50,280 nucleotides of DNA from Ruminococcus sp. (GTDB lineage Bacteria; Bacillota; Clostridia; Oscillospirales; Ruminococcaceae): contig JAGAQC010000061.1 in the NCBI GenBank assembly GCA_017622925.1, positions 1-50,280 of the forward strand, given 5' to 3'. Each line of letters opens with the position of its first letter. The first letter of the stretch is position 1. The position numbers and the translations under genes were made by a program. This document shows positions 1-50,280 of this stretch, piece by piece. Under the pieces are notes generated by a model, which ran no database searches, had not been told where the DNA came from, and saw only the letters and a list, made by a program, of their open reading frames with translations.

Positions 1-334
1 CGGCTTGCTTTTTGAACCTTCAGGCGTTTGATTTTAAACGAGATTTTTCTCGTATTTCCGCTAATTGTTGTGTTGAAAAACGTTCAGATGGCATTAGAAT
101 GCAAATGTCTGCTTTTATGTTAGGTTAGTGCATATGGGGCAACGCCCCGCAAAGCGTTTAAGCGCTCCGCAAAGGGTGAATTTCAAAACAGTCCGCAGGA
201 ATGTTTTGAAAGAGGGAACGCCCTGCAAGAGAGGGCGTTCCCTTAAAAAAGACAAGCAAATTTTGTGATACTTGATTTTTTTAAAAGAAAATGCTATAAT
301 AATACACAGATTATAAATTTATGGAGGAAGTTAT
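1..334. other. Left-edge intergenic region with three hairpins
   Basis: No gene is called here. Frame 3 is open from the window edge to a TAG at 126-128 (about 41 codons), so the tail of an upstream gene cannot be excluded, but nothing in it is recognisable. Three hairpins follow in a row: GGGGC/GCCCC at 136-148, a perfect 10-bp stem (TTTCAAAACA with its complement) at 181-211, and a perfect 12-bp stem (AGGGAACGCCCT with its complement, 7-nt loop) at 213-243. The last is followed by an A-rich rather than T-rich run on the plus strand. Confidence 0.5.
272..300 (+). promoter_or_regulatory. sigma-A-type promoter of the DUF3877-like gene
   Basis: The -35 box is TTGATT at 272-277 and the -10 box is TATAAT at 295-300, separated by 17 bp. 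It lies 34 bp before the start codon at 335, which has a GGAGG ribosome site. Confidence 0.6.
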
Positions 335-871
335 ATGGATCTTGCAAGACTTGAAAAAAATCTTACCGATAATATAAAAGAAGCCCAGCTTAAACTCGGC
401 TTCGATGATCGTCCCATGAGCCTGAATTACACGTCCGATTCGTTAAGGAGACTTCTGGGCGCAGAACCCACAAACGACGTATTGTCGCAATTTGCGGACT
501 TCGCTTTACCTCGTTTGGGAAAGCTTTCCTTTCGGGAAATAAAGGGCGGTATCTGCATAACGATACCTGCCGAGGGAACTTCTTATGTAAATAATTTGAC
601 GGGCTATGATTTTCTTGAAGAACTGATAAAAACGGTCGGCAGGCACGGTATTTTTATGGCGGACGTTATCGCCGTTTTTAAGCGATATTCCGATAACGCC
701 GTTATAGAGGACAGCAAGGCGGAGGATTTTGATATTCTTGCATATTTCCCCGATAAGCGACCCGACGAGTATTTTTATTGCCTTACGGAAGAACCGTGTA
801 TCGACGGCGGATGTCACGTCATATATCACAGATTTATACGTGAGGATTTTGAGGAGCTGTTTGCTGATTGA
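335..871 (+). CDS. Conserved hypothetical protein, DUF3877-like
   Basis: This is a 178-residue soluble protein with no signal peptide or membrane segment. The N-terminus (MDLARLEKNL, a helical segment, then a G-L-x-Y-x-like lead) and the acidic, aromatic C-terminus (EYFYCLTEEPCIDGG, then HRF) remind me of the DUF3877 family of Clostridia. I name the family from memory and with limited certainty. The function is unknown. The start at 335 is supported by GGAGG eight bases upstream and by a clear promoter. The gene stands alone and converges on the rubrerythrin gene, with which it shares a bidirectional terminator at 878-916. Confidence 0.6.
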   Translation: MDLARLEKNLTDNIKEAQLKLGFDDRPMSLNYTSDSLRRLLGAEPTNDVLSQFADFALPRLGKLSFREIKGGICITIPAEGTSYVNNLTGYDFLEELIKTVGRHGIFMADVIAVFKRYSDNAVIEDSKAEDFDILAYFPDKRPDEYFYCLTEEPCIDGGCHVIYHRFIREDFEELFAD

Positions 872-877
872 CCAAAC

Positions 878-916
878 AAAAGCCACGCAGAACACGAAAG
901 TTCCGCGCGGCTTTTT
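878..916. terminator. Bidirectional terminator between DUF3877-like gene and rubrerythrin
   Basis: A stem forms between AAAGCCACGC (879-888) and GCGCGGCTTT (905-914), with one internal mismatch. A-runs and T-runs flank it on both sides, so it can serve both convergent genes. Confidence 0.65.
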
Positions 917-935
917 AATTATAAGTATGGTCGAA

Positions 936-1487
936 TTAACCGAAATATCTCTTGAGAAGCCCCTCGAAAGCCTTGCCGTGGCGAGCCTCGTCCTTAGCCA
1001 TCTCGTGAACTGTATCATGGATAGCGTCAAGGTTCAGCTCCTTAGCTCTCTTTGCGAGATCGAGCTTGCCCTGAGTTGCGCCGTGTTCTGCTGCAACTCT
1101 CTTTTCAAGGTTTTCCTTTGTTGAAGCGGAAACAACATCTCCGAGCAGTTCCGCAAACTTAGCGGCATGTTCTGCCTCCTCGTAAGCAGCCTTTTCCCAG
1201 TAGAGACCGATCTCGGGATAACCCTCTCTGTGAGCAACTCTTGCCATAGCAAGGTACATGCCGACCTCTGTGCATTCGCCCGAGAAGTTAGCTTTAAGAC
1301 CCTCGATGATCTCGGTATCTGTTACCGCCTTTGCGATACCTACCTCATGCTCGCAAGCGAAAGTGAGCTTGCCGTCCTCTTTCTTTTCGATGAACTTAGA
1401 GCCGGGAACGCCGCACTGAGGGCATTTTTCGGGAGCTGAATCTCCCTCGTGAACGTAACCGCATACGGGACATACATATTTAGCCAT
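936..1487 (-). CDS. rbr: Reverse rubrerythrin (NADH peroxidase type)
   Basis: This 183-residue oxidative-stress protein should reduce hydrogen peroxide in the cytoplasm of an anaerobe, with electrons from NADH passed through rubredoxin partners (family knowledge). The rubredoxin-like Fe(SCys)4 domain is at the N-terminus (Cys6, Cys9, Cys22, Cys25), which is the inverted order of reverse rubrerythrins. The C-terminal part is the ferritin-like diiron domain, with conserved glutamates ([15 protein letters not shown]) and a final DEARHGKAF motif. The start at 1487 follows a GGAGG site nine bases upstream; a longer frame to 1523 has no ribosome site. A short GGGTC/GACCC hairpin lies in the leader. 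It is monocistronic and converges on the upstream gene. Confidence 0.93.
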
Positions 1488-1572
1488 AATAAAAACCTCC
1501 ATTTTTTGTTCGGGTCGATCCAAGACCCTTAAAATTCATTATAAACAACTGCCGAATTTTCAGCGGCTGTGA

Positions 1573-1836
1573 TTATACGCTGTGTTTAACTCTGTCGCGT
1601 TCCTCTGCACGCTTGCCGTTGTTGAAGCGGTCGAGAGTGCCGACAAGATAGCCTGTGATACGGCGTACACGGTCGAACGGAATATCCGCAAAGTCGAATT
1701 TAAGGTCAACGTAATCGCCGTCCGCCGTGACTGTCATTTCTCTGATAGTTCTGTCGGGATATTTTTTCATTCCGTAGTCGATGTATGCGTCTATCTCCTG
1801 CTGTGGGAGCTGTTCGCCTATGATATTTACTTTCAT
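1573..1836 (-). CDS. Small protein resembling the C-terminal tail associated with anaerobic ribonucleotide reductase (NrdD-like)
   Basis: The 87-residue protein begins MKVNIIGEQLPQQEID and ends with RRITGYLVGTLDRFNNGKRAEERDRVKHSV-like residues (last 30). The pattern arginine-(V/I)TGY-...-R-x-N-x-GK-...-R-x-K-H resembles the extreme C-terminus of class III ribonucleotide reductases and small proteins annotated beside nrdD in Clostridia. No zinc CxxC pair or glycyl-radical motif is present, so it is not itself a reductase. The start at 1836 follows a clear AGGAGG site eight bases away; the frame upstream to 1899 lacks one. No nrdD or nrdG gene lies within the window, so it is an orphan here. 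The functional link is inference. Confidence 0.55.
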   Translation of the reverse strand: MKVNIIGEQLPQQEIDAYIDYGMKKYPDRTIREMTVTADGDYVDLKFDFADIPFDRVRRITGYLVGTLDRFNNGKRAEERDRVKHSV

Positions 1837-1925
1837 ATGATCTGCCTCCTGATATTGGAAATATTGGGCAAAGGTTTCAAGAGATTTCCGCGGTATCATC
1901 TTGTTCTTATATCGTTCATGAGAAT

Positions 1926-2179
1926 CAATTTTAATATTACAGTAAGCTTATACAGAAGATTCTGTTTCCTTTTACTTTCTGTTAAAGAGGTAACTCTCGG
2001 TGTCCGTTCTCGTGAATTGGACTGTGGCAATCATGGAGAATAACAGTATCATATTAATTTGGAGATTGCCGCAGTCCAATTCACGACAACAGAGATTCCA
2101 AAGGGGTCACCCCTTTGGCAGGGGGTGCAGGGGGACAGAGTCCCCTTGCGTAAGCTTCCTGTCATAACATTAAAAATTG
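1926..2179 (+). repeat. Dispersed structured repeat, family R1, copy 1
   Basis: A 254-bp element with nested symmetry. The outer arms are 1926-1950 and 2151-2179, imperfectly complementary around the shared core TAAGCTT. Next inside is a GGTAACTC-type block (1989-1996). A 22-bp inverted repeat follows (2011-2032 with 2064-2085, one mismatch). The conserved tail begins GACAACAGAGATTCCAAAGG, with a CCAAAGGGG/CCCCTTTGG hairpin at 2098-2118 and a GGGGAC/GTCCCC hairpin at 2131-2145. The other copies are at 11656, 24387 and 48743. Direct repeats flanking this copy are not evident. Confidence 0.8.
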
Positions 2180-2206
2180 ATTTCCGTGAAATCGTCAGCC
2201 GAGGGC

Positions 2207-2235
2207 TTGACTTTTTATGTCTTTTATTGTATCAT
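2207..2235 (+). promoter_or_regulatory. Promoter of the Crp/Fnr gene
   Basis: The -35 box is TTGACT at 2207-2212 and the -10 box is TATCAT at 2230-2235, with 17 bp between. The expected transcription start is near 2242, just before the palindrome at 2253. Confidence 0.5.
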
Positions 2236-2252
2236 AATATTATAAAAAAATC

Positions 2253-2268
2253 TGTTGCAATTGCAACA
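2253..2268. promoter_or_regulatory. Perfect palindromic operator candidate before the Crp/Fnr gene
   Basis: TGTTGCAATTGCAACA is a perfect 16-bp palindrome lying between the promoter and the start codon at 2282, touching the ribosome site AAGGAG. Its place suggests negative autoregulation by the encoded Crp/Fnr protein (inference). The half-site TGTTGCAA recurs at the -35 region of several promoters in the window. Confidence 0.5.
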
Positions 2269-2281
2269 AAGGAGCGATTTT

Positions 2282-2947
2282 ATGTTACCCGAGGATAACA
2301 TTCTATTTAAAGGTATTGACAAGGAGAACTGCCGCAGAATGATCGAGTGCTTCAATGCGGAGGTAAAAAAATTCCGCGCAGGGAGCTGTATTGCCGACTG
2401 CACGGTGCAGGGGGACAAGATAGGCATAATTCTGAGCGGCTGTGCGGACGTGGTTCGCTACGATGTAAACGGAGTGCGGACGATAATCGAAAACTTAGGG
2501 GAGCAGGGGATATTCGGAGAATTTTTCACTTACCCTGCCTCCAAACGGAGCTACACGGAAATAGTTGCGGAAAAGGACTGCGAGATATTTTTTGTACGCC
2601 GTTCGGAGCTTGTGAAACGCTGTGAAAAGGCATGCCGCTGTCATTCTATGGTCGTAGAGAATATGCTGGAGCTTATGACGGAAAAAGCGGTCTCCCTGAG
2701 CGAGCGTATAGAGGTTCTGAGCCAGCGCACGATAGAGGGGAAGCTTATCAGCTTTCTGCAAATAACAGAGGATAAAACAGCCGAGGGGAAAACGCCCCGT
2801 ATACCTTTTTCCACAACTGCGCTTTCTGACTATCTGTGCGTGAACCGAAGCGCATTGCAAAGAGAGATAGCAAAGCTGAAAAAAACAGGCGTTCTGACAA
2901 TTTCCAAGCGGAAATTCAGACTTTCGGTGAATCCTGAGAATGTGTAA
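2282..2947 (+). CDS. Crp/Fnr-family transcriptional regulator
   Basis: The 221-residue protein has an N-terminal cyclic-nucleotide-binding-like beta-roll (about residues 10-125, with the typical IGIILSGCADVVRYD strand pair), a dimerisation helix (about 125-150) and a C-terminal winged helix (about 165-215) whose recognition region reads TTALSDYLCVNRSALQREI. Several cysteines occur in the effector domain, but there is no clear Fnr-type N-terminal cluster, so the signal is unknown. The start at 2282 is chosen because AAGGAG lies eight bases upstream; the longer frame from 2255 begins inside the palindrome. The gene is monocistronic and is likely autoregulated through the palindrome at 2253-2268. 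Confidence 0.88.
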   Translation: MLPEDNILFKGIDKENCRRMIECFNAEVKKFRAGSCIADCTVQGDKIGIILSGCADVVRYDVNGVRTIIENLGEQGIFGEFFTYPASKRSYTEIVAEKDCEIFFVRRSELVKRCEKACRCHSMVVENMLELMTEKAVSLSERIEVLSQRTIEGKLISFLQITEDKTAEGKTPRIPFSTTALSDYLCVNRSALQREIAKLKKTGVLTISKRKFRLSVNPENV

Positions 2948-3238
2948 AGTTTTAGTAGGCAGATGAATTTTGTAGGGGACGGCGCCCTCGACGTCCCGTT
3001 TTCGGACTGTAAATGCCACCCCTACTTGACACATACGAATCCTGAAAATTCAATTGACATATAGCGGCGAGCCGCCGCAGGCATTGCCGACCGTATTCTT
3101 ATGAACGGGATATGCGTCCCCGAAGCCGCAATTCGCAGGAAATGGTAAATAACAAAGGTTGCGTGTCGCCGCATCCGATTCACGTTACCACTCGCAAACT
3201 CGTTAATTTTGTGAAGTTGAAATTTTTTTCCGCGACTA
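2948..3238. other. Intergenic stretch with repeat remnants between Crp/Fnr gene and uppP
   Basis: It holds a shortened GC-rich inverted-repeat element (2967-3025), a GCGGC/GCCGC hairpin at 3064-3078, and a degenerate copy of the hairpin-promoter repeat (3159-3267). No open frame on either strand looks coding. Confidence 0.55.
2967..3025 (+). repeat. GC-rich inverted-repeat element (family E), internally deleted copy
   Basis: It starts like the full element at 35542-35627 (TGTAGGGGACGGCGCC, then GACGTCCCGTTTT) and runs to a CACCCC at the element centre. It then jumps to the terminal TAC. The second arm is missing, as if lost between two CCCC runs. Confidence 0.7.
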
Positions 3239-3267
3239 TTGCTTTTTGGAAGCTAATATGATATAAT
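3159..3267 (+). promoter_or_regulatory. Hairpin-promoter repeat (family F), copy 1: promoter of uppP
   Basis: A GCGTGTCGCCGCATCC hairpin block (3161-3176) is followed by CTCGCAAACTCG (3191-3202) and an AAATTTTTTTCC block. The sigma-A promoter then has -35 TTGCTT at 3239-3244, a 17-bp spacer and -10 TATAAT at 3262-3267. The same order of blocks occurs at 8210-8303 and 41536-41645. Confidence 0.7.
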
Positions 3268-3313
3268 AATTATTATCATTAATAAAACGCATTTATTGAA
3301 GAAAGGAAAAATT

Positions 3314-4186
3314 ATGATCTGGGAATTTATTAAATCTTTTATTCTCGGCGTTGTCGAGGGTATAACAGAATGGCTGCCTGTCAGCAGTACGGGACATCTC
3401 ATTCTTGTGGACGAATTTTTGCAGTTGAAAGTCAGCGATGATACGGAAATAAACGACTCTTTTATCAGTATGTTCAATGTTGTGATACAACTTGGAGCTA
3501 TAATGGCTGTAGTGGTTATTTTTTGGAAAAAGCTGTTCCCGTTCGGCAAGAAAAACAACGCTCACCCGTTTAAGCAGGAGGGCGTGGGCGCATACATAAA
3601 AGCGGACATAATGCAGATGTGGTTCAAGGTGCTTGTTGCGTGTATCCCTGCGGCGGTCATCGGTCTTATTCTGGACGAATGGATCGACGAGCATTTCTAT
3701 AATCCGTGGGTAGTTGCGATAGCTCTTATCGTGTTCGGCGTGGCGTTTATCGTTATTGAAAATCGCAATAAACACACTACTGCGAAGATAAATTCCATAG
3801 ATGAGCTTACATACAGATCGGCTCTGATAATCGGCGGATTTCAGCTTATAGCGGCTCTTTTCCCCGGAACGTCCAGATCGGGTTCGACCATTGTCGGCGC
3901 ATTGATGATAGGAATTTCGAGAACCGTTGCGGCTGAGTTCACCTTTTATCTTGCAGTTCCCGTAATGTTCGGAGCAAGTCTGCTGAAACTTCTCAAATAT
4001 GACGGCGGATTCAACGGTACGCAGATCGGAATACTTGCAGTCGGTATGATAGTTGCCTTTGCAGTTTCTATTTTCGTTATCAAATTCCTTATGGACTATA
4101 TCAAGAAGCACGATTTCAAGGTGTTCGGCTGGTACAGAATCGTACTCGGCGCACTGGTTCTCGGTTACTTTGCATTGGTTAAATGA
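3314..4186 (+). CDS. uppP: Undecaprenyl-diphosphatase UppP/BacA
   Basis: This 290-residue integral membrane enzyme dephosphorylates undecaprenyl diphosphate so the lipid carrier can re-enter peptidoglycan synthesis; it is also associated with bacitracin resistance. The two family signatures are intact: EGITEWLPVSSTGH at residues 15-28, and PGTSRSG in the second half (near residue 180). Seven to eight hydrophobic segments are visible. The start at 3314 has AAAGGA eight bases upstream; the frame beginning at 3296 has no ribosome site. It is transcribed alone from the repeat-derived promoter at 3239-3267 and ends at the hairpin at 4203-4228. Confidence 0.97.
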   Translation: MIWEFIKSFILGVVEGITEWLPVSSTGHLILVDEFLQLKVSDDTEINDSFISMFNVVIQLGAIMAVVVIFWKKLFPFGKKNNAHPFKQEGVGAYIKADIMQMWFKVLVACIPAAVIGLILDEWIDEHFYNPWVVAIALIVFGVAFIVIENRNKHTTAKINSIDELTYRSALIIGGFQLIAALFPGTSRSGSTIVGALMIGISRTVAAEFTFYLAVPVMFGASLLKLLKYDGGFNGTQIGILAVGMIVAFAVSIFVIKFLMDYIKKHDFKVFGWYRIVLGALVLGYFALVK

Positions 4187-4202
4187 TAATCACAATAATC
4201 AG

Positions 4203-4228
4203 GCGGACAAGAAATTGTCCGCTTTTTT
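4203..4228 (+). terminator. Terminator of uppP
   Basis: The stem is GCGGACAA (4203-4210) with TTGTCCGC (4215-4222), a GAAA loop, and six Ts. Confidence 0.9.
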
Positions 4229-4238
4229 ATAAAAACTA

Positions 4239-4267
4239 TTGCAAAATAATGAAATATTTGTTATAAT
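4239..4267 (+). promoter_or_regulatory. Promoter of the GH3 gene
   Basis: The -35 box is TTGCAA at 4239-4244 and the -10 box is TATAAT at 4262-4267, with a 17-bp spacer, 30 bp before the start codon. Confidence 0.8.
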
Positions 4268-4297
4268 TAGAGTGCCAATAAACAAAAGCGAGGTTTT

Positions 4298-7063
4298 ATG
4301 AAAATGAATAAAATACTTGACTGGAATAAATATATGAAACTTGCTGCCGAAACTGTCGCAGAGGGAATTGTCATGCTTAAAAACGACAATTCAGCATTGC
4401 CGCTTAAAAAGAACGAGACTGTCTCGGTTTTCGGTCGCATACAGCTCCACTACTACAAAAGCGGCACAGGCTCGGGCGGAATGGTGAACGTATCAAAGGT
4501 CACGGGCATAGTTGACGGACTTCTTGAAGCGGGCGTAAAGCTGAACGAGGAGCTTCTGAACGTTTACAAAGAATGGGACGAAAAAAATCCTTACGACCTC
4601 GGCTCGGGCTGGGGAGCAGAACCGTGGTCGCAGAAAGAAATGCCGCTTACCGACGAAACGGTGAACAAAGCCGCCGAAACAGGCAGCACCGCAATTGTCA
4701 TAATCGGCAGAACGGCAGGCGAGGAACAGGAGGTCACGCTGAAAGAGGGTTCATACCTGCTGACCGAGCTTGAAAAGGACATGCTGACGAAAGTTCGCAG
4801 AGCCTTTGAAAAAGTGGTCGTGCTGCTGAACGTCGGCGGACTTATCGACATTGAATTTATTGAAAGTCTCGGCGTTGATTCTCTGCTTTATGTATGGCAG
4901 GGAGGAATGACGGGCGGCACTGGTACGGCAATGGTTCTTACAGGAGAAGTATCGCCGTCGGGAAAATTGCCCGATACGATCGCATACAGTATCGAGGACT
5001 ATCCGTCACACCCTTATTTTGGCGATTTGAAGCGGAATTTCTACGTTGAGGATATTTACGTCGGCTACAGATATTTCGATACGTTCGCTCCCGAAAAGGT
5101 GCGTTATCCTTTCGGCTACGGACTTTCCTACACGACCTTTGATAAATACGTTGATACTTCTGCTATTTTTACTAAAAACAGAAACGGAGCAAGATTTGAA
5201 GTATGCGTTAAAAATACGGGAAAATACAGCGGAAAAGAAGTCGTTATGGTATACGTTGAAAAGCCGCAGGGGAAACTCGGTCAGCCGAAAAAAGTTCTCT
5301 GCGGATTTGAGAAAACCAAAACTCTTGCTCCTAATGAAACTCAGAAACTCACGATAGATATTTGGTTAGACGATTTGGCGGCTTACGACGATACGGGCGT
5401 TACGGGTCATAAAAATTGCTGGGTACTTGAAAAGGGCGAATATGTTTTTTATATTGAAAAATCAAAAAGGACTTTAGGCTTTAATATTGAGGTAGTCGAA
5501 ACAAAAGAGGTCAGAAAATGCAGTCAGGCTCTCGCACCCGTTGAGCCTTTCAAGCGTATGGCAAATCACGGTGGACTTGTATTTGAGGACGTTCCGCTCA
5601 GCGAAGTTGACGAACCTGCAAGGCGGCTGAAAAATCTCCCCGAGGAACTTGAATACACGGGCGACAGGGGCATAAAGCTTGCGGACGTTTATTCGGGAAA
5701 AAATACTATAGACGAGTTTATCGCTCAGCTTTCGGACGAGGAGCTTTCCTGCATTATACGCGGCGAGGGAATGGGAAGTCCGAGAGTTACGGCAGGTACT
5801 GCTTCGGCATTCGGCGGAGTTGCGGACTGCCTTACAAAATACGGCATACCTGCGGCATGCTGTTCGGACGGACCTTCGGGAATGCGGCTCGACTGCGGCA
5901 CAAAGGCGTTCAGTCTGCCTAACGGAACGATGATAGCCTCGACCTTTAATAAAGAGCTTGCGGAGGAGCTTTTCGAGCTTATGGGACTTGAAATGGCAGC
6001 CAATAAGGTAGACTGTCTGCTCGGTCCGGGCATGAACATTCACCGCCACCCTTTGAACGGACGTAATTTCGAGTATTTTTCGGAAGACCCGTACCTCACG
6101 GGAACTATGGCGGCGGCTGAACTGAGGGGACTTCACAAGTCGGGCGTTACGGGTACGGTCAAGCATTTCTGCGGCAATAATCAGGAGACTAACCGCCACT
6201 TCATAGATACCGCAGCTTCTGAAAGAGCCTTGTGTGAAATATACCTTAAAGGCTTTGAAATTGCCGTAAAACAGGGAAATGCCGACAGCATAATGACGAC
6301 CTACGGAAAGGTGAACGGCGTGTGGACTGCCGGAAACTTCGATTTGAATACAACGATTTTACGCAATGAATGGGGATTCTCGGGAATTACCATGACCGAC
6401 TGGTGGGCAAATATCAACCGCCGCGGACAAGACGCCGATAAGACCGATTTCGCCGCAATGGCAATGGCGCAGAACGACCTGTATATGGTGTGCGCCGACG
6501 GCGGAAAAAACGGCGACAACACTCTTGAAAGCCTTGAAAACGGCGATTTGAAGCGTTGCGAGCTTCAAAGGAACGCTAAAAATATCTGTAAGTTTCTTCT
6601 TGGGACAAACGCCTTTAAGCGGACGGTCGGAGCAGCCGATACGGTGGAGATAATCGGTCGTCCCGAGGAGGATATTTCCTCGGACGAGCCTGTTGTTTTC
6701 TATGAAATGGACGATAAGCTCACCTTGGATATAAGCGATGTAAAGTCGGAAAAGGGAAAAAATTACAGCTTTGCTTTGACGGTCAATAATCCCGGCTGGT
6801 ATAAGGTGACGGTCACAGCATCGTCCGAACAGAGCGAGCTTGCGCAGATACCCGTCACACTTTTCACTATGGGAACGGCAAACGCCGTATTCACATGGAA
6901 CGGAACAGGCGGCAAGGCGGTCTCTTATTCAAACGAAATTCCAATGTTTTCGCATTTTACGGCAGTACGGCTGTACTTTGCGCAGAACGGTCTTGACATG
7001 ATAAGCATTGATTTTGAAAAGACAGCAAGAACGGACAGACCTATGGACGCAGGGGAGTTTTAG
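4298..7063 (+). CDS. Glycoside hydrolase family 3 beta-glucosidase, permuted domain order
   Basis: This 921-residue enzyme should release glucose from cello-oligosaccharides or related beta-glucosides. It has no signal peptide, so it acts in the cytoplasm on imported oligomers. The usual second GH3 domain (alpha/beta sandwich, about 15-250) and the fibronectin-III-like domain (about 285-390) come first. The catalytic barrel follows (about 455-760), with SDGPSGMRLD, GRNFEYFSEDP, KHFCGNNQE and the nucleophile Asp701 in GITMTDWW. A beta-rich tail (about 790-921) may be a carbohydrate-binding module. This order is known from beta-glucosidases of Ruminococcus albus and Butyrivibrio. The start at 4298 has GAGG nearby; ATG at 4304 is an equally possible start. 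Its own promoter is at 4239-4267. Confidence 0.93.
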   Translation: MKMNKILDWNKYMKLAAETVAEGIVMLKNDNSALPLKKNETVSVFGRIQLHYYKSGTGSGGMVNVSKVTGIVDGLLEAGVKLNEELLNVYKEWDEKNPYDLGSGWGAEPWSQKEMPLTDETVNKAAETGSTAIVIIGRTAGEEQEVTLKEGSYLLTELEKDMLTKVRRAFEKVVVLLNVGGLIDIEFIESLGVDSLLYVWQGGMTGGTGTAMVLTGEVSPSGKLPDTIAYSIEDYPSHPYFGDLKRNFYVEDIYVGYRYFDTFAPEKVRYPFGYGLSYTTFDKYVDTSAIFTKNRNGARFEVCVKNTGKYSGKEVVMVYVEKPQGKLGQPKKVLCGFEKTKTLAPNETQKLTIDIWLDDLAAYDDTGVTGHKNCWVLEKGEYVFYIEKSKRTLGFNIEVVETKEVRKCSQALAPVEPFKRMANHGGLVFEDVPLSEVDEPARRLKNLPEELEYTGDRGIKLADVYSGKNTIDEFIAQLSDEELSCIIRGEGMGSPRVTAGTASAFGGVADCLTKYGIPAACCSDGPSGMRLDCGTKAFSLPNGTMIASTFNKELAEELFELMGLEMAANKVDCLLGPGMNIHRHPLNGRNFEYFSEDPYLTGTMAAAELRGLHKSGVTGTVKHFCGNNQETNRHFIDTAASERALCEIYLKGFEIAVKQGNADSIMTTYGKVNGVWTAGNFDLNTTILRNEWGFSGITMTDWWANINRRGQDADKTDFAAMAMAQNDLYMVCADGGKNGDNTLESLENGDLKRCELQRNAKNICKFLLGTNAFKRTVGAADTVEIIGRPEEDISSDEPVVFYEMDDKLTLDISDVKSEKGKNYSFALTVNNPGWYKVTVTASSEQSELAQIPVTLFTMGTANAVFTWNGTGGKAVSYSNEIPMFSHFTAVRLYFAQNGLDMISIDFEKTARTDRPMDAGEF

Positions 7064-7066
7064 TAA

Positions 7067-7229
7067 TAGACCTCCTTGGAAACTGAAAAGCACGGTCTGA
7101 CTTGTCTTTTTAGCGTTCGGCTTTGCCAGCTTTCCTTGCAATACATACAGTATTCCTGCGGAAATCTGACTTTGCCGAGCGCAAAAAATCCTGCGCCATA
7201 CACCACTTCACAGTTCCCAAGGAGGTCTA
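7067..7229 (+). promoter_or_regulatory. Long hairpin that pairs with the ribosome site of the next gene
   Basis: The arms TAGACCTCCTTGG... (7067-7085) and ...CCAAGGAGGTCTA (7211-7229) are complementary over 19 bp with one mismatch. An inner stem GCGTTCGGC/GCCGAGCGC (7113-7121 with 7174-7182, one G-T pair) and an apical ATAC/GTAT hairpin lie inside. The right arm contains AAGGAGG, the ribosome site of the methyltransferase that starts at 7230, so folding would hide it. It may be a palindromic repeat insertion or a true leader switch. Confidence 0.6.
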
Positions 7230-7796
7230 ATGAACATTAAATTTCTTGCTGAATACATAAAGCACCCGAAAACAGTCGGAGCAGTCGCGCCGAGCAGTAA
7301 ATATCTTGCTGAAAAAATGCTTGAAAATATCGACTTTGAAAACTGTTCTGCTATTGCGGAATACGGAGCGGGTACGGGAATATTCACGGCGGAAGTTATC
7401 AGGCATAAGAAGAAAGATACTAAATTTCTTGTAATAGAGCGTAATGAACGTTTTTACAGGATACTCCGCAGGAAATTTGCAAAATGCAGCAATGTTTTTG
7501 TGATAAACGGCAATGCTCAGGATCTCAGGAAATACATGAAAATGTGCGGCGCGTATCCTGTTGACTATATAATATCGGGACTTCCTTTTGCGTCGCTCCC
7601 ACACGATATATCGGATAGGATTCTTGCGGAGACTAAAAAAATAATTGCAGAAAGCGGCGGAAAGTTCATAACTTTTCAGTATACGCTTTTCAAGCGGAAA
7701 CTTTTTGAGAGATTCTTTGATATTGACGATATTTCTGTTGCGATCCGTAATATTCCGCCTGCTTTTGTACTAACTATGACATCGAAACAGAGGTAA
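7230..7796 (+). CDS. Class I SAM-dependent methyltransferase (phospholipid or KsgA-like family)
   Basis: The 188-residue protein starts with FLAEYIKHPKTVGAVAPSS, a lead typical of small phospholipid N-methyltransferase-like and rRNA-dimethylase-like enzymes. The SAM-binding glycine motif EYGAGTG is at residues 44-50, the acidic end of strand 2 is at VIERN (68-72), and the catalytic-loop motif SGLPF is at 116-120, comparable with the NxPF/NLPY motifs of this fold. The substrate cannot be told from sequence. The start at 7230 follows AAGGAGG by four bases. It forms a two-gene unit with the ArsC-like gene (5-bp gap), and its ribosome site can be sequestered by the upstream hairpin. Confidence 0.8.
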   Translation: MNIKFLAEYIKHPKTVGAVAPSSKYLAEKMLENIDFENCSAIAEYGAGTGIFTAEVIRHKKKDTKFLVIERNERFYRILRRKFAKCSNVFVINGNAQDLRKYMKMCGAYPVDYIISGLPFASLPHDISDRILAETKKIIAESGGKFITFQYTLFKRKLFERFFDIDDISVAIRNIPPAFVLTMTSKQR

Positions 7797-7801
7797 TTAT
7801 T

Positions 7802-8152
7802 ATGAATATACAGATTTTCGGCACAAAAAAGTGCTTCGATACGAAAAAAGCCGAGCGTTATTTCAAGGAACGCAATATAAAAGTCCAGTTTATAGATATG
7901 AAAGAAAAGGGCATGAGCAGGGGAGAGTTTACTTCGGTAATGCAGGCTGTCGGAGGTATCGGCTCTATGATAAACGACAAGGCTAAGGATAAGGAAACGC
8001 TTACCCTTATGAAATATCTTTCGGACAGCGACCGTGAGGAAAAGCTTTTTGAGAATCAGCAGCTTATAAAAACTCCCATTGTGCGGAACGGTAAAAAAGC
8101 GGCTGTCGGCTACTGTCCCGAGATATGGAAAAGCTGGGAATCCGAACAATAA
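7802..8152 (+). CDS. ArsC/Spx-family thioredoxin-fold protein
   Basis: The 116-residue protein has the arsenate-reductase-like fold: an IQIFGTKKCFDTKKA opening with a single active-site cysteine (Cys11), a central helical stretch and the TPIVRNGKKAAVGY strand-loop with its cis-proline region near residue 91. The lack of a second cysteine two residues on matches YffB/ArsC-like reductases of unknown substrate better than Spx, which usually carries CxxC. It is translationally close to the preceding methyltransferase. Whether it reduces arsenate is not shown; no arsB or arsR is nearby. Confidence 0.8.
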   Translation: MNIQIFGTKKCFDTKKAERYFKERNIKVQFIDMKEKGMSRGEFTSVMQAVGGIGSMINDKAKDKETLTLMKYLSDSDREEKLFENQQLIKTPIVRNGKKAAVGYCPEIWKSWESEQ

Positions 8153-8209
8153 ATCAAAAATAAGAAGATAAAAATATTTTCTTGCATTTTTGTAGCTAAT
8201 ATGTTATAA

Positions 8210-8303
8210 GCAGCGTGTCGCTGCACCCTGTGTCGCGTTAAAAAAATATTTATCGAAATTTATTTCCACGCCTGTTGCAATGTTCGGGAAAATATGATAT
8301 AAT
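8210..8303 (+). promoter_or_regulatory. Hairpin-promoter repeat (family F), copy 2: promoter of the SPFH gene
   Basis: The GCAGCGTGTCGCTGCACCC hairpin block is at 8210-8228. A TTTATTTCCACGCCTG block follows, then -35 TTGCAA at 8275-8280, 17 bp, and -10 TATAAT at 8298-8303. The leader to the start at 8375 contains two small hairpins (CCGA/TCGG near 8311, and AATAAG/CTTATT near 8340). Confidence 0.8.
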
Positions 8304-8374
8304 TAAATGTACCGAGAAATTTCGGCAATGATATAGGTAATAAGTATAGGCTTATTATCGAAAGGAGTTATAAT

Positions 8375-9739
8375 ATGGGTCTTATAAAGGCAGTTCTTAC
8401 GGGAACAGGTTCGGCGTTTGCAGACCAGTGGAAGGAATTTTTCTGCTGCGACGCAATTCCGACTTCAACGCTCGTTGTCAAAGGTTATAAAAGGACGGGT
8501 AAAAAGTCCTCAAATACAAAGGGCAGCGACAATATTATTACAAACGGCAGCGTTATAGTTGTTAATGAAGGTCAGTGCATGATAATCGTCGATCAGGGAC
8601 AGGTCGTTGAAATATGCGCAGTTCCCGGCGAATACACTTACGATATGTCCACAGAGCCGAGTATTTTTGCAGGAAGTCTCGGCAGCGGAATCAAGGACAC
8701 CTTCAAAACTATCGGTAAGCGTATTTCATTCGGCGGTGATACGGGTCACGATCAGCGTATCTATTACTTTAACATAAAGGAAATAACCGATAATAAATTC
8801 GGAACTTCTCAGCCTGTTCCGTTCCGTGTGAGCTATGCCGATCTGGGCAGAAGCTTTACCGTGGGACTTCGCTGCAACGGTATTTATTCCTATAAGATCG
8901 CAGACCCTATGAAGTTTTATACAAACGTCTGCGGAAACGTTACGACGGTTTACAGCCGCGAGCAGCTTGACAACACGCTTTACAGCGAGTTTATGAATCA
9001 GCTTCAGCCTGCATTCGCCAAGCTCTCGTCGCTTGTGACATACGATCAGCTCCCGAACAATACGGTAGCTATCACAAACGCAATGAAAGAAGTCCTGAAA
9101 AAGGAATGGCTGGAGGACAGGGGCATCGAGATATGCAAGGTAGCTATCCGTTCCGTTTCCATTCCCAAGGAGGACGAGGACAGGATAAAGAAGTACGAAG
9201 ATCTCGCATGGAACAGAGATCCCCTCAACGCTGCCGCAAAAATGGTCGAAGCTCAGAACGAGGCTATGGTCAAGGCTGCGGACAACAAGGGCGGCGCGGC
9301 TATGGGCTTTTTCGGTATGAATATGGCTCAGCAGGCAGGCGGACTTAATACTCAGAATCTGTACTCTATGGGAGCGAAACAGTCTCAGGACGGCGGCTGG
9401 AAATGCTCCTGCGGAACTTCAAACACAGGAAAGTTCTGCGCAAACTGCGGCAAATCAAAGCCCGAAGACGGCGGCTGGAAGTGTTCGTGCGGTCAGATGA
9501 ATACTTCAAAGTTCTGTTCAAACTGCGGTAAGCCAAAGCCTGCGGAAAACGGCTGGACTTGTTCATGCGGCGCGGTAAATAAGGGAAAATTCTGTGCCGA
9601 ATGCGGCAAACCGAAGCCTGCCGGAGCGCCGCTTTACAAGTGCGACAAGTGCGGCTGGGAGCCTGCCGACCCTTATGATCCTCCGAAATTCTGCGCAGAA
9701 TGCGGAGACCCGTTCGGTGACGAGGATATAGTAAAATAA
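8375..9739 (+). CDS. SPFH/band-7 domain protein with four C-terminal zinc ribbons (YdjI-like)
   Basis: The 454-residue protein begins with an SPFH-like region (about 1-310) similar to the YdjI/virion core-like group, which lacks a true membrane anchor and may associate with membranes or form assemblies. A glycine/methionine-rich linker (about 305-340) joins it to four zinc ribbons in tandem (about 342-446). Three have the form WxCSCG...FC(A/S)xCGKxKP, and the last is YKCDKCGWEP...FCAECGDPFG. The cytosolic role is unknown; relatives have been linked to envelope stress. It starts at 8375 with AAAGGAG seven bases upstream, has its own promoter, and is followed after 24 bp by glmS, with no terminator between. 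Confidence 0.88.
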   Translation: MGLIKAVLTGTGSAFADQWKEFFCCDAIPTSTLVVKGYKRTGKKSSNTKGSDNIITNGSVIVVNEGQCMIIVDQGQVVEICAVPGEYTYDMSTEPSIFAGSLGSGIKDTFKTIGKRISFGGDTGHDQRIYYFNIKEITDNKFGTSQPVPFRVSYADLGRSFTVGLRCNGIYSYKIADPMKFYTNVCGNVTTVYSREQLDNTLYSEFMNQLQPAFAKLSSLVTYDQLPNNTVAITNAMKEVLKKEWLEDRGIEICKVAIRSVSIPKEDEDRIKKYEDLAWNRDPLNAAAKMVEAQNEAMVKAADNKGGAAMGFFGMNMAQQAGGLNTQNLYSMGAKQSQDGGWKCSCGTSNTGKFCANCGKSKPEDGGWKCSCGQMNTSKFCSNCGKPKPAENGWTCSCGAVNKGKFCAECGKPKPAGAPLYKCDKCGWEPADPYDPPKFCAECGDPFGDEDIVK

Positions 9740-9763
9740 TTAAAATAAATTTCGGAGGTTCTT

Positions 9764-11602
9764 ATGTGCGGAATAGTTGGATTTACGGGAGATCATCAGG
9801 CTGCTCCCATTCTGCTTGACGGTCTGTCAAAGCTTGAATACAGAGGATATGATTCGGCAGGAATTGCCGTTCGCAACGGTTCTGAGCCTGTGACAGTCAT
9901 CAAGGCTAAGGGCAAGCTTGAAGTTCTTAAAAAAATGACAAACGACGGCGAGGCTGTCAAAGGAAGCTGCGGTATCGGACATACCCGTTGGGCAACTCAC
10001 GGCGAGCCGTCTACCCTTAACGCTCACCCCCACGCAAGCGACGATGAAAACGTTGTTGCCGTTCATAACGGCATTATCGAGAATTATCAGGAGCTTAGAG
10101 AAAAGCTGATGAAAAGCGGCTACAGCTTTAATTCTCAAACCGATACAGAGGTCGCTGTAAAGCTGATAGACTATTACTATAAAAAGTACGGTCAGGGTCC
10201 TGTGGATTCGATCGCCCGTGCAATGATACGTATCAGAGGTTCTTACGCTCTCTGCGTTATGTTCGGCGATCACCCAGGCGAGATATACACTGCCCGTAAG
10301 GACAGTCCTATGATAATAGGCATAACGGGCGGCGAGACTTATGTAGCGTCGGACGTACCTGCTGTTCTGAAATATACCAGAAGCGTTTATTACATCGGCA
10401 ACATGGAGATCGCAAAGCTCGAAAAAGGAAACGCGACTTTTTACAATATTGACCGTGAGGAAATAGAAAAAGAGCTTGTTGAGATAAAGTGGGACGCCGA
10501 GGCTGCCGAAAAAGGCGGATATGAGCATTTCATGCTCAAAGAGATACACGAGCAGCCCAAGGTCATCAAGGATACTATAAATTCCGTTGTCAAGGACGGC
10601 AGGATAGATTTTGGCGAACACGGTCTTACCGACGAGGAAATGAAAGAAATTCAGCAGATATATATAGTGGCGTGCGGTTCGGCTTATCATGTCGGAATGG
10701 CGGTGCAGTACGTTATCGAGGAATTTACTTCAATTGCGGTTCGTGTTGAGCTTGCTTCGGAGTTCCGCTACAGAAAAATGAAGCTTGCCAAAAACAGCCT
10801 TGTAATTATCGTAAGTCAGTCGGGAGAAACGGCGGATAGTCTTGCCGCGCTCCGTATGGCAAAGGATATGGGCGTAAAGACGTTCGGTATCGTGAACGTT
10901 GTAGGCTCGTCCATCGCCCGTGAAGCGGACAGCGTGTTCTATACGCTTGCAGGTCCTGAAATTTCCGTTGCGACTACCAAAGCGTACAGCACTCAGCTTA
11001 TTGCCGGTTATCTTCTTGCAATGCAGTTTGCTCTTGCAAGGGGCGAAATGGAGCAGGAGACTTATGACGAGCTGCTTGCCGAGATGAATACGCTCCCAGA
11101 AAAAATAGAGAAGATTTTGGAGGATAAGGAGCGTATCCAGTGGTATGCAAACAAGCTTGCAGGCTGCAAGGACGCATTCTTTATCGGCAGAGGAATAGAC
11201 TATGCTATCGGACTTGAGGGCAGTCTTAAAATGAAAGAGATAAGCTATATTCACTCCGAGGCATATGCGGCAGGCGAGTTGAAACACGGTCCTATCAGTC
11301 TTATCGAGGACAAAATGCCCGTTATCGGAATCCTTACTCAGCCCGACCTTTACGAAAAGACAGTCAGCAATATGGTCGAGGTAAAGAGCAGGGGAGCATC
11401 GCTCATGGGACTTACCGAGTATGGCAATTACGGCATGGAGGATCTTGCGGACTTCACTGTGTACATTCCTAAGACAGACCCCCATTTTGCAGGAAGTCTT
11501 TCGGTAATTCCGCTTCAGCTTCTTGGTTACTATGTTTCTGTGGCTAAGGGATATGATGTCGATAAGCCGAGAAATCTTGCTAAAAGCGTTACCGTAGAAT
11601 AA
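9764..11602 (+). CDS. glmS: Glutamine-fructose-6-phosphate aminotransferase (isomerizing)
   Basis: This 612-residue enzyme makes glucosamine-6-phosphate from fructose-6-phosphate and glutamine, the first step towards UDP-GlcNAc for peptidoglycan. The N-terminus MCGIVGFTG supplies the glutaminase nucleophile Cys2 once Met is removed; HTRWATHG and the HNGIIENYQ motif complete the amidotransferase domain (1-230). Two SIS isomerase domains follow (about 290-430 and 460-600), and the protein ends with the family signature PRNLAKSVTVE. GGAGG precedes the start. The 24-bp gap from the SPFH gene leaves no room for a glmS ribozyme, so control probably comes from the upstream promoter. A strong terminator follows. 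Confidence 0.98.
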   Translation: MCGIVGFTGDHQAAPILLDGLSKLEYRGYDSAGIAVRNGSEPVTVIKAKGKLEVLKKMTNDGEAVKGSCGIGHTRWATHGEPSTLNAHPHASDDENVVAVHNGIIENYQELREKLMKSGYSFNSQTDTEVAVKLIDYYYKKYGQGPVDSIARAMIRIRGSYALCVMFGDHPGEIYTARKDSPMIIGITGGETYVASDVPAVLKYTRSVYYIGNMEIAKLEKGNATFYNIDREEIEKELVEIKWDAEAAEKGGYEHFMLKEIHEQPKVIKDTINSVVKDGRIDFGEHGLTDEEMKEIQQIYIVACGSAYHVGMAVQYVIEEFTSIAVRVELASEFRYRKMKLAKNSLVIIVSQSGETADSLAALRMAKDMGVKTFGIVNVVGSSIAREADSVFYTLAGPEISVATTKAYSTQLIAGYLLAMQFALARGEMEQETYDELLAEMNTLPEKIEKILEDKERIQWYANKLAGCKDAFFIGRGIDYAIGLEGSLKMKEISYIHSEAYAAGELKHGPISLIEDKMPVIGILTQPDLYEKTVSNMVEVKSRGASLMGLTEYGNYGMEDLADFTVYIPKTDPHFAGSLSVIPLQLLGYYVSVAKGYDVDKPRNLAKSVTVE

Positions 11603-11616
11603 AGCTGTTTATTATA

Positions 11617-11648
11617 AAACGCCCTCATTTGCAGGGCGTTTGCTTTTT
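11617..11648 (+). terminator. Terminator of glmS
   Basis: The stem is AAACGCCCT (11617-11625) with AGGGCGTTT (11633-11641), followed by GCTTTTTT. A repeat element begins immediately after its T-run. Confidence 0.92.
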
Positions 11649-11655
11649 TCGGAAC

Positions 11656-11937
11656 TACTATCCACAACTTAGTTGGATATTGTTTCTCGTATCTTTTGCC
11701 AAAAGGTAAATTCTTGAACCATATATCGTAAATTCTCCTGCATAAAGCCCAAAAATATATGGATTCGGATTTATATGGCAGGCTTTATGCAGGAAAATTT
11801 ACGACAACAGAGATTCCAAAGGGGTCACCCCTTTGGCAGGGGTGCGGGGTGACTCCCTACAGTGTAGGGAGATGTCACGAAGTGACAGAGGGTACGGGGC
11901 GGTTAGCCAGCGTCCCCCACTAAAGTTGTAGACAGTG
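11656..11937 (+). mobile_element. Dispersed structured repeat R1, copy 2 (282 bp, flanked by 10-bp direct repeats)
   Basis: Direct repeats TTTTCGGAAC lie at 11646-11655 and 11938-11947. The element between is 282 bp. The outer arms share ACAACTT/AAGTTGT (11657-11676 with about 11917-11936). The inner inverted repeat is 11727-11749 with 11781-11803 (22 of 23 pairs). The conserved GACAACAGAGATTCC tail follows, then the CCAAAGGGG/CCCCTTTGG hairpin, a CTCCCTACA/TGTAGGGAG hairpin, a TGTCAC/GTGACA hairpin, and GGGTACGGGGCGG. It encodes no protein. It fills most of the gene-free stretch 11603-12015. Confidence 0.85.
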
Positions 11938-12015
11938 TTTTCGGAACAAAAAAAGTCCCGTCAAATTTGCGGTAAATTGCAGATTTGACGGGATATTTTT
12001 ATAATAAAAATGCTT

Positions 12016-13260
12016 TTATTTAAATACCAAAATCAATACCTGAGAAACTATAACTACAGATATAAGAGCGACAGGGTAAGTCGCAGCGTAAGCGGAAGCA
12101 ACGTCCTCAGTGCCTGCCGTACTGATAAGCGTACCCAATGCAGGAGTGGAGGTCATACCGCCCGTGATAGAGCCGAGATTGTTCAGCAGACTAAGTTTAA
12201 GCACGTACTTAGCAAAGAGGAAACCTAATATCATAGGTACGACAGTCATTATCATGCCGTAGAGGAAGTATACAGGCTCGAAATATTCGGCAAATCTTGC
12301 TCCGCCGGATACTCCTGCGCCAATGAGGAACATAACAAGTCCGAACTCACGGAACACCTTTAGCGTGGAATCCTTCGGCATAATGCTGATTTTTCCGATA
12401 TGACCGATGTGACCGAAAATAAGCGCAACAAGCAGACAGCCGCCCGTAGTTGAAAGTGAAAAATTACCTATTTTGAATGCGCCGACGATTATTCCGATAA
12501 GAGCCGCCGCACCGAAAGGCATGATACCGAAGCCGTCCATTTCAAGCAGTTTGCCTTTAACGGTCTTTTTATCGCTTTTGGAATCAATATTTGCAAGGAG
12601 CTGACGTTCCTCCGCCATATTAGCTTTGAGCATTTTCGGGATTATCTGAACGAAGAACACAACGCCCAGAACTCCGAAGATATAGGCTATTCCGTAGCCT
12701 ACCGAAACAGCGTCAACATAATCCTTTGCCGCTTCTTTTGCTGCCGAGAATCCCGGAGTACTTGTGAGCGCGCCCGAAAGTATACCCGTAAGGAGCGCAG
12801 TAAATTCGCCGCTTTCAAGGTCTGTGAAATTGCGTCCCACAAGAATGCAGCCTGCGCAGGCAAGTCCGCCGCTTAAAATAATGATAACCGCGAGTACAAC
12901 ATATGATTTGAAATTCTTTTTAAAATTGCCGAAGAAGTTCGGACCTGCTATGAACCCTACTGCCGTGACGAACAGGATAAGTCCGATATTATCAATAATT
13001 TTCAGCGCGGACGACACGAACGTTTCCGTATTGACGACGCTGCCTGCTTCGTCCTTCCATTCGACGAAAAGCTGCGCCGACAGATCGTCGTAAAAAAGGC
13101 AGCCGTAAAGCAGCGCAACAAGGAATACTCCTGCTGTGCCGAGGGATATGCCCTTTATTTCGATTCTTCCTAAAATATAACCTAACGAAATTATTCCCAT
13201 GACCGAGAATAAAAGAAAGGAAACGGCTTTGACAGAAAGAATACCGCCAAATAGTTCCAT
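12016..13260 (-). CDS. AspT/YidE-YbjL duplication-type transporter, putative dicarboxylate exporter
   Basis: The 414-residue membrane protein has two homologous halves of about five helices each, joined by a charged cytoplasmic loop (about 215-250). Each half carries a re-entrant motif: LTSTPGFSAA in the first and GGMTSTPALGTL in the second, as in the aspartate-alanine exchanger family. Family members exchange or export amino- and dicarboxylates. It sits last in the redox locus, after the fumarate-reductase-like flavoprotein, so succinate or fumarate/aspartate transport is a reasonable inference; the substrate is not shown by sequence. The ATG at 13260 is preferred because AAAGAG lies eight bases upstream; a GTG three codons earlier is possible. 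Confidence 0.8.
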   Translation of the reverse strand: MELFGGILSVKAVSFLLFSVMGIISLGYILGRIEIKGISLGTAGVFLVALLYGCLFYDDLSAQLFVEWKDEAGSVVNTETFVSSALKIIDNIGLILFVTAVGFIAGPNFFGNFKKNFKSYVVLAVIIILSGGLACAGCILVGRNFTDLESGEFTALLTGILSGALTSTPGFSAAKEAAKDYVDAVSVGYGIAYIFGVLGVVFFVQIIPKMLKANMAEERQLLANIDSKSDKKTVKGKLLEMDGFGIMPFGAAALIGIIVGAFKIGNFSLSTTGGCLLVALIFGHIGHIGKISIMPKDSTLKVFREFGLVMFLIGAGVSGGARFAEYFEPVYFLYGMIMTVVPMILGFLFAKYVLKLSLLNNLGSITGGMTSTPALGTLISTAGTEDVASAYAATYPVALISVVIVSQVLILVFK

Positions 13261-13291
13261 TTTTATCACTCTTTCTTAATTACAAATTGCA

Positions 13292-13474
13292 GGGACGTCA
13301 AAGATACTCACCGCTATTGCAAAATATCCAGTAATGCCGACATAAAATCCGTCTGTCTGCGTCATCTTCCTCACCATACAGCAAGTATGCTTTCGTCATC
13401 TTCCTTGACATACGAATTTTCTGTTCAGCATTCTTTGTATATTTTGCAATAGCGGCGAGTATAAAAGGCGTCCC
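13292..13474. repeat. Long imperfect palindrome (family P), copy A
   Basis: The arms run from GGGACG at 13292 and to CGTCCC at 13474. The best-paired part is 13304-13327 with 13439-13462, 24 bp with one mismatch. The middle contains GTCATCTTCC twice in direct orientation, on either side of an apex with CATAC/GTATG (on the minus strand GCATACTTGCTGTATGG). The same apex occurs in copy B at 49604-49766. The element lies between the flavoprotein gene and the transporter gene, and separates the transporter from the rest of the operon. Confidence 0.75.
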
Positions 13475-13495
13475 TTGAAAATATTTTAAAAATTA

Positions 13496-15094
13496 TTACT
13501 TTCTTGCGTAATGGGGCAGCAGCATGGGTGATACAGTATCTCCTGCAACTCCTGCTTCTGCAAGCTCATTGTTGAATTTTTCGATATGCGCAAGGGTGAG
13601 CTTTTCGGGAACAGGCATATCCTTAGCCTTTGCAGCCGCATTCTTGCCTGCATCTCTGCCGAATACGATAACGTCAAGGAGCGAATTGCCCATAAGACGG
13701 TTTCTGCCGTGAATACCGCCTGCGACCTCGCCTGCCGCATACAGATTTTCAACGTCTGTAGAGCAGTCTACCGAGATATTAAGTCCGCCGTTCTGATAGT
13801 GAAGCGTAGGATAAACAAGTATCGGCTCTTTGCGTATGTCAATGCCGTACTTGCCGAACATACGCATCATGGCAGGTATTCTTTTCTCGATAGTACCCTC
13901 GCCGTGCTTATATTCGATCATAGGCGTGTCGAGCCATACAGCCTTTCCGAGAGGAGTTTCAACGCCCTTGCCGCGTTCCGAGCATTCACGTATAATTGAA
14001 GCCGCAGTTACGTCGCGAGTTTCAAGCGGATGCATGAATACTTCGCCGTCAATATTCACAAGCTTAGCTCCGAGTGAGCGGACTTTCTCCGTAACAAGCG
14101 CGCCGAAGATCTGTTCGGGATATCCTGTGCCTGTGGGGTGATACTGGAGAGTATCGGCATAGAGCAGACCTGCGCCGACACGGTAGCCGAGGATAAGTCC
14201 GTCCGCAGTTGCTCCGTAGTGATTTGATGTCGGGAATCCCTGATAGTGCAGACGTCCTGCGCCGCCCGTAGCGATAATAACGGTCTTTGCACGGGCAACG
14301 AGCAGTTCTTTAGTTTCCATGTTCATGAGGACTGCGCCTGCCGCTTTGCCGTTCTCATCAAGAATTATCTCGATAGCAGCCGTGAAGTCGATAACGGGTA
14401 TGCCCCTGTTAAGTACCTCGTCCCTGAGTGTACGCATGATCTCCGCGCCTGAATAATCCTTTGCGGCGTGCATTCTCTTTCTTGAAGTACCGCCGCCGTG
14501 GGTAGTCACCATTGTGCCGTCGGGTTCTTTATCAAACTCAACGCCCAGCTTATTGAGCCAAAGAATAGCTTCGGGAGCTTTTGTAACAAGGTTCTTTACA
14601 AGCTCTGGTTTAGCGGCAAAGTGACCGCCTCCGAAAGCGTCTATGTAATGGATAGCAGGGGAATCGTTCGGCTTGTCGGCAGCCTGTATACCGCCCTCAG
14701 CCATCATTGTATTTGCATCGCCGATACGAAGCTTGGTAACTATCATAGCCTTTACGCCTGCTTCGTCAGCTTCAATGGCAGCGGAAGCGCCTGCTCCGCC
14801 GCCGCCGATTATCAGAACGTCCGTTTCATAGTCGGGAGCGGAAAGATCGACGTCATCGGCGGATATCCTGCTCTTGCCCTGCAAAAGCTCCGCAAGCTGC
14901 GATGGAACTTTTTCGCCTTTGTTTACGCCTGCGGAAAGCACGGTAAACTCGTCTTGCTTATAATCGGGGTGAAAAGCGGCAAGGAGCGTGTCCTTTTCCT
15001 CCGCAGTCATTCTTCTCGGCTCTAAATCGGCGTTTGCGGCTCTTTTTTCCGCGACCTTTTTTGCCAGCTCATTAAGCTTTTCGATTTTATACAT
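13496..15094 (-). CDS. Soluble FAD-dependent fumarate reductase/succinate dehydrogenase-like flavoprotein
   Basis: The 532-residue protein has an extra N-terminal region (1-90), then an FAD dinucleotide fold (GGGGAGA at 97-103) and the capping domain of the fumarate reductase/aspartate oxidase superfamily. Conserved catalytic features are QYHPTG (317-322), HYQNGG (432-437) and the HGRNRLMGNSLLD motif (462-474). Asn128 sits where membrane enzymes have the histidine that covalently binds FAD (…DANTMMAEGG), so FAD is probably non-covalent. The usual RGEGG segment reads VRSLGA (338-343), which may alter the active site. Its Fe-S partner is directly upstream (13-bp gap). Fumarate to succinate is the likely reaction; aspartate oxidation is less likely, since no nadA or nadC is present. 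It most resembles the thiol:fumarate-reductase A concept. AAGGAGG supports the start. Confidence 0.85.
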   Translation of the reverse strand: MYKIEKLNELAKKVAEKRAANADLEPRRMTAEEKDTLLAAFHPDYKQDEFTVLSAGVNKGEKVPSQLAELLQGKSRISADDVDLSAPDYETDVLIIGGGGAGASAAIEADEAGVKAMIVTKLRIGDANTMMAEGGIQAADKPNDSPAIHYIDAFGGGHFAAKPELVKNLVTKAPEAILWLNKLGVEFDKEPDGTMVTTHGGGTSRKRMHAAKDYSGAEIMRTLRDEVLNRGIPVIDFTAAIEIILDENGKAAGAVLMNMETKELLVARAKTVIIATGGAGRLHYQGFPTSNHYGATADGLILGYRVGAGLLYADTLQYHPTGTGYPEQIFGALVTEKVRSLGAKLVNIDGEVFMHPLETRDVTAASIIRECSERGKGVETPLGKAVWLDTPMIEYKHGEGTIEKRIPAMMRMFGKYGIDIRKEPILVYPTLHYQNGGLNISVDCSTDVENLYAAGEVAGGIHGRNRLMGNSLLDVIVFGRDAGKNAAAKAKDMPVPEKLTLAHIEKFNNELAEAGVAGDTVSPMLLPHYARK

Positions 15095-15107
15095 TGCCTG
15101 CTCCTCC

Positions 15108-15782
15108 TTACTTCTCGATCTCTCGTGTATTGTAAAGCTCCTTGATCTCGTCAATGGGCTTCTGCATCAGGCTTTCGATAAGCTCCTCGAAAGTACCGTC
15201 GTTGATCTCCTTTACACGATCTTTGAGGTGACCGCATTCGGGGGCAAGGTATTTTCCGTTAAGACGGCGCGCAAGCATAGCTACCTGTGGGTGTGAAATA
15301 CCTGCGGGGCAGCGTGACGAGCATACGCCGCACATTACGCAGTCAAAGCTCTCCTCGGCGCATTTTTCGTATTCGCCTCTCTGAGCGTATGCGATGTACT
15401 GCATAACGTTAAGTTCCTGAGTACACGCCTTAGTACAGGCGTTGCAGCCGATACAAGCGTATATTTCGGGATAAAGCTGCATCATTATCTGTTCGGTGGG
15501 CTTTATGTTTTCGATGTTGTAGACCTGCTTGACAAGCGGAAAGAAAGGAAGCGTGGCAACGTACATTCCCTCCTGAACCTCGGTCTGACATGCAAGACAA
15601 GCGTTAAGCTGCTGCTGTCCTTTGATTCGGTATATAGTGGCACATGCGCCGCAGAAACCGTTACGGCAGCCGCAGCCGCGTACAAGCTCATAACCTGCAT
15701 ATTCCATAGCCGTCATGATAGTCAGTCCTGCCGGAACGCTGTATTTTTTGCCGAACAGGTAGACATTAACCATATTATCCAT
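15108..15782 (-). CDS. Fumarate-reductase-type iron-sulfur subunit (FrdB/TfrB-like, without HdrB domain)
   Basis: The 224-residue protein should carry electrons between the Hdr/Flx proteins and the flavoprotein. A plant-type [2Fe-2S] domain occupies about 1-75, with CRNGFCGAC and a later ACLAC. A dicluster domain follows (about 105-165), with CIGCNACTKAC and CVMCGVCSSRCP. The second cluster motif has four cysteines, so two [4Fe-4S] clusters are expected instead of the [3Fe-4S] found in canonical SdhB. Unlike archaeal TfrB it has no C-terminal CCG domain; a separate hdrB lies earlier in the operon. AAAGGAG seven bases upstream fixes the start. Confidence 0.87.
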   Translation of the reverse strand: MDNMVNVYLFGKKYSVPAGLTIMTAMEYAGYELVRGCGCRNGFCGACATIYRIKGQQQLNACLACQTEVQEGMYVATLPFFPLVKQVYNIENIKPTEQIMMQLYPEIYACIGCNACTKACTQELNVMQYIAYAQRGEYEKCAEESFDCVMCGVCSSRCPAGISHPQVAMLARRLNGKYLAPECGHLKDRVKEINDGTFEELIESLMQKPIDEIKELYNTREIEK

Positions 15783-15812
15783 GCTTAAACTCCTTTTTAA
15801 AAGTTGTACTGA

Positions 15813-16640
15813 TCAATATTCATCGGGAAGCGCGTCAAGCTGGTCGAAACGGAACACAGGTCCGTCCTTGCAGACGTACTTATCGCCGATATTGCAGCGT
15901 CCGCACTTGCCGACGCCGCACTTCATGCGAAGCTCCATAGTGGTGTATACCTGAGTTTCGGTAAATCCGAGTTCCTTTAGACCTGCAAGAGTAAACTTTA
16001 TCATTATAGGCGGACCGCATACAAGAACGGTCTTGTTTGTTGAGGGATTCAGCTCCTTGACGTAATTCGGAACGAAGCCCACATGACCGTCCCAGCCCTC
16101 CTGCGGATTGTCGATGGTGAGATTAACCTCTATATTGGGGTCGGCAGTCCATTCGTCGATTATTTCCTTATAATCAACGAGATCGTCCTTTGAACGAGAG
16201 CCGTAGACGATCTGAACGTCGCCGTAATCGGCTCTTTTGTCACGCACGTAATTTATAACGGAGCGTAGGGGCGCAAGACCGATACCACCCGCTACAAAAA
16301 GCAGATCCTTGCCTTTCAGCTCTGTGTCAACGGGAAAATAATTGCCGTAAGGACCTCTTATCGTGATCTGCTGACCCACGTCCATAGCATGGAGCCATGT
16401 AGTAAGGCAGCCGCATTTTTTTATGCTGAACTCCATAAATTCCTTGTTTGTGGGCGACGAGGTAATGGAGAACATGCCCTCGCCCACACCGGGGATAGAA
16501 AGCATAGCGCATTGACCGGGCATATGCTCGAAAACCTTGCCGCCATCGAGGGCGTTTACTCTGAATGTTTTGACATCGGGGGTATCCTGACGTATATCCG
16601 TAACCACTCCGATGAGCGGTATTAAAGTATCATTATTCAT
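15813..16640 (-). CDS. flxA: NAD/FAD-binding oxidoreductase subunit (FlxA/PyrK-like)
   Basis: The 275-residue subunit is the likely NADH entry point. A ferredoxin-reductase FAD domain (about 1-105) has a PGQ...MFSITSSP flavin-binding stretch. An NAD domain (about 110-225) has GGIGLAP at 118-124 and a VCGPP motif. The C-terminus has a [2Fe-2S] motif with Cys241, Cys246, Cys249 and Cys257, as in PyrK, HydG and FlxA. Its ATG at 16640 overlaps the preceding stop (TGATG), so translation is coupled; GGAGG lies seven bases upstream. In Desulfovibrio FlxA delivers NADH electrons to HdrABC, and the surrounding gene order supports the same role here. Confidence 0.88.
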   Translation of the reverse strand: MNNDTLIPLIGVVTDIRQDTPDVKTFRVNALDGGKVFEHMPGQCAMLSIPGVGEGMFSITSSPTNKEFMEFSIKKCGCLTTWLHAMDVGQQITIRGPYGNYFPVDTELKGKDLLFVAGGIGLAPLRSVINYVRDKRADYGDVQIVYGSRSKDDLVDYKEIIDEWTADPNIEVNLTIDNPQEGWDGHVGFVPNYVKELNPSTNKTVLVCGPPIMIKFTLAGLKELGFTETQVYTTMELRMKCGVGKCGRCNIGDKYVCKDGPVFRFDQLDALPDEY

Positions 16641-17659
16641 CACTTATCCTCCAACGCTTTCATAACCTTAACGATATTCATGGATATAGGGCATTTCGAC
16701 AAGCAGCGTCCGCAGCCCACGCAGCCGAATTCGCCGTCGTTGTTTGCAGGGAAGTACACAAGCTTGTGCATGAAACGCTGTCTGAACCGTTCAAGCTGCG
16801 AGTTTCTGGAATTTCCGTGAGCCATTTTCGTAAAATCTGAATACATGCAGGAATCCCAGCAGCGGAAACGCTTTATGCCGTTTCCCGTGTCAAAGTCGCG
16901 TATATCGTAGCATTGACATGTGGGGCATACGAAAGTGCAAGTGCCGCAGCCGAAACAGGATTCCGAAAGCTCCGCCCATTTATCGGAATTGAAATGCTCC
17001 ATAAGTCTTTCGCCGCCGAAAGAATCCGTTGAAAGACCTGCAAGGGGGAGTTTTTTCATGATATTTCGTGCATTCTCCTGAACCTCAGCAAGCTTTGAAG
17101 CGTCGCCGTTCTCCAGCAAATCGGAAACGGAGGCGACAAAAGCCTCGCCCTTTGGGGTATTATCGAGGAAGAAATAATTCTCTCCGTCAAAGAATACCGA
17201 AACGTCGCCGCCCGGAACAGTGGGGTCGATGCCGAAAGTCGTACAGAAGCAAGTCTCGGCAGGACGTGTGCATGCCATAGTTACGATAGTACCGTGGTCA
17301 CGGCGGTTTTTATAGAAGCTGTCAACGGGTTCTGAAAGGAACACCTTGTCGAGTATACCGAAGCTGCGAGCGTCGCAGGCGCGCACTCCGAATACGACGA
17401 AATCCTCGTTTTCCTTACGAATGTCCTTGACCTCTATGGTCTTGCCGCTCATTTTAAATTCCGCAAGGTTTTCGGTCTGCGGAAAGAAGAAATCCTTTGC
17501 GCTGCGTACCGTATTCAGAGCCTTGCTCATAGTCATGCCGCTCTCGTATTTTTTGTACTCGGAAACGTTCGGTTCGCGGTCAACGGGGATATACAAGGTC
17601 TGTTTTTCGGCTATCCTGTCAAAAAGCGCGTTTAAATTTGAAGCAGAAATTTTAAGCAT
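16640..17659 (-). CDS. 4Fe-4S dicluster subunit (FlxB/AsrA-like)
   Basis: The 339-residue protein has an N-terminal alpha/beta region with VFGVRACDARSFGILD, like subunit A of anaerobic sulfite reductase and FlxB-type proteins. The C-terminal dicluster domain has CFGCGTCTFVCPTCQC (about 230-250) and CVGCGRCLSKCP (about 315-326). A further CWDSC lies between. It is expected to relay electrons between FlxA and the MvhD/Hdr module. The start overlaps the upstream stop as TAATG. No sulfite reductase catalytic gene (asrC) is present, so sulfite reduction is not supported. Which Flx letter applies is uncertain. Confidence 0.8.
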   Translation of the reverse strand: MLKISASNLNALFDRIAEKQTLYIPVDREPNVSEYKKYESGMTMSKALNTVRSAKDFFFPQTENLAEFKMSGKTIEVKDIRKENEDFVVFGVRACDARSFGILDKVFLSEPVDSFYKNRRDHGTIVTMACTRPAETCFCTTFGIDPTVPGGDVSVFFDGENYFFLDNTPKGEAFVASVSDLLENGDASKLAEVQENARNIMKKLPLAGLSTDSFGGERLMEHFNSDKWAELSESCFGCGTCTFVCPTCQCYDIRDFDTGNGIKRFRCWDSCMYSDFTKMAHGNSRNSQLERFRQRFMHKLVYFPANNDGEFGCVGCGRCLSKCPISMNIVKVMKALEDK

Positions 17660-18630
17660 TATTCAGCGCCCCTTTCATGAACGACAGACGGTTCGCAGTC
17701 GTCCGTTCTGTAATCGGTAAGAGGAGCTTTGGAGGTCGTGTCCGCGCCTGCCTGATATTCACCGTAAAGGCAGTTTATATCCTTGATGAACTTTCTGTTG
17801 AGCAGGTGCAGCGGAATATTCTGCGGACACACTCTCGAGCATTCTCCGCAGTCGGTACATCTTCCTGCAACATGGAACGCGCGGATAATGTGGAACATAT
17901 TCTCCTCAAAGGAATCGGCAGCCGCTTTCTGATCTATGCCCGACTTGGGATTATCGAACACGCAGTTTTCGCACGTACATGCAGGGCAGACGTTGCGGCA
18001 GGCGTTACAGCGGATACATCTGGAAAGCTCGCCCCTCCAGAAGTCGTAACGCTCCTGAGCGGTCATATTTTCAAGCTTTTCCACCATATCGAAGCGGTTT
18101 GAATCGAGAACGTCCCCGTCCTCTCCGATAAGCTCGTCATAAACAACGTGCTTTTTGCTCTTGCAGCTTTCGCACTTTACGCTTATCGCCTCGTAGAAAG
18201 GCATTGTCTCAACACCGTAGATAGTCTCGATCTTCAGGGTAAAGTCCTCGTTTTTAACGTTGGTGATACCCGTGATGCCCTTTGCCTTTATCTTCTCGAT
18301 ATCTATCTTAGGACCTCCGGGAATGCCGATAACATAGACGTTCTCACGGATTATTCTGTGTTCCTTGACAAGCTGATTGAAGCTGTATGTATCGCAGGGT
18401 TTGAGCAGGGCAAGAATTTTTCCCTCTTTCCGTGATTCTTTGATAAGATATTTTGACTGATTAGCCTGAGTAAAGTCGTTGTAAACAAATTCCCTGTCGA
18501 TCTCCTCCGCCGTTTCAAAAACAGCAGGAGTCGTATCATAAGCAAATTCGCCCTTTTTCCAGCCCATAACACGGTTTACAGTGCCGTCTGCAAGGAGTTC
18601 CTTTGCTCTTTTAATCATTGCTTCCTGCAT
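17659..18630 (-). CDS. 4Fe-4S subunit of the Flx module (F420-hydrogenase-beta/HdrC-like)
   Basis: The 323-residue protein has an N-terminal region reminiscent of coenzyme F420 hydrogenase/formate dehydrogenase beta-type proteins (LLKPCDTYSFNQLVKEH). It then has an extra KCESCKSKK pair, and two cluster motifs, CIRCNACRNVCPACTC and CTDCGECSRVCPQNIP. It is most likely FlxC-like, relaying electrons within the NADH dehydrogenase module. GGAGG stands seven bases before the start. It overlaps the MvhD/FlxD gene by 16 bp and the next gene by 1 bp, which indicates one tightly coupled mRNA. Confidence 0.78.
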   Translation of the reverse strand: MQEAMIKRAKELLADGTVNRVMGWKKGEFAYDTTPAVFETAEEIDREFVYNDFTQANQSKYLIKESRKEGKILALLKPCDTYSFNQLVKEHRIIRENVYVIGIPGGPKIDIEKIKAKGITGITNVKNEDFTLKIETIYGVETMPFYEAISVKCESCKSKKHVVYDELIGEDGDVLDSNRFDMVEKLENMTAQERYDFWRGELSRCIRCNACRNVCPACTCENCVFDNPKSGIDQKAAADSFEENMFHIIRAFHVAGRCTDCGECSRVCPQNIPLHLLNRKFIKDINCLYGEYQAGADTTSKAPLTDYRTDDCEPSVVHERGAE

Positions 18631-19055
18631 CGTAAATCCTCCAATCTTCGATTAGGACCGAGCTTTTTAACGTCCTCGACGAATTGGTTCATAACAGCCG
18701 CAAACTTCGCTCCCTCGGCTGCCGATACCCATTCAAGACGTGTTCTGTTGCGCTCGATACCGAGAAAATCAAGCATACTGTAAAGAAGCGTTATTCTTCT
18801 TCTTGTGAAATAGTTTCCCGAAGTATAGTGACAGTCTCCGGGGTGACAGCCGCAGATGATAACGCCGTCCGCACCTCTCTGAAAGGCTCGGAGAATAAAC
18901 ATCGGATTCACTCTGCATGAGCAGGGAACACGGATTATCTTTACATTTGCGGGATAATTCAGTCTGTTAGTGCCTGAAAGGTCGGCTCCTGCATAGGAAC
19001 ACCAGTTACAGCAGAATGCGACTATTACAGGCTCAAAATTTTCATTTACTTGCAT
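18615..19055 (-). CDS. flxD: MvhD/FlxD-type [2Fe-2S] subunit
   Basis: The 146-residue protein is a full-length MvhD/FlxD homologue: FCCNWCSYAGAD near residue 14, a VPCSCRVNP segment, and ICGCHPGDCHYTSGN supply the cluster cysteines. In methanogens and Desulfovibrio this subunit docks the electron-donating module (Mvh hydrogenase or Flx) onto HdrA. Its position directly after hdrA (10-bp overlap) and before the Flx subunits fits this. The common CSGR is CSCR here, adding a cysteine. The start has GGAGG ten bases upstream. Confidence 0.92.
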   Translation of the reverse strand: MQVNENFEPVIVAFCCNWCSYAGADLSGTNRLNYPANVKIIRVPCSCRVNPMFILRAFQRGADGVIICGCHPGDCHYTSGNYFTRRRITLLYSMLDFLGIERNRTRLEWVSAAEGAKFAAVMNQFVEDVKKLGPNRRLEDLRCRKQ

Positions 19056-21037
19056 ATTGCGTCTACCTCCGCCATGATCTGACTGTTAGAGAAGCCGTTG
19101 AGATCCATAGCTCCCGAAGGACAAGCCACCGTACATGCGCCGCAGCCCTGACATACGGCAGGGTTTACGCTTGCAACACGGCGTATAGCTGTGGAACGGT
19201 CGGGCATTCTGAATTCCTTATCCTGATAAGTGATGGCTCCGTAAGGACAAACCTTTTCGCATGCGGAACAGCCGTTGCACATAAGCTCGTCGGAATGAGC
19301 GACGCAAGGGTTGCACGTAATGCTGTTCTTGCAGAGAAGTCCGATAGCCTTAGCCGCAGCCGCGCTTGCCTGAGCGACAGTCTCGGGAATATCTTTAGGA
19401 CCCTGACATGCGCCCGAAAGGAAGATACCTGCCGTTGCCGATTCTACGGGACGGAGCTTCGGGTGAGCTTCTGTAAAGAAGTCGTTCGTATCCATCTGAG
19501 TTGTGAGCATCGTAGCAAGGGGACGAGCCGTTTTATCGGGTTCTATAGCCGCCGCAAGAACGACCATATCGGCGTTGATATGAAGCTGTTCGTTGGCGAG
19601 AAGATCGGACGCCTGAACGTCAATTTTTCCGTCCGCCTTTGGAGTTACCTTGCCGACCATGCCCTTGATATAGTGAACGTTGTATTGTTCAACGGCGCGG
19701 CGGTAGAATTCGTCGAAATTCTTTCCGGGAGTACGCACGTCTATGTAGAAAACGTAAACCTCGGTATCGGGGTATTTTTCACGGATAAGCATAGCGTGTT
19801 TTGCCGTATACATACAGCATATCTTTGAGCAGTAGGGTTTGCCCTTTTCGTCGTCGCATCGTGAACCTACGCACTGTACGAAAACGATAGTGTGAGGGTG
19901 CGTCTTATCCGACGGGCGAAGCAGCGTTCCGCCGTTAGGACCTGCCGCGTTCATAAGTCTTTCCAGTTCAAGGGAGGTAACAACGTCGGGACAGCAGCTA
20001 TATGCAAATTCGTCGTATTTATCGAGCTTTATGGGATTGAAGCCAGTAGCTACTACGATAGCGCCGTATTTCTGTTCAATAAATTTATCCGTCTGCTTGT
20101 AGTCGATAGCGCCCACCGAGCAGACCTTTGAGCATACGCCGCATTTGCCGTTTTTCAGCATCATGCAGTAATTCGGGTCGATCGTTGCGACTTTCGGAAC
20201 TGCCTGAGCAAAGGGAATATACACGGCTGTTCTGTTGTCAAGTCCCATGTTAAATTCGTTGGGAACTTTTTTCATCGGGCATTTTTCGGTACAAAGACCG
20301 CAGCCGGTACATTTTGTTTCGTCAACGTAACGAGCCTTTTTCTTGATAGTTACGGTAAAGTTTCCCACGAATCCCTTGACGTCGCTTACCTCGCTGAACG
20401 AATGTATCGTGATATGCTCGTTCTGAGAAGCCTCGACCATTTTAGGGGTAAGTATACATGCGGCGCAGTCGAGGGTCGGGAATGTCTTGTCGATCTGAGC
20501 CATTTTTCCGCCGATAGTGGGTTCTTTTTCAACAATATCAACGTCAAATCCTGCTTCGGCAATATCGAGAGCCGTCTGAATACCTGCAATACCGCCGCCG
20601 ATGACCAGCGCGCGTTTTACAACGGGGCTTTCTCCTGCCGTCAGGGGAGCGTTGAGGTGAACCTTTGCAACAGCCGCCTTTCCGAGGATGATCGCCTTAT
20701 CCGTAGCGGAGGCTATGTCCTTGTGTATCCACGAACACTGTTCGCGTATATTTGCTATCTCCACAAGATACGGGTTAAGCCCTGCGGAAGCTGCCGCCTT
20801 TCTGAACGTATTCTCGTGCATTCTCGGCGAACAGGAGCATATGACAACTCCCGTAAGTCCATGCTCTTTGATAGCGTTTTTAACAAGCTCCTGTCCCGAT
20901 TCGGAGCACATATACTGGTAATCCTGAGAGACAACAACTCCCGGTTCATGGGAAAGAGCCTCTGCAACAGCCTTAACGTCCACCGTAGCGGCGATATTTG
21001 TACCGCAGTGGCAGACAAAAACACCAATTCTCTGCAT
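19046..21037 (-). CDS. hdrA: Heterodisulfide reductase subunit A (bifurcating flavoprotein)
   Basis: The 663-residue flavoprotein is the electron-bifurcating core of Hdr complexes. It shows the N-terminal GVFVCHCGTNI region and the FAD-binding GGGIAGIQTALDIAEAG at about 150. Four cluster motifs are seen: CTGCGLCTEKCP (about 240), a CGVCSKVC segment (about 298), CNGCSACEKVCPYGA (about 588) and CQGCGACTVACPSGA (about 626). The last two form a ferredoxin-like C-terminal domain, the probable low-potential exit to ferredoxin. Its length matches full HdrA. AAGGAGG precedes the start. It lies between hdrC (12-bp gap) and flxD (overlap). Confidence 0.95.
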   Translation of the reverse strand: MQRIGVFVCHCGTNIAATVDVKAVAEALSHEPGVVVSQDYQYMCSESGQELVKNAIKEHGLTGVVICSCSPRMHENTFRKAAASAGLNPYLVEIANIREQCSWIHKDIASATDKAIILGKAAVAKVHLNAPLTAGESPVVKRALVIGGGIAGIQTALDIAEAGFDVDIVEKEPTIGGKMAQIDKTFPTLDCAACILTPKMVEASQNEHITIHSFSEVSDVKGFVGNFTVTIKKKARYVDETKCTGCGLCTEKCPMKKVPNEFNMGLDNRTAVYIPFAQAVPKVATIDPNYCMMLKNGKCGVCSKVCSVGAIDYKQTDKFIEQKYGAIVVATGFNPIKLDKYDEFAYSCCPDVVTSLELERLMNAAGPNGGTLLRPSDKTHPHTIVFVQCVGSRCDDEKGKPYCSKICCMYTAKHAMLIREKYPDTEVYVFYIDVRTPGKNFDEFYRRAVEQYNVHYIKGMVGKVTPKADGKIDVQASDLLANEQLHINADMVVLAAAIEPDKTARPLATMLTTQMDTNDFFTEAHPKLRPVESATAGIFLSGACQGPKDIPETVAQASAAAAKAIGLLCKNSITCNPCVAHSDELMCNGCSACEKVCPYGAITYQDKEFRMPDRSTAIRRVASVNPAVCQGCGACTVACPSGAMDLNGFSNSQIMAEVDAICK

Positions 21038-21049
21038 ATCCGCTCCTCC

Positions 21050-21433
21050 TTACTTCGTGTATTTTCTGAATGCCGTAACGATAGCCTGCTGGGGCAGATC
21101 GTCGTCGAGCATATCGGGTATCTGATCGGGGAGCAGGTGATTGTTCCCCTGTTTGCGTACTGCCGTAAGACGTACAGCCTCTATGACCTTTGCAGGCTCA
21201 ACTCCTCTGGGACATCTTTCCACACAGGCAAAGCAGGTCAGGCATTTATACAGCGATTTTGAGTTCAGAAGCGGTTCAATATCTCCCTTTTCGACCATAT
21301 AAACAAACTGGTGCGGATGATATTCCATTTCGTCGTAGGAGGGACAGGTCGCCGAGCATTTTCCGCATCTCATGCACTTGCGGACGTTTACTCCGCTTGT
21401 AATATCTATCCAGTCCTTTTCGTTCTTATTCAT
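21050..21433 (-). CDS. hdrC: Heterodisulfide reductase subunit C
   Basis: The 127-residue protein carries two [4Fe-4S] clusters (CMRCGKCSATCP near residues 20-31 and CLTCFACVERCPRG near 64-77) and links HdrA to HdrB. The start follows AAGGAGG, and its first codons overlap the end of hdrB by 8 bp. The size is short but normal for stand-alone HdrC. Confidence 0.92.
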   Translation of the reverse strand: MNKNEKDWIDITSGVNVRKCMRCGKCSATCPSYDEMEYHPHQFVYMVEKGDIEPLLNSKSLYKCLTCFACVERCPRGVEPAKVIEAVRLTAVRKQGNNHLLPDQIPDMLDDDLPQQAIVTAFRKYTK

Positions 21434-22220
21434 TGCCGACCTCCTTCAAGCCCAGAGCCTCCGCAAGAAGCTCCGTGAAGTAGTACACAGGCAGACTGCT
21501 GCCCGAATTTTTTTTCAGATTGTACAGACAGAGGGGACACGCCGTAATTATCATATCAGCTCCCATGCTCTCTGCGGAACTCATAACGGCATTGCTGCGT
21601 TTAGCCGCCTGAGCCTTATCCTCAAGGGTGATATATCCGCCGCAGCACTCGTTTCTCTGAGCGTAGATAACGGGCGTTCCGCCTATCGCCCTAATAAAGT
21701 CCTCCATGATAGAGGGATTTTCGGGGTCGTCCATAGCGAGAGCCTTAGAGGGGCGGAGCAGGAGACAGCCGTAATAAGCGGCGATCTTCTTACCTTTTAA
21801 AGGGTTCACGACCTTTGCTTTCAGATTGTCGAAGCCCACAACGTCACGGAGCAGTTCGAGGTAGTGGTAGACCTTTGTTTCGCCCGTGTAAGCTTCGTCA
21901 AGTTCAAGGTAACGCTGTACCTTGACAGCCATAGCCTCGTTTCTGGAAATATCGTAATTAGTCTGCTTGATAACGTTATGGCACGCCGAACATACGGTAA
22001 CAAGTCCCTCTGTTTCCTTAGCAGCCATAAGCGTCCTTACGGCGGAGAGCTTTGTGGCAGGTTCGTTTGTTGCCGATGTATACGCGCCGCCGCAGCACTG
22101 CCAGTTCTCAGGTTCGATAAGACCGATACCGAGAGCTTCGGCAGACGCTCTTGCATAGGCGTCGAGGTCTTTCGCCTTAGTCCTCAGCGTACAGCCGGGG
22201 TAGTATGTAAATGTCTGCAT
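21426..22220 (-). CDS. hdrB: Heterodisulfide reductase subunit B
   Basis: The 264-residue catalytic Hdr subunit has two complete CCG domains. The first is Cys10-x31-Cys42-Cys43-x33-Cys77-x2-Cys80; the second is Cys152-x39-Cys192-Cys193-x34-Cys228-x2-Cys231. In methanogens these cysteines bind two noncubane [4Fe-4S] clusters where CoM-S-S-CoB is reduced. All ligands are present, so the site should be functional, yet this organism is not expected to own CoM or CoB; the natural acceptor is open. It follows fumC by 22 bp and starts with AAAGGA upstream. Confidence 0.93.
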   Translation of the reverse strand: MQTFTYYPGCTLRTKAKDLDAYARASAEALGIGLIEPENWQCCGGAYTSATNEPATKLSAVRTLMAAKETEGLVTVCSACHNVIKQTNYDISRNEAMAVKVQRYLELDEAYTGETKVYHYLELLRDVVGFDNLKAKVVNPLKGKKIAAYYGCLLLRPSKALAMDDPENPSIMEDFIRAIGGTPVIYAQRNECCGGYITLEDKAQAAKRSNAVMSSAESMGADMIITACPLCLYNLKKNSGSSLPVYYFTELLAEALGLKEVGNE

Positions 22221-22242
22221 AATATCTTCCTTTCATGACAGA

Positions 22243-23619
22243 TTACGCCATCTGCTCGGGGTGGAAAACCTCGTCGAATTTTTCTTCCGTGAGGAAACCA
22301 AGCTCTACGCAGGCTTGTTTAAGTGAAATGTTGTCCTTGAAAGCCTTTTTAGCGGTCTTAGCGGCATTTTCGTAGCCGATATACGGGTTGAGCGCAGTAA
22401 CGAGCATGAGGGAATTATGCAGATTATGGTGCATTTTCTCCTTGTTTGCCCTGATACCGACAGCGCAGTTTTTATTGAAGGACATTATCGACTCTGCAAG
22501 CAGACGCGCCGACTGTAAGAAATTATATGCGCATACGGGCATAAATACGTTAAGCTCGAAGTTGCCCTGAGAAGCCGCCATGCCGACAGCCACGTCGTTG
22601 CCCATTACCTGTACCGCGACCATAGTAGCCTGTTCGCATTGAGTGGGATTTACCTTGCCGGGCATAATGGAAGAGCCGGGTTCGTTCTCGGGGATAAAAA
22701 TTTCTCCCAAACCGTCACGAGGACCCGAAGCCAGCCAGCGAACGTCGTTTGCTATCTTCATCATATCGGCGGCAAGAGCTTTCAATGCGCCGTGTGCGAA
22801 TACGATCTCGTCCTTTGAAGTAAGCGAGTGGAACTTATTTTCGGCAGTAACAAAATTCTTTCCCGTAAGCTCGCTTATAGCAGCCGCCGATCTCTCGGCA
22901 AATCCCTTTGGCGCATTAAGTCCCGTACCAACGGCAGTTCCGCCGAGCGCAAGTTCTTTCAGTTCCTCGCAGGAAGAAAGTATCATTTTCTTATCCTTTT
23001 CAAGGGAAGCTCTCCAGCCGCTTATTTCCTGAGAGAACTTAATGGGGGTAGCGTCCTGAAGATGCGTGCGTCCGCTCTTTACGATGCCCTCGTTTTCCGC
23101 TTCAAGTCTTTTGAAAGTCCCGATAAGCGTATCAACAGCCGGAACGACCTTATCCTCAATGGCAATTACAGCGGCAATGTGCATTGCTGTGGGGAACGTA
23201 TCGTTTGACGATTGGCTCATATTAATATCATCGTTAGGGTGAAGAAGCTTGCTGCCTGCTATCTCGTTTCCACGGTTGGCAATGACCTCGTTTGCGTTCA
23301 TATTGGATTGAGTTCCGCTGCCTGTCTGCCATACGACAAGGGGGAAATGGTCGTTGAGAGAGCCGCTTATCACCTCGTCGCACGCCTGAGAAATCGCGGA
23401 AAGCTTTTCGTCTGTCATTTTCTCGGGACGCAGCTCATGGTTAGCTATGGCAGCAGCCTTTTTGAGTATGCCGAAAGCGTGAGTTATCTCACGGGGCATA
23501 GTCTCGATACCGACGCCGATAAGGAAATTTTCGTGACTTCTTTCGGTCTGAGCTGCCCAGTATTTATCAGCAGGCACTTTTACCTCTCCCATAGAGTCAT
23601 GTTCAATACGATAATCCAT
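22243..23619 (-). CDS. fumC: Class II fumarate hydratase (fumarase C)
   Basis: This 458-residue cytosolic enzyme interconverts malate and fumarate without an iron-sulfur cluster. It has the superfamily signature GSSIMPGKVN, the SSNDTFPTA segment, and the SGRTHLQDATP catalytic stretch. Its place between rex and the Hdr operon (22 bp before hdrB) suggests it supplies fumarate for the downstream flavoprotein. The ATG at 23619 is preferred; a GTG four codons earlier is part of the AAAGGTGG ribosome site. Confidence 0.95.
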   Translation of the reverse strand: MDYRIEHDSMGEVKVPADKYWAAQTERSHENFLIGVGIETMPREITHAFGILKKAAAIANHELRPEKMTDEKLSAISQACDEVISGSLNDHFPLVVWQTGSGTQSNMNANEVIANRGNEIAGSKLLHPNDDINMSQSSNDTFPTAMHIAAVIAIEDKVVPAVDTLIGTFKRLEAENEGIVKSGRTHLQDATPIKFSQEISGWRASLEKDKKMILSSCEELKELALGGTAVGTGLNAPKGFAERSAAAISELTGKNFVTAENKFHSLTSKDEIVFAHGALKALAADMMKIANDVRWLASGPRDGLGEIFIPENEPGSSIMPGKVNPTQCEQATMVAVQVMGNDVAVGMAASQGNFELNVFMPVCAYNFLQSARLLAESIMSFNKNCAVGIRANKEKMHHNLHNSLMLVTALNPYIGYENAAKTAKKAFKDNISLKQACVELGFLTEEKFDEVFHPEQMA

Positions 23620-23680
23620 TGCAGTTACCACCTTTAATTAAAGAATTTATTTACTCACTTTCCAAAAGATAGTGATTTTT

Positions 23681-24322
23681 TTAACAAACATTACTGTTCG
23701 GATTAAGACGATAGGACAATGTGGCAAGACTGTCGCCGAGGTGAACGTTTTCCACTGCAATATCCGCATGGTCAATACGCAGGTCGTAGTGGGTGAAGTT
23801 CCAGAAAGCCTTTATCCCCAGTCCGATAAGCCTTTCGACTTCCTTTGCAGCAGCCTCTTTCGGAATGCAGAGGACTGCGCCCTTGGGTTTGGTCCTTCTG
23901 CAAAAGGAATCCAGACCGCTTATGTCGGACACGGTAATATCGCCTATCTTTCTGCCGATAATTTCTTTGCTTGCGTCAAAGATACCGACAAGCTCGAAGC
24001 CCTTGCTGCGGAAGTCGATATGCGAAGCGATAGCTCTGCCGAGATTTCCTGCGCCGAGCAGTATCATCGGGGTCACTCTGTCAAGCCCCAGTATTCTTCC
24101 GATCTCTCCTCTGAGCGCGCTGACGTTATAGCCGTAGCCCTGCTGACCGAATTCGCCGAAGCAGTTAAAGTCCTGACGTATCTGAGAAGCGGTAAGACCC
24201 ATTTTTTCGGCAAGCTCTCTTGATGAGATCCGAACGTATCCGTTAGCTTCCAGTTCGCCGAGAAAACGGTGGTATCTCGGCAGACGTCTGATAACGGAAT
24301 TGGAAATTGTGTTTTTCGACAT
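23681..24322 (-). CDS. rex: Redox-sensing transcriptional repressor Rex
   Basis: The 213-residue repressor senses the NADH/NAD+ ratio. The winged-helix DNA-binding domain is at 1-80, with SSRELAEKMGLTASQIRQD, followed by FGEFGQQGYGYNV. The Rossmann domain has GAGNLG at 90-95. It lies just before fumC and the Hdr-Flx locus, which makes it the natural regulator of this NADH-consuming pathway (inference). The start has GGGAGG nine bases upstream; the longer frame to 24370 has none. Confidence 0.95.
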   Translation of the reverse strand: MSKNTISNSVIRRLPRYHRFLGELEANGYVRISSRELAEKMGLTASQIRQDFNCFGEFGQQGYGYNVSALRGEIGRILGLDRVTPMILLGAGNLGRAIASHIDFRSKGFELVGIFDASKEIIGRKIGDITVSDISGLDSFCRRTKPKGAVLCIPKEAAAKEVERLIGLGIKAFWNFTHYDLRIDHADIAVENVHLGDSLATLSYRLNPNSNVC

Positions 24323-24375
24323 TATATTGTCCTCCCGGAGGGCAGAAGTCTGATTTGCGGCTTCTGTCATCCTTT

Positions 24376-24396
24376 TTGTTAAATGACTATTTACAA
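24376..24396. promoter_or_regulatory. Candidate Rex operator upstream of rex
   Basis: The 21-bp site reads TTGTTAAAT, a 4-bp centre GACT, then ATTTACAA. It is a near palindrome close to the Rex consensus half-site TTGTTAA, but with AT pairs added next to the centre. It lies 54 bp before the rex start and overlaps the edge of repeat copy 3. Spacing differs from the usual 18-bp Rex box, so the call is tentative. Confidence 0.35.
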
Positions 24397-24607
24397 CATA
24401 AGAGAATTTTGTTACCCTTTACTCTTGTCAGAGAAGTAACTCTTGGTGTTCGTTCTCGTGAATCGGACTGTGGAAATCATGGGGACTAACAATATCGAAC
24501 TAATTCGAGGATTTCCACAGCCCGATTCACGACAACAGAGATTCCAAAGGGGTCACCCCTTTGGCAGGGGGTGCAGGGGGACGGAGTCCCCCGCATAAGT
24601 TGCAGAC
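24387..24607 (+). repeat. Dispersed structured repeat R1, copy 3
   Basis: A 221-bp copy. Imperfect outer arms are 24387-24402 and 24593-24608. The GTAACTCTTGGTG block is at 24437-24449. The inner inverted repeat is 24457-24478 with 24510-24531 (21 of 22 pairs). The conserved tail starts at 24531 with the CCAAAGGGG hairpin and GGGGGAC/GTCCCCC. Compared with copy 1 the inner stem differs at two pairs, and both are compensated on the other arm. It abuts the icd stop codon at 24611. Confidence 0.8.
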
Positions 24608-24610
24608 GGT

Positions 24611-25822
24611 TTAAATAAGCTTATCGAGATTTTTTCTGATCTCCTCAAGGAATGTCTTGGAATCGACCTTTTTCTTGTTTTCAAGCTTTGAGATGAGATA
24701 CAGATCGCCTGTCATAACGCCGTTTTCGATAGTCTGAATCGTTGCCTTTTCAAGCTTATCCGCAAATTCGCAAAGCTCGGGAGTTCCGTCAAGCTCTCCT
24801 CTTTTGCGGAGTGCGCCCGACCATGCAAAAATGGTTGCAACGGAGTTTGTGGAGGTCTCCTCGCCTTTGAGGTACTTGTAATAGTGACGCTGAACAGTGC
24901 CGTGAGCCGCTTCGTATTCGTAAATTCCGTCGGGAGAAACAAGAACGGAGGTCATCATAGCAAGCGAACCGTATGCCGTTGAGACCATATCGGACATTAC
25001 GTCGCCGTCATAGTTTTTGCATGCCCAGATATAGCCGCCGTTGGAACGTATAACACGAGCGACCGCGTCGTCGATAAGCGTATAGAAATACTCGATACCG
25101 GCAGCTTCATATTTTTCCTTATACTCGTTTTCGTATATCTCTGCAAAAATGTCCTTGAAACGGTGGTCGTACTTCTTGGAAATAGTGTCCTTTGTGGCGA
25201 ACCATACGTCTTGTTTCAGGTCAAGACCGTAGTTAAGACACGCTCTTGCAAAGCCTGCAATGGAGTTGTCGAGATTGTGAAGTCCCTGAATGATACCGTC
25301 CGATTTTGCAAAATCATGGATAAGCTCACGAGTTTCGTTTCCGTTCTCGTCCGTAACTACCAGTTCAGCCTTGCAGCCCTTTTCAACTCGCATTTCGGTA
25401 TTTTTGTATACGTCGCCGTAAGCGTGACGGGCGATAGTTATGGGTTTTGTCCATGTAGGAATGTACGGCTCGATTCCCTTAACGATAATGGGCGTTCTGA
25501 AAACTGTTCCGTCAAGAGCCGCTCTGATAGTGCCGTTGGGAGATTTCCACATCTGAGTAAGATTGTACTCGGGCATTCTTGCGGCGTTTGGCGTAATGGT
25601 CGCGCACTTTACGGCAACGCCGTATTTTTTTGTAGCCTCTGCGGAATCTATAGTGACCTGATCCTTGGTTTCCTCACGGTGCTGAAGTCCGAGGTCGTAG
25701 TATTCCGTGTTAAGTTCAACATATGGTTCAAGAAGAATTTCCTTTATCCACTGCCAGAGGATTCGGGTCATTTCATCTCCGTCCATTTCCACAAGGGGCG
25801 TTTTCATAGTAATTTTTGCCAT
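24611..25822 (-). CDS. icd: NADP-dependent isocitrate dehydrogenase
   Basis: The 403-residue enzyme converts isocitrate to 2-oxoglutarate with NADPH production. It is the eukaryote-like homodimeric subfamily, shown by [15 protein letters not shown] near the start, [30 protein letters not shown], and the NADP-site [16 protein letters not shown]. With aconitase 3 kb further along the same strand it provides carbon for glutamate. The start at 25822 has GGAGG nine bases before it. It lies 56 bp after two small genes and could be read from their promoter. Confidence 0.96.
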
Positions 25823-25878
25823 TGGTTTGTACCTCCGTAAATAAGTTATCCGTCTGCTTTTCTCCATTAACTGTTATA

Positions 25879-26079
25879 CTAATTGCCGAATCTCTCATTC
25901 CAACAATCAATACACATTGTTACACCATTTTCTTCAACCATAAAAGTTGCTAAATATTCCCCGCCACATTTAGGACAAGTGTAGAAAATATGACCAGGTG
26001 AATCTGAATATGTATGCTGTTCTAAGCTGTCATAATCAACGTTTTCATCATAAATAACATCTTTTTCTTTTTTACTCAT
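25879..26079 (-). CDS. Small zinc-ribbon protein
   Basis: A 66-residue acidic protein with a CPKCG...CIDC zinc ribbon (about residues 35-59) after a charged N-terminus. It has GGAGG at the ideal distance and lies 13 bp after the next gene of the pair, so it is translated. Function unknown. It is AT-richer than its neighbours, which suggests recent acquisition. Confidence 0.65.
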   Translation of the reverse strand: MSKKEKDVIYDENVDYDSLEQHTYSDSPGHIFYTCPKCGGEYLATFMVEENGVTMCIDCWNERFGN

Positions 26080-26092
26080 TTTAATTCCTCCG

Positions 26093-26467
26093 TCATTTTA
26101 GTTTGTAATTAGAGATTGAACTCAAAAACTTTAGAGAAACATAGTAAGGACTATTTTTATCTCCGATAATCTCTATTAGTCCCACGTTTCCATCGGTTTC
26201 TAAGACTTTGAACTCATCTTTTTCATTAAAGCGAAGTCCTTCATTACTGAATCCCCCTTTATTAACTGTATAAACTATTGCAGCGTCAGCTAACTGTTTT
26301 TTCTTTTTATGTTTAGTATCAATCTTTTTTTTCAGTTTAGTACAAACATGAACAACTCCACCTCCGATAAAAGCACCAAAACCCAAGAGCAAACCTATTA
26401 AATTCTTAGGTCCTCCAACTTTTTTTGCAAATGTAGTTAAAATTTGATACCAACCAAGATTTCCCAT
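26093..26467 (-). CDS. Hypothetical membrane protein with one anchor and an SH3-like tail
   Basis: The 124-residue protein has a hydrophobic segment at about 21-42 (IGLLLGFGAFIGGGVVHV), then a lysine-rich stretch (44-58), then a compact beta-rich domain (about 65-120) that looks SH3-like. AGGAGG precedes the ATG by about seven bases. I do not recognise a family. It forms a pair with the zinc-ribbon gene in a 0.6-kb AT-rich island, with a long inverted repeat upstream. Confidence 0.6.
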   Translation of the reverse strand: MGNLGWYQILTTFAKKVGGPKNLIGLLLGFGAFIGGGVVHVCTKLKKKIDTKHKKKKQLADAAIVYTVNKGGFSNEGLRFNEKDEFKVLETDGNVGLIEIIGDKNSPYYVSLKFLSSISNYKLK

Positions 26468-26505
26468 TATATTCCTCCTAAATTGTCAATTTTAAAAGGG
26501 TAAAA

Positions 26506-26671
26506 ATCCCGACTTGCAGATGTATCATAAATCATTGAAATATGACATATTTACAATATATAGCTTGCATTTTATGTAATTTTTGAAAAATAAAAATATC
26601 ATTTTCGCTGTTTATACTGATTTCAGGTGCATAAACACGATGTTTCTATGACCCATGTGCAAGTCGGGGCT
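26506..26671. repeat. Inverted repeat flanking the promoter region of the AT-rich gene pair
   Basis: The arms ATCCCGACTTGCAGATG (26506-26522) and CATGTGCAAGTCGGGGCT (26654-26671) match at about 15 of 18 positions. The 131 bp between are very AT-rich. It could be a short palindromic insertion or the terminator of the gene that ends at 26697. Confidence 0.5.
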
Positions 26672-26696
26672 TAAAGGTAGTGTATATATTGGTTTG

Positions 26697-27062
26697 TCAT
26701 TGCATTAAACAGGCAATAACAAAAATAAAACAATAAAACAGAACTATAATGATATTTCTGATAACGGCTGATCGCAGGTTCATTCCGCCGAATACGGTAT
26801 ATTCAAGCGTTCCGACTGCGACGGCGAACAGTGTACCCGATATAAGATACGGCGCAATACCCGAAAGTCCGAGCAGTCTCGCAAACGCAAGTCCTACAAC
26901 AAAGCCGATAAGGTTCGGCAGGGCGACTTTCGTAAGTCCGCCGCCTTGTCGGGGTCTTCTTGCGCCCATATCTTTTGCCGACTGATTTATGCGTCCCTGT
27001 TCTGTATCAACGTCAACCGAAATATCATGTATAGTTTCTTTTATGTCATTCCATAATCCCAT
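26697..27062 (-). CDS. Small membrane protein, unknown function
   Basis: The 121-residue protein has a hydrophilic N-terminus (1-45) and three hydrophobic segments (about 49-65, 69-88 and 97-119). AGGTGA precedes the start by about seven bases. It is the last gene of a coupled unit traX-(27071..27292)-this gene, with an 8-bp gap. No family recognised. Confidence 0.6.
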   Translation of the reverse strand: MGLWNDIKETIHDISVDVDTEQGRINQSAKDMGARRPRQGGGLTKVALPNLIGFVVGLAFARLLGLSGIAPYLISGTLFAVAVGTLEYTVFGGMNLRSAVIRNIIIVLFYCFIFVIACLMQ

Positions 27063-27070
27063 AATTTCAC

Positions 27071-27292
27071 CTATCTCATAATAGGAACGATCAGCGAAAT
27101 GAGAAATCCTACAAGCATTATCACTCCGACTGTATCGGTCACTTTCTGAAATTTAGTCCAACTGCCGCTTTTTATATGTCTGAATACGTTTATCCCCCAG
27201 AACGCAAGCATCAATACGGTAAGAAATATTAAAATTCTTATCAGACCGTCTGCGTTTTCGGGCAGTTTTGGAGCAGTCATCAGCGTTCTCAT
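27071..27292 (-). CDS. Small two-helix membrane protein coupled to traX
   Basis: The 73-residue protein has two hydrophobic segments (about 20-38 and 53-71). The start at 27292 is chosen because its ATG overlaps the traX stop (ATGA), a classic coupling. The longer frame to 27358 would lie inside traX. No family recognised. Confidence 0.55.
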   Translation of the reverse strand: MRTLMTAPKLPENADGLIRILIFLTVLMLAFWGINVFRHIKSGSWTKFQKVTDTVGVIMLVGFLISLIVPIMR

Positions 27293-28052
27293 GAATATTT
27301 CCAATTGACATACCCGAGAAGCAGCAAATGCAGCGGATAAAATACATAGAATACCCACTTAGTATACTTGCCGCCGCCCTTTTCGCCGTTATACAGCAGA
27401 AGAAGCGGAACTGGGAGAAATACTCCGAGAACGTAGAAGTTCGACGCAAAAATCGACGGATCTCTAAGTGTTATTTTGATAAGCGGCAGCAGCTTGAATA
27501 CGGCTGCCGCATCGCTGTAGGCGATAAGCTGGGTTTTCTTATTTTCCCTTGCAAGGTCGAAAACAACGGTATATATCACTGCTTCCGCGCCCCAGTCGCA
27601 CTTTTGAGCCGCATATGCTATCAAAAGCAGCAGGGGCAGTTTAAAGCCGAGTTTGATTTTATCAAAATGAATAACATGAACTGCAAGCAGACACAGAAAA
27701 GCGTTGTTATCATGCTTTCACGGCAGTTGGCAAGAAAGCCGCCGCTAAACGCAAAAGCAAATGCAAAGTGGGAAATGACTGCAAAAACCGCCAAACGTGA
27801 AAAATACTTTTTCAGATTTCGCGTATAATGATAGCCCTCCGAAATAAAGAAACACATTATCGGAGCAGTCAGACGTCCCGCAAACCTCATACAGGCATAA
27901 AGCGGTTTGTCCGAAGGGATAAACAGTACGGCAATGTGGTCGATAAGCATAGCGAGAATAGCTATATATTTCAGATCAGAACCTGTAATGCCTTTTTTAT
28001 TTTTCATATCGGGATACCTGTTTTTTCTTTTTTCTTTTGCGTAGTTCTGCAT
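27289..28052 (-). pseudogene. traX: TraX-family membrane acetyltransferase, interrupted by a frameshift
   Basis: Two frames together give one TraX-like protein. The first (28052 to 27621) has TGSDLKYIAILAMLIDHIA, MRFAGRLTAPIMCFFISEG and YHYTRNLKKYFSRLAVFA. The second (open from about 27712, ending at 27289) continues with LCLLAVHVIHFDKIKLGFKL, DWGAEAVIYTV and the final YPLHLLLLGYV. Joining needs one extra base near the run at 27696-27701 (GAAAAG on the plus strand), after the ACG CTT TTC codons. TraX proteins are polytopic membrane proteins; the F-plasmid member acetylates pilin, while chromosomal ones are of unknown role. It could be a true pseudogene, a sequencing error in the A/T run, or slippage. 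Confidence 0.8.
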
Positions 28053-28120
28053 CTGATCATAACCTTTAGAAAGGCTTCGGCGAAATCGTCGATCATCAGT
28101 TTAAGAAGTCCGCTGATTTA

Positions 28121-30058
28121 TTACTTCATGCTTTCTCTTGTGTAGTCGAGCAGTCCGCCTGCAAGGATAATATCCTTTGTACGACCCGAAAGCTCGCAGA
28201 GTACGGGAATTTCCGCGCCGTTTGTCTTGTCGGTTATGATAAGCTCTGATTTTCCCTCAGCAACGGCTTTTCTAACGTCTGCAAGGAGAAGCTCGTCGCC
28301 CTCGTTGATCTTATCGTAGTCAGCCTCGTTTACGAAGGTAAGGGGGAGGATTCCGGCATTTATAAGGTTTGCGCGGTGAATACGGGCAAATGATTTAACG
28401 AGAACGGCTTTAACTCCGAGGTAAAGCGGAGCAAGCGCAGCGTGTTCTCTCGAACTGCCCTGACCGTAGTTTGAACCGCCTACGATGATGCTCTTGCCGA
28501 GTCTTTCCGCTCTTTTGGGGAAGCTTTCGTCGCATACCGCAAAGCAGTATTGGGAAATTTTCGGAACGTTTGAACGGAGGGGAAGTATCTTAGCTCCGGC
28601 AGGCATAATGTGGTCGGTAGTGATATTATCGCCGACTTTGAGAGATACGGGAGCATCGATAGTTTCGAGGAGGGGAGCGGTCTCGGGATAGGGCTTGATG
28701 TTCGGTCCGCGAAGTATCTCAACGCTGTCCATTTCCTCAACAGGAGCAGGAGGAACGACCATATTATCGTTGATACTGAACTCCTCGGGGAGCTTGAATT
28801 CAGGCATATCGCCTATTTCTCTCGGGTCTGTCAGGAAACCGTTTACAGCGGAAATAGCAGCCATTTCGGGCGATACGAGGTAGATCTGTCCGTCCTTTGT
28901 TCCCGAACGACCCTCGAAGTTTCTGTTGAAGGTACGCAGGGAAATACCCTTGGAATTGGGCGACTGACCCATACCGATACAAGGACCGCATGCGCTTTCA
29001 AGTATTCTTGCTCCTGCTGCGATAAGCGTTGCAAGCGCGCCGTTCTCAGCCATCATGTTGAGAACCTGCTTAGAGCCGGGAGCGATAGCAAGCGAAACGT
29101 CGGGGTGAACTGTCTTGCCCTTTAAGATGTAAGCGACTTTAAGCATATCGAGAAGCGAGGAGTTCGTACATGAACCGATACAAACCTGATCTATTTTGAG
29201 CTTTCCAATTTCCTCAACGCTCTTTACGTTGTCGGGAGAATGAGGACAAGCAGCAAGGGGAACAAGCTCGCTGAGGTCGATGTTAAGTTCTTCATCGTAA
29301 ACAGCGTCCTCGTCGGCGGCAAGCGGAACCCAGACTTCCTCACGCTTCTGAGCCTTGAGGAACTGCTTTGTGATCTCGTCGGACGGGAAGATAGAAGTTG
29401 TCGCGCCGAGTTCTGCGCCCATGTTTGTAATGGTAGCTCTTTCGGGGACGGAAAGGGTCTTAACGCCCTCGCCCACATACTCGATGACCTTGCCAACACC
29501 GCCCTTAACGGACATTCTTCTGAGGACTTCAAGTATAACGTCCTTTGCGGATACCCACGGACGGAGGTTTCCCGTAAGGTTGACCTTGACAACTTTCGGG
29601 CAGGTTATGTAATATGCGCCGCCGCCCATAGCAACGGCAACGTCAAGTCCGCCTGCGCCAATGGCTATCATGCCGATACCGCCGCCTGTGGGAGTATGGC
29701 TGTCTGAGCCGATAAGTGTCTTGCCGGGAATGCCGAAGCGTTCAAGGTGAACCTGATGACAGATACCGTTTCCGGGGCGTGAGAAGTAGATACCGTGCTT
29801 TTTGGCGGCTGAAGCGATGAAGCGGTGGTCGTCGGCGTTTTCAAAGCCGCTCTGGAGCGTATTGTGGTCGATATAAGCAACTGAACGCTCAGTTTTGACT
29901 CTCGGAACGCCCATAGCCTCAAATTCAAGGTAAGCCATAGTACCCGTAGCGTCCTGCGTCAAGGTCTGGTCGATCTTAATGCCGATCTCCTGACCTTTGA
30001 CATATTCTCCGTCAACGAGATGAGCCTTCAAAATTTTTTCAGTAAGTGTTAAACCCAT
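28121..30058 (-). CDS. acn: Aconitate hydratase (clostridial/archaeal short type)
   Basis: The 645-residue enzyme converts citrate to isocitrate via cis-aconitate with a [4Fe-4S] cluster. Cluster cysteines are visible in GSCTNSS (about residue 298) and ESACGPCIGMG (about 358-368). SDSHTPTGGG and the swivel-domain motifs GSNYGQGSSREHAA and SFARIHRANLI are intact. It is shorter than AcnA/AcnB and resembles the 640-residue group near isopropylmalate dehydratases, but has both large and swivel domains in one chain. The ATG at 30058 has AAAGGA ten bases upstream. It has a strong promoter and works with icd in 2-oxoglutarate supply. Confidence 0.95.
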   Translation of the reverse strand: MGLTLTEKILKAHLVDGEYVKGQEIGIKIDQTLTQDATGTMAYLEFEAMGVPRVKTERSVAYIDHNTLQSGFENADDHRFIASAAKKHGIYFSRPGNGICHQVHLERFGIPGKTLIGSDSHTPTGGGIGMIAIGAGGLDVAVAMGGGAYYITCPKVVKVNLTGNLRPWVSAKDVILEVLRRMSVKGGVGKVIEYVGEGVKTLSVPERATITNMGAELGATTSIFPSDEITKQFLKAQKREEVWVPLAADEDAVYDEELNIDLSELVPLAACPHSPDNVKSVEEIGKLKIDQVCIGSCTNSSLLDMLKVAYILKGKTVHPDVSLAIAPGSKQVLNMMAENGALATLIAAGARILESACGPCIGMGQSPNSKGISLRTFNRNFEGRSGTKDGQIYLVSPEMAAISAVNGFLTDPREIGDMPEFKLPEEFSINDNMVVPPAPVEEMDSVEILRGPNIKPYPETAPLLETIDAPVSLKVGDNITTDHIMPAGAKILPLRSNVPKISQYCFAVCDESFPKRAERLGKSIIVGGSNYGQGSSREHAALAPLYLGVKAVLVKSFARIHRANLINAGILPLTFVNEADYDKINEGDELLLADVRKAVAEGKSELIITDKTNGAEIPVLCELSGRTKDIILAGGLLDYTRESMK

Positions 30059-30089
30059 TTTGATCATTCCTTTCGGTATTGATAATTAT

Positions 30090-30118
30090 ATTTTACACTA
30101 TTTCAAAAAGTTTGTCAA
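30090..30118 (-). promoter_or_regulatory. Promoter of aconitase
   Basis: On the minus strand -35 TTGACA (30113-30118), 17 bp, and -10 TAAAAT (30090-30095). Confidence 0.8.
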
Positions 30119-30164
30119 GAAATAAACAATGTAAAAATCGGATATGCTTTTTATATTTGTTAGC

Positions 30165-30200
30165 ACAGCAAAACAGTCCCGATTTCTCGGGACTGCTTTC
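30165..30200 (-). terminator. Terminator of the 168-residue membrane protein gene
   Basis: CAGTCCCGA (30174-30182) pairs perfectly with TCGGGACTG (30187-30195), and TTTT follows on the minus strand. A near-identical hairpin is at 30840-30861. Confidence 0.8.
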
Positions 30201-30208
30201 TTATAGCT

Positions 30209-30235
30209 ATTAGCCATTAGCCGTTAGCCATTAGC
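30209..30235. repeat. Short tandem heptamer repeat
   Basis: Almost four units of (A/G)TTAGCC: ATTAGCC, ATTAGCC, GTTAGCC, ATTAGC. It sits between the gene end at 30253 and its terminator. Confidence 0.8.
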
Positions 30236-30252
30236 TTATCGAACACCTATAG

Positions 30253-30759
30253 TTATTTGTATACATAATTTGGATTTTTAAGTTTGCGATTAATACAACA
30301 GAATTTTACAAGCACGCTGATAGTTGCGATTGAGCATAGCAAAACGAATATTCCCACGGTGACAACTCCGAAACAATCGTTTATCTTCTTCGCAAATGAA
30401 GACCAAAAATTATACTCGTTTCCGTTGCTGTGATAATTGCCCGACGGATTAATCAAATAACTTGCGATCCTCATTATGATGAGCGCAAAAGTCGGTATAT
30501 TCATAAACGATGATGTTATAATATATCCGATACACTCCCTGTCGCGCTGGCGGTATCGGCATTCAAAAACGATCAGTAAAATAATTGAAGCGATCGCACA
30601 GAAGAGCTGTTCGGCAAATGCAAATCCAAAAGAAAATATTGCCATATTAGCACCTTCGCTCAAAGCGAGGTTTGTAAGCAGACCGCTGATGACCATTGCA
30701 GGTGTAGAAGGTATCCACATAATAATTAGTGATATTGATATTGCGGTCGATTTTTTCAT
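30253..30759 (-). CDS. Hypothetical four-helix membrane protein
   Basis: The 168-residue protein has four hydrophobic segments (about 5-28, 38-65, 78-98 and 128-152), with a polar SGNYHSNGNEY loop before the last. AAAGGA lies about ten bases before the start, and a promoter is at 30782-30810. It is AT-richer than its neighbours and is framed by two almost identical terminator hairpins. No family recognised. Confidence 0.6.
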   Translation of the reverse strand: MKKSTAISISLIIMWIPSTPAMVISGLLTNLALSEGANMAIFSFGFAFAEQLFCAIASIILLIVFECRYRQRDRECIGYIITSSFMNIPTFALIIMRIASYLINPSGNYHSNGNEYNFWSSFAKKINDCFGVVTVGIFVLLCSIATISVLVKFCCINRKLKNPNYVYK

Positions 30760-30781
30760 AGAATCACCGTCCTTTGTTTAT

Positions 30782-30810
30782 ATTTTACATAATTTTCCGA
30801 TTACTGTCAA
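30782..30810 (-). promoter_or_regulatory. Promoter of the 168-residue membrane protein gene
   Basis: On the minus strand -35 TTGACA (30805-30810), 17 bp, and -10 TAAAAT (30782-30787). Confidence 0.75.
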
Positions 30811-30833
30811 TTGATATATTATTACAAATAATT

Positions 30834-30862
30834 ACAAAACAGCCCCGATTTCTCGGGACTGC
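30834..30862 (-). terminator. Terminator of the lon-engB-lysA operon
   Basis: CAGCCCCGA (30840-30848) pairs with TCGGGACTG (30853-30861) except at one position, with TTTT following on the minus strand. It lies 23 bp after the last gene of the operon. Confidence 0.75.
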
Positions 30863-30884
30863 TTGATAAAGTCATTAGACCTGT

Positions 30885-31175
30885 TCAATTATTTCTGTAA
30901 ACCCTCCACTCCGAATCAACGCTGTCTCTTTCCGCAAAACAGCCGAGAGGAAGTTCGTACAGTTCGCCTACAGAGTTATCAATACTGAAAATATCAAGGA
31001 GCGAGACAACTCTTGCGTCGTCCGTATCGTGAGATTTTCCGCATAGAAACTGCCACATACCGTCATCGCTGTCGTGGGAAACATAAAGGACAGGCTCGCC
31101 GTCCTCAACGATATGACGGCAGGCGATCACTGCGGTATCGGGAGCGTCATAAAAAGGATAATTATCATACATCAT
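30885..31175 (-). CDS. Small hypothetical protein coupled to lysA
   Basis: The 96-residue acidic soluble protein has the conserved-looking pattern ACRHIVEDGEPVLYVSHD, GMWQFLCGKSH and LYELPLGCFAERD, ending in W-x-V. I have seen such small proteins annotated as uncharacterised in Clostridia but cannot assign a family. Its ATG lies inside the end of lysA (11-bp overlap) without a clear ribosome site, so translation is probably coupled. Confidence 0.65.
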   Translation of the reverse strand: MMYDNYPFYDAPDTAVIACRHIVEDGEPVLYVSHDSDDGMWQFLCGKSHDTDDARVVSLLDIFSIDNSVGELYELPLGCFAERDSVDSEWRVYRNN

Positions 31176-32463
31176 TTCTGATTATGTCGTCGAGAGTCTC
31201 ACGCTTTACGGCAATACGGGATTCGCCGTTATTCACGAACACAACGGCAGGCTTTTGCAGTCTGTTGTAGTTTGAGGACATGGAGTAGTTATACGCACCC
31301 GTAGCGCATACAGCGATAATATCGCCTGATTCTGCGTGCTGGAGCGGCATATTTTCGCCGATAAGGTCGCCGCTTTCACAGCACTTTCCTGCGATAGTGA
31401 CCTTTTCCGTGCGTTCCTCGTTCGCCTTGTTTGCGACTATCGCTTCATATTCGGATTTGTAGAGGATATATCTCGGACTGTCCGCCATACTTCCGTCAAC
31501 GGAAACGTAAGTCCTTATATTGGGTATTTCCTTTCTTGCGCCGACGGTATACAGCGTAATTCCGGCAGGCGCGGCAATTGAACGTCCCGGCTCTATGTAA
31601 ATAAAGGGACGGGAAATATTCAGCTCCGCACATTGAGCCTCTACGACCTTTGCAACGCGTTCCATGAATACCTCGAAAGGCTGAGGGTCGTGTTCGTTAA
31701 GATATTTAATTCCGAATCCGCCGCCGAGATTCAGACCTTTTATTTCGTAGTTCAGTTCGTTTTTTAACTTTGCAATGAAGTTCAGCATGACCTTTGCCGC
31801 TTCCTCAAAGGGTTCGATATCGAATATCTGCGAACCGATATGACAGTGAAGTCCGTAAAGCTCCACGTTTTCGCATGATATAGCCTCTTTTACGGCTTCA
31901 TAGGCTTCTCCCGTTTCAAGAGCAAAGCCGAACTTGCTGTCTATCTGACCCGTCTTTACGAAATCGTGGGTATGAGCGTCTATGCCCGGCTTGATACGGA
32001 ACATGATATGCGGCTTTTTACCCTGCTCGGCAGCAATTTTTTCAAGGCGGTGCAGTTCGCTGATATTGTCAACGATAATGTGACCAACGCCGACTTCAAC
32101 AGCGTAATTAAGCTCCTCGTTTGTTTTGTTGTTGCCGTGGAATCCTATTTTGGACACGTCAAAGCCTGCTTTTACGGCGGTGTACAGTTCGCCTATTGAA
32201 ACGGCGTCCAGACCGAGACCCTCGCTTCCTACGATACGGCACATTTCCATACACGAAAGAGCCTTGCTTGCATAATGAACTCTGCCCTTATCGCCGTAAA
32301 ATTTCTTTATGCTCTCGTTGAAGCGGCGGCAGTTTTTACGCACAAGCTGCTCGTCCATGACGTAAAGCGGCGTACCGTATTTATTTGCCAGTTCTACGGT
32401 ATCAGCTCCGCCGATAGTAAGATGTCCGTTTTCATTAACGCTTAAATTTTCCGATACAAACAT
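31165..32463 (-). CDS. lysA: Diaminopimelate decarboxylase
   Basis: The 432-residue PLP enzyme converts meso-diaminopimelate to lysine. The PLP lysine is Lys67 in VHYASKALS. The HCHIGSQI, GGGFGI, EPGRSI and CCESGD motifs are in order, matching a fold-type III decarboxylase. AGGAGG precedes the start. It follows engB by 18 bp and belongs to the lon-engB-lysA transcript; no lysine riboswitch is present upstream. Confidence 0.96.
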   Translation of the reverse strand: MFVSENLSVNENGHLTIGGADTVELANKYGTPLYVMDEQLVRKNCRRFNESIKKFYGDKGRVHYASKALSCMEMCRIVGSEGLGLDAVSIGELYTAVKAGFDVSKIGFHGNNKTNEELNYAVEVGVGHIIVDNISELHRLEKIAAEQGKKPHIMFRIKPGIDAHTHDFVKTGQIDSKFGFALETGEAYEAVKEAISCENVELYGLHCHIGSQIFDIEPFEEAAKVMLNFIAKLKNELNYEIKGLNLGGGFGIKYLNEHDPQPFEVFMERVAKVVEAQCAELNISRPFIYIEPGRSIAAPAGITLYTVGARKEIPNIRTYVSVDGSMADSPRYILYKSEYEAIVANKANEERTEKVTIAGKCCESGDLIGENMPLQHAESGDIIAVCATGAYNYSMSSNYNRLQKPAVVFVNNGESRIAVKRETLDDIIRNDV

Positions 32464-32481
32464 AATATAACCTCCTGATGA

Positions 32482-33072
32482 TCAGTTCTCAGCAATTTCC
32501 TCAACTATCTCCCGAAGTTCGTCAACGCCCTCAAAGGTCATTGACGAAAACGGGACGACGTGTATATCCTCAAAGCAAGGTATTTCGGTCTTGAAAGCCT
32601 CCATACGCTTTTCCCTCTCAGTCTTTTTCAGCTTGTCCGCCTTTGTGAGGACAAGGACGAAAGGCGTTTCGGTGTCTATCAGATAATCTATCATCTTGAT
32701 GTCGTCCTTAGTGGGAGCGTGACGCATATCCACAAGCATAAATACAAGGCGTATATCCCTGTCGGAATTGAGGTAGCCGTCTATAAGCCCCGACCAACGT
32801 TTTATTTCGGACTTGCCGACCTTAGCGTAGCCGTAGCCGGGCAGGTCTGCAAAATAAATATTTTCCAGTCCGTAGAAATTTATGGTAGCCGTTTTTCCCG
32901 GAATGGAGCTTACTCTTGCAAGGTTCTTTCTGTTAAAAAGCTTATTTATAAGAGTAGACTTGCCAACGTTTGAGTGCCCTGCGAAAGCGATCTCAATGCG
33001 GTCGCAGGGCGGTATCTGGGAAAATGTGCCGTACGAGGCGATATATTCGGCTTTATTGTAATTAAGTTTCAT
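32482..33072 (-). CDS. engB: Ribosome-biogenesis GTP-binding protein EngB/YsxC
   Basis: The 196-residue GTPase assists assembly of the large ribosomal subunit. P-loop GHSNVGKST (about 32-40), the G2 threonine region PGKTATINF, G3 DLPGYG, G4 TKAD and G5 SSM are all present. It follows lon by 9 bp, the usual lon-engB order in Firmicutes. Confidence 0.96.
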   Translation of the reverse strand: MKLNYNKAEYIASYGTFSQIPPCDRIEIAFAGHSNVGKSTLINKLFNRKNLARVSSIPGKTATINFYGLENIYFADLPGYGYAKVGKSEIKRWSGLIDGYLNSDRDIRLVFMLVDMRHAPTKDDIKMIDYLIDTETPFVLVLTKADKLKKTEREKRMEAFKTEIPCFEDIHVVPFSSMTFEGVDELREIVEEIAEN

Positions 33073-33081
33073 AACTCCCCC

Positions 33082-35421
33082 TTAGATAAGAGCCGTATCG
33101 AGAACGTCCGTAAGAGTTTCCGCAAAAACAAAGTTGATGTTATTCTTTACGGCGTCGTCTACTTCTTCGAGATCGGGTGTGTTTCCGACGGGTATGATAA
33201 CTGTCTTGATACCTGCCTTATACGCCGCCATTGTTTTTTCGCGAAGTCCGCCGATCGGAAGCACCTTGCCGTGGAGCGTTATTTCGCCTGTCATAGCCGT
33301 ATCGGAGCGTACCTTTCTGCCCGAAAGCGCCGAGACTACGGCAGTCGTCATTGTAACTCCTGCTGACGGACCGTCCTTGGGGACTGCTCCCTCGGGAGCG
33401 TGTATGTGCATATCCTTTTTGGTGAAAAATTCGGGGTCGATACCGTATTTATCGGCAACGCTCCTTACGTAAGTGACGGCTATCTTAGAGCTTTCTTTCA
33501 TAACGTCGCCGAGAGAGCCTGTAGTCTCGATCTTGCCCGAGCCGTCCAGAACCATTACCTCCAGCGGCATAACTGTTCCGCCCACGGAAGTCCACGCCAA
33601 ACCGTTTACAACGCCGACCTGATCTTCCTTTGAAACAAGGTCGGAAAGATACTTCTTAACGCCTAGCCAGTCCTGAAGATCCTTTGCCTTGACGGTTATC
33701 CGCTTTGCGCTGCCGTCCGCAATTTTCCTTGCAGCCTTTCTGCAAATTGAAGCTATGCACCTTTCAAGACCTCTTACGCCTGCTTCACGGGTATAGAACT
33801 GTATAATATCTTCGATAGTTTCGTCCTGAAGCTTGAGCTGAGTTCCTTTCAGGCTGTGTTCTTTAAGCTGTTTCGGCAGAAGATGTTCCTTTGCAATATG
33901 GAATTTTTCCTCCGAGGTGTAGCTCGGCAGCTCGATTACCTCCATACGGTCGAGAAGCGGCGCAGGAATGTCGTTCACATTGTTCGCAGTCGTTATGAAC
34001 ACCGCCTTGCTGAGGTCAAAGGGAATTTCAAGAAAATGATCTCGGAACGTCGAATTCTGCTCGCTGTCAAGGACTTCGAGCATAGCCGACGAGGGGTCGC
34101 CTTTCATATCGCTGCAAAGCTTATCAATCTCATCGAACAGGATAAGCGGATTAGACGTGCCTGCTTGTTCGATAGCGGTGATGATACGTCCGGGCATAGC
34201 TCCGACATACGTTTTTCTGTGACCTCTTATATCGGCTTCGTCACGAACGCCGCCGAGAGAAACACGGGCATATTTTCTGCCCATAGCCTTTGCCACGGAT
34301 TTTGCTATAGAAGTCTTGCCGATACCGGGAGGTCCTGCAAGGCAAATGATCTGCCCTTTTATCTCGGGGTTTAGAATATGGACTGCAAGAAATTCAAGGA
34401 TACGTTCCTTTACCTTTTTAAGTCCGTAATGATCTCTTTCGAGGACAGCCTCCGCTTTCTCCATGGAAATTTTCGCTTTGGAGTATTTTCCCCACGGCAG
34501 TTCGAGGACTGTATCTAAGTAATTTTTTATGACAAAGGCTTCCTGAGAAGCAGGGGGGAGCTTGCCCAGTCTGTCAGCCTCTTTGAGAAGCTTATCACGG
34601 CTTTTTTCGTCTATTTTCAGCTCCATTATGCGGTTTACCGTGTTAAAGACGTCCTCGCCGTCCTCCTCACCGAGCTGTTCCTGAATAACTCTCATCTGCT
34701 CGCGGAGGTAGTATTCTTTTTGTCCCTTGTCGATGCTGTTTCGCGTCTGTTCATTGATAAGGCTTTCAAGCTCCAGTATTTCTATTTCCGAAGCAAGGCA
34801 GGCGTACAGTACCGACAGCTTGTTGAGAATGTTCGTTTCCTCTAAAAGAGTCTGCTTATCACGATAATTCAGGCTGCTGTTGAACGTGACCGCCTCAAAG
34901 AGCTTGATCGGGTCGTCCATAGACATTATCTTTTTCAGAAGGTCATGGGGCATTCTCGGGAAAAACGAGGTATATCGCTCAAAAGCGTCCTTTACTGAGC
35001 GCATGAGAGCTTCCGCTTCGGTCACGTCATATTTAGAGCGTGAATATGTCGGAGTGCGTTTGACCTCCGCACGAAGCGCATCTCCCTCGTCGATAAGGCG
35101 GACAAGACTTGCCTTGTACAGTCCCTCCACAAGCACCTTGACTTCGTTGTCGGGCAGTCTGAGGACTTGCTTTATTTCGGCTACAACGCCGACTTTATAA
35201 AGGTCGGACGCCTTGGGATTTTCCACATATGTTTCATGCTGTGTGATTAAAAACAGCTTACCGTTTTCTTTGAGGGACTTTTCGACAGCAGAAACTGTTT
35301 TGTCTCTTGCAACGTCGAAGTGCATCACCATTTTTGGAAATGCAACAAGACCTCTCATGGCAACAGTGTAAAAAATATTGCCGTTTTCCGTGTTTTTACT
35401 GCTTTTGATAGTCTGTTCCAT
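33082..35421 (-). CDS. lon: ATP-dependent protease Lon (LonA)
   Basis: The 779-residue cytosolic protease degrades damaged and regulatory proteins. It has the LON substrate domain (about 10-200), a coiled stretch (about 200-260), the AAA+ domain with Walker A GPPGIGKTS and Walker B ILFDEIDK, and a C-terminal protease domain with catalytic Ser686 in PKDGPSAGV. The start at 35421 has GGAG nine bases upstream; a GTG five codons earlier is part of that site. The promoter is at 35491-35519. It is the first gene of an operon with engB, lysA and a small ORF. Confidence 0.97.
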   Translation of the reverse strand: MEQTIKSSKNTENGNIFYTVAMRGLVAFPKMVMHFDVARDKTVSAVEKSLKENGKLFLITQHETYVENPKASDLYKVGVVAEIKQVLRLPDNEVKVLVEGLYKASLVRLIDEGDALRAEVKRTPTYSRSKYDVTEAEALMRSVKDAFERYTSFFPRMPHDLLKKIMSMDDPIKLFEAVTFNSSLNYRDKQTLLEETNILNKLSVLYACLASEIEILELESLINEQTRNSIDKGQKEYYLREQMRVIQEQLGEEDGEDVFNTVNRIMELKIDEKSRDKLLKEADRLGKLPPASQEAFVIKNYLDTVLELPWGKYSKAKISMEKAEAVLERDHYGLKKVKERILEFLAVHILNPEIKGQIICLAGPPGIGKTSIAKSVAKAMGRKYARVSLGGVRDEADIRGHRKTYVGAMPGRIITAIEQAGTSNPLILFDEIDKLCSDMKGDPSSAMLEVLDSEQNSTFRDHFLEIPFDLSKAVFITTANNVNDIPAPLLDRMEVIELPSYTSEEKFHIAKEHLLPKQLKEHSLKGTQLKLQDETIEDIIQFYTREAGVRGLERCIASICRKAARKIADGSAKRITVKAKDLQDWLGVKKYLSDLVSKEDQVGVVNGLAWTSVGGTVMPLEVMVLDGSGKIETTGSLGDVMKESSKIAVTYVRSVADKYGIDPEFFTKKDMHIHAPEGAVPKDGPSAGVTMTTAVVSALSGRKVRSDTAMTGEITLHGKVLPIGGLREKTMAAYKAGIKTVIIPVGNTPDLEEVDDAVKNNINFVFAETLTDVLDTALI

Positions 35422-35490
35422 AAAATGTATCTCCACTTTTGGATTATGTTTTTAATGTTTACGATGCCGTCTGAAACATCGTTGTTATTT

Positions 35491-35519
35491 ATTATATCAT
35501 ATTAATTGAGAAATTGCAA
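35491..35519 (-). promoter_or_regulatory. Promoter of lon
   Basis: On the minus strand -35 TTGCAA (35514-35519), 17 bp, -10 TATAAT (35491-35496). The -35 is part of TGTTGCAA, the half-site of the palindrome at 2253. Confidence 0.8.
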
Positions 35520-35541
35520 CAGTCGCAAAAAATTTTTCACG

Positions 35542-35627
35542 TTGTAGGGGACGGCGCCCACGACGTCCCGAAATGGGGTGACGATTACATTCTTAAAACG
35601 GGACGTCGAGGGCGCCGTCCCCTACAA
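35542..35627. repeat. GC-rich inverted-repeat element (family E), full copy
   Basis: The 86-bp element starts TTGTAGGGGACGGCGCC and ends with its complement GGCGCCGTCCCCTACAA. The arms are complementary over about 34 bp with one or two changes (CCCACGACG against CGTCGAGGG), around a loop near 35572-35597. Partial copies are at 2967 and 50209. It encodes nothing. Confidence 0.85.
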
Positions 35628-35654
35628 ATTTGTAACTGCCGCGGAAATAAATAT

Positions 35655-35678
35655 GGGAACGCCCTAAAAAGCGTTCCC
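35655..35678. terminator. Hairpin after the LRR gene
   Basis: GGGAACGC (35655-35662) pairs with GCGTTCCC (35671-35678). It lies 17 bp beyond the stop codon of the LRR gene. There is no good T-run on the minus strand, so termination strength is doubtful. Confidence 0.4.
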
Positions 35679-35694
35679 TGTAGATTTGTTAAAA

Positions 35695-37584
35695 TTATTT
35701 CGCCAACCATTTGGACATATCAGTTTCAGTGCCGCCTGTTGAGAGATATGCGTAGAATTGCAGTATCGTTGAAGCGTCGGAAGAATCTATTTTGCCGTCC
35801 TTATCAATGTCGGCGGCGGCTTTCTGAGCGGCGGTGAATTTGGATTCCTTGCCTGTGGAGGTAAGGGCGTAGTCGGTGAGAACATCTGTCGCATCGCTGG
35901 AATCAACAGCTTTATCGCCGTTTACATCGCCCAAAGCGTTGCCCGTTACGGGAGCTTCGCCGAGGGATTCAAATTTATAGCCGTATTTTTCAGCATACGC
36001 CTGTGCGGTTGAGTTTTCGTAGCCGTAAATTGTGCCGTTGAAATAATAACCCTTTTTCCCACTGTCATAACTGGTTGAAATTGTAGTATCATCATCGTAA
36101 ATTTCACAGTCGGGGTTTTCTATTGTTATTGATGTCAGATAATAACAACTTCCAAACGCCAATTCTCTGATACTTGTAACGCTATCGGGAATGGTGATCT
36201 TCAGACCCGAATAACCCTCAAACGCACTATTGCCGATACTTGTAACGCTATCGGGAATAACAACATCGTCAGAACAAGTTGTTCCATTAATAAGAATACT
36301 GTTTACAACTACTAAAGGATTTTCCTTTTGCTTATTTTCAAGCCACGGAGTATTTCTAAACGCAGAACTGCCGATATTTGTAACTCCGTTGGGAATCGTT
36401 ATTTCTGCCAAGCTTGAACAGTTCTCAAATGCCCAATCGCCGATACTTGTAACGCTTTCGGGAATAGTTATTGATGTTAAACTTTCACAACAATAAAACG
36501 CATTCTCGCCGATACTTGTAACGCTTTCGGGAATTGTTATTGATGTTAAACTCTCACAACAATAAAACGCATAATTGCCGATATTTGTAACGTCCTCGGG
36601 AATAACAACATCGCCCGAGCAGGTTTTACCGTCAATAAGAATACCATTTACAATAACTAACGGATTTTCCTTTTGCTTATTTTCAAGCCATGGAGTATCG
36701 GAAAATGCATAACCACCAATACTTGTAACGCTGTTGGGAATAGTTATTGACGTAAGAGACGAACACTCACTAAACGCATTATATTCGATACTTGTAACGC
36801 TTTCGGGAATGGTTATTGAGGTAAGACCCGAACACGACTGAAACGCCCTATCGCCAATATTTGTAACGCTGTTGGGAATATTTATTGATGTCAACCCTGA
36901 ACAACCCTCAAACGTACTTTCGACAATACTTGTAACACTGTCGGGAATAGTTATTTCCGTCAGACCCGAACACGTATAAAACGCCATACTGCCGATACTT
37001 GTAACGCTTTCGGGAATAGTTACCTTTGTCATATCAGAACAACCACCAAACGCCCTATCACCGATACTTATAACGCTATCGGGAATAACAACATCGCCCG
37101 AGCAAGCTGTTCCGTCAATAAGGATACCGTTTATAATTACTAACGGATTTTCCTTTTGTTTGTTTTCAAACCACGGCGTATTGGAAAACGCCGAATCGTC
37201 AATACTTGTGACACTTTCGGGAATCGTTATCTCTGTAAGATTTTCACAGTAGTCAAACGCCATACTGCCGATAACTGTAACACTGTCGGGAATAGTTATT
37301 GAAGTCAGACCCGAACAATAAGAAAACGAATAAGCACCAATAATTGTAACAGGCAAGCCTTTAATTTCGCTTGGGATATTGACCTCTGTTACGGATTTAT
37401 CACAGCTAAAAATCTCAATATGGTCGCTGTAAGCTCTATATGAAAGAGATTCATAAGTACCCTCTGTACAGTTCGCCGCATTAGCAGTAATGGCGATTTT
37501 AGGCGTATTCATCGAAACAACAGGCATAGCCGCCCCCACAACCGTAACCGCCAAAAGCGAAGCTAAAATTTTTCTGAATTTCAT
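35695..37584 (-). CDS. Secreted BspA-type leucine-rich-repeat protein with C-terminal dockerin
   Basis: The 629-residue protein starts with a signal peptide (about 1-36, ending ITANA). Residues of about 45-500 are BspA-type repeats of about 23 residues (ITIPESVTSIGxxAFxxCxxLTS). Three units carry a longer insert (TPWxENKQKENPLV..NxILI). The C-terminus (about 550-615) is a dockerin with two calcium loops, GDVNGDKAVDSSDA and ADIDKDGKIDSSDA, that would bind a cohesin and put the protein into a cellulosome or on the cell surface. No catalytic domain is present, so a binding or structural role is likely. AGGAGG precedes the start and a TTGACA promoter lies upstream. Confidence 0.9.
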   Translation of the reverse strand: MKFRKILASLLAVTVVGAAMPVVSMNTPKIAITANAANCTEGTYESLSYRAYSDHIEIFSCDKSVTEVNIPSEIKGLPVTIIGAYSFSYCSGLTSITIPDSVTVIGSMAFDYCENLTEITIPESVTSIDDSAFSNTPWFENKQKENPLVIINGILIDGTACSGDVVIPDSVISIGDRAFGGCSDMTKVTIPESVTSIGSMAFYTCSGLTEITIPDSVTSIVESTFEGCSGLTSINIPNSVTNIGDRAFQSCSGLTSITIPESVTSIEYNAFSECSSLTSITIPNSVTSIGGYAFSDTPWLENKQKENPLVIVNGILIDGKTCSGDVVIPEDVTNIGNYAFYCCESLTSITIPESVTSIGENAFYCCESLTSITIPESVTSIGDWAFENCSSLAEITIPNGVTNIGSSAFRNTPWLENKQKENPLVVVNSILINGTTCSDDVVIPDSVTSIGNSAFEGYSGLKITIPDSVTSIRELAFGSCYYLTSITIENPDCEIYDDDTTISTSYDSGKKGYYFNGTIYGYENSTAQAYAEKYGYKFESLGEAPVTGNALGDVNGDKAVDSSDATDVLTDYALTSTGKESKFTAAQKAAADIDKDGKIDSSDASTILQFYAYLSTGGTETDMSKWLAK

Positions 37585-37615
37585 TATAAAACCTCCTAAT
37601 TTTTAAACTTATTTT

Positions 37616-37644
37616 ATTATATCATGATTTTTCAATGTTGTCAA
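37616..37644 (-). promoter_or_regulatory. Promoter of the LRR-dockerin gene
   Basis: On the minus strand -35 TTGACA (37639-37644), 17 bp, -10 TATAAT (37616-37621). A family F hairpin block lies 30 bp further upstream (37674-37692). Confidence 0.82.
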
Positions 37645-37673
37645 TTATTGTCTAAAAAATTTTTTCGTAAATT

Positions 37674-37789
37674 GGGTGCAGCGACACGCTGCCGTGCGGA
37701 CACGGCACGCCGTGTCCCTACATCGGGAAATTATAGTGGGAATAAAATTTTTTTCGTGAATCGGGTGCGGCGGCTCGCCGACACGCTGC
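37674..37789 (-). repeat. Two hairpin blocks of family F in minus orientation
   Basis: GGGTGCAGCGACACGCTGC is at 37674-37692 and a longer relative at 37763-37789. Between them GGACACGGC/GCCGTGTCC forms a hairpin (37698-37717). The second block touches the stop codon of the HAD gene at 37790 and may serve in its termination. Confidence 0.65.
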
Positions 37790-38578
37790 TCAAATCAGCT
37801 TATAATGAGCGAGCGCATTGTATATCCCGTCCTCGTGCAGAGGGGTCGTAACGTATGAAACATAGGGATAAATAGCCTCCGAACCGCCCATAGCTATGCT
37901 GTTGGGGACTGCTTTGAGCATGGGGAGATCGTTTGCGCTGTCACCGATCGCATAGGCGTTTTCAAGGGGGATATTCAGCTTTTCAAGAATAAATTCGATA
38001 GCCGTGGCTTTTGAACAGCCCAGCGGAACGTTTTCGTAGAAGCCGCCGCCGCGGTCGATTATCTCAAAGTTTTTGCCTATTTCATGCCTGAAAAGCTTCA
38101 TATCGCAGTTGGGATTTTCCCATGCAACGAATTTGTCAAAAATGAAATCTTTATCCTCGACACGTCCGTCAACGGGTATGCCGTCCTCAACAAAGGATTC
38201 GAGAAAGTCCTCGAGGTCGGCGTTTTTCGGAGCAAGGTCGTCGAAAAAATAGCCGTCCTTATGCTCGTAAACGGGCGTAAGACCTGTTTTACGCATAAGA
38301 TACGCTGTTTCACGGCAAAAATCCGCAGAAAGCCCGTTATAAAAAAGCGTTTCGCCGTTGTATTCTATGTACGTTCCGCAGCCGCAGATAAGCCCGTCAA
38401 AGCCGAGCGAACGTATTCTTTTATTGACGTTGAACTCCGTCCGACCTGTATTTATAAAGGTAAGGCTGCCGTTTGCCCTTGCCCTTGCGATAGCCGTTCT
38501 CGTGCTTTCGGGGATCGTCATAAGCCCGTCCTCGGAAATAAGCGTGCCGTCAATATCGAAAAAAACTACGGTTCTCAT
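37790..38578 (-). CDS. HAD-superfamily Cof-type sugar-phosphatase-like hydrolase
   Basis: The 262-residue protein is a HAD type IIB phosphatase. It has the nucleophile motif FFDIDGTLI (Asp8 and Asp10), the INTGRTE second motif, a C2B cap (about 85-180), and GDSANDLPML near residue 217 as the fourth motif. Such enzymes dephosphorylate sugar phosphates or flavin precursors; the substrate here is unknown. AAAGGTGA precedes the start. It is divergent from the DUF1846 gene, with both promoters in a 165-bp gap. Confidence 0.9.
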   Translation of the reverse strand: MRTVVFFDIDGTLISEDGLMTIPESTRTAIARARANGSLTFINTGRTEFNVNKRIRSLGFDGLICGCGTYIEYNGETLFYNGLSADFCRETAYLMRKTGLTPVYEHKDGYFFDDLAPKNADLEDFLESFVEDGIPVDGRVEDKDFIFDKFVAWENPNCDMKLFRHEIGKNFEIIDRGGGFYENVPLGCSKATAIEFILEKLNIPLENAYAIGDSANDLPMLKAVPNSIAMGGSEAIYPYVSYVTTPLHEDGIYNALAHYKLI

Positions 38579-38611
38579 TTAACATCACCTTTTATAATTT
38601 TTATGCAGTTA

Positions 38612-38640
38612 ATTATATCATATTAAGCACAAAATTGCAA
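38612..38640 (-). promoter_or_regulatory. Promoter of the HAD gene
   Basis: On the minus strand -35 TTGCAA (38635-38640), 17 bp, -10 TATAAT (38612-38617). Its whole 29-bp core is identical to the coaX promoter at 41617-41645. Confidence 0.8.
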
Positions 38641-38684
38641 CAGTCACTAAAAGAAAATTAAACTGAAATTTATCGCCGCGCTTG

Positions 38685-38713
38685 TTGCAATTTCAGGACT
38701 TTTATGATATAAT
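38685..38713 (+). promoter_or_regulatory. Promoter of the DUF1846 gene
   Basis: -35 TTGCAA (38685-38690), 17 bp, -10 TATAAT (38708-38713), preceded by TCGCCGCGCTTG, a variant of the family F block. Confidence 0.82.
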
Positions 38714-38744
38714 AATATTATTGGAATTTATGGAGGAGAATAAA

Positions 38745-40211
38745 ATGAATAATAAAATCGGTTTCGACAATGAAAAATACCTTACAATGCAGTCCGAGCA
38801 TATCCGCAGACGCATTGAGCAGTTCGGGGACAAGCTGTATCTCGAATTCGGCGGAAAGCTTTTCGACGACTATCACGCTTCACGAGTACTCCCCGGCTTC
38901 AAGCCAGACAGCAAGCTGCAAATGCTGCTCCAGCTTAAGGACGAGGCGGAGATCGTTATCGTCATAAACTCGGACGACATCGAAAAAAACAAGATACGCG
39001 GAGACCTCGGCATAACCTACGATGTTGACGTTATACGTCTGTTTAACATATTTACAAAGATCGGACTGTACGTAAGCAGCGTCGTACTTACCAGATATGA
39101 CGATCAGCCTACCGCCGACGCTTTCCAAAGCCGTCTTGAAGCTCTCGGCGTAAAGGTCTACCACCACTACAGTATTAAAGGCTATCCCTCCGATCTTAAA
39201 CACATCATCAGCGACGACGGCTACGGCAAAAATGATTACATAGAGACTTCTCGCAAGCTTGTCGTTATTACCGCCCCCGGTCCCGGAAGCGGCAAAATGG
39301 CTACATGTCTTTCTCAGCTCTACCATGACCACAAGCGTGGTATCAATGCAGGCTACGCTAAATTTGAAACGTTCCCGATATGGAATCTCCCCCTTCGTCA
39401 CCCCGTAAATATCGCCTACGAAGCCGCAACGTCCGACCTCAATGACGTTAATATGATAGACCCGTTCCACCTTGAAGCATACGGCGAAACTACCGTAAAT
39501 TACAATCGTGACGTGGAAATTTTCCCTGTTCTCAACGCCATGTTCGAGAATATTTTAGGCGGCTCGCCGTACAAATCGCCTACCGATATGGGCGTAAATA
39601 TGGCAGGAAACTGCATAATTGACGATGAAACGGTCTGCAAGGCGGCGTGCGATGAAATAATCCGCCGATACTATATCGGTCTTTGCGACCGCCGTAAGGG
39701 TCTTATTTCCGAGGACGAGGTAATGAAGCTCTCTCTCCTTATGAAGCAGGCAAATATTACTCCCGAAAGCCGAAAAACCGTTTCCGCTGCTCTTGCCAAG
39801 GAAGCGCAGACAAACGCTCCTGCTGCCGCTATGGAAATGCCCGACGGAACTATCCTCACAGGCAGAACGTCCGAACTTCTCGGCGCAGCTTCGGGACTTC
39901 TCCTCAACGCTCTTAAATATATGGCAGGACTTGACGACAGCGTTCTGCTCATGTCTCCTCACGTTATCGAGCCTATCATGGACTTGAAAGTAAATCATCT
40001 CGGCAACAGCAATCCTCGCATACATACCGATGAAACGCTCCTTGCTCTTTCTATCTGCGCCACTACGGACGATAACGCCAAAAAAGCTATGGAACAAATA
40101 TCGAATCTCCGCGGCTGCGAAGTCCACTCCACCGTTATCCTCTCACCCGTTGACGAACGTATTTTCAAGAGACTCGGCATAAATCTCACCTGCGAACCGA
40201 AATATAATTAA
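38745..40211 (+). CDS. DUF1846 family protein
   Basis: The 488-residue cytosolic protein matches the DUF1846 family of Firmicutes (start IGFDNEKYLTMQSEHIRRRI, middle KLVVITAPGPGSGKMATCLSQ). GPGSGK at 179-184 resembles a P-loop, so nucleotide binding is plausible. The biochemical function is unknown to me. GGAGG lies about eight bases before the ATG at 38745; the frame upstream of it overlaps the promoter. It ends at a strong shared terminator. Confidence 0.9.
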   Translation: MNNKIGFDNEKYLTMQSEHIRRRIEQFGDKLYLEFGGKLFDDYHASRVLPGFKPDSKLQMLLQLKDEAEIVIVINSDDIEKNKIRGDLGITYDVDVIRLFNIFTKIGLYVSSVVLTRYDDQPTADAFQSRLEALGVKVYHHYSIKGYPSDLKHIISDDGYGKNDYIETSRKLVVITAPGPGSGKMATCLSQLYHDHKRGINAGYAKFETFPIWNLPLRHPVNIAYEAATSDLNDVNMIDPFHLEAYGETTVNYNRDVEIFPVLNAMFENILGGSPYKSPTDMGVNMAGNCIIDDETVCKAACDEIIRRYYIGLCDRRKGLISEDEVMKLSLLMKQANITPESRKTVSAALAKEAQTNAPAAAMEMPDGTILTGRTSELLGAASGLLLNALKYMAGLDDSVLLMSPHVIEPIMDLKVNHLGNSNPRIHTDETLLALSICATTDDNAKKAMEQISNLRGCEVHSTVILSPVDERIFKRLGINLTCEPKYN

Positions 40212-40221
40212 AAATATAACA

Positions 40222-40254
40222 TATGGCGGCTGAAACTGTATCAGCCGCCATATA
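40222..40254. terminator. Bidirectional terminator between DUF1846 gene and coaBC
   Basis: ATATGGCGGCTG (40222-40233) pairs perfectly with CAGCCGCCATAT (40243-40254) around a 9-nt loop. The T-run is better on the minus strand side. Confidence 0.85.
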
Positions 40255-40261
40255 AATTTCA

Positions 40262-41452
40262 TCAGCATAAATTTCTCAATCGCGTCAGTATTTCGTTTGC
40301 CGCGTCAAATTTGGACATAAGCTCAAGTTCTTCTTCTCCGTCTTTTGTAATAATAGTGATCACGTTGGTATCAGTGCCGAAGCCTGCTCCCGATCTTCTC
40401 AGAGAATTAGCGCATATCATATCGCATTTCTTGGAAACGAGCTTTTTTCGGGAGTTTTCAATAACATTGTCAGTCTCCATTGAGAAACCGCAGACGAGCT
40501 GTCCCTCATGACGGTTCTCGCCTATATATTTAAGAATGTCAACAGTTCGCCTTAACGGTATGCTCATATCGTCGGCGGATTTTTTTATCTTGCTGTCTGC
40601 CGTTGTAACAGGGGTATAGTCCGCCACAGCCGCAGCTTTAATGATAATATCCATATCTCCCATATGCTTTTTTACAGCGTTGAACATATCCGCCGCCGAT
40701 ACGACCCTTACCGTATTCACAAACATAGGCGGTTCAACGTCCGTATGAGCGGCTATCAACGTGACTTCCGCGCCCCTGAGCATTGCGGCTCTTGCAAGGG
40801 CTGATCCCATTTTTCCGCTTGAATGATTTGTGATGAACCTCACGGGGTCAATGCTTTCACGGGTAGCCCCTGCGGTAATGAGGACTTTTTTGCCTGCCAT
40901 ATCCTTTTCAAAGGCAATTTCACGTATAATATGCTCCACAAGTGTTTCCTCATCGGGAAGCTTGCCGTCGCCCATATCGCGATTGGCAAGCATTCCGTTG
41001 ACAGGCTCGATTATCTCATAGCCGTATTTCCGCAGCTTTGCGATATTCTCCTGAACTATGGGATTGTGGAGCATATTGTGGTTCATTGCAGGAGCGACAA
41101 GCTTCGGACACGTACACGCCATTACCGTTGTAGTCAGCATATCGTCCGCAATGCCGTTGGCTATTTTTCCGATAACATTCGCCGTTGCAGGCGCGATAAG
41201 AACCACGTCCGCCTTTTTTGCTATTGCAACATGCTCCACGCTGTACTGAAAATTGCGGTCGAACGTATCTATAAGGCACTTGTTCTGCGTGAGCGTTTCA
41301 AAAGTAAGTGGGTGGACGAAGTTAGTCGCATTCGCTGTCATTGAAACGTGAACGTCCGCACCTAATTTTGTCAGCATTCTCGCAACGTTGCACATTTTGT
41401 ATGCCGCTATGGAGCTTGAAACTCCCAATAATACTGTTTTTCCTTTTAACAC
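40262..41452 (-). CDS. coaBC: Phosphopantothenoylcysteine decarboxylase/phosphopantothenate-cysteine ligase
   Basis: This 396-residue bifunctional enzyme makes 4'-phosphopantetheine in two steps of coenzyme A synthesis. The N-terminal flavin decarboxylase (about 1-185) has GVSSSIAAYK, the APAMNHNM active-site motif and NRDMGDGKLP. The C-terminal ligase (about 190-396) has TAGATRESIDPVRFITNHSSGKMG and AAAVADY. The start is GTG at 41452 with AAAGGAGG eight bases away. It is divergent from coaX, another CoA gene. Confidence 0.96.
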   Translation of the reverse strand: MLKGKTVLLGVSSSIAAYKMCNVARMLTKLGADVHVSMTANATNFVHPLTFETLTQNKCLIDTFDRNFQYSVEHVAIAKKADVVLIAPATANVIGKIANGIADDMLTTTVMACTCPKLVAPAMNHNMLHNPIVQENIAKLRKYGYEIIEPVNGMLANRDMGDGKLPDEETLVEHIIREIAFEKDMAGKKVLITAGATRESIDPVRFITNHSSGKMGSALARAAMLRGAEVTLIAAHTDVEPPMFVNTVRVVSAADMFNAVKKHMGDMDIIIKAAAVADYTPVTTADSKIKKSADDMSIPLRRTVDILKYIGENRHEGQLVCGFSMETDNVIENSRKKLVSKKCDMICANSLRRSGAGFGTDTNVITIITKDGEEELELMSKFDAANEILTRLRNLC

Positions 41453-41535
41453 AATTAAGACCTCCTTTTATTATTACCATTATATCACATTTTTTTTTTA
41501 AAATCTATAGATTTTTTTTCAAAAACATGATATAA

Positions 41536-41645
41536 GCAGCGTGTCGCTGCACCCTGTGTCACGTGACCGCTCGCAAACTCGCTAATATTTTTAAACTCAA
41601 ATTTTTTCCACGCCTGTTGCAATTTTGTGCTTAATATGATATAAT
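41536..41645 (+). promoter_or_regulatory. Hairpin-promoter repeat (family F), copy 3: promoter of coaX
   Basis: The GCAGCGTGTCGCTGCACCC block is at 41536-41554. CTCGCAAACTCGCTAAT and TTTTTTCCACGCCTG follow. Then -35 TTGCAA (41617-41622), 17 bp, -10 TATAAT (41640-41645). Confidence 0.8.
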
Positions 41646-41676
41646 TACTTTGCATAATTATTTTGGAGGTGCTTTT

Positions 41677-42450
41677 ATGCTTTTAGCAGTAGATATAGGC
41701 AATACGAATATAGTTTTCGGCTGTGTGACCGATAACGACAAGATCGTTGTTTCCGAAAGGATTTCCACAAATCATAACGCAACCGCCGCAGAGTACGCGT
41801 CGCTTATCAAAAACATTCTCGAAATGAATGATTTTAAATGCAGCGATATTGACGACGCCGTAATGTCGTCGGTAGTGCCGTCAGTCACGAATACCGTCAA
41901 AACGGCGATACGAAAGCTTTTCGGGGTCGAGGCAATGACGGCGGGTCCGGGAGTGAAAACGGGTCTTAATATTCTTATAGATAACCCCAAACAGCTTGGC
42001 AGCGATCAGGCAGTAGACGCTGTTGCGGCTATAAATACATACCCTGCTCCGCTTATAATAATTGATATGGGTACGGCTACAACTATCTCGGTAATAGATA
42101 AAAATAAAAACTATCTCGGCGGACTTATTATGACGGGCATGGGAGTTGCCGCAGACGCTCTTATCAACCGTACCGCGCAGCTCCCTAAGATAGACTTTGA
42201 ACTGCCGCCTAATATTATCGGTCGAAATACCATAGACTGCATGAAAAGCGGCGCGCTCTATTCAAACGCCTGCGCCATAGACGGCATTATCGAACGTATA
42301 GAGGACGAACTTGGCGAACGTTGTACGGCAGTTGCTACGGGAGGTCTTTCCTCAACGGTAATTCCCCTTTGCAGAAAAAAAATACATATTGACAACGACC
42401 TGCTTATCCGAGGACTTACCATTATTTATCACAAGAATAAAAAGAAATAA
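41677..42450 (+). CDS. coaX: Type III pantothenate kinase
   Basis: The 257-residue enzyme phosphorylates pantothenate, the first step of CoA synthesis; type III enzymes are not feedback inhibited by CoA. MLLAVDIGNTNIVFG is the phosphate-1 motif; GPGVKTGL, DMGTATT and ATGGLSS are the other family motifs. GGAGG lies seven bases before the ATG at 41677. It is divergent from coaBC and followed by rmuC after 29 bp. Confidence 0.96.
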   Translation: MLLAVDIGNTNIVFGCVTDNDKIVVSERISTNHNATAAEYASLIKNILEMNDFKCSDIDDAVMSSVVPSVTNTVKTAIRKLFGVEAMTAGPGVKTGLNILIDNPKQLGSDQAVDAVAAINTYPAPLIIIDMGTATTISVIDKNKNYLGGLIMTGMGVAADALINRTAQLPKIDFELPPNIIGRNTIDCMKSGALYSNACAIDGIIERIEDELGERCTAVATGGLSSTVIPLCRKKIHIDNDLLIRGLTIIYHKNKKK

Positions 42451-42479
42451 ACAGTTATGCTTAACACGAAAGGGATCAA

Positions 42480-43760
42480 ATGGAAAAAATATTAATAATT
42501 TTAGCGGCGGTAAATCTGATACTTATCGCTTTCCTGATACTTCTTACGGCGAAAACCGCAGGCAGTCGGGGAACAAATAAAAAGGACATATCGGACATTC
42601 AAAAAAAACTGGAGCTTCTCGGAAAAACCGCCGAAACGCAGAACAGGATAACAATGGAACAATCCGTGCGAATGAGCGAATCGGTAGTCAGCCAAATATC
42701 GAACCTCGGCGGAGAACTGCGGCAGTCTCAGGAATCGCAGCAGAAAAAGTCCGTTGAAGCTCTGGAAAAAATCGAGTCTAATATGAAAGAGCTTGAAAGA
42801 AGCAGTCATGAAAGTCTCGAAAAGCTGCTGACCTCCAACGCCGAGAGCATGGAAAAGCTGCGCCGTGAAAACAGCGAAAGTCTTGACAAGATAAATCACG
42901 CCGTCAGCGAAAAACTTCAGAAAACGCTCGACGACCGTATTTCCCGTTCCTTTGAAACGGTCAACAAGAGACTTTCGGAGGTCTACGAGGGCTTGGGCGA
43001 AATGAAAGCCGTAGCTTCGGGAGTTTCCGATCTGAAAAAAGTCCTCTCCAATGTCAAGACGCGTGGAATCATGGGCGAAATACAGCTTGGCGCGATACTT
43101 TCAGAAATTCTCGCTCCCGAGCAGTACGCCGAGCAGACGGCAGTATTTCCAAATTCCAAAGAACGTGTGGACTTTGCCGTAAAGCTCCCCGGCAATGAGG
43201 AGGACGGCTGCGTGTTCCTCCCGATAGACTCAAAATTTCCGGGCGATACCTACGCGCGGCTTGTTTCCGCCTACGAAAACGGCGACCCTGCCGAGCTTAA
43301 ACTTGCAAGGACGGCTCTTGAAACCGAGATAAAACGCTGCGCAAAAAGTATTCGCGATAAATACATAAAACCGCCGTATACTACCGATTTTGCCGTACTT
43401 TTCCTGCCCTTCGAGGGACTGTACGCCGAGGTCGTAAATATGGGACTGGTGGAGCTTTTGCAGAGGGACTTCCGCATAAATATCGCAGGGCCGTCCACTA
43501 TGGCTGCAATGCTGAACAGTCTGCAAATGGGCTTCCGCACACTTGCTATCCAGAAAAAAAGCAGCGAGGTCTGGAAAATTCTCGAAAAAGCAAAAGCCGA
43601 GTTCAGCAACTTTGAAAGCGTGCTTGAATCCGCCCGAAACCGCCTCAGACTGGCGGATAAGGACCTTGAAGCTCTTATCGGCACACGTACCAATGCCATT
43701 AACCGCACTTTAAAAAATGTTACGCTGAATATCGACGCCGCAAACGACGACGTACAATAG
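42480..43760 (+). CDS. rmuC: RmuC family protein
   Basis: The 426-residue protein has an N-terminal membrane segment (about 3-22), a long coiled coil (about 40-175) and a C-terminal RmuC nuclease-like domain (about 180-400, with VDFAVKLPG, FLPIDSKFP, and PFEGLYAEV). RmuC limits recombination-dependent inversions; a nuclease role is predicted. AAAGGG precedes the start. It is probably cotranscribed with coaX and ends at 43774-43811. Confidence 0.92.
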   Translation: MEKILIILAAVNLILIAFLILLTAKTAGSRGTNKKDISDIQKKLELLGKTAETQNRITMEQSVRMSESVVSQISNLGGELRQSQESQQKKSVEALEKIESNMKELERSSHESLEKLLTSNAESMEKLRRENSESLDKINHAVSEKLQKTLDDRISRSFETVNKRLSEVYEGLGEMKAVASGVSDLKKVLSNVKTRGIMGEIQLGAILSEILAPEQYAEQTAVFPNSKERVDFAVKLPGNEEDGCVFLPIDSKFPGDTYARLVSAYENGDPAELKLARTALETEIKRCAKSIRDKYIKPPYTTDFAVLFLPFEGLYAEVVNMGLVELLQRDFRINIAGPSTMAAMLNSLQMGFRTLAIQKKSSEVWKILEKAKAEFSNFESVLESARNRLRLADKDLEALIGTRTNAINRTLKNVTLNIDAANDDVQ

Positions 43761-43773
43761 CAAACAATAATAT

Positions 43774-43811
43774 AAAAAACAGCCGTGGAAAATCTCCTCG
43801 GCTGTTTTCTT
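43774..43811 (+). terminator. Terminator of coaX-rmuC
   Basis: AAAACAGCCG pairs with CGGCTGTTTT around a TGGAAAATCTCCT loop. The same hairpin, with one base changed, is at 45914-45953. Confidence 0.85.
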
Positions 43812-43930
43812 AAACCTCTATTTGAAGAAAACAACGGTATTCCTGTTTATAACAGCTCAACTTAAACTCCCCAAAAATTGCGAACATTACGTTTAACATC
43901 ACAAAATTAACGTACAACGTAAAAAAATAG

Positions 43931-43959
43931 TTGACAAACGTATCTTTTTGTGATATAAT
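43931..43959 (+). promoter_or_regulatory. Consensus promoter of the DUF2975/XRE operon
   Basis: -35 TTGACA (43931-43936), 17 bp, -10 TATAAT (43954-43959). ACAACGTA occurs just upstream (about 43915) and again downstream (43974-43981), a possible operator pair for the XRE protein of the operon. Nothing else stands out in the 263-bp gap. Confidence 0.85.
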
Positions 43960-44023
43960 GTGTTTATCAAAGGACAACGTATTGATCTTTTGAATAATTA
44001 ATTTTCAAATTGGGGTGTTTTTA

Positions 44024-45040
44024 ATGAAAAACAAAGAAAAAATTGATAAGGCTCTTCCGCTCATTTGGATAGCCGGATTCGCTGTATCAGCATTAATGAT
44101 CGTGGTCTCTCTTATCCTTTCGATAAGACTGGGAATGATTCGTTTGATCGACGGAGCATTCTTCGGACTAATTAATGTGGCATTCTTCGCATTGCTTGCG
44201 GGATTCTTTTCAAAAATGCGTAAGGTTTTCGCCGATATGAAAAACGGCAAAACTCTTATTGAAAGCATTTTTCCACACTTGACCTTGATCCTGACAGCTT
44301 TTATCGGCGGAGTTGAATTACGAATTCTGAGTCAGGGGTTATTGAATACATATCAATTGTATTTCAACTTTGTGCAGGATAGTTCGCTTTCAATCTGGAA
44401 ATGTACGGAGTTCTCAGACAATGTTGTTACTGTTTTATACACATTCGGTGTAATTCTTTCAGCATTTGAGCTGTTTCGGATTTTCCGCGGTCGTGACCGT
44501 GATGAGGTTCTTGGAATAAGTTCATTGGAAATGCGTGCGAAAGTTGCCGGAAGAATTTGTGCTTTTCTCAATATTTTGCTTGGATTCAGTATTATCATCT
44601 GTTTGACTTACTTAGTATTTTTTATAATTAGCATTTCAAAGGACTTATCTTACCTTTCAACATATTTTATTGTAAACATTGCCGCTGATCTGTTCCGGTA
44701 TATTTTGGTATTTTCAGCAATATTCCTTATAATGGGTATTATGCGTCATGTTAAAAAAGATACGCCGTTTGCTCTTGAATGCGCACCAAAACTTCGGTTT
44801 CTCGGCATTTTATACGGCGTATACTTTGTTTTTGATCCTGCCGCTTCACTTATCGGGCAAATTATCCGTAACAATCAGCTTGCACAGGGAGAACCAACTT
44901 CCATTCTTTCATCAATAGGAAATAATATCAGTTTATCAATTTCACCCGTAAACCTGATCATCTGCATTATTCTGCTTGTTCTTGCCAATATTTTCAGCCA
45001 CGCCTCAGAATTGCAGAAACAGTCGGACGAAACTTTATAA
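44024..45040 (+). CDS. Polytopic membrane protein, DUF2975-like
   Basis: The 338-residue protein has about eight hydrophobic segments. The second half resembles DUF2975 membrane proteins (a KLRFLGILYGVYF segment, then LANIFSHASELQKQSDETL at the end), which typically stand beside small YozG-like XRE regulators, as here. The first half may be a duplicated or additional membrane domain. The ATG at 44024 is used (GGGGTG upstream); GTG at 44015 is less likely. Function unknown. Confidence 0.7.
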   Translation: MKNKEKIDKALPLIWIAGFAVSALMIVVSLILSIRLGMIRLIDGAFFGLINVAFFALLAGFFSKMRKVFADMKNGKTLIESIFPHLTLILTAFIGGVELRILSQGLLNTYQLYFNFVQDSSLSIWKCTEFSDNVVTVLYTFGVILSAFELFRIFRGRDRDEVLGISSLEMRAKVAGRICAFLNILLGFSIIICLTYLVFFIISISKDLSYLSTYFIVNIAADLFRYILVFSAIFLIMGIMRHVKKDTPFALECAPKLRFLGILYGVYFVFDPAASLIGQIIRNNQLAQGEPTSILSSIGNNISLSISPVNLIICIILLVLANIFSHASELQKQSDETL

Positions 45041-45052
45041 GGAGGAAAAATC

Positions 45053-45649
45053 ATGACCAAACTACAAAAATCAGCTTCTTTTTCCAAAAAAGCCGTAACC
45101 ATATTATTTGTTCTTTTCAGTATCGTAACTTTATGGCATATGCTTATGGTTATGATCGGCATTATGGCGTCAAATGCAAAAGAAGGCTCTAAACTTGCCG
45201 ACGGCATTATTGATTTGGGATTTTATCAGTTTTACTTTTCAAACGGTGAAGAAAATAATGTTTTTTCCTTGATCGGAGTGCTGTTTCTCAGAGCTTTGCA
45301 GTTTTCAGTAACATTCGTTGGATTCAAGCTTCTCAAAAAGATTTTAGATGAACAGATCGGCGGAGAATACTTTTCCGACAAAGTTATCCACGGCTTTCAG
45401 AATATCGGCTTACTGATGATAGGATACAATGCGTTTACTCCGCTTATTTCAAAATTTGTTCAGTATATATGCAAAATGGCTGCATATACCAACGAATTCT
45501 GGATAATAAACGGTACAAGCATTTCTGTCGAATGGAATCCGTTTCCAAAAGGCGTAAGCTGGATGCTTTTCGGATTTATGCTCCTTGCTGTCAGCACGTT
45601 TTTCAAGCGTGGTGCAGTATTACAGCAGGAAGACGACGGAATGATATAA
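45053..45649 (+). CDS. Four-helix membrane protein, DUF2975-like
   Basis: The 198-residue protein has four hydrophobic segments (about 14-38, 73-92, 120-140 and 168-186) and the GGEYFSDKVIHGFQNIG stretch that matches the region between helices 2 and 3 of DUF2975 proteins. AAGGAGG stands before the start. It is the second gene of a three-gene operon and is followed by the XRE gene after 10 bp. Confidence 0.7.
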   Translation: MTKLQKSASFSKKAVTILFVLFSIVTLWHMLMVMIGIMASNAKEGSKLADGIIDLGFYQFYFSNGEENNVFSLIGVLFLRALQFSVTFVGFKLLKKILDEQIGGEYFSDKVIHGFQNIGLLMIGYNAFTPLISKFVQYICKMAAYTNEFWIINGTSISVEWNPFPKGVSWMLFGFMLLAVSTFFKRGAVLQQEDDGMI

Positions 45650-45659
45650 GGTACAAGAT

Positions 45660-45884
45660 ATGGCAATTATACTGCGTCTTGATCGTGTTATGGCAGATCG
45701 TAAAATGTCGCTGAATGAACTGGCAGCCAAAGTCGGTATCGCAAATGTCAATCTCTCAAAGCTGAAAAACGGTAAAGTAACTGCAATTCGTTTTTCCACA
45801 TTAAACTCTATTTGCGAAGTCCTCAAATGTCAGCCCGGCGATATTCTTGAATTTAAAAGCGATATTGATGAGGAGAATAAATAG
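45660..45884 (+). CDS. Small XRE-family regulator (YozG-like)
   Basis: The 74-residue protein is almost entirely one helix-turn-helix domain (MSLNELAAKVGIANVNLSKLKNGK, then RFSTLNSICEVLKCQPGDILEF). Such single-domain regulators pair with DUF2975 membrane proteins and probably control their own operon. It ends 30 bp before a bidirectional terminator shared with the cellulase gene. Confidence 0.88.
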   Translation: MAIILRLDRVMADRKMSLNELAAKVGIANVNLSKLKNGKVTAIRFSTLNSICEVLKCQPGDILEFKSDIDEENK

Positions 45885-45913
45885 ACAAAAAATTGAACCC
45901 AAAAAGTCAGACT

Positions 45914-45953
45914 AAAAAAACAGCCGCGGAAAATCTCCTCGGCTGTTTTAATA
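45914..45953. terminator. Bidirectional terminator between the XRE gene and the GH9 gene
   Basis: AAAACAGCCG (45917-45926) pairs with CGGCTGTTTT (45940-45949). A- and T-runs lie on both sides. Confidence 0.85.
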
Positions 45954-45954
45954 T

Positions 45955-48699
45955 TTATTCGGTTAAAGGCAGCTTGGTTACTATCTTTGCGTCAAGCTTC
46001 TGAATTGCAAGCGCATCGCTCGTCTTAACACCGTCGCCGACGTTGCAGCAATCGGCGTTAATTGCGCCCTGCTTTGAAAGCCCGTACTTATCGGGATTTC
46101 CCAAAGCCTGAAGAATTGCCGTTGAATCTGCAATAGTTACCGTACCGTCGCAGTTCGCATCGCCGACAAGCTTAGTTCCGTCAGAACCGCCTGTAGGATC
46201 TTCCGCAGACGTTCCGTCAGGCTCAACGCCCCAAACGAGCTTATCGTCCGCATAAAGCGTGATCTTATCGGTAATTGCGGCTGCATCGTTGTCGTCCTCA
46301 AAGCTTACAAGATCGCCGTAGCTGTAGTCGTTTGACGAATCCCATACAGTGTCGAAAGTCTCGGGGTGCATCTTATTAAGCAGACCGAACTGATAAACAC
46401 GGCTGCCGTAGAAGTCGCAGTTCTGCCATGAAATTTCAATGTAATAATTTCCCTTATCATCGTACTTTACAGGCTCGGAGATAAGCGCCTGATTCTTTCC
46501 GTCCGTAAAGCTTTTCTCCTGATCGTAGTCGATACGTGTCTCGATAAAGCTGATGTCCTCGCCCTTTTCAAGCTGTTCGCCGATGTTGAAATAGTATCTT
46601 GCTTTAAGATTGCTTTCAAATTTAGGCGGATCGACTGTTCTGTTGTGAACGACTATTTTTATCTGAATGCCTGCGTCTGTCTCCTGAGATTTTCCTCCCG
46701 AGATGTAAAGACCTGTGGGGAGCGGATCGCCGTTCTCGTCTACCTGATCGTAGCCGATAGCGTTCTCGGACATATTGAAATCGGGTATCACATAGTTCTT
46801 ATCCTCAAGCTCCTTGCCCTTTGCGCCGAAGTAGTGGTAAAGACCTGCAAGGTCTCCGCAGATCGCAGCGTTGTAGTCGTCCGTAACCTCGTTGTAGATG
46901 TAATCCTTGGTGATGTCCGAATGGAAATCGTCCAGATCGGGACCGCCTACGAGCGCGCCCCAGAGAGTGTGAACCTGAGTTATGGGGTCTTCCATGCTCT
47001 GCGTAGGCGAACAGTGGGAAGAACGGTGGTGCGGCTGAGAAGCAAAGTTGCTTTCATATCCTACCATATAGGCGTAGCCCATGGGATTGTCGCCGAGGAT
47101 ATATTCCATTTGATCCTTAGCCCAGTTTGCAAAGATGAGATCGCCTGTTTCCTTAGCGTAAACCATAGCCTGCAAGCCTGCGGCGGTATTATAACGCGCG
47201 CTTCCGTAGCCTGCTACGACTGCGTAACCCTCGGGGGACTTTGCAATGAAGTTTCCGCCGTTTTCCGGCAGATCAGGAATTGTGGCAGGGTCGATAGGCT
47301 GATTCCAGATAAGATCGTCCATGCCGAAATACTTGTGTGTCGATGTGGGAACGTAGTAGTTCGCAGTTTTGGCTGTTTCCTCGTCAACTCCCGACCAAAA
47401 TTCCAGATTCCAACGGAAGATGTACCAGTCACGAGCCGTATTTGTGACAGGAGCAAGCTTTGCAAAAACTCCGCCCCATACGGTGTCCCAACAGTGTACC
47501 CAAATGTTCTGCCAGCAGTTGCCCGTATCGGTCATGATACGCTTCAGATAGCCGACATAAGGGTGCGCGCCCTTGTCGTTGGTGGTATTCTCGTCAACAG
47601 CGATGATGTCGTTGATATAGTCGTAATTGTCGGTGCAGTAGTACAGCCATACAGCCGCCCATGCAAGCTCGTCATAGTCGTAGCTGGAGGTGTAGAAGCC
47701 GCCGTCATATCCGAGACTTGTTGCTGTAGGCGTTGTGCCGGGTTCCCATTCTTCAGTGTGGGTCTCAACGGCGAATTCGTAGAGAGCAAGGGCGTATTTC
47801 AAGCATTTTTCGGCATATTCGGGATCGCTTTCCTTGAAGTTGAGGTAGTTTACCGCCAACGATGCCGCCGCTCCGGCGCACTGGTCGGAGGCAGGCATTT
47901 CCCTTGTAGCGAAGTAGGCGGGACGCTTTACTCCGCATGAAGAAGACGCAACGTATGTGCCGTCAACCTGCAATTCGGGCGGACACCAGTAGTTGTGGTC
48001 GTTGTTTCCCTCGCCCACCTGATAGCAGTAGGCAACGACCTTTCCGTCGTCGTCAAGGTAAGTGACCTTCATGAAGTAGTCGTTTATCCAGCGCAGCTCG
48101 TCCTCAACGTGCTTGTCAAGACCAAGCTCCTTGTAAGATTCGGGGAACTCGTAATAGCCCCAGCCGAGAGTTGAAGCGGAGTAGCTTCCGGGGAGACCGA
48201 ATTTTACGTGGTCGCCTGCATCGTGCCAACCGCCTGTCAGGTCGAGAGTGCCGTTGCCGTCGGGATCGAGGTACTTGCGGTTTTCCTCGATAAACTTATT
48301 CGACATATTAACGCCCTCGTAGAGACCCTCCGCAGAGCTTGAACCGCCGTCGCCCTCGCCGTCGTAGTTGCCGAGACCGTCGTCCTTGCCGTCGTCTTCT
48401 CCGCCGTCGCCTTTGTTTACAGTAGGCATGGGATCCATAGGTTTAAGGGGTATCTCGGCGTCCTTGACGTGGCAATCCGCACGCCATGAATAATATCCGT
48501 CCTCCGCAACCTCATCGCCGCACTTGTTAGCGTCGTAAAAGCACAGTCCGAGCTGGAGCGCTTCGGCGAAATTCTGGTAATTATTCGGCTTGTCGGGAGT
48601 AATTACGGCGGCGTTCGAGAATCCCGGAACGCACGACATAAGCACAGCAGCCGCCGAAACAGCCGCCGCAGACCTGCTTAACAGCTTTGATTTCTTCAT
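45955..48699 (-). CDS. Secreted GH9 cellulase with CBM3-like module and dockerin
   Basis: The 914-residue protein has a signal peptide (about 1-30). The GH9 catalytic domain (about 40-630) has the catalytic aspartates in GGWHDAGDHVKFG (Asp160, Asp163), the QPHHRSSHCSP motif, and the acid Glu604 in NEVTDDYNAA. A CBM3c-like module follows (about 645-800), typical of processive endoglucanases. The dockerin is at about 845-910 (GDANCDGTVTIADSTAIL and a second loop in GDGVKTSDALAI). An acidic glycine-rich insert (about 96-122) sits before the catalytic aspartates. It should cleave cellulose processively from a cellulosome. AAAGGA precedes the start. A mobile-like repeat is inserted 44 bp upstream of the start. 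Confidence 0.95.
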   Translation of the reverse strand: MKKSKLLSRSAAAVSAAAVLMSCVPGFSNAAVITPDKPNNYQNFAEALQLGLCFYDANKCGDEVAEDGYYSWRADCHVKDAEIPLKPMDPMPTVNKGDGGEDDGKDDGLGNYDGEGDGGSSSAEGLYEGVNMSNKFIEENRKYLDPDGNGTLDLTGGWHDAGDHVKFGLPGSYSASTLGWGYYEFPESYKELGLDKHVEDELRWINDYFMKVTYLDDDGKVVAYCYQVGEGNNDHNYWCPPELQVDGTYVASSSCGVKRPAYFATREMPASDQCAGAAASLAVNYLNFKESDPEYAEKCLKYALALYEFAVETHTEEWEPGTTPTATSLGYDGGFYTSSYDYDELAWAAVWLYYCTDNYDYINDIIAVDENTTNDKGAHPYVGYLKRIMTDTGNCWQNIWVHCWDTVWGGVFAKLAPVTNTARDWYIFRWNLEFWSGVDEETAKTANYYVPTSTHKYFGMDDLIWNQPIDPATIPDLPENGGNFIAKSPEGYAVVAGYGSARYNTAAGLQAMVYAKETGDLIFANWAKDQMEYILGDNPMGYAYMVGYESNFASQPHHRSSHCSPTQSMEDPITQVHTLWGALVGGPDLDDFHSDITKDYIYNEVTDDYNAAICGDLAGLYHYFGAKGKELEDKNYVIPDFNMSENAIGYDQVDENGDPLPTGLYISGGKSQETDAGIQIKIVVHNRTVDPPKFESNLKARYYFNIGEQLEKGEDISFIETRIDYDQEKSFTDGKNQALISEPVKYDDKGNYYIEISWQNCDFYGSRVYQFGLLNKMHPETFDTVWDSSNDYSYGDLVSFEDDNDAAAITDKITLYADDKLVWGVEPDGTSAEDPTGGSDGTKLVGDANCDGTVTIADSTAILQALGNPDKYGLSKQGAINADCCNVGDGVKTSDALAIQKLDAKIVTKLPLTE

Positions 48700-48742
48700 A
48701 AGTAATTCCTTTCCGGACGAAAACGTCCATTTATTTCTGAAT

Positions 48743-49024
48743 CACTATCCATAACCTAAGTGGGGGACTCTGGCTAACCGCCCCGTACCCTCTGTCACTT
48801 CGTGACATCTCCCTACACTGTAGGGAGTCACCCCACACCCCCTGCCAAAGGGGTGACCCCTTTGGAATCTCTGTTGTCGTAAATTCTCCTGCATAAAGCC
48901 TGCCACATAAATTATAATCCATATTTTTATAGCTTTATGCAGGAGAATTTACGATATAGTCTCCAAAAAGTTACCTCTCTGACAAAGAATGCAGAAAAAC
49001 AATATCCCACTGAGTTATAGACAA
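48743..49024 (-). mobile_element. Dispersed structured repeat R1, copy 4 (282 bp, flanked by 12-bp direct repeats)
   Basis: TTATTTCTGAAT occurs at 48731-48742 and 49025-49036 and brackets exactly 282 bp, the same length as copy 2 but in the opposite orientation. The outer arms are 48744-48763 with 49005-49022 (ATAAC..AGTGGG type). The inner inverted repeat, 48878-48899 with 48932-48953, is perfect over 22 bp. The CCAAAGGGG, CTCCCTACA and TGTCAC hairpins are as in copy 2. It accounts for nearly all of the gap 48700-49035; the rest is a GGACG/CGTCC hairpin at 48715-48728 in the GH9 leader. Confidence 0.88.
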
Positions 49025-49035
49025 TTATTTCTGAA

Positions 49036-49335
49036 TTATAAAAGTCCTTTTTCTTTAAGCCTGTCGAAAACTATATTATATCCGTCGCTGCCGTCCTGCA
49101 AAGAACGGTTTACACGGCTTATTGTCGCGGTACTTGCTCCCGTTTCGGAAACGATGCTGTTGTATACGCGATGCTCGTCAAGAAGCCTTGCAACGTGGAA
49201 ACGCTGAGCAAAGGATTTTAATTCTATAGTCGTACAGAGGTCAACAAAAAACTTGTAGCAGTCGTCAACAGTTTCAAGCGTAAGGATAGCTTCAAAAAGC
49301 TTATCCATATTTTCGGATCTTATCTTTTCGTTCAT
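49036..49335 (-). CDS. yerC: YerC/TrpR-like transcriptional regulator
   Basis: The 99-residue protein matches the YerC/YecD group of the TrpR superfamily: KLFEAILTLETVDDCYKFFVDLCT at the start, and a helix-turn-helix in LKSFAQRFHVARLLDE...IVSETGASTATISRVNRSL. The regulated genes are unknown. GGGAG stands about ten bases upstream. Its promoter carries a palindrome in the spacer. It reads towards the GH9 gene. Confidence 0.9.
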   Translation of the reverse strand: MNEKIRSENMDKLFEAILTLETVDDCYKFFVDLCTTIELKSFAQRFHVARLLDEHRVYNSIVSETGASTATISRVNRSLQDGSDGYNIVFDRLKEKGLL

Positions 49336-49381
49336 TTATATATAGCTCCCATCTGCCGAACGGCAAAATTTCCATACAACC

Positions 49382-49410
49382 ATTTTATCACATTAATGTG
49401 AAAAAGTAAA
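49382..49410 (-). promoter_or_regulatory. Promoter of yerC with a palindromic operator in the spacer
   Basis: On the minus strand -35 TTTACT (49405-49410), 17 bp, -10 TAAAAT (49382-49387). The perfect palindrome TCACATTAATGTGA (49388-49401) fills the spacer next to the -10, an ideal repressor site. Confidence 0.65.
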
Positions 49411-49573
49411 GAGCTTTTAAATATTTTTTTACTTCACCTACTGTATATCATATCACAAAATAAACAATTTGTAAATAGAAAATATGAATTTTTTGTAAAA
49501 TCGTGAAATTATACAAAGCAGTATATGCCGTTATGTGAATTTTAACAATAGACCTATTCAATTAAGTATAAAG
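49411..49573. other. AT-rich intergenic stretch
   Basis: Very AT-rich and without a credible reading frame. Together with the terminator and palindrome up to 49769 it separates yerC from rnpB. Confidence 0.5.
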
Positions 49574-49600
49574 CAAAAAAGGAGAACCTGAGTTCTCCCT
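49574..49600 (-). terminator. Terminator downstream of rnpB
   Basis: GGAGAAC (49581-49587) pairs with GTTCTCC (49592-49598). TTTTTT follows on the minus strand. Confidence 0.75.
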
Positions 49601-49603
49601 CTT

Positions 49604-49766
49604 AGAGCCTGTTTAGTATCTCGGCGTGTGCGGATTTTCGAGCATAAATTTGTCGAGTACAAGGCGAAAAAGCGAAAGCATACTTGATGTATGGTGAGCT
49701 TTTTCAACGCAGTAATCGGCAAGTTTTGCCGAAAAGACGTGCGCGATGAGATATTAAGCAGGTTCT
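49604..49766. repeat. Long imperfect palindrome (family P), copy B
   Basis: Arms 49604-49626 and 49743-49766 (AGAGCCTG... with CAGGTTCT) pair at about four positions in five, and pairing continues inward in blocks such as GAAAAAGC/GCTTTTTC around 49666-49705. The apex has GAAAGCATACTTG then TGTATGGTGAG, as in copy A. It sits between the 3' end of rnpB and its terminator. Confidence 0.75.
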
Positions 49767-49769
49767 TAA

Positions 49770-50110
49770 TGACCAGACCGATAAGCCGGGTTCTGTCGTG
49801 TGCGGCAATTTATCTACTCTTATCGTCGCCAATAAGCTCAAGCCGTCATTACTGTACATCCGCCGAGCCGGCGTTGAGATGCACAGCACCAATAGACGTT
49901 GCATCGGATAGGGTTTACATGGCGGTACGGTCTCCCGCACCCCGGTGAGCTCTTACCTCGCCTTTCCACCTTTACCTGATCTCTCAGGCAGTTTATTTCT
50001 GTTGCACTTGCCCTAAGGTCGCCCTCGGCTGCCGTTAGCAGCTACCCTGCTCTGTGATGCCCGGACTTTCCTCATAAACTATTTCGTTCACGCTGCCGCA
50101 TAGTCTGCTC
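49770..50110 (-). ncRNA. rnpB: RNase P RNA, bacterial class A
   Basis: The catalytic RNA of RNase P, which matures tRNA 5' ends. On the minus strand the universal 5' block GAGGAAAGTCCGGGC, the GGGTGCGGGAGACC region, the AGGGTAGCTGC/CTGCTAACGGCAG pairing region, and the 3' block ACAGAACCCGGCTTATCGG are all present in order. The length of about 341 nt is suitable. The ends are set to within a few bases from the conserved blocks and promoter. Confidence 0.95.
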
Positions 50111-50116
50111 ATTTAT

Positions 50117-50145
50117 ATTATATCACTTTTAGCATATCTTGTCAA
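50117..50145 (-). promoter_or_regulatory. Promoter of rnpB
   Basis: On the minus strand consensus -35 TTGACA (50140-50145), 17 bp, -10 TATAAT (50117-50122), about seven bases before the mature RNA start. Confidence 0.88.
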
Positions 50146-50208
50146 GTGGATTTTTTGATTTGTATGTGTAAAGAAAACGTATGCGAACATTCTTTCTGCA
50201 AATACAAA

Positions 50209-50280
50209 CTGTAGGGGACGGCGCCCTCGACGTCCCGTTTCCGAACTGTAAACGTCACCACATTTCGGGACGTCGAGGGC
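50209..50280 (+). repeat. GC-rich inverted-repeat element (family E), cut by the window end
   Basis: Starts TGTAGGGGACGGCGCC and proceeds through the centre (GTAAACGTCACC) into the second arm (GGGACGTCGAGGGC) where the window stops. It matches the element at 35542 in reverse orientation. Confidence 0.8.

What the first reader, a model, noticed from the sequence alone, without database searches (positions are those of the whole stretch)
12016..24322. Candidate electron-bifurcating, NADH-driven cytosolic fumarate reductase (Hdr-Flx-Frd locus)
Seen: one minus-strand gene string rex, fumC, hdrB, hdrC, hdrA, flxD, two Fe-S subunits, flxA, an FrdB-like Fe-S protein, an FrdA-like flavoprotein and, after a palindrome, an AspT-type carrier. 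From hdrB to the flavoprotein the genes overlap or lie within about 30 bp. Known: HdrABC-FlxABCD in Desulfovibrio couples NADH oxidation to ferredoxin and a disulfide acceptor; archaeal TfrAB reduces fumarate with CoM/CoB thiols. Inference: here the high-potential acceptor is fumarate through the Frd pair, so 2 NADH would reduce fumarate and ferredoxin together. This would conserve energy in succinate fermentation without a membrane fumarate reductase. I know of no described system with exactly this composition.
Basis: partly seen in the sequence, partly recalled or inferred. Interest (0 to 1): 0.92.

Follow-up and report, generated by a model that had tools for sequence, protein, structure and literature searches.

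The report
Ferredoxin-coupled soluble fumarate reductase operon
A gut bacterium related to Ruminococcus flavefaciens carries one operon that probably lets it make succinate inside the cell while storing extra energy as reduced ferredoxin; the idea was proposed earlier for another bacterium, and I found no experiment that has shown it.

Summary
The operon is real: rex, fumC, hdrBCA, flxDCBA, frdB, frdA, then an AspT-type carrier, in a Ruminococcus flavefaciens-lineage genome. The composition is not new: a fumarase/Hdr-Flx/fumarate-reductase 'succinate operon' is described for Pseudoclostridium thermosuccinogenes (PMC7282089, citing a 2019 preprint I could not read). Support: FrdA keeps the mapped catalytic residues in 163 family rows; HdrA keeps the Glu/Lys pair that marks bifurcating HdrA; the only other FrdA relative found in the genome is NadB; no Sdh_cyt anchor was found; Rnf is present. 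In 291 species of the class, FrdA (40) and HdrA (41) co-occur in 39. What I add: across the phylum this FrdAB travels with its own HdrB lineage. The 20 best HdrB matches among 299 species all lie in the 30 FrdAB-bearing ones, and share residue changes close to the iron-sulfur ligands; some loci hold only frdBA+hdrBC. FrdB has two [4Fe-4S] motifs and no CCG domain. I read this as direct HdrBC-to-FrdAB electron transfer, like a membrane-free E-type fumarate reductase, rather than a diffusible thiol. Other lineages pair the same FrdAB with cytochromes or lack Hdr nearby.

The parts
23681..24322 (-). rex: redox-sensing repressor (Rex-type DNA-binding N-terminus plus nucleotide-binding domain), first gene of the string
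   Evidence: PF06971 and PF02629; ribosome site; found in 29 of 80 related loci at over 60% identity
23670..23687 (-). candidate Rex box TTGTTAAAAAAATCACTA between rex and fumC
   Evidence: 11 of 12 fixed positions of the recalled consensus TTGTKANNNNNNTMACAA; such a site (>=11/12) within 200 bp before fumC in 22 of 27 scored loci with rex and 1 of 32 without; partly overlaps the end of rex
22243..23631 (-). fumC: class II fumarase, makes fumarate (GTG 23631 or ATG 23619)
   Evidence: PF00206 3e-107 and PF10415; kept in related loci
21426..22220 (-). hdrB, FrdAB-associated type: two CCG domains, all ten cluster cysteines kept, signature T11/V83/Y196
21050..21433 (-). hdrC: two [4Fe-4S] motifs
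19046..21037 (-). hdrA: FAD/Fe-S subunit with E359 and K413, aligned with E356/K409 of M. thermolithotrophicus HdrA
18615..19055 (-). flxD: MvhD/FlpD-like subunit
   Evidence: PF02662 3e-55
17659..18630 (-). flxC: Fe-S dicluster subunit
16640..17659 (-). flxB: Fe-S subunit like beta subunits of sulfhydrogenases and AsrA
15813..16643 (-). flxA: FAD/NAD(P)-binding and [2Fe-2S] subunit, NADH entry
   Evidence: PF00175, PF10418, PF00970
15108..15782 (-). frdB: N-terminal [2Fe-2S] domain plus two complete four-cysteine [4Fe-4S] motifs, no CCG domain
13496..15094 (-). frdA: flavoprotein with about 85 extra N-terminal residues and no long C-terminal domain; H319 T335 E336 R339 R360 H432 R466 kept; N128 where E. 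coli FrdA has the FAD-binding His
12016..13269 (-). AspT/YidE-type carrier with two Asp-Al_Ex domains, candidate succinate exporter
   Evidence: PF06826, TIGR01625; next gene after frdA in 57 of 74 loci with at least 1.3 kb beyond frdA

Best explanation
The operon encodes a soluble, NADH-driven, electron-bifurcating fumarate reductase with its fumarase and a likely succinate exporter. FlxA oxidises NADH; electrons pass through FlxB/C/D to HdrA, whose FAD splits them. Low-potential electrons reduce ferredoxin, which Rnf can turn into an ion gradient. High-potential electrons go through HdrC and a dedicated HdrB directly into FrdB and FrdA, which reduces fumarate. Net: 2 NADH + fumarate + Fd(ox) -> 2 NAD+ + succinate + Fd(red), about -49 kJ/mol under standard conditions (NADH -320 and Fd -420 mV from PMC5861303; fumarate +33 mV recalled). 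Shown here: gene content, conserved residues, co-occurrence, HdrB specialisation. Inferred: the reaction, the bifurcation, direct HdrB-FrdB contact, succinate export, Rex control.
For: Conserved locus: 65 of 80 related loci complete, 15 cut by contig ends. Class sample of 291 species: FrdA in 40, HdrA in 41, both in 39; 33 of the 39 within 4.2 kb on one contig, 6 on separate draft contigs (Fisher 8e-45, relatedness ignored). On the FrdA tree the Hdr-Flx link needs at least 3 changes, and the three lineages have three gene orders. Catalytic residues invariant in 163 FrdA rows, 136 distinct sequences, one gap at R466. HdrA E359 in 96 of 96 and K413 in 97 of 97 rows read, the pair used to tell bifurcating HdrA. 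Phylum sample of 299: the 20 best HdrB matches (199 bits and up, window included) are all in the 30 FrdA-bearing species (Fisher 4e-24); all 20 have T11/V83/Y196, while none of the 7 loci from FrdA-lacking genomes among the next 10 has the set. Frd-type HdrB is one side of a 100/100 branch. G044 holds both HdrB kinds, the Frd kind next to frdBA. Loci with frdBA+hdrBC and no hdrA in the stretch exist (L122, L125). The TfrB model covers FrdB-, HdrC- and HdrB-like parts in one chain. Own genome: Rnf C-D-G-E-A-B by domain and order, GTP-PEPCK, NadB as only other FrdA relative found, no Sdh_cyt, no other CCG protein found. In P. thermosuccinogenes the operon rises about 4-fold under CO2 limitation, not significant for all subunits.
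Against: I found no enzyme of this kind purified or assayed. The same FrdAB clade has no Hdr in the stretch read in 10 of 23 fetched phylum places (two of these start near a contig end) and lies beside a cytochrome b in 3, so Hdr-Flx is not its only possible donor. 3 of 30 FrdAB-bearing species have no HdrA match at the cut-off, and 14 of 27 with HdrA have it elsewhere. 10 of 30 FrdAB species lack an HdrB above 199 bits; two of them (G033, G075) show the general type. HdrB keeps all ten cysteines of the disulfide-reducing site, so thiol chemistry is not excluded. A gnotobiotic-sheep study says high frd transcription seen in Fibrobacter was not observed in R. flavefaciens and R. albus, and lists acetate, formate and H2 as their products (one passage of PMC8092306; data not shown there). 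HdrABC genes alone do not prove bifurcation. 5 of 27 scored rex-bearing loci lack a good Rex box.
Confidence: 0.65

Rival explanations
1. Two separate enzymes joined by a small thiol: Hdr-Flx reduces a disulfide and ferredoxin with NADH, and FrdAB reduces fumarate with the dithiol, as archaeal TfrAB does with CoM-SH/CoB-SH.
For: HdrB keeps both CCG motifs with all ten cysteines. FrdA's best NCBIfam score is the TfrA model, below its cut-off. In 14 of 27 phylum species with both, HdrA is not near frdA.
Against: FrdB has no CCG domain and no other CCG protein was found in the genome, so FrdAB lacks the thiol-oxidising part of TfrB. HdrB is specialised with FrdAB, even in a genome that also holds a general HdrB, which a shared thiol would not need.
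Confidence: 0.12
2. A soluble NADH:fumarate reductase without bifurcation: HdrA is only a wire and no ferredoxin is reduced.
For: Non-bifurcating complexes with HdrA homologues exist (passage of PMC9430772); NADH to fumarate alone is strongly exergonic.
Against: HdrA keeps E359/K413 in every row read and the cysteines of the C-terminal two-cluster domain in nearly every one. A plain NADH enzyme would hardly need HdrA and four Flx subunits.
Confidence: 0.13
3. The complex runs mainly in reverse, oxidising succinate with reduced ferredoxin to make NADH (confurcation) in an oxidative or syntrophic pathway; icd lies next door.
For: icd lies upstream of rex on the same strand, and in 28 of the 29 related loci with rex; related FrdAB in other families sits with succinyl-CoA ligase-like, 2-oxoacid:ferredoxin oxidoreductase and malic enzyme genes.
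Against: Uphill by about 49 kJ/mol under standard conditions; N128 replaces the FAD-binding His, and loss of that His in E. coli FrdA is recalled to spare fumarate reduction but not succinate oxidation; fumarase, AspT-type carrier and GTP-PEPCK fit succinate formation.
Confidence: 0.05
4. The flavoprotein acts on another substrate (for example aspartate or another unsaturated acid).
For: NadB and other FrdA relatives share much of the active site; MmgE/PrpD-family genes lie near frdBA in L132 (tested) and by sequence cluster in L128 and L133.
Against: A separate nadB with nadC is in the genome; fumarase is in this operon, and two-subunit fumarase genes sit beside frdBA in other families; catalytic residues invariant.
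Confidence: 0.05

Closest known systems
'Succinate operon' of Pseudoclostridium thermosuccinogenes (passages of PMC7282089; preprint 10.20944/preprints201912.0288.v1 known by its citation only)
   Same: Fumarate hydratase, seven Flx-Hdr genes, two fumarate reductase genes and a possible succinate transporter in one operon, with the same coupling proposed
   Different: Other genus; here rex and a candidate Rex box stand in front and the carrier is AspT-like; I did not compare sequences with that genome
HdrABC-FlxABCD NADH dehydrogenase/heterodisulfide reductase (Desulfovibrio vulgaris; Ramos 2015, seen as a citation)
   Same: Same seven subunits by family
   Different: HdrB belongs to a separate FrdAB-associated lineage, and frdBA is in the operon; no Desulfovibrio sequence was compared
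E-type enzyme SdhABE of Wolinella (passages of PMC2680327; called 8-methylmenaquinol:fumarate reductase in NCBIfam)
   Same: FrdA-family subunit, FrdB-like subunit with a second [4Fe-4S] in place of [3Fe-4S], and a ten-cysteine HdrB-like partner; HdrB's best NCBIfam score is the SdhE model, below its cut-off
   Different: HdrB here stands with HdrC and HdrA-Flx, no quinone role seen; FrdA lacks the FAD-binding His
Thiol:fumarate reductase TfrAB (methanogens)
   Same: Soluble (recalled); the TfrB model covers FrdB-, HdrC- and HdrB-like parts in one chain, a precedent for direct contact
   Different: Here the CCG part is a separate HdrB; proposed donor is NADH, not CoM/CoB thiols
MetVF-HdrABC-MvhD methylene-THF reductase (Moorella, Sporomusa; passages of PMC9430772)
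   Same: HdrABC feeding a flavoprotein in place of a disulfide; pull-downs show HdrB-MetF contact
   Different: Other terminal enzyme; the passages name HdrBCA, MvhD and MetVF only
Flx-Hdr/KorABCD/TfrAB cluster of tubeworm symbionts (passages of PMC6315080, PMC11636981)
   Same: Flx-Hdr interspersed with a putative fumarate reductase; direct transfer suggested
   Different: rTCA carbon fixation in Gammaproteobacteria; TfrAB type

Membership tests
HdrABC-FlxABCD | FlxA with FAD/NAD and [2Fe-2S] domains, FlxB, FlxC, FlxD(MvhD) beside hdrBCA | tested here: met
HdrABC-FlxABCD | HdrA with the bifurcating-flavin Glu/Lys pair | tested here: met
   E359/K413 align with E356/K409, criterion, 96 of 96 and 97 of 97 rows
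HdrABC-FlxABCD | HdrB with two CCG motifs of the disulfide-reducing kind | tested here: inconclusive
   all ten cysteines kept, but residues 11, 53, 83, 186 and 196 differ from the general Hdr-Flx HdrB
HdrABC-FlxABCD | NADH oxidation coupled to ferredoxin reduction | not testable with these tools
   needs enzyme
Soluble FrdA-family fumarate reductase | catalytic His, Thr, Glu, Arg residues of FrdA | tested here: met
   mapped on E. coli FrdA (1kf6, 3p4p); invariant in 163 rows (R466 162 and a gap); residue roles recalled
Quinol:fumarate reductase (FrdABCD / SdhABCD) | membrane anchor subunit | tested here: not met
   none in the operon and no PF01127 in the genome, 88% complete; other anchor families were not searched
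Thiol:fumarate reductase TfrAB | FrdB fused to CCG domains | tested here: not met
   FrdB 224 aa without CCG
E-type SdhABE / MFR | FrdB with a second [4Fe-4S] motif, and a ten-cysteine HdrB-like subunit | tested here: met
   definition
E-type SdhABE / MFR | quinone reactivity and membrane attachment | not tested
   no data
L-aspartate oxidase NadB | score above the nadB model cut-off, and nad genes next to it | tested here: not met
   276.7 bits against cut-off 452.75; NadB-like protein beside nadC elsewhere, names by sequence
P. thermosuccinogenes type succinate operon | fumarase + Flx-Hdr + FrdAB + carrier in one operon | tested here: met
   against the gene list; sequence identity not tested

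The most novel reading that the evidence does not exclude
FrdAB plus a dedicated HdrB(C) is a core of its own: a soluble, E-type-like fumarate reductase in which the HdrB double non-cubane site has been turned from a disulfide reductase into an electron inlet for FrdB. Lineages of the phylum plug this core into different donors: HdrA-FlxABCD with NADH here, long HdrA fusions near 2-oxoacid:ferredoxin oxidoreductase genes (L115, L120), HdrBC alone (L122, L125), or, without the special HdrB, cytochrome b. This would be a family of soluble bifurcating fumarate reductases with HdrB as the adaptor.
Probability: 0.5. Interest if true: 0.75.

Novelty: new member of a known kind. Interest (0 to 1): 0.6.

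Why it matters
R. flavefaciens is known (recalled) as a succinate-forming fibre degrader of the rumen. If the complex works as read, each succinate brings one reduced ferredoxin and so extra ion pumping by Rnf or extra H2, which changes energy-yield and hydrogen budgets in rumen models. It would also add fumarate to the acceptors of HdrABC bifurcation, and the HdrB signature gives a sequence marker for such enzymes that FrdA/Sdh annotation alone would miss.

Tried and rejected
Rejected: a separate membrane fumarate reductase in the genome (with the limits above); FrdA being NadB; a TfrB-like thiol site on FrdB. Weak and kept only as a lead: the plain Rex-box scan of the whole window, 44 matches against 29 +/- 5.5 expected with up to 3 mismatches, says little; only the positional test across relatives helps, with mononucleotide shuffles and related sequences. 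Promoter-like sites 20 against 17.7 +/- 4.9 in shuffles. No ATP-type PEPCK found, GTP-type found.

Literature: R. flavefaciens with heterodisulfide and fumarate reductase gave 2 papers; of these I saw passages of PMC6776011, not of PMC9817038. R. flavefaciens with fumarate reductase gave 20, of which I opened passages of PMC8092306 and PMC6776011 only. The listings, some capped (40 of 156, 30 of 62, 15 of 68), showed no title on a purified enzyme of this kind. All this is one open-licence library. The preprint was not held. No paper was read whole; passages only.

Limits of counts: one search kept the best 80 of 576 loci, so its synteny is of near relatives. Class and phylum samples were drawn by the tool (291, 299 species), with cut-offs of 1e-120 (class), 1e-60 and 1e-150 (phylum FrdA, HdrA). 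I counted as FrdAB clade the 30 phylum species with a match of at least 49% identity; the next is at 41%. For HdrB the cut at 199 bits was set after seeing the gap to 185 bits. Of the 30 clade places outside the window I fetched 23; G056, G088, G123, G180, G205, G254 and G296 were not read. L114 and L123 begin within 2.2 kb of a contig end. L129 is cut at a contig end and got no label. Several neighbour names in the 23 places rest on sequence clusters with one member tested by Pfam. L126 was dropped from the HdrA tree as too short and was not put in the HdrB tree; L200, L205 and L206 gave no usable HdrB. The F group was set from the HdrA tree; the unselected test is. In the FrdA tree class loci were labelled HdrFlx, including L176 (G363, no HdrA found) and six with HdrA on another contig; G485 has FrdA in two pieces and G462 HdrA in two. 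FrdA and HdrA trees are quick searches; several inner branches are not well supported.


Full report
What is there. The minus strand of 12016-24322 holds rex, fumC, hdrB, hdrC, hdrA, flxD, flxC, flxB, flxA, frdB, frdA and an AspT-type carrier. From hdrB to frdA neighbouring genes overlap by up to 16 bp or lie up to 30 bp apart. The genome belongs to the Ruminococcus flavefaciens lineage: the best relative is an uncultured Ruminococcus MAG at 99% FrdA identity, and R. flavefaciens FD-1 has the same locus.

Is it a stable unit? Of the 80 loci kept (best of 576), 65 show hdrB to frdA complete in this order and 15 are cut by a contig end. In a sample of 291 species of the class, FrdA is found in 40 and HdrA in 41; 39 have both. 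In 33 of the 39 they lie within 4.2 kb; in 6 they are on different draft contigs. G558 has them in another order. The unmatched ones are G363 (75% complete, FrdA only), G327 (62% complete, HdrA only) and G319 (a distant HdrA). The Fisher value (8e-45) ignores relatedness.

Is FrdA a fumarate reductase? Against solved structures it aligns with SdhA/FrdA, flavocytochrome c and NadB over its FAD domain. The residues that align with the catalytic ones of E. coli FrdA (roles recalled) are H319, T335, E336, R360, H432 and R466; these and R339 are invariant in 163 family rows (window included, 136 distinct sequences), with one gap at R466. N128 stands where E. coli FrdA has the histidine that binds FAD covalently; recalled work on that histidine suggests such enzymes favour fumarate reduction. 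FrdA lacks the long C-terminal domain and has about 85 extra N-terminal residues, kept in the clade. None of the 25 NCBIfam models shown passes its cut-off; TfrA scores best. FrdB has an N-terminal [2Fe-2S] domain and two complete four-cysteine motifs, and no CCG domain. A second [4Fe-4S] in place of [3Fe-4S] is a mark of E-type enzymes (PMC2680327, passages).

Is HdrA of the bifurcating kind? It aligns end to end with methanogen HdrA. The Glu/Lys pair used to tell bifurcating HdrA (PMC9430772, passages) is E359/K413 here, found in 96 of 96 and 97 of 97 rows read. This is a prediction; PMC5861303 warns that such genes alone do not prove bifurcation (passages).

Rest of the genome. The only other FrdA relative found is NadB beside nadC. 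No Sdh_cyt anchor and no other CCG protein were found. There is a set with the domains and order of rnfCDGEAB, three [FeFe]-hydrogenase proteins, one of them in a HydABC-like set, and GTP-PEPCK but no ATP-PEPCK. The genome is 88% complete, so absences are provisional.

The wider family. In 299 species of the phylum, 30 carry the full-length FrdA clade. HdrA at 1e-150 is in 98 species, in 27 of these 30, and within 8.4 kb in 13. In 23 fetched places the partners differ: complete Hdr-Flx (L117, L121, L124, L131); HdrB+HdrC only (L122, L125); long HdrA forms with hdrBC and no flxAB (L115, L120, L126); two-subunit fumarase, malic enzyme and other carbon genes without Hdr (L112 by Pfam; L116 and L130 by Pfam or cluster); cytochrome b (L132, L133, L134, all by Pfam); multihaem cytochromes (L119); succinyl-CoA ligase-like genes (L126, L127). 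L113, L114, L118, L123 and L128 show no Hdr in the stretch; L129 is cut off. On the FrdA tree the Hdr-Flx link needs at least three changes, and the three lineages have three gene orders, so the link arose or was lost more than once.

The HdrB result. HdrB from FrdAB-bearing genomes forms one side of a 100/100 branch, 26 rows against 12 from other Hdr-Flx sets; three of those 12 are second HdrBs, or the only one compared, in FrdAB-bearing genomes (G044, G281, G039). An unselected test followed: ranking the HdrB matches in the 299 species, the best 20 (199 bits and above, window included) all come from the 30 FrdAB species (Fisher 4e-24, relatedness ignored, cut set after seeing the gap). All 20 have T11, V83 and Y196, within three residues of cluster ligands C10, C80 and C193. 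Of the next 10 loci read, the 7 from genomes without FrdAB have S11 and none has the full set; G091 (FrdAB present) has T, V, S; G033 and G075 (FrdAB; G033 and G075 loci with cytochrome b) have the general type. G044 holds both kinds, the special one next to frdBA and the general one in a separate Hdr-Flx set, which argues against mere species relatedness. All ten cluster cysteines are kept in both kinds. I read this as HdrB adapted to hand electrons to FrdB; it remains inference.

Mechanism and energetics. See the best explanation. With E0' of -320 mV (NADH) and -420 mV (Fd) from PMC5861303 and +33 mV for fumarate (recalled), the coupled reaction is about -49 kJ/mol. HdrABC serving a flavoprotein has a precedent in MetVF-HdrABC-MvhD, where HdrB-MetF contact was seen by pull-down. 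CCG-domain clusters placed as an electron wire, though with altered ligands, are described for mycobacterial EtfD (PMC13083937, passages).

Control and export. A Rex-box-like site lies between rex and fumC; 22 of 27 scored related loci with rex have one before fumC, 1 of 32 without. The AspT-type carrier follows frdA in 57 of 74 loci. An AspT-family succinate exporter (SucE of Corynebacterium) is recalled, not tested.

What is known. PMC7282089 (passages) describes the same operon content in P. thermosuccinogenes, assumes the coupling to ferredoxin, and cites the 2019 preprint, which is not held. PMC6315080 and PMC11636981 (passages) discuss Flx-Hdr with TfrAB in tubeworm symbionts. Against importance in vivo: PMC8092306 (one passage) says the high frd transcription seen in Fibrobacter was not observed in the two ruminococci in gnotobiotic sheep.

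Noticed in passing
window 13291-13475: Pair of 40-nt inverted arms (83%) in a stretch of about 150 nt between frdA and aspT that L003 and L004 lack; looks like a small inserted element. A 20-base core was found exactly in no other locus held than L001, which is the window's own stretch.
   Followed up: partly
window 11816-11836 and 24544-24564: The same 21-nt palindrome CCAAAGGGGTGACCCCTTTGG flanks the region on both sides, beside other inverted repeats (24452-24536, 11726-11804); perhaps a repeated intergenic element.
   Followed up: no
phylum genomes: Many HdrA genes in the phylum hold one in-frame TGA, possibly selenocysteine; two loci in hand have a stop at the place of window C194. The window's HdrA has cysteine there.
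   Followed up: no
L132, L133, L134, L119: The same FrdAB clade beside a cytochrome b561-type protein, or beside multihaem cytochromes and an FMN_bind protein, suggesting membrane-linked versions.
   Followed up: partly
L072: Record titled Bacteroidaceae MAG carries this operon and groups inside the clostridial HdrA and HdrB trees; probably mis-binned.
   Followed up: no
L032 and L081: One R. flavefaciens MAG (UBA2900) yields two frdA loci (90% and 92% to the window): strain mixture or a second copy.
   Followed up: no
window 24611-25867: icd (PF00180) precedes rex on the same strand; seen in 28 of 80 related loci, all of them with rex; the flank held in the others is short.
   Followed up: partly
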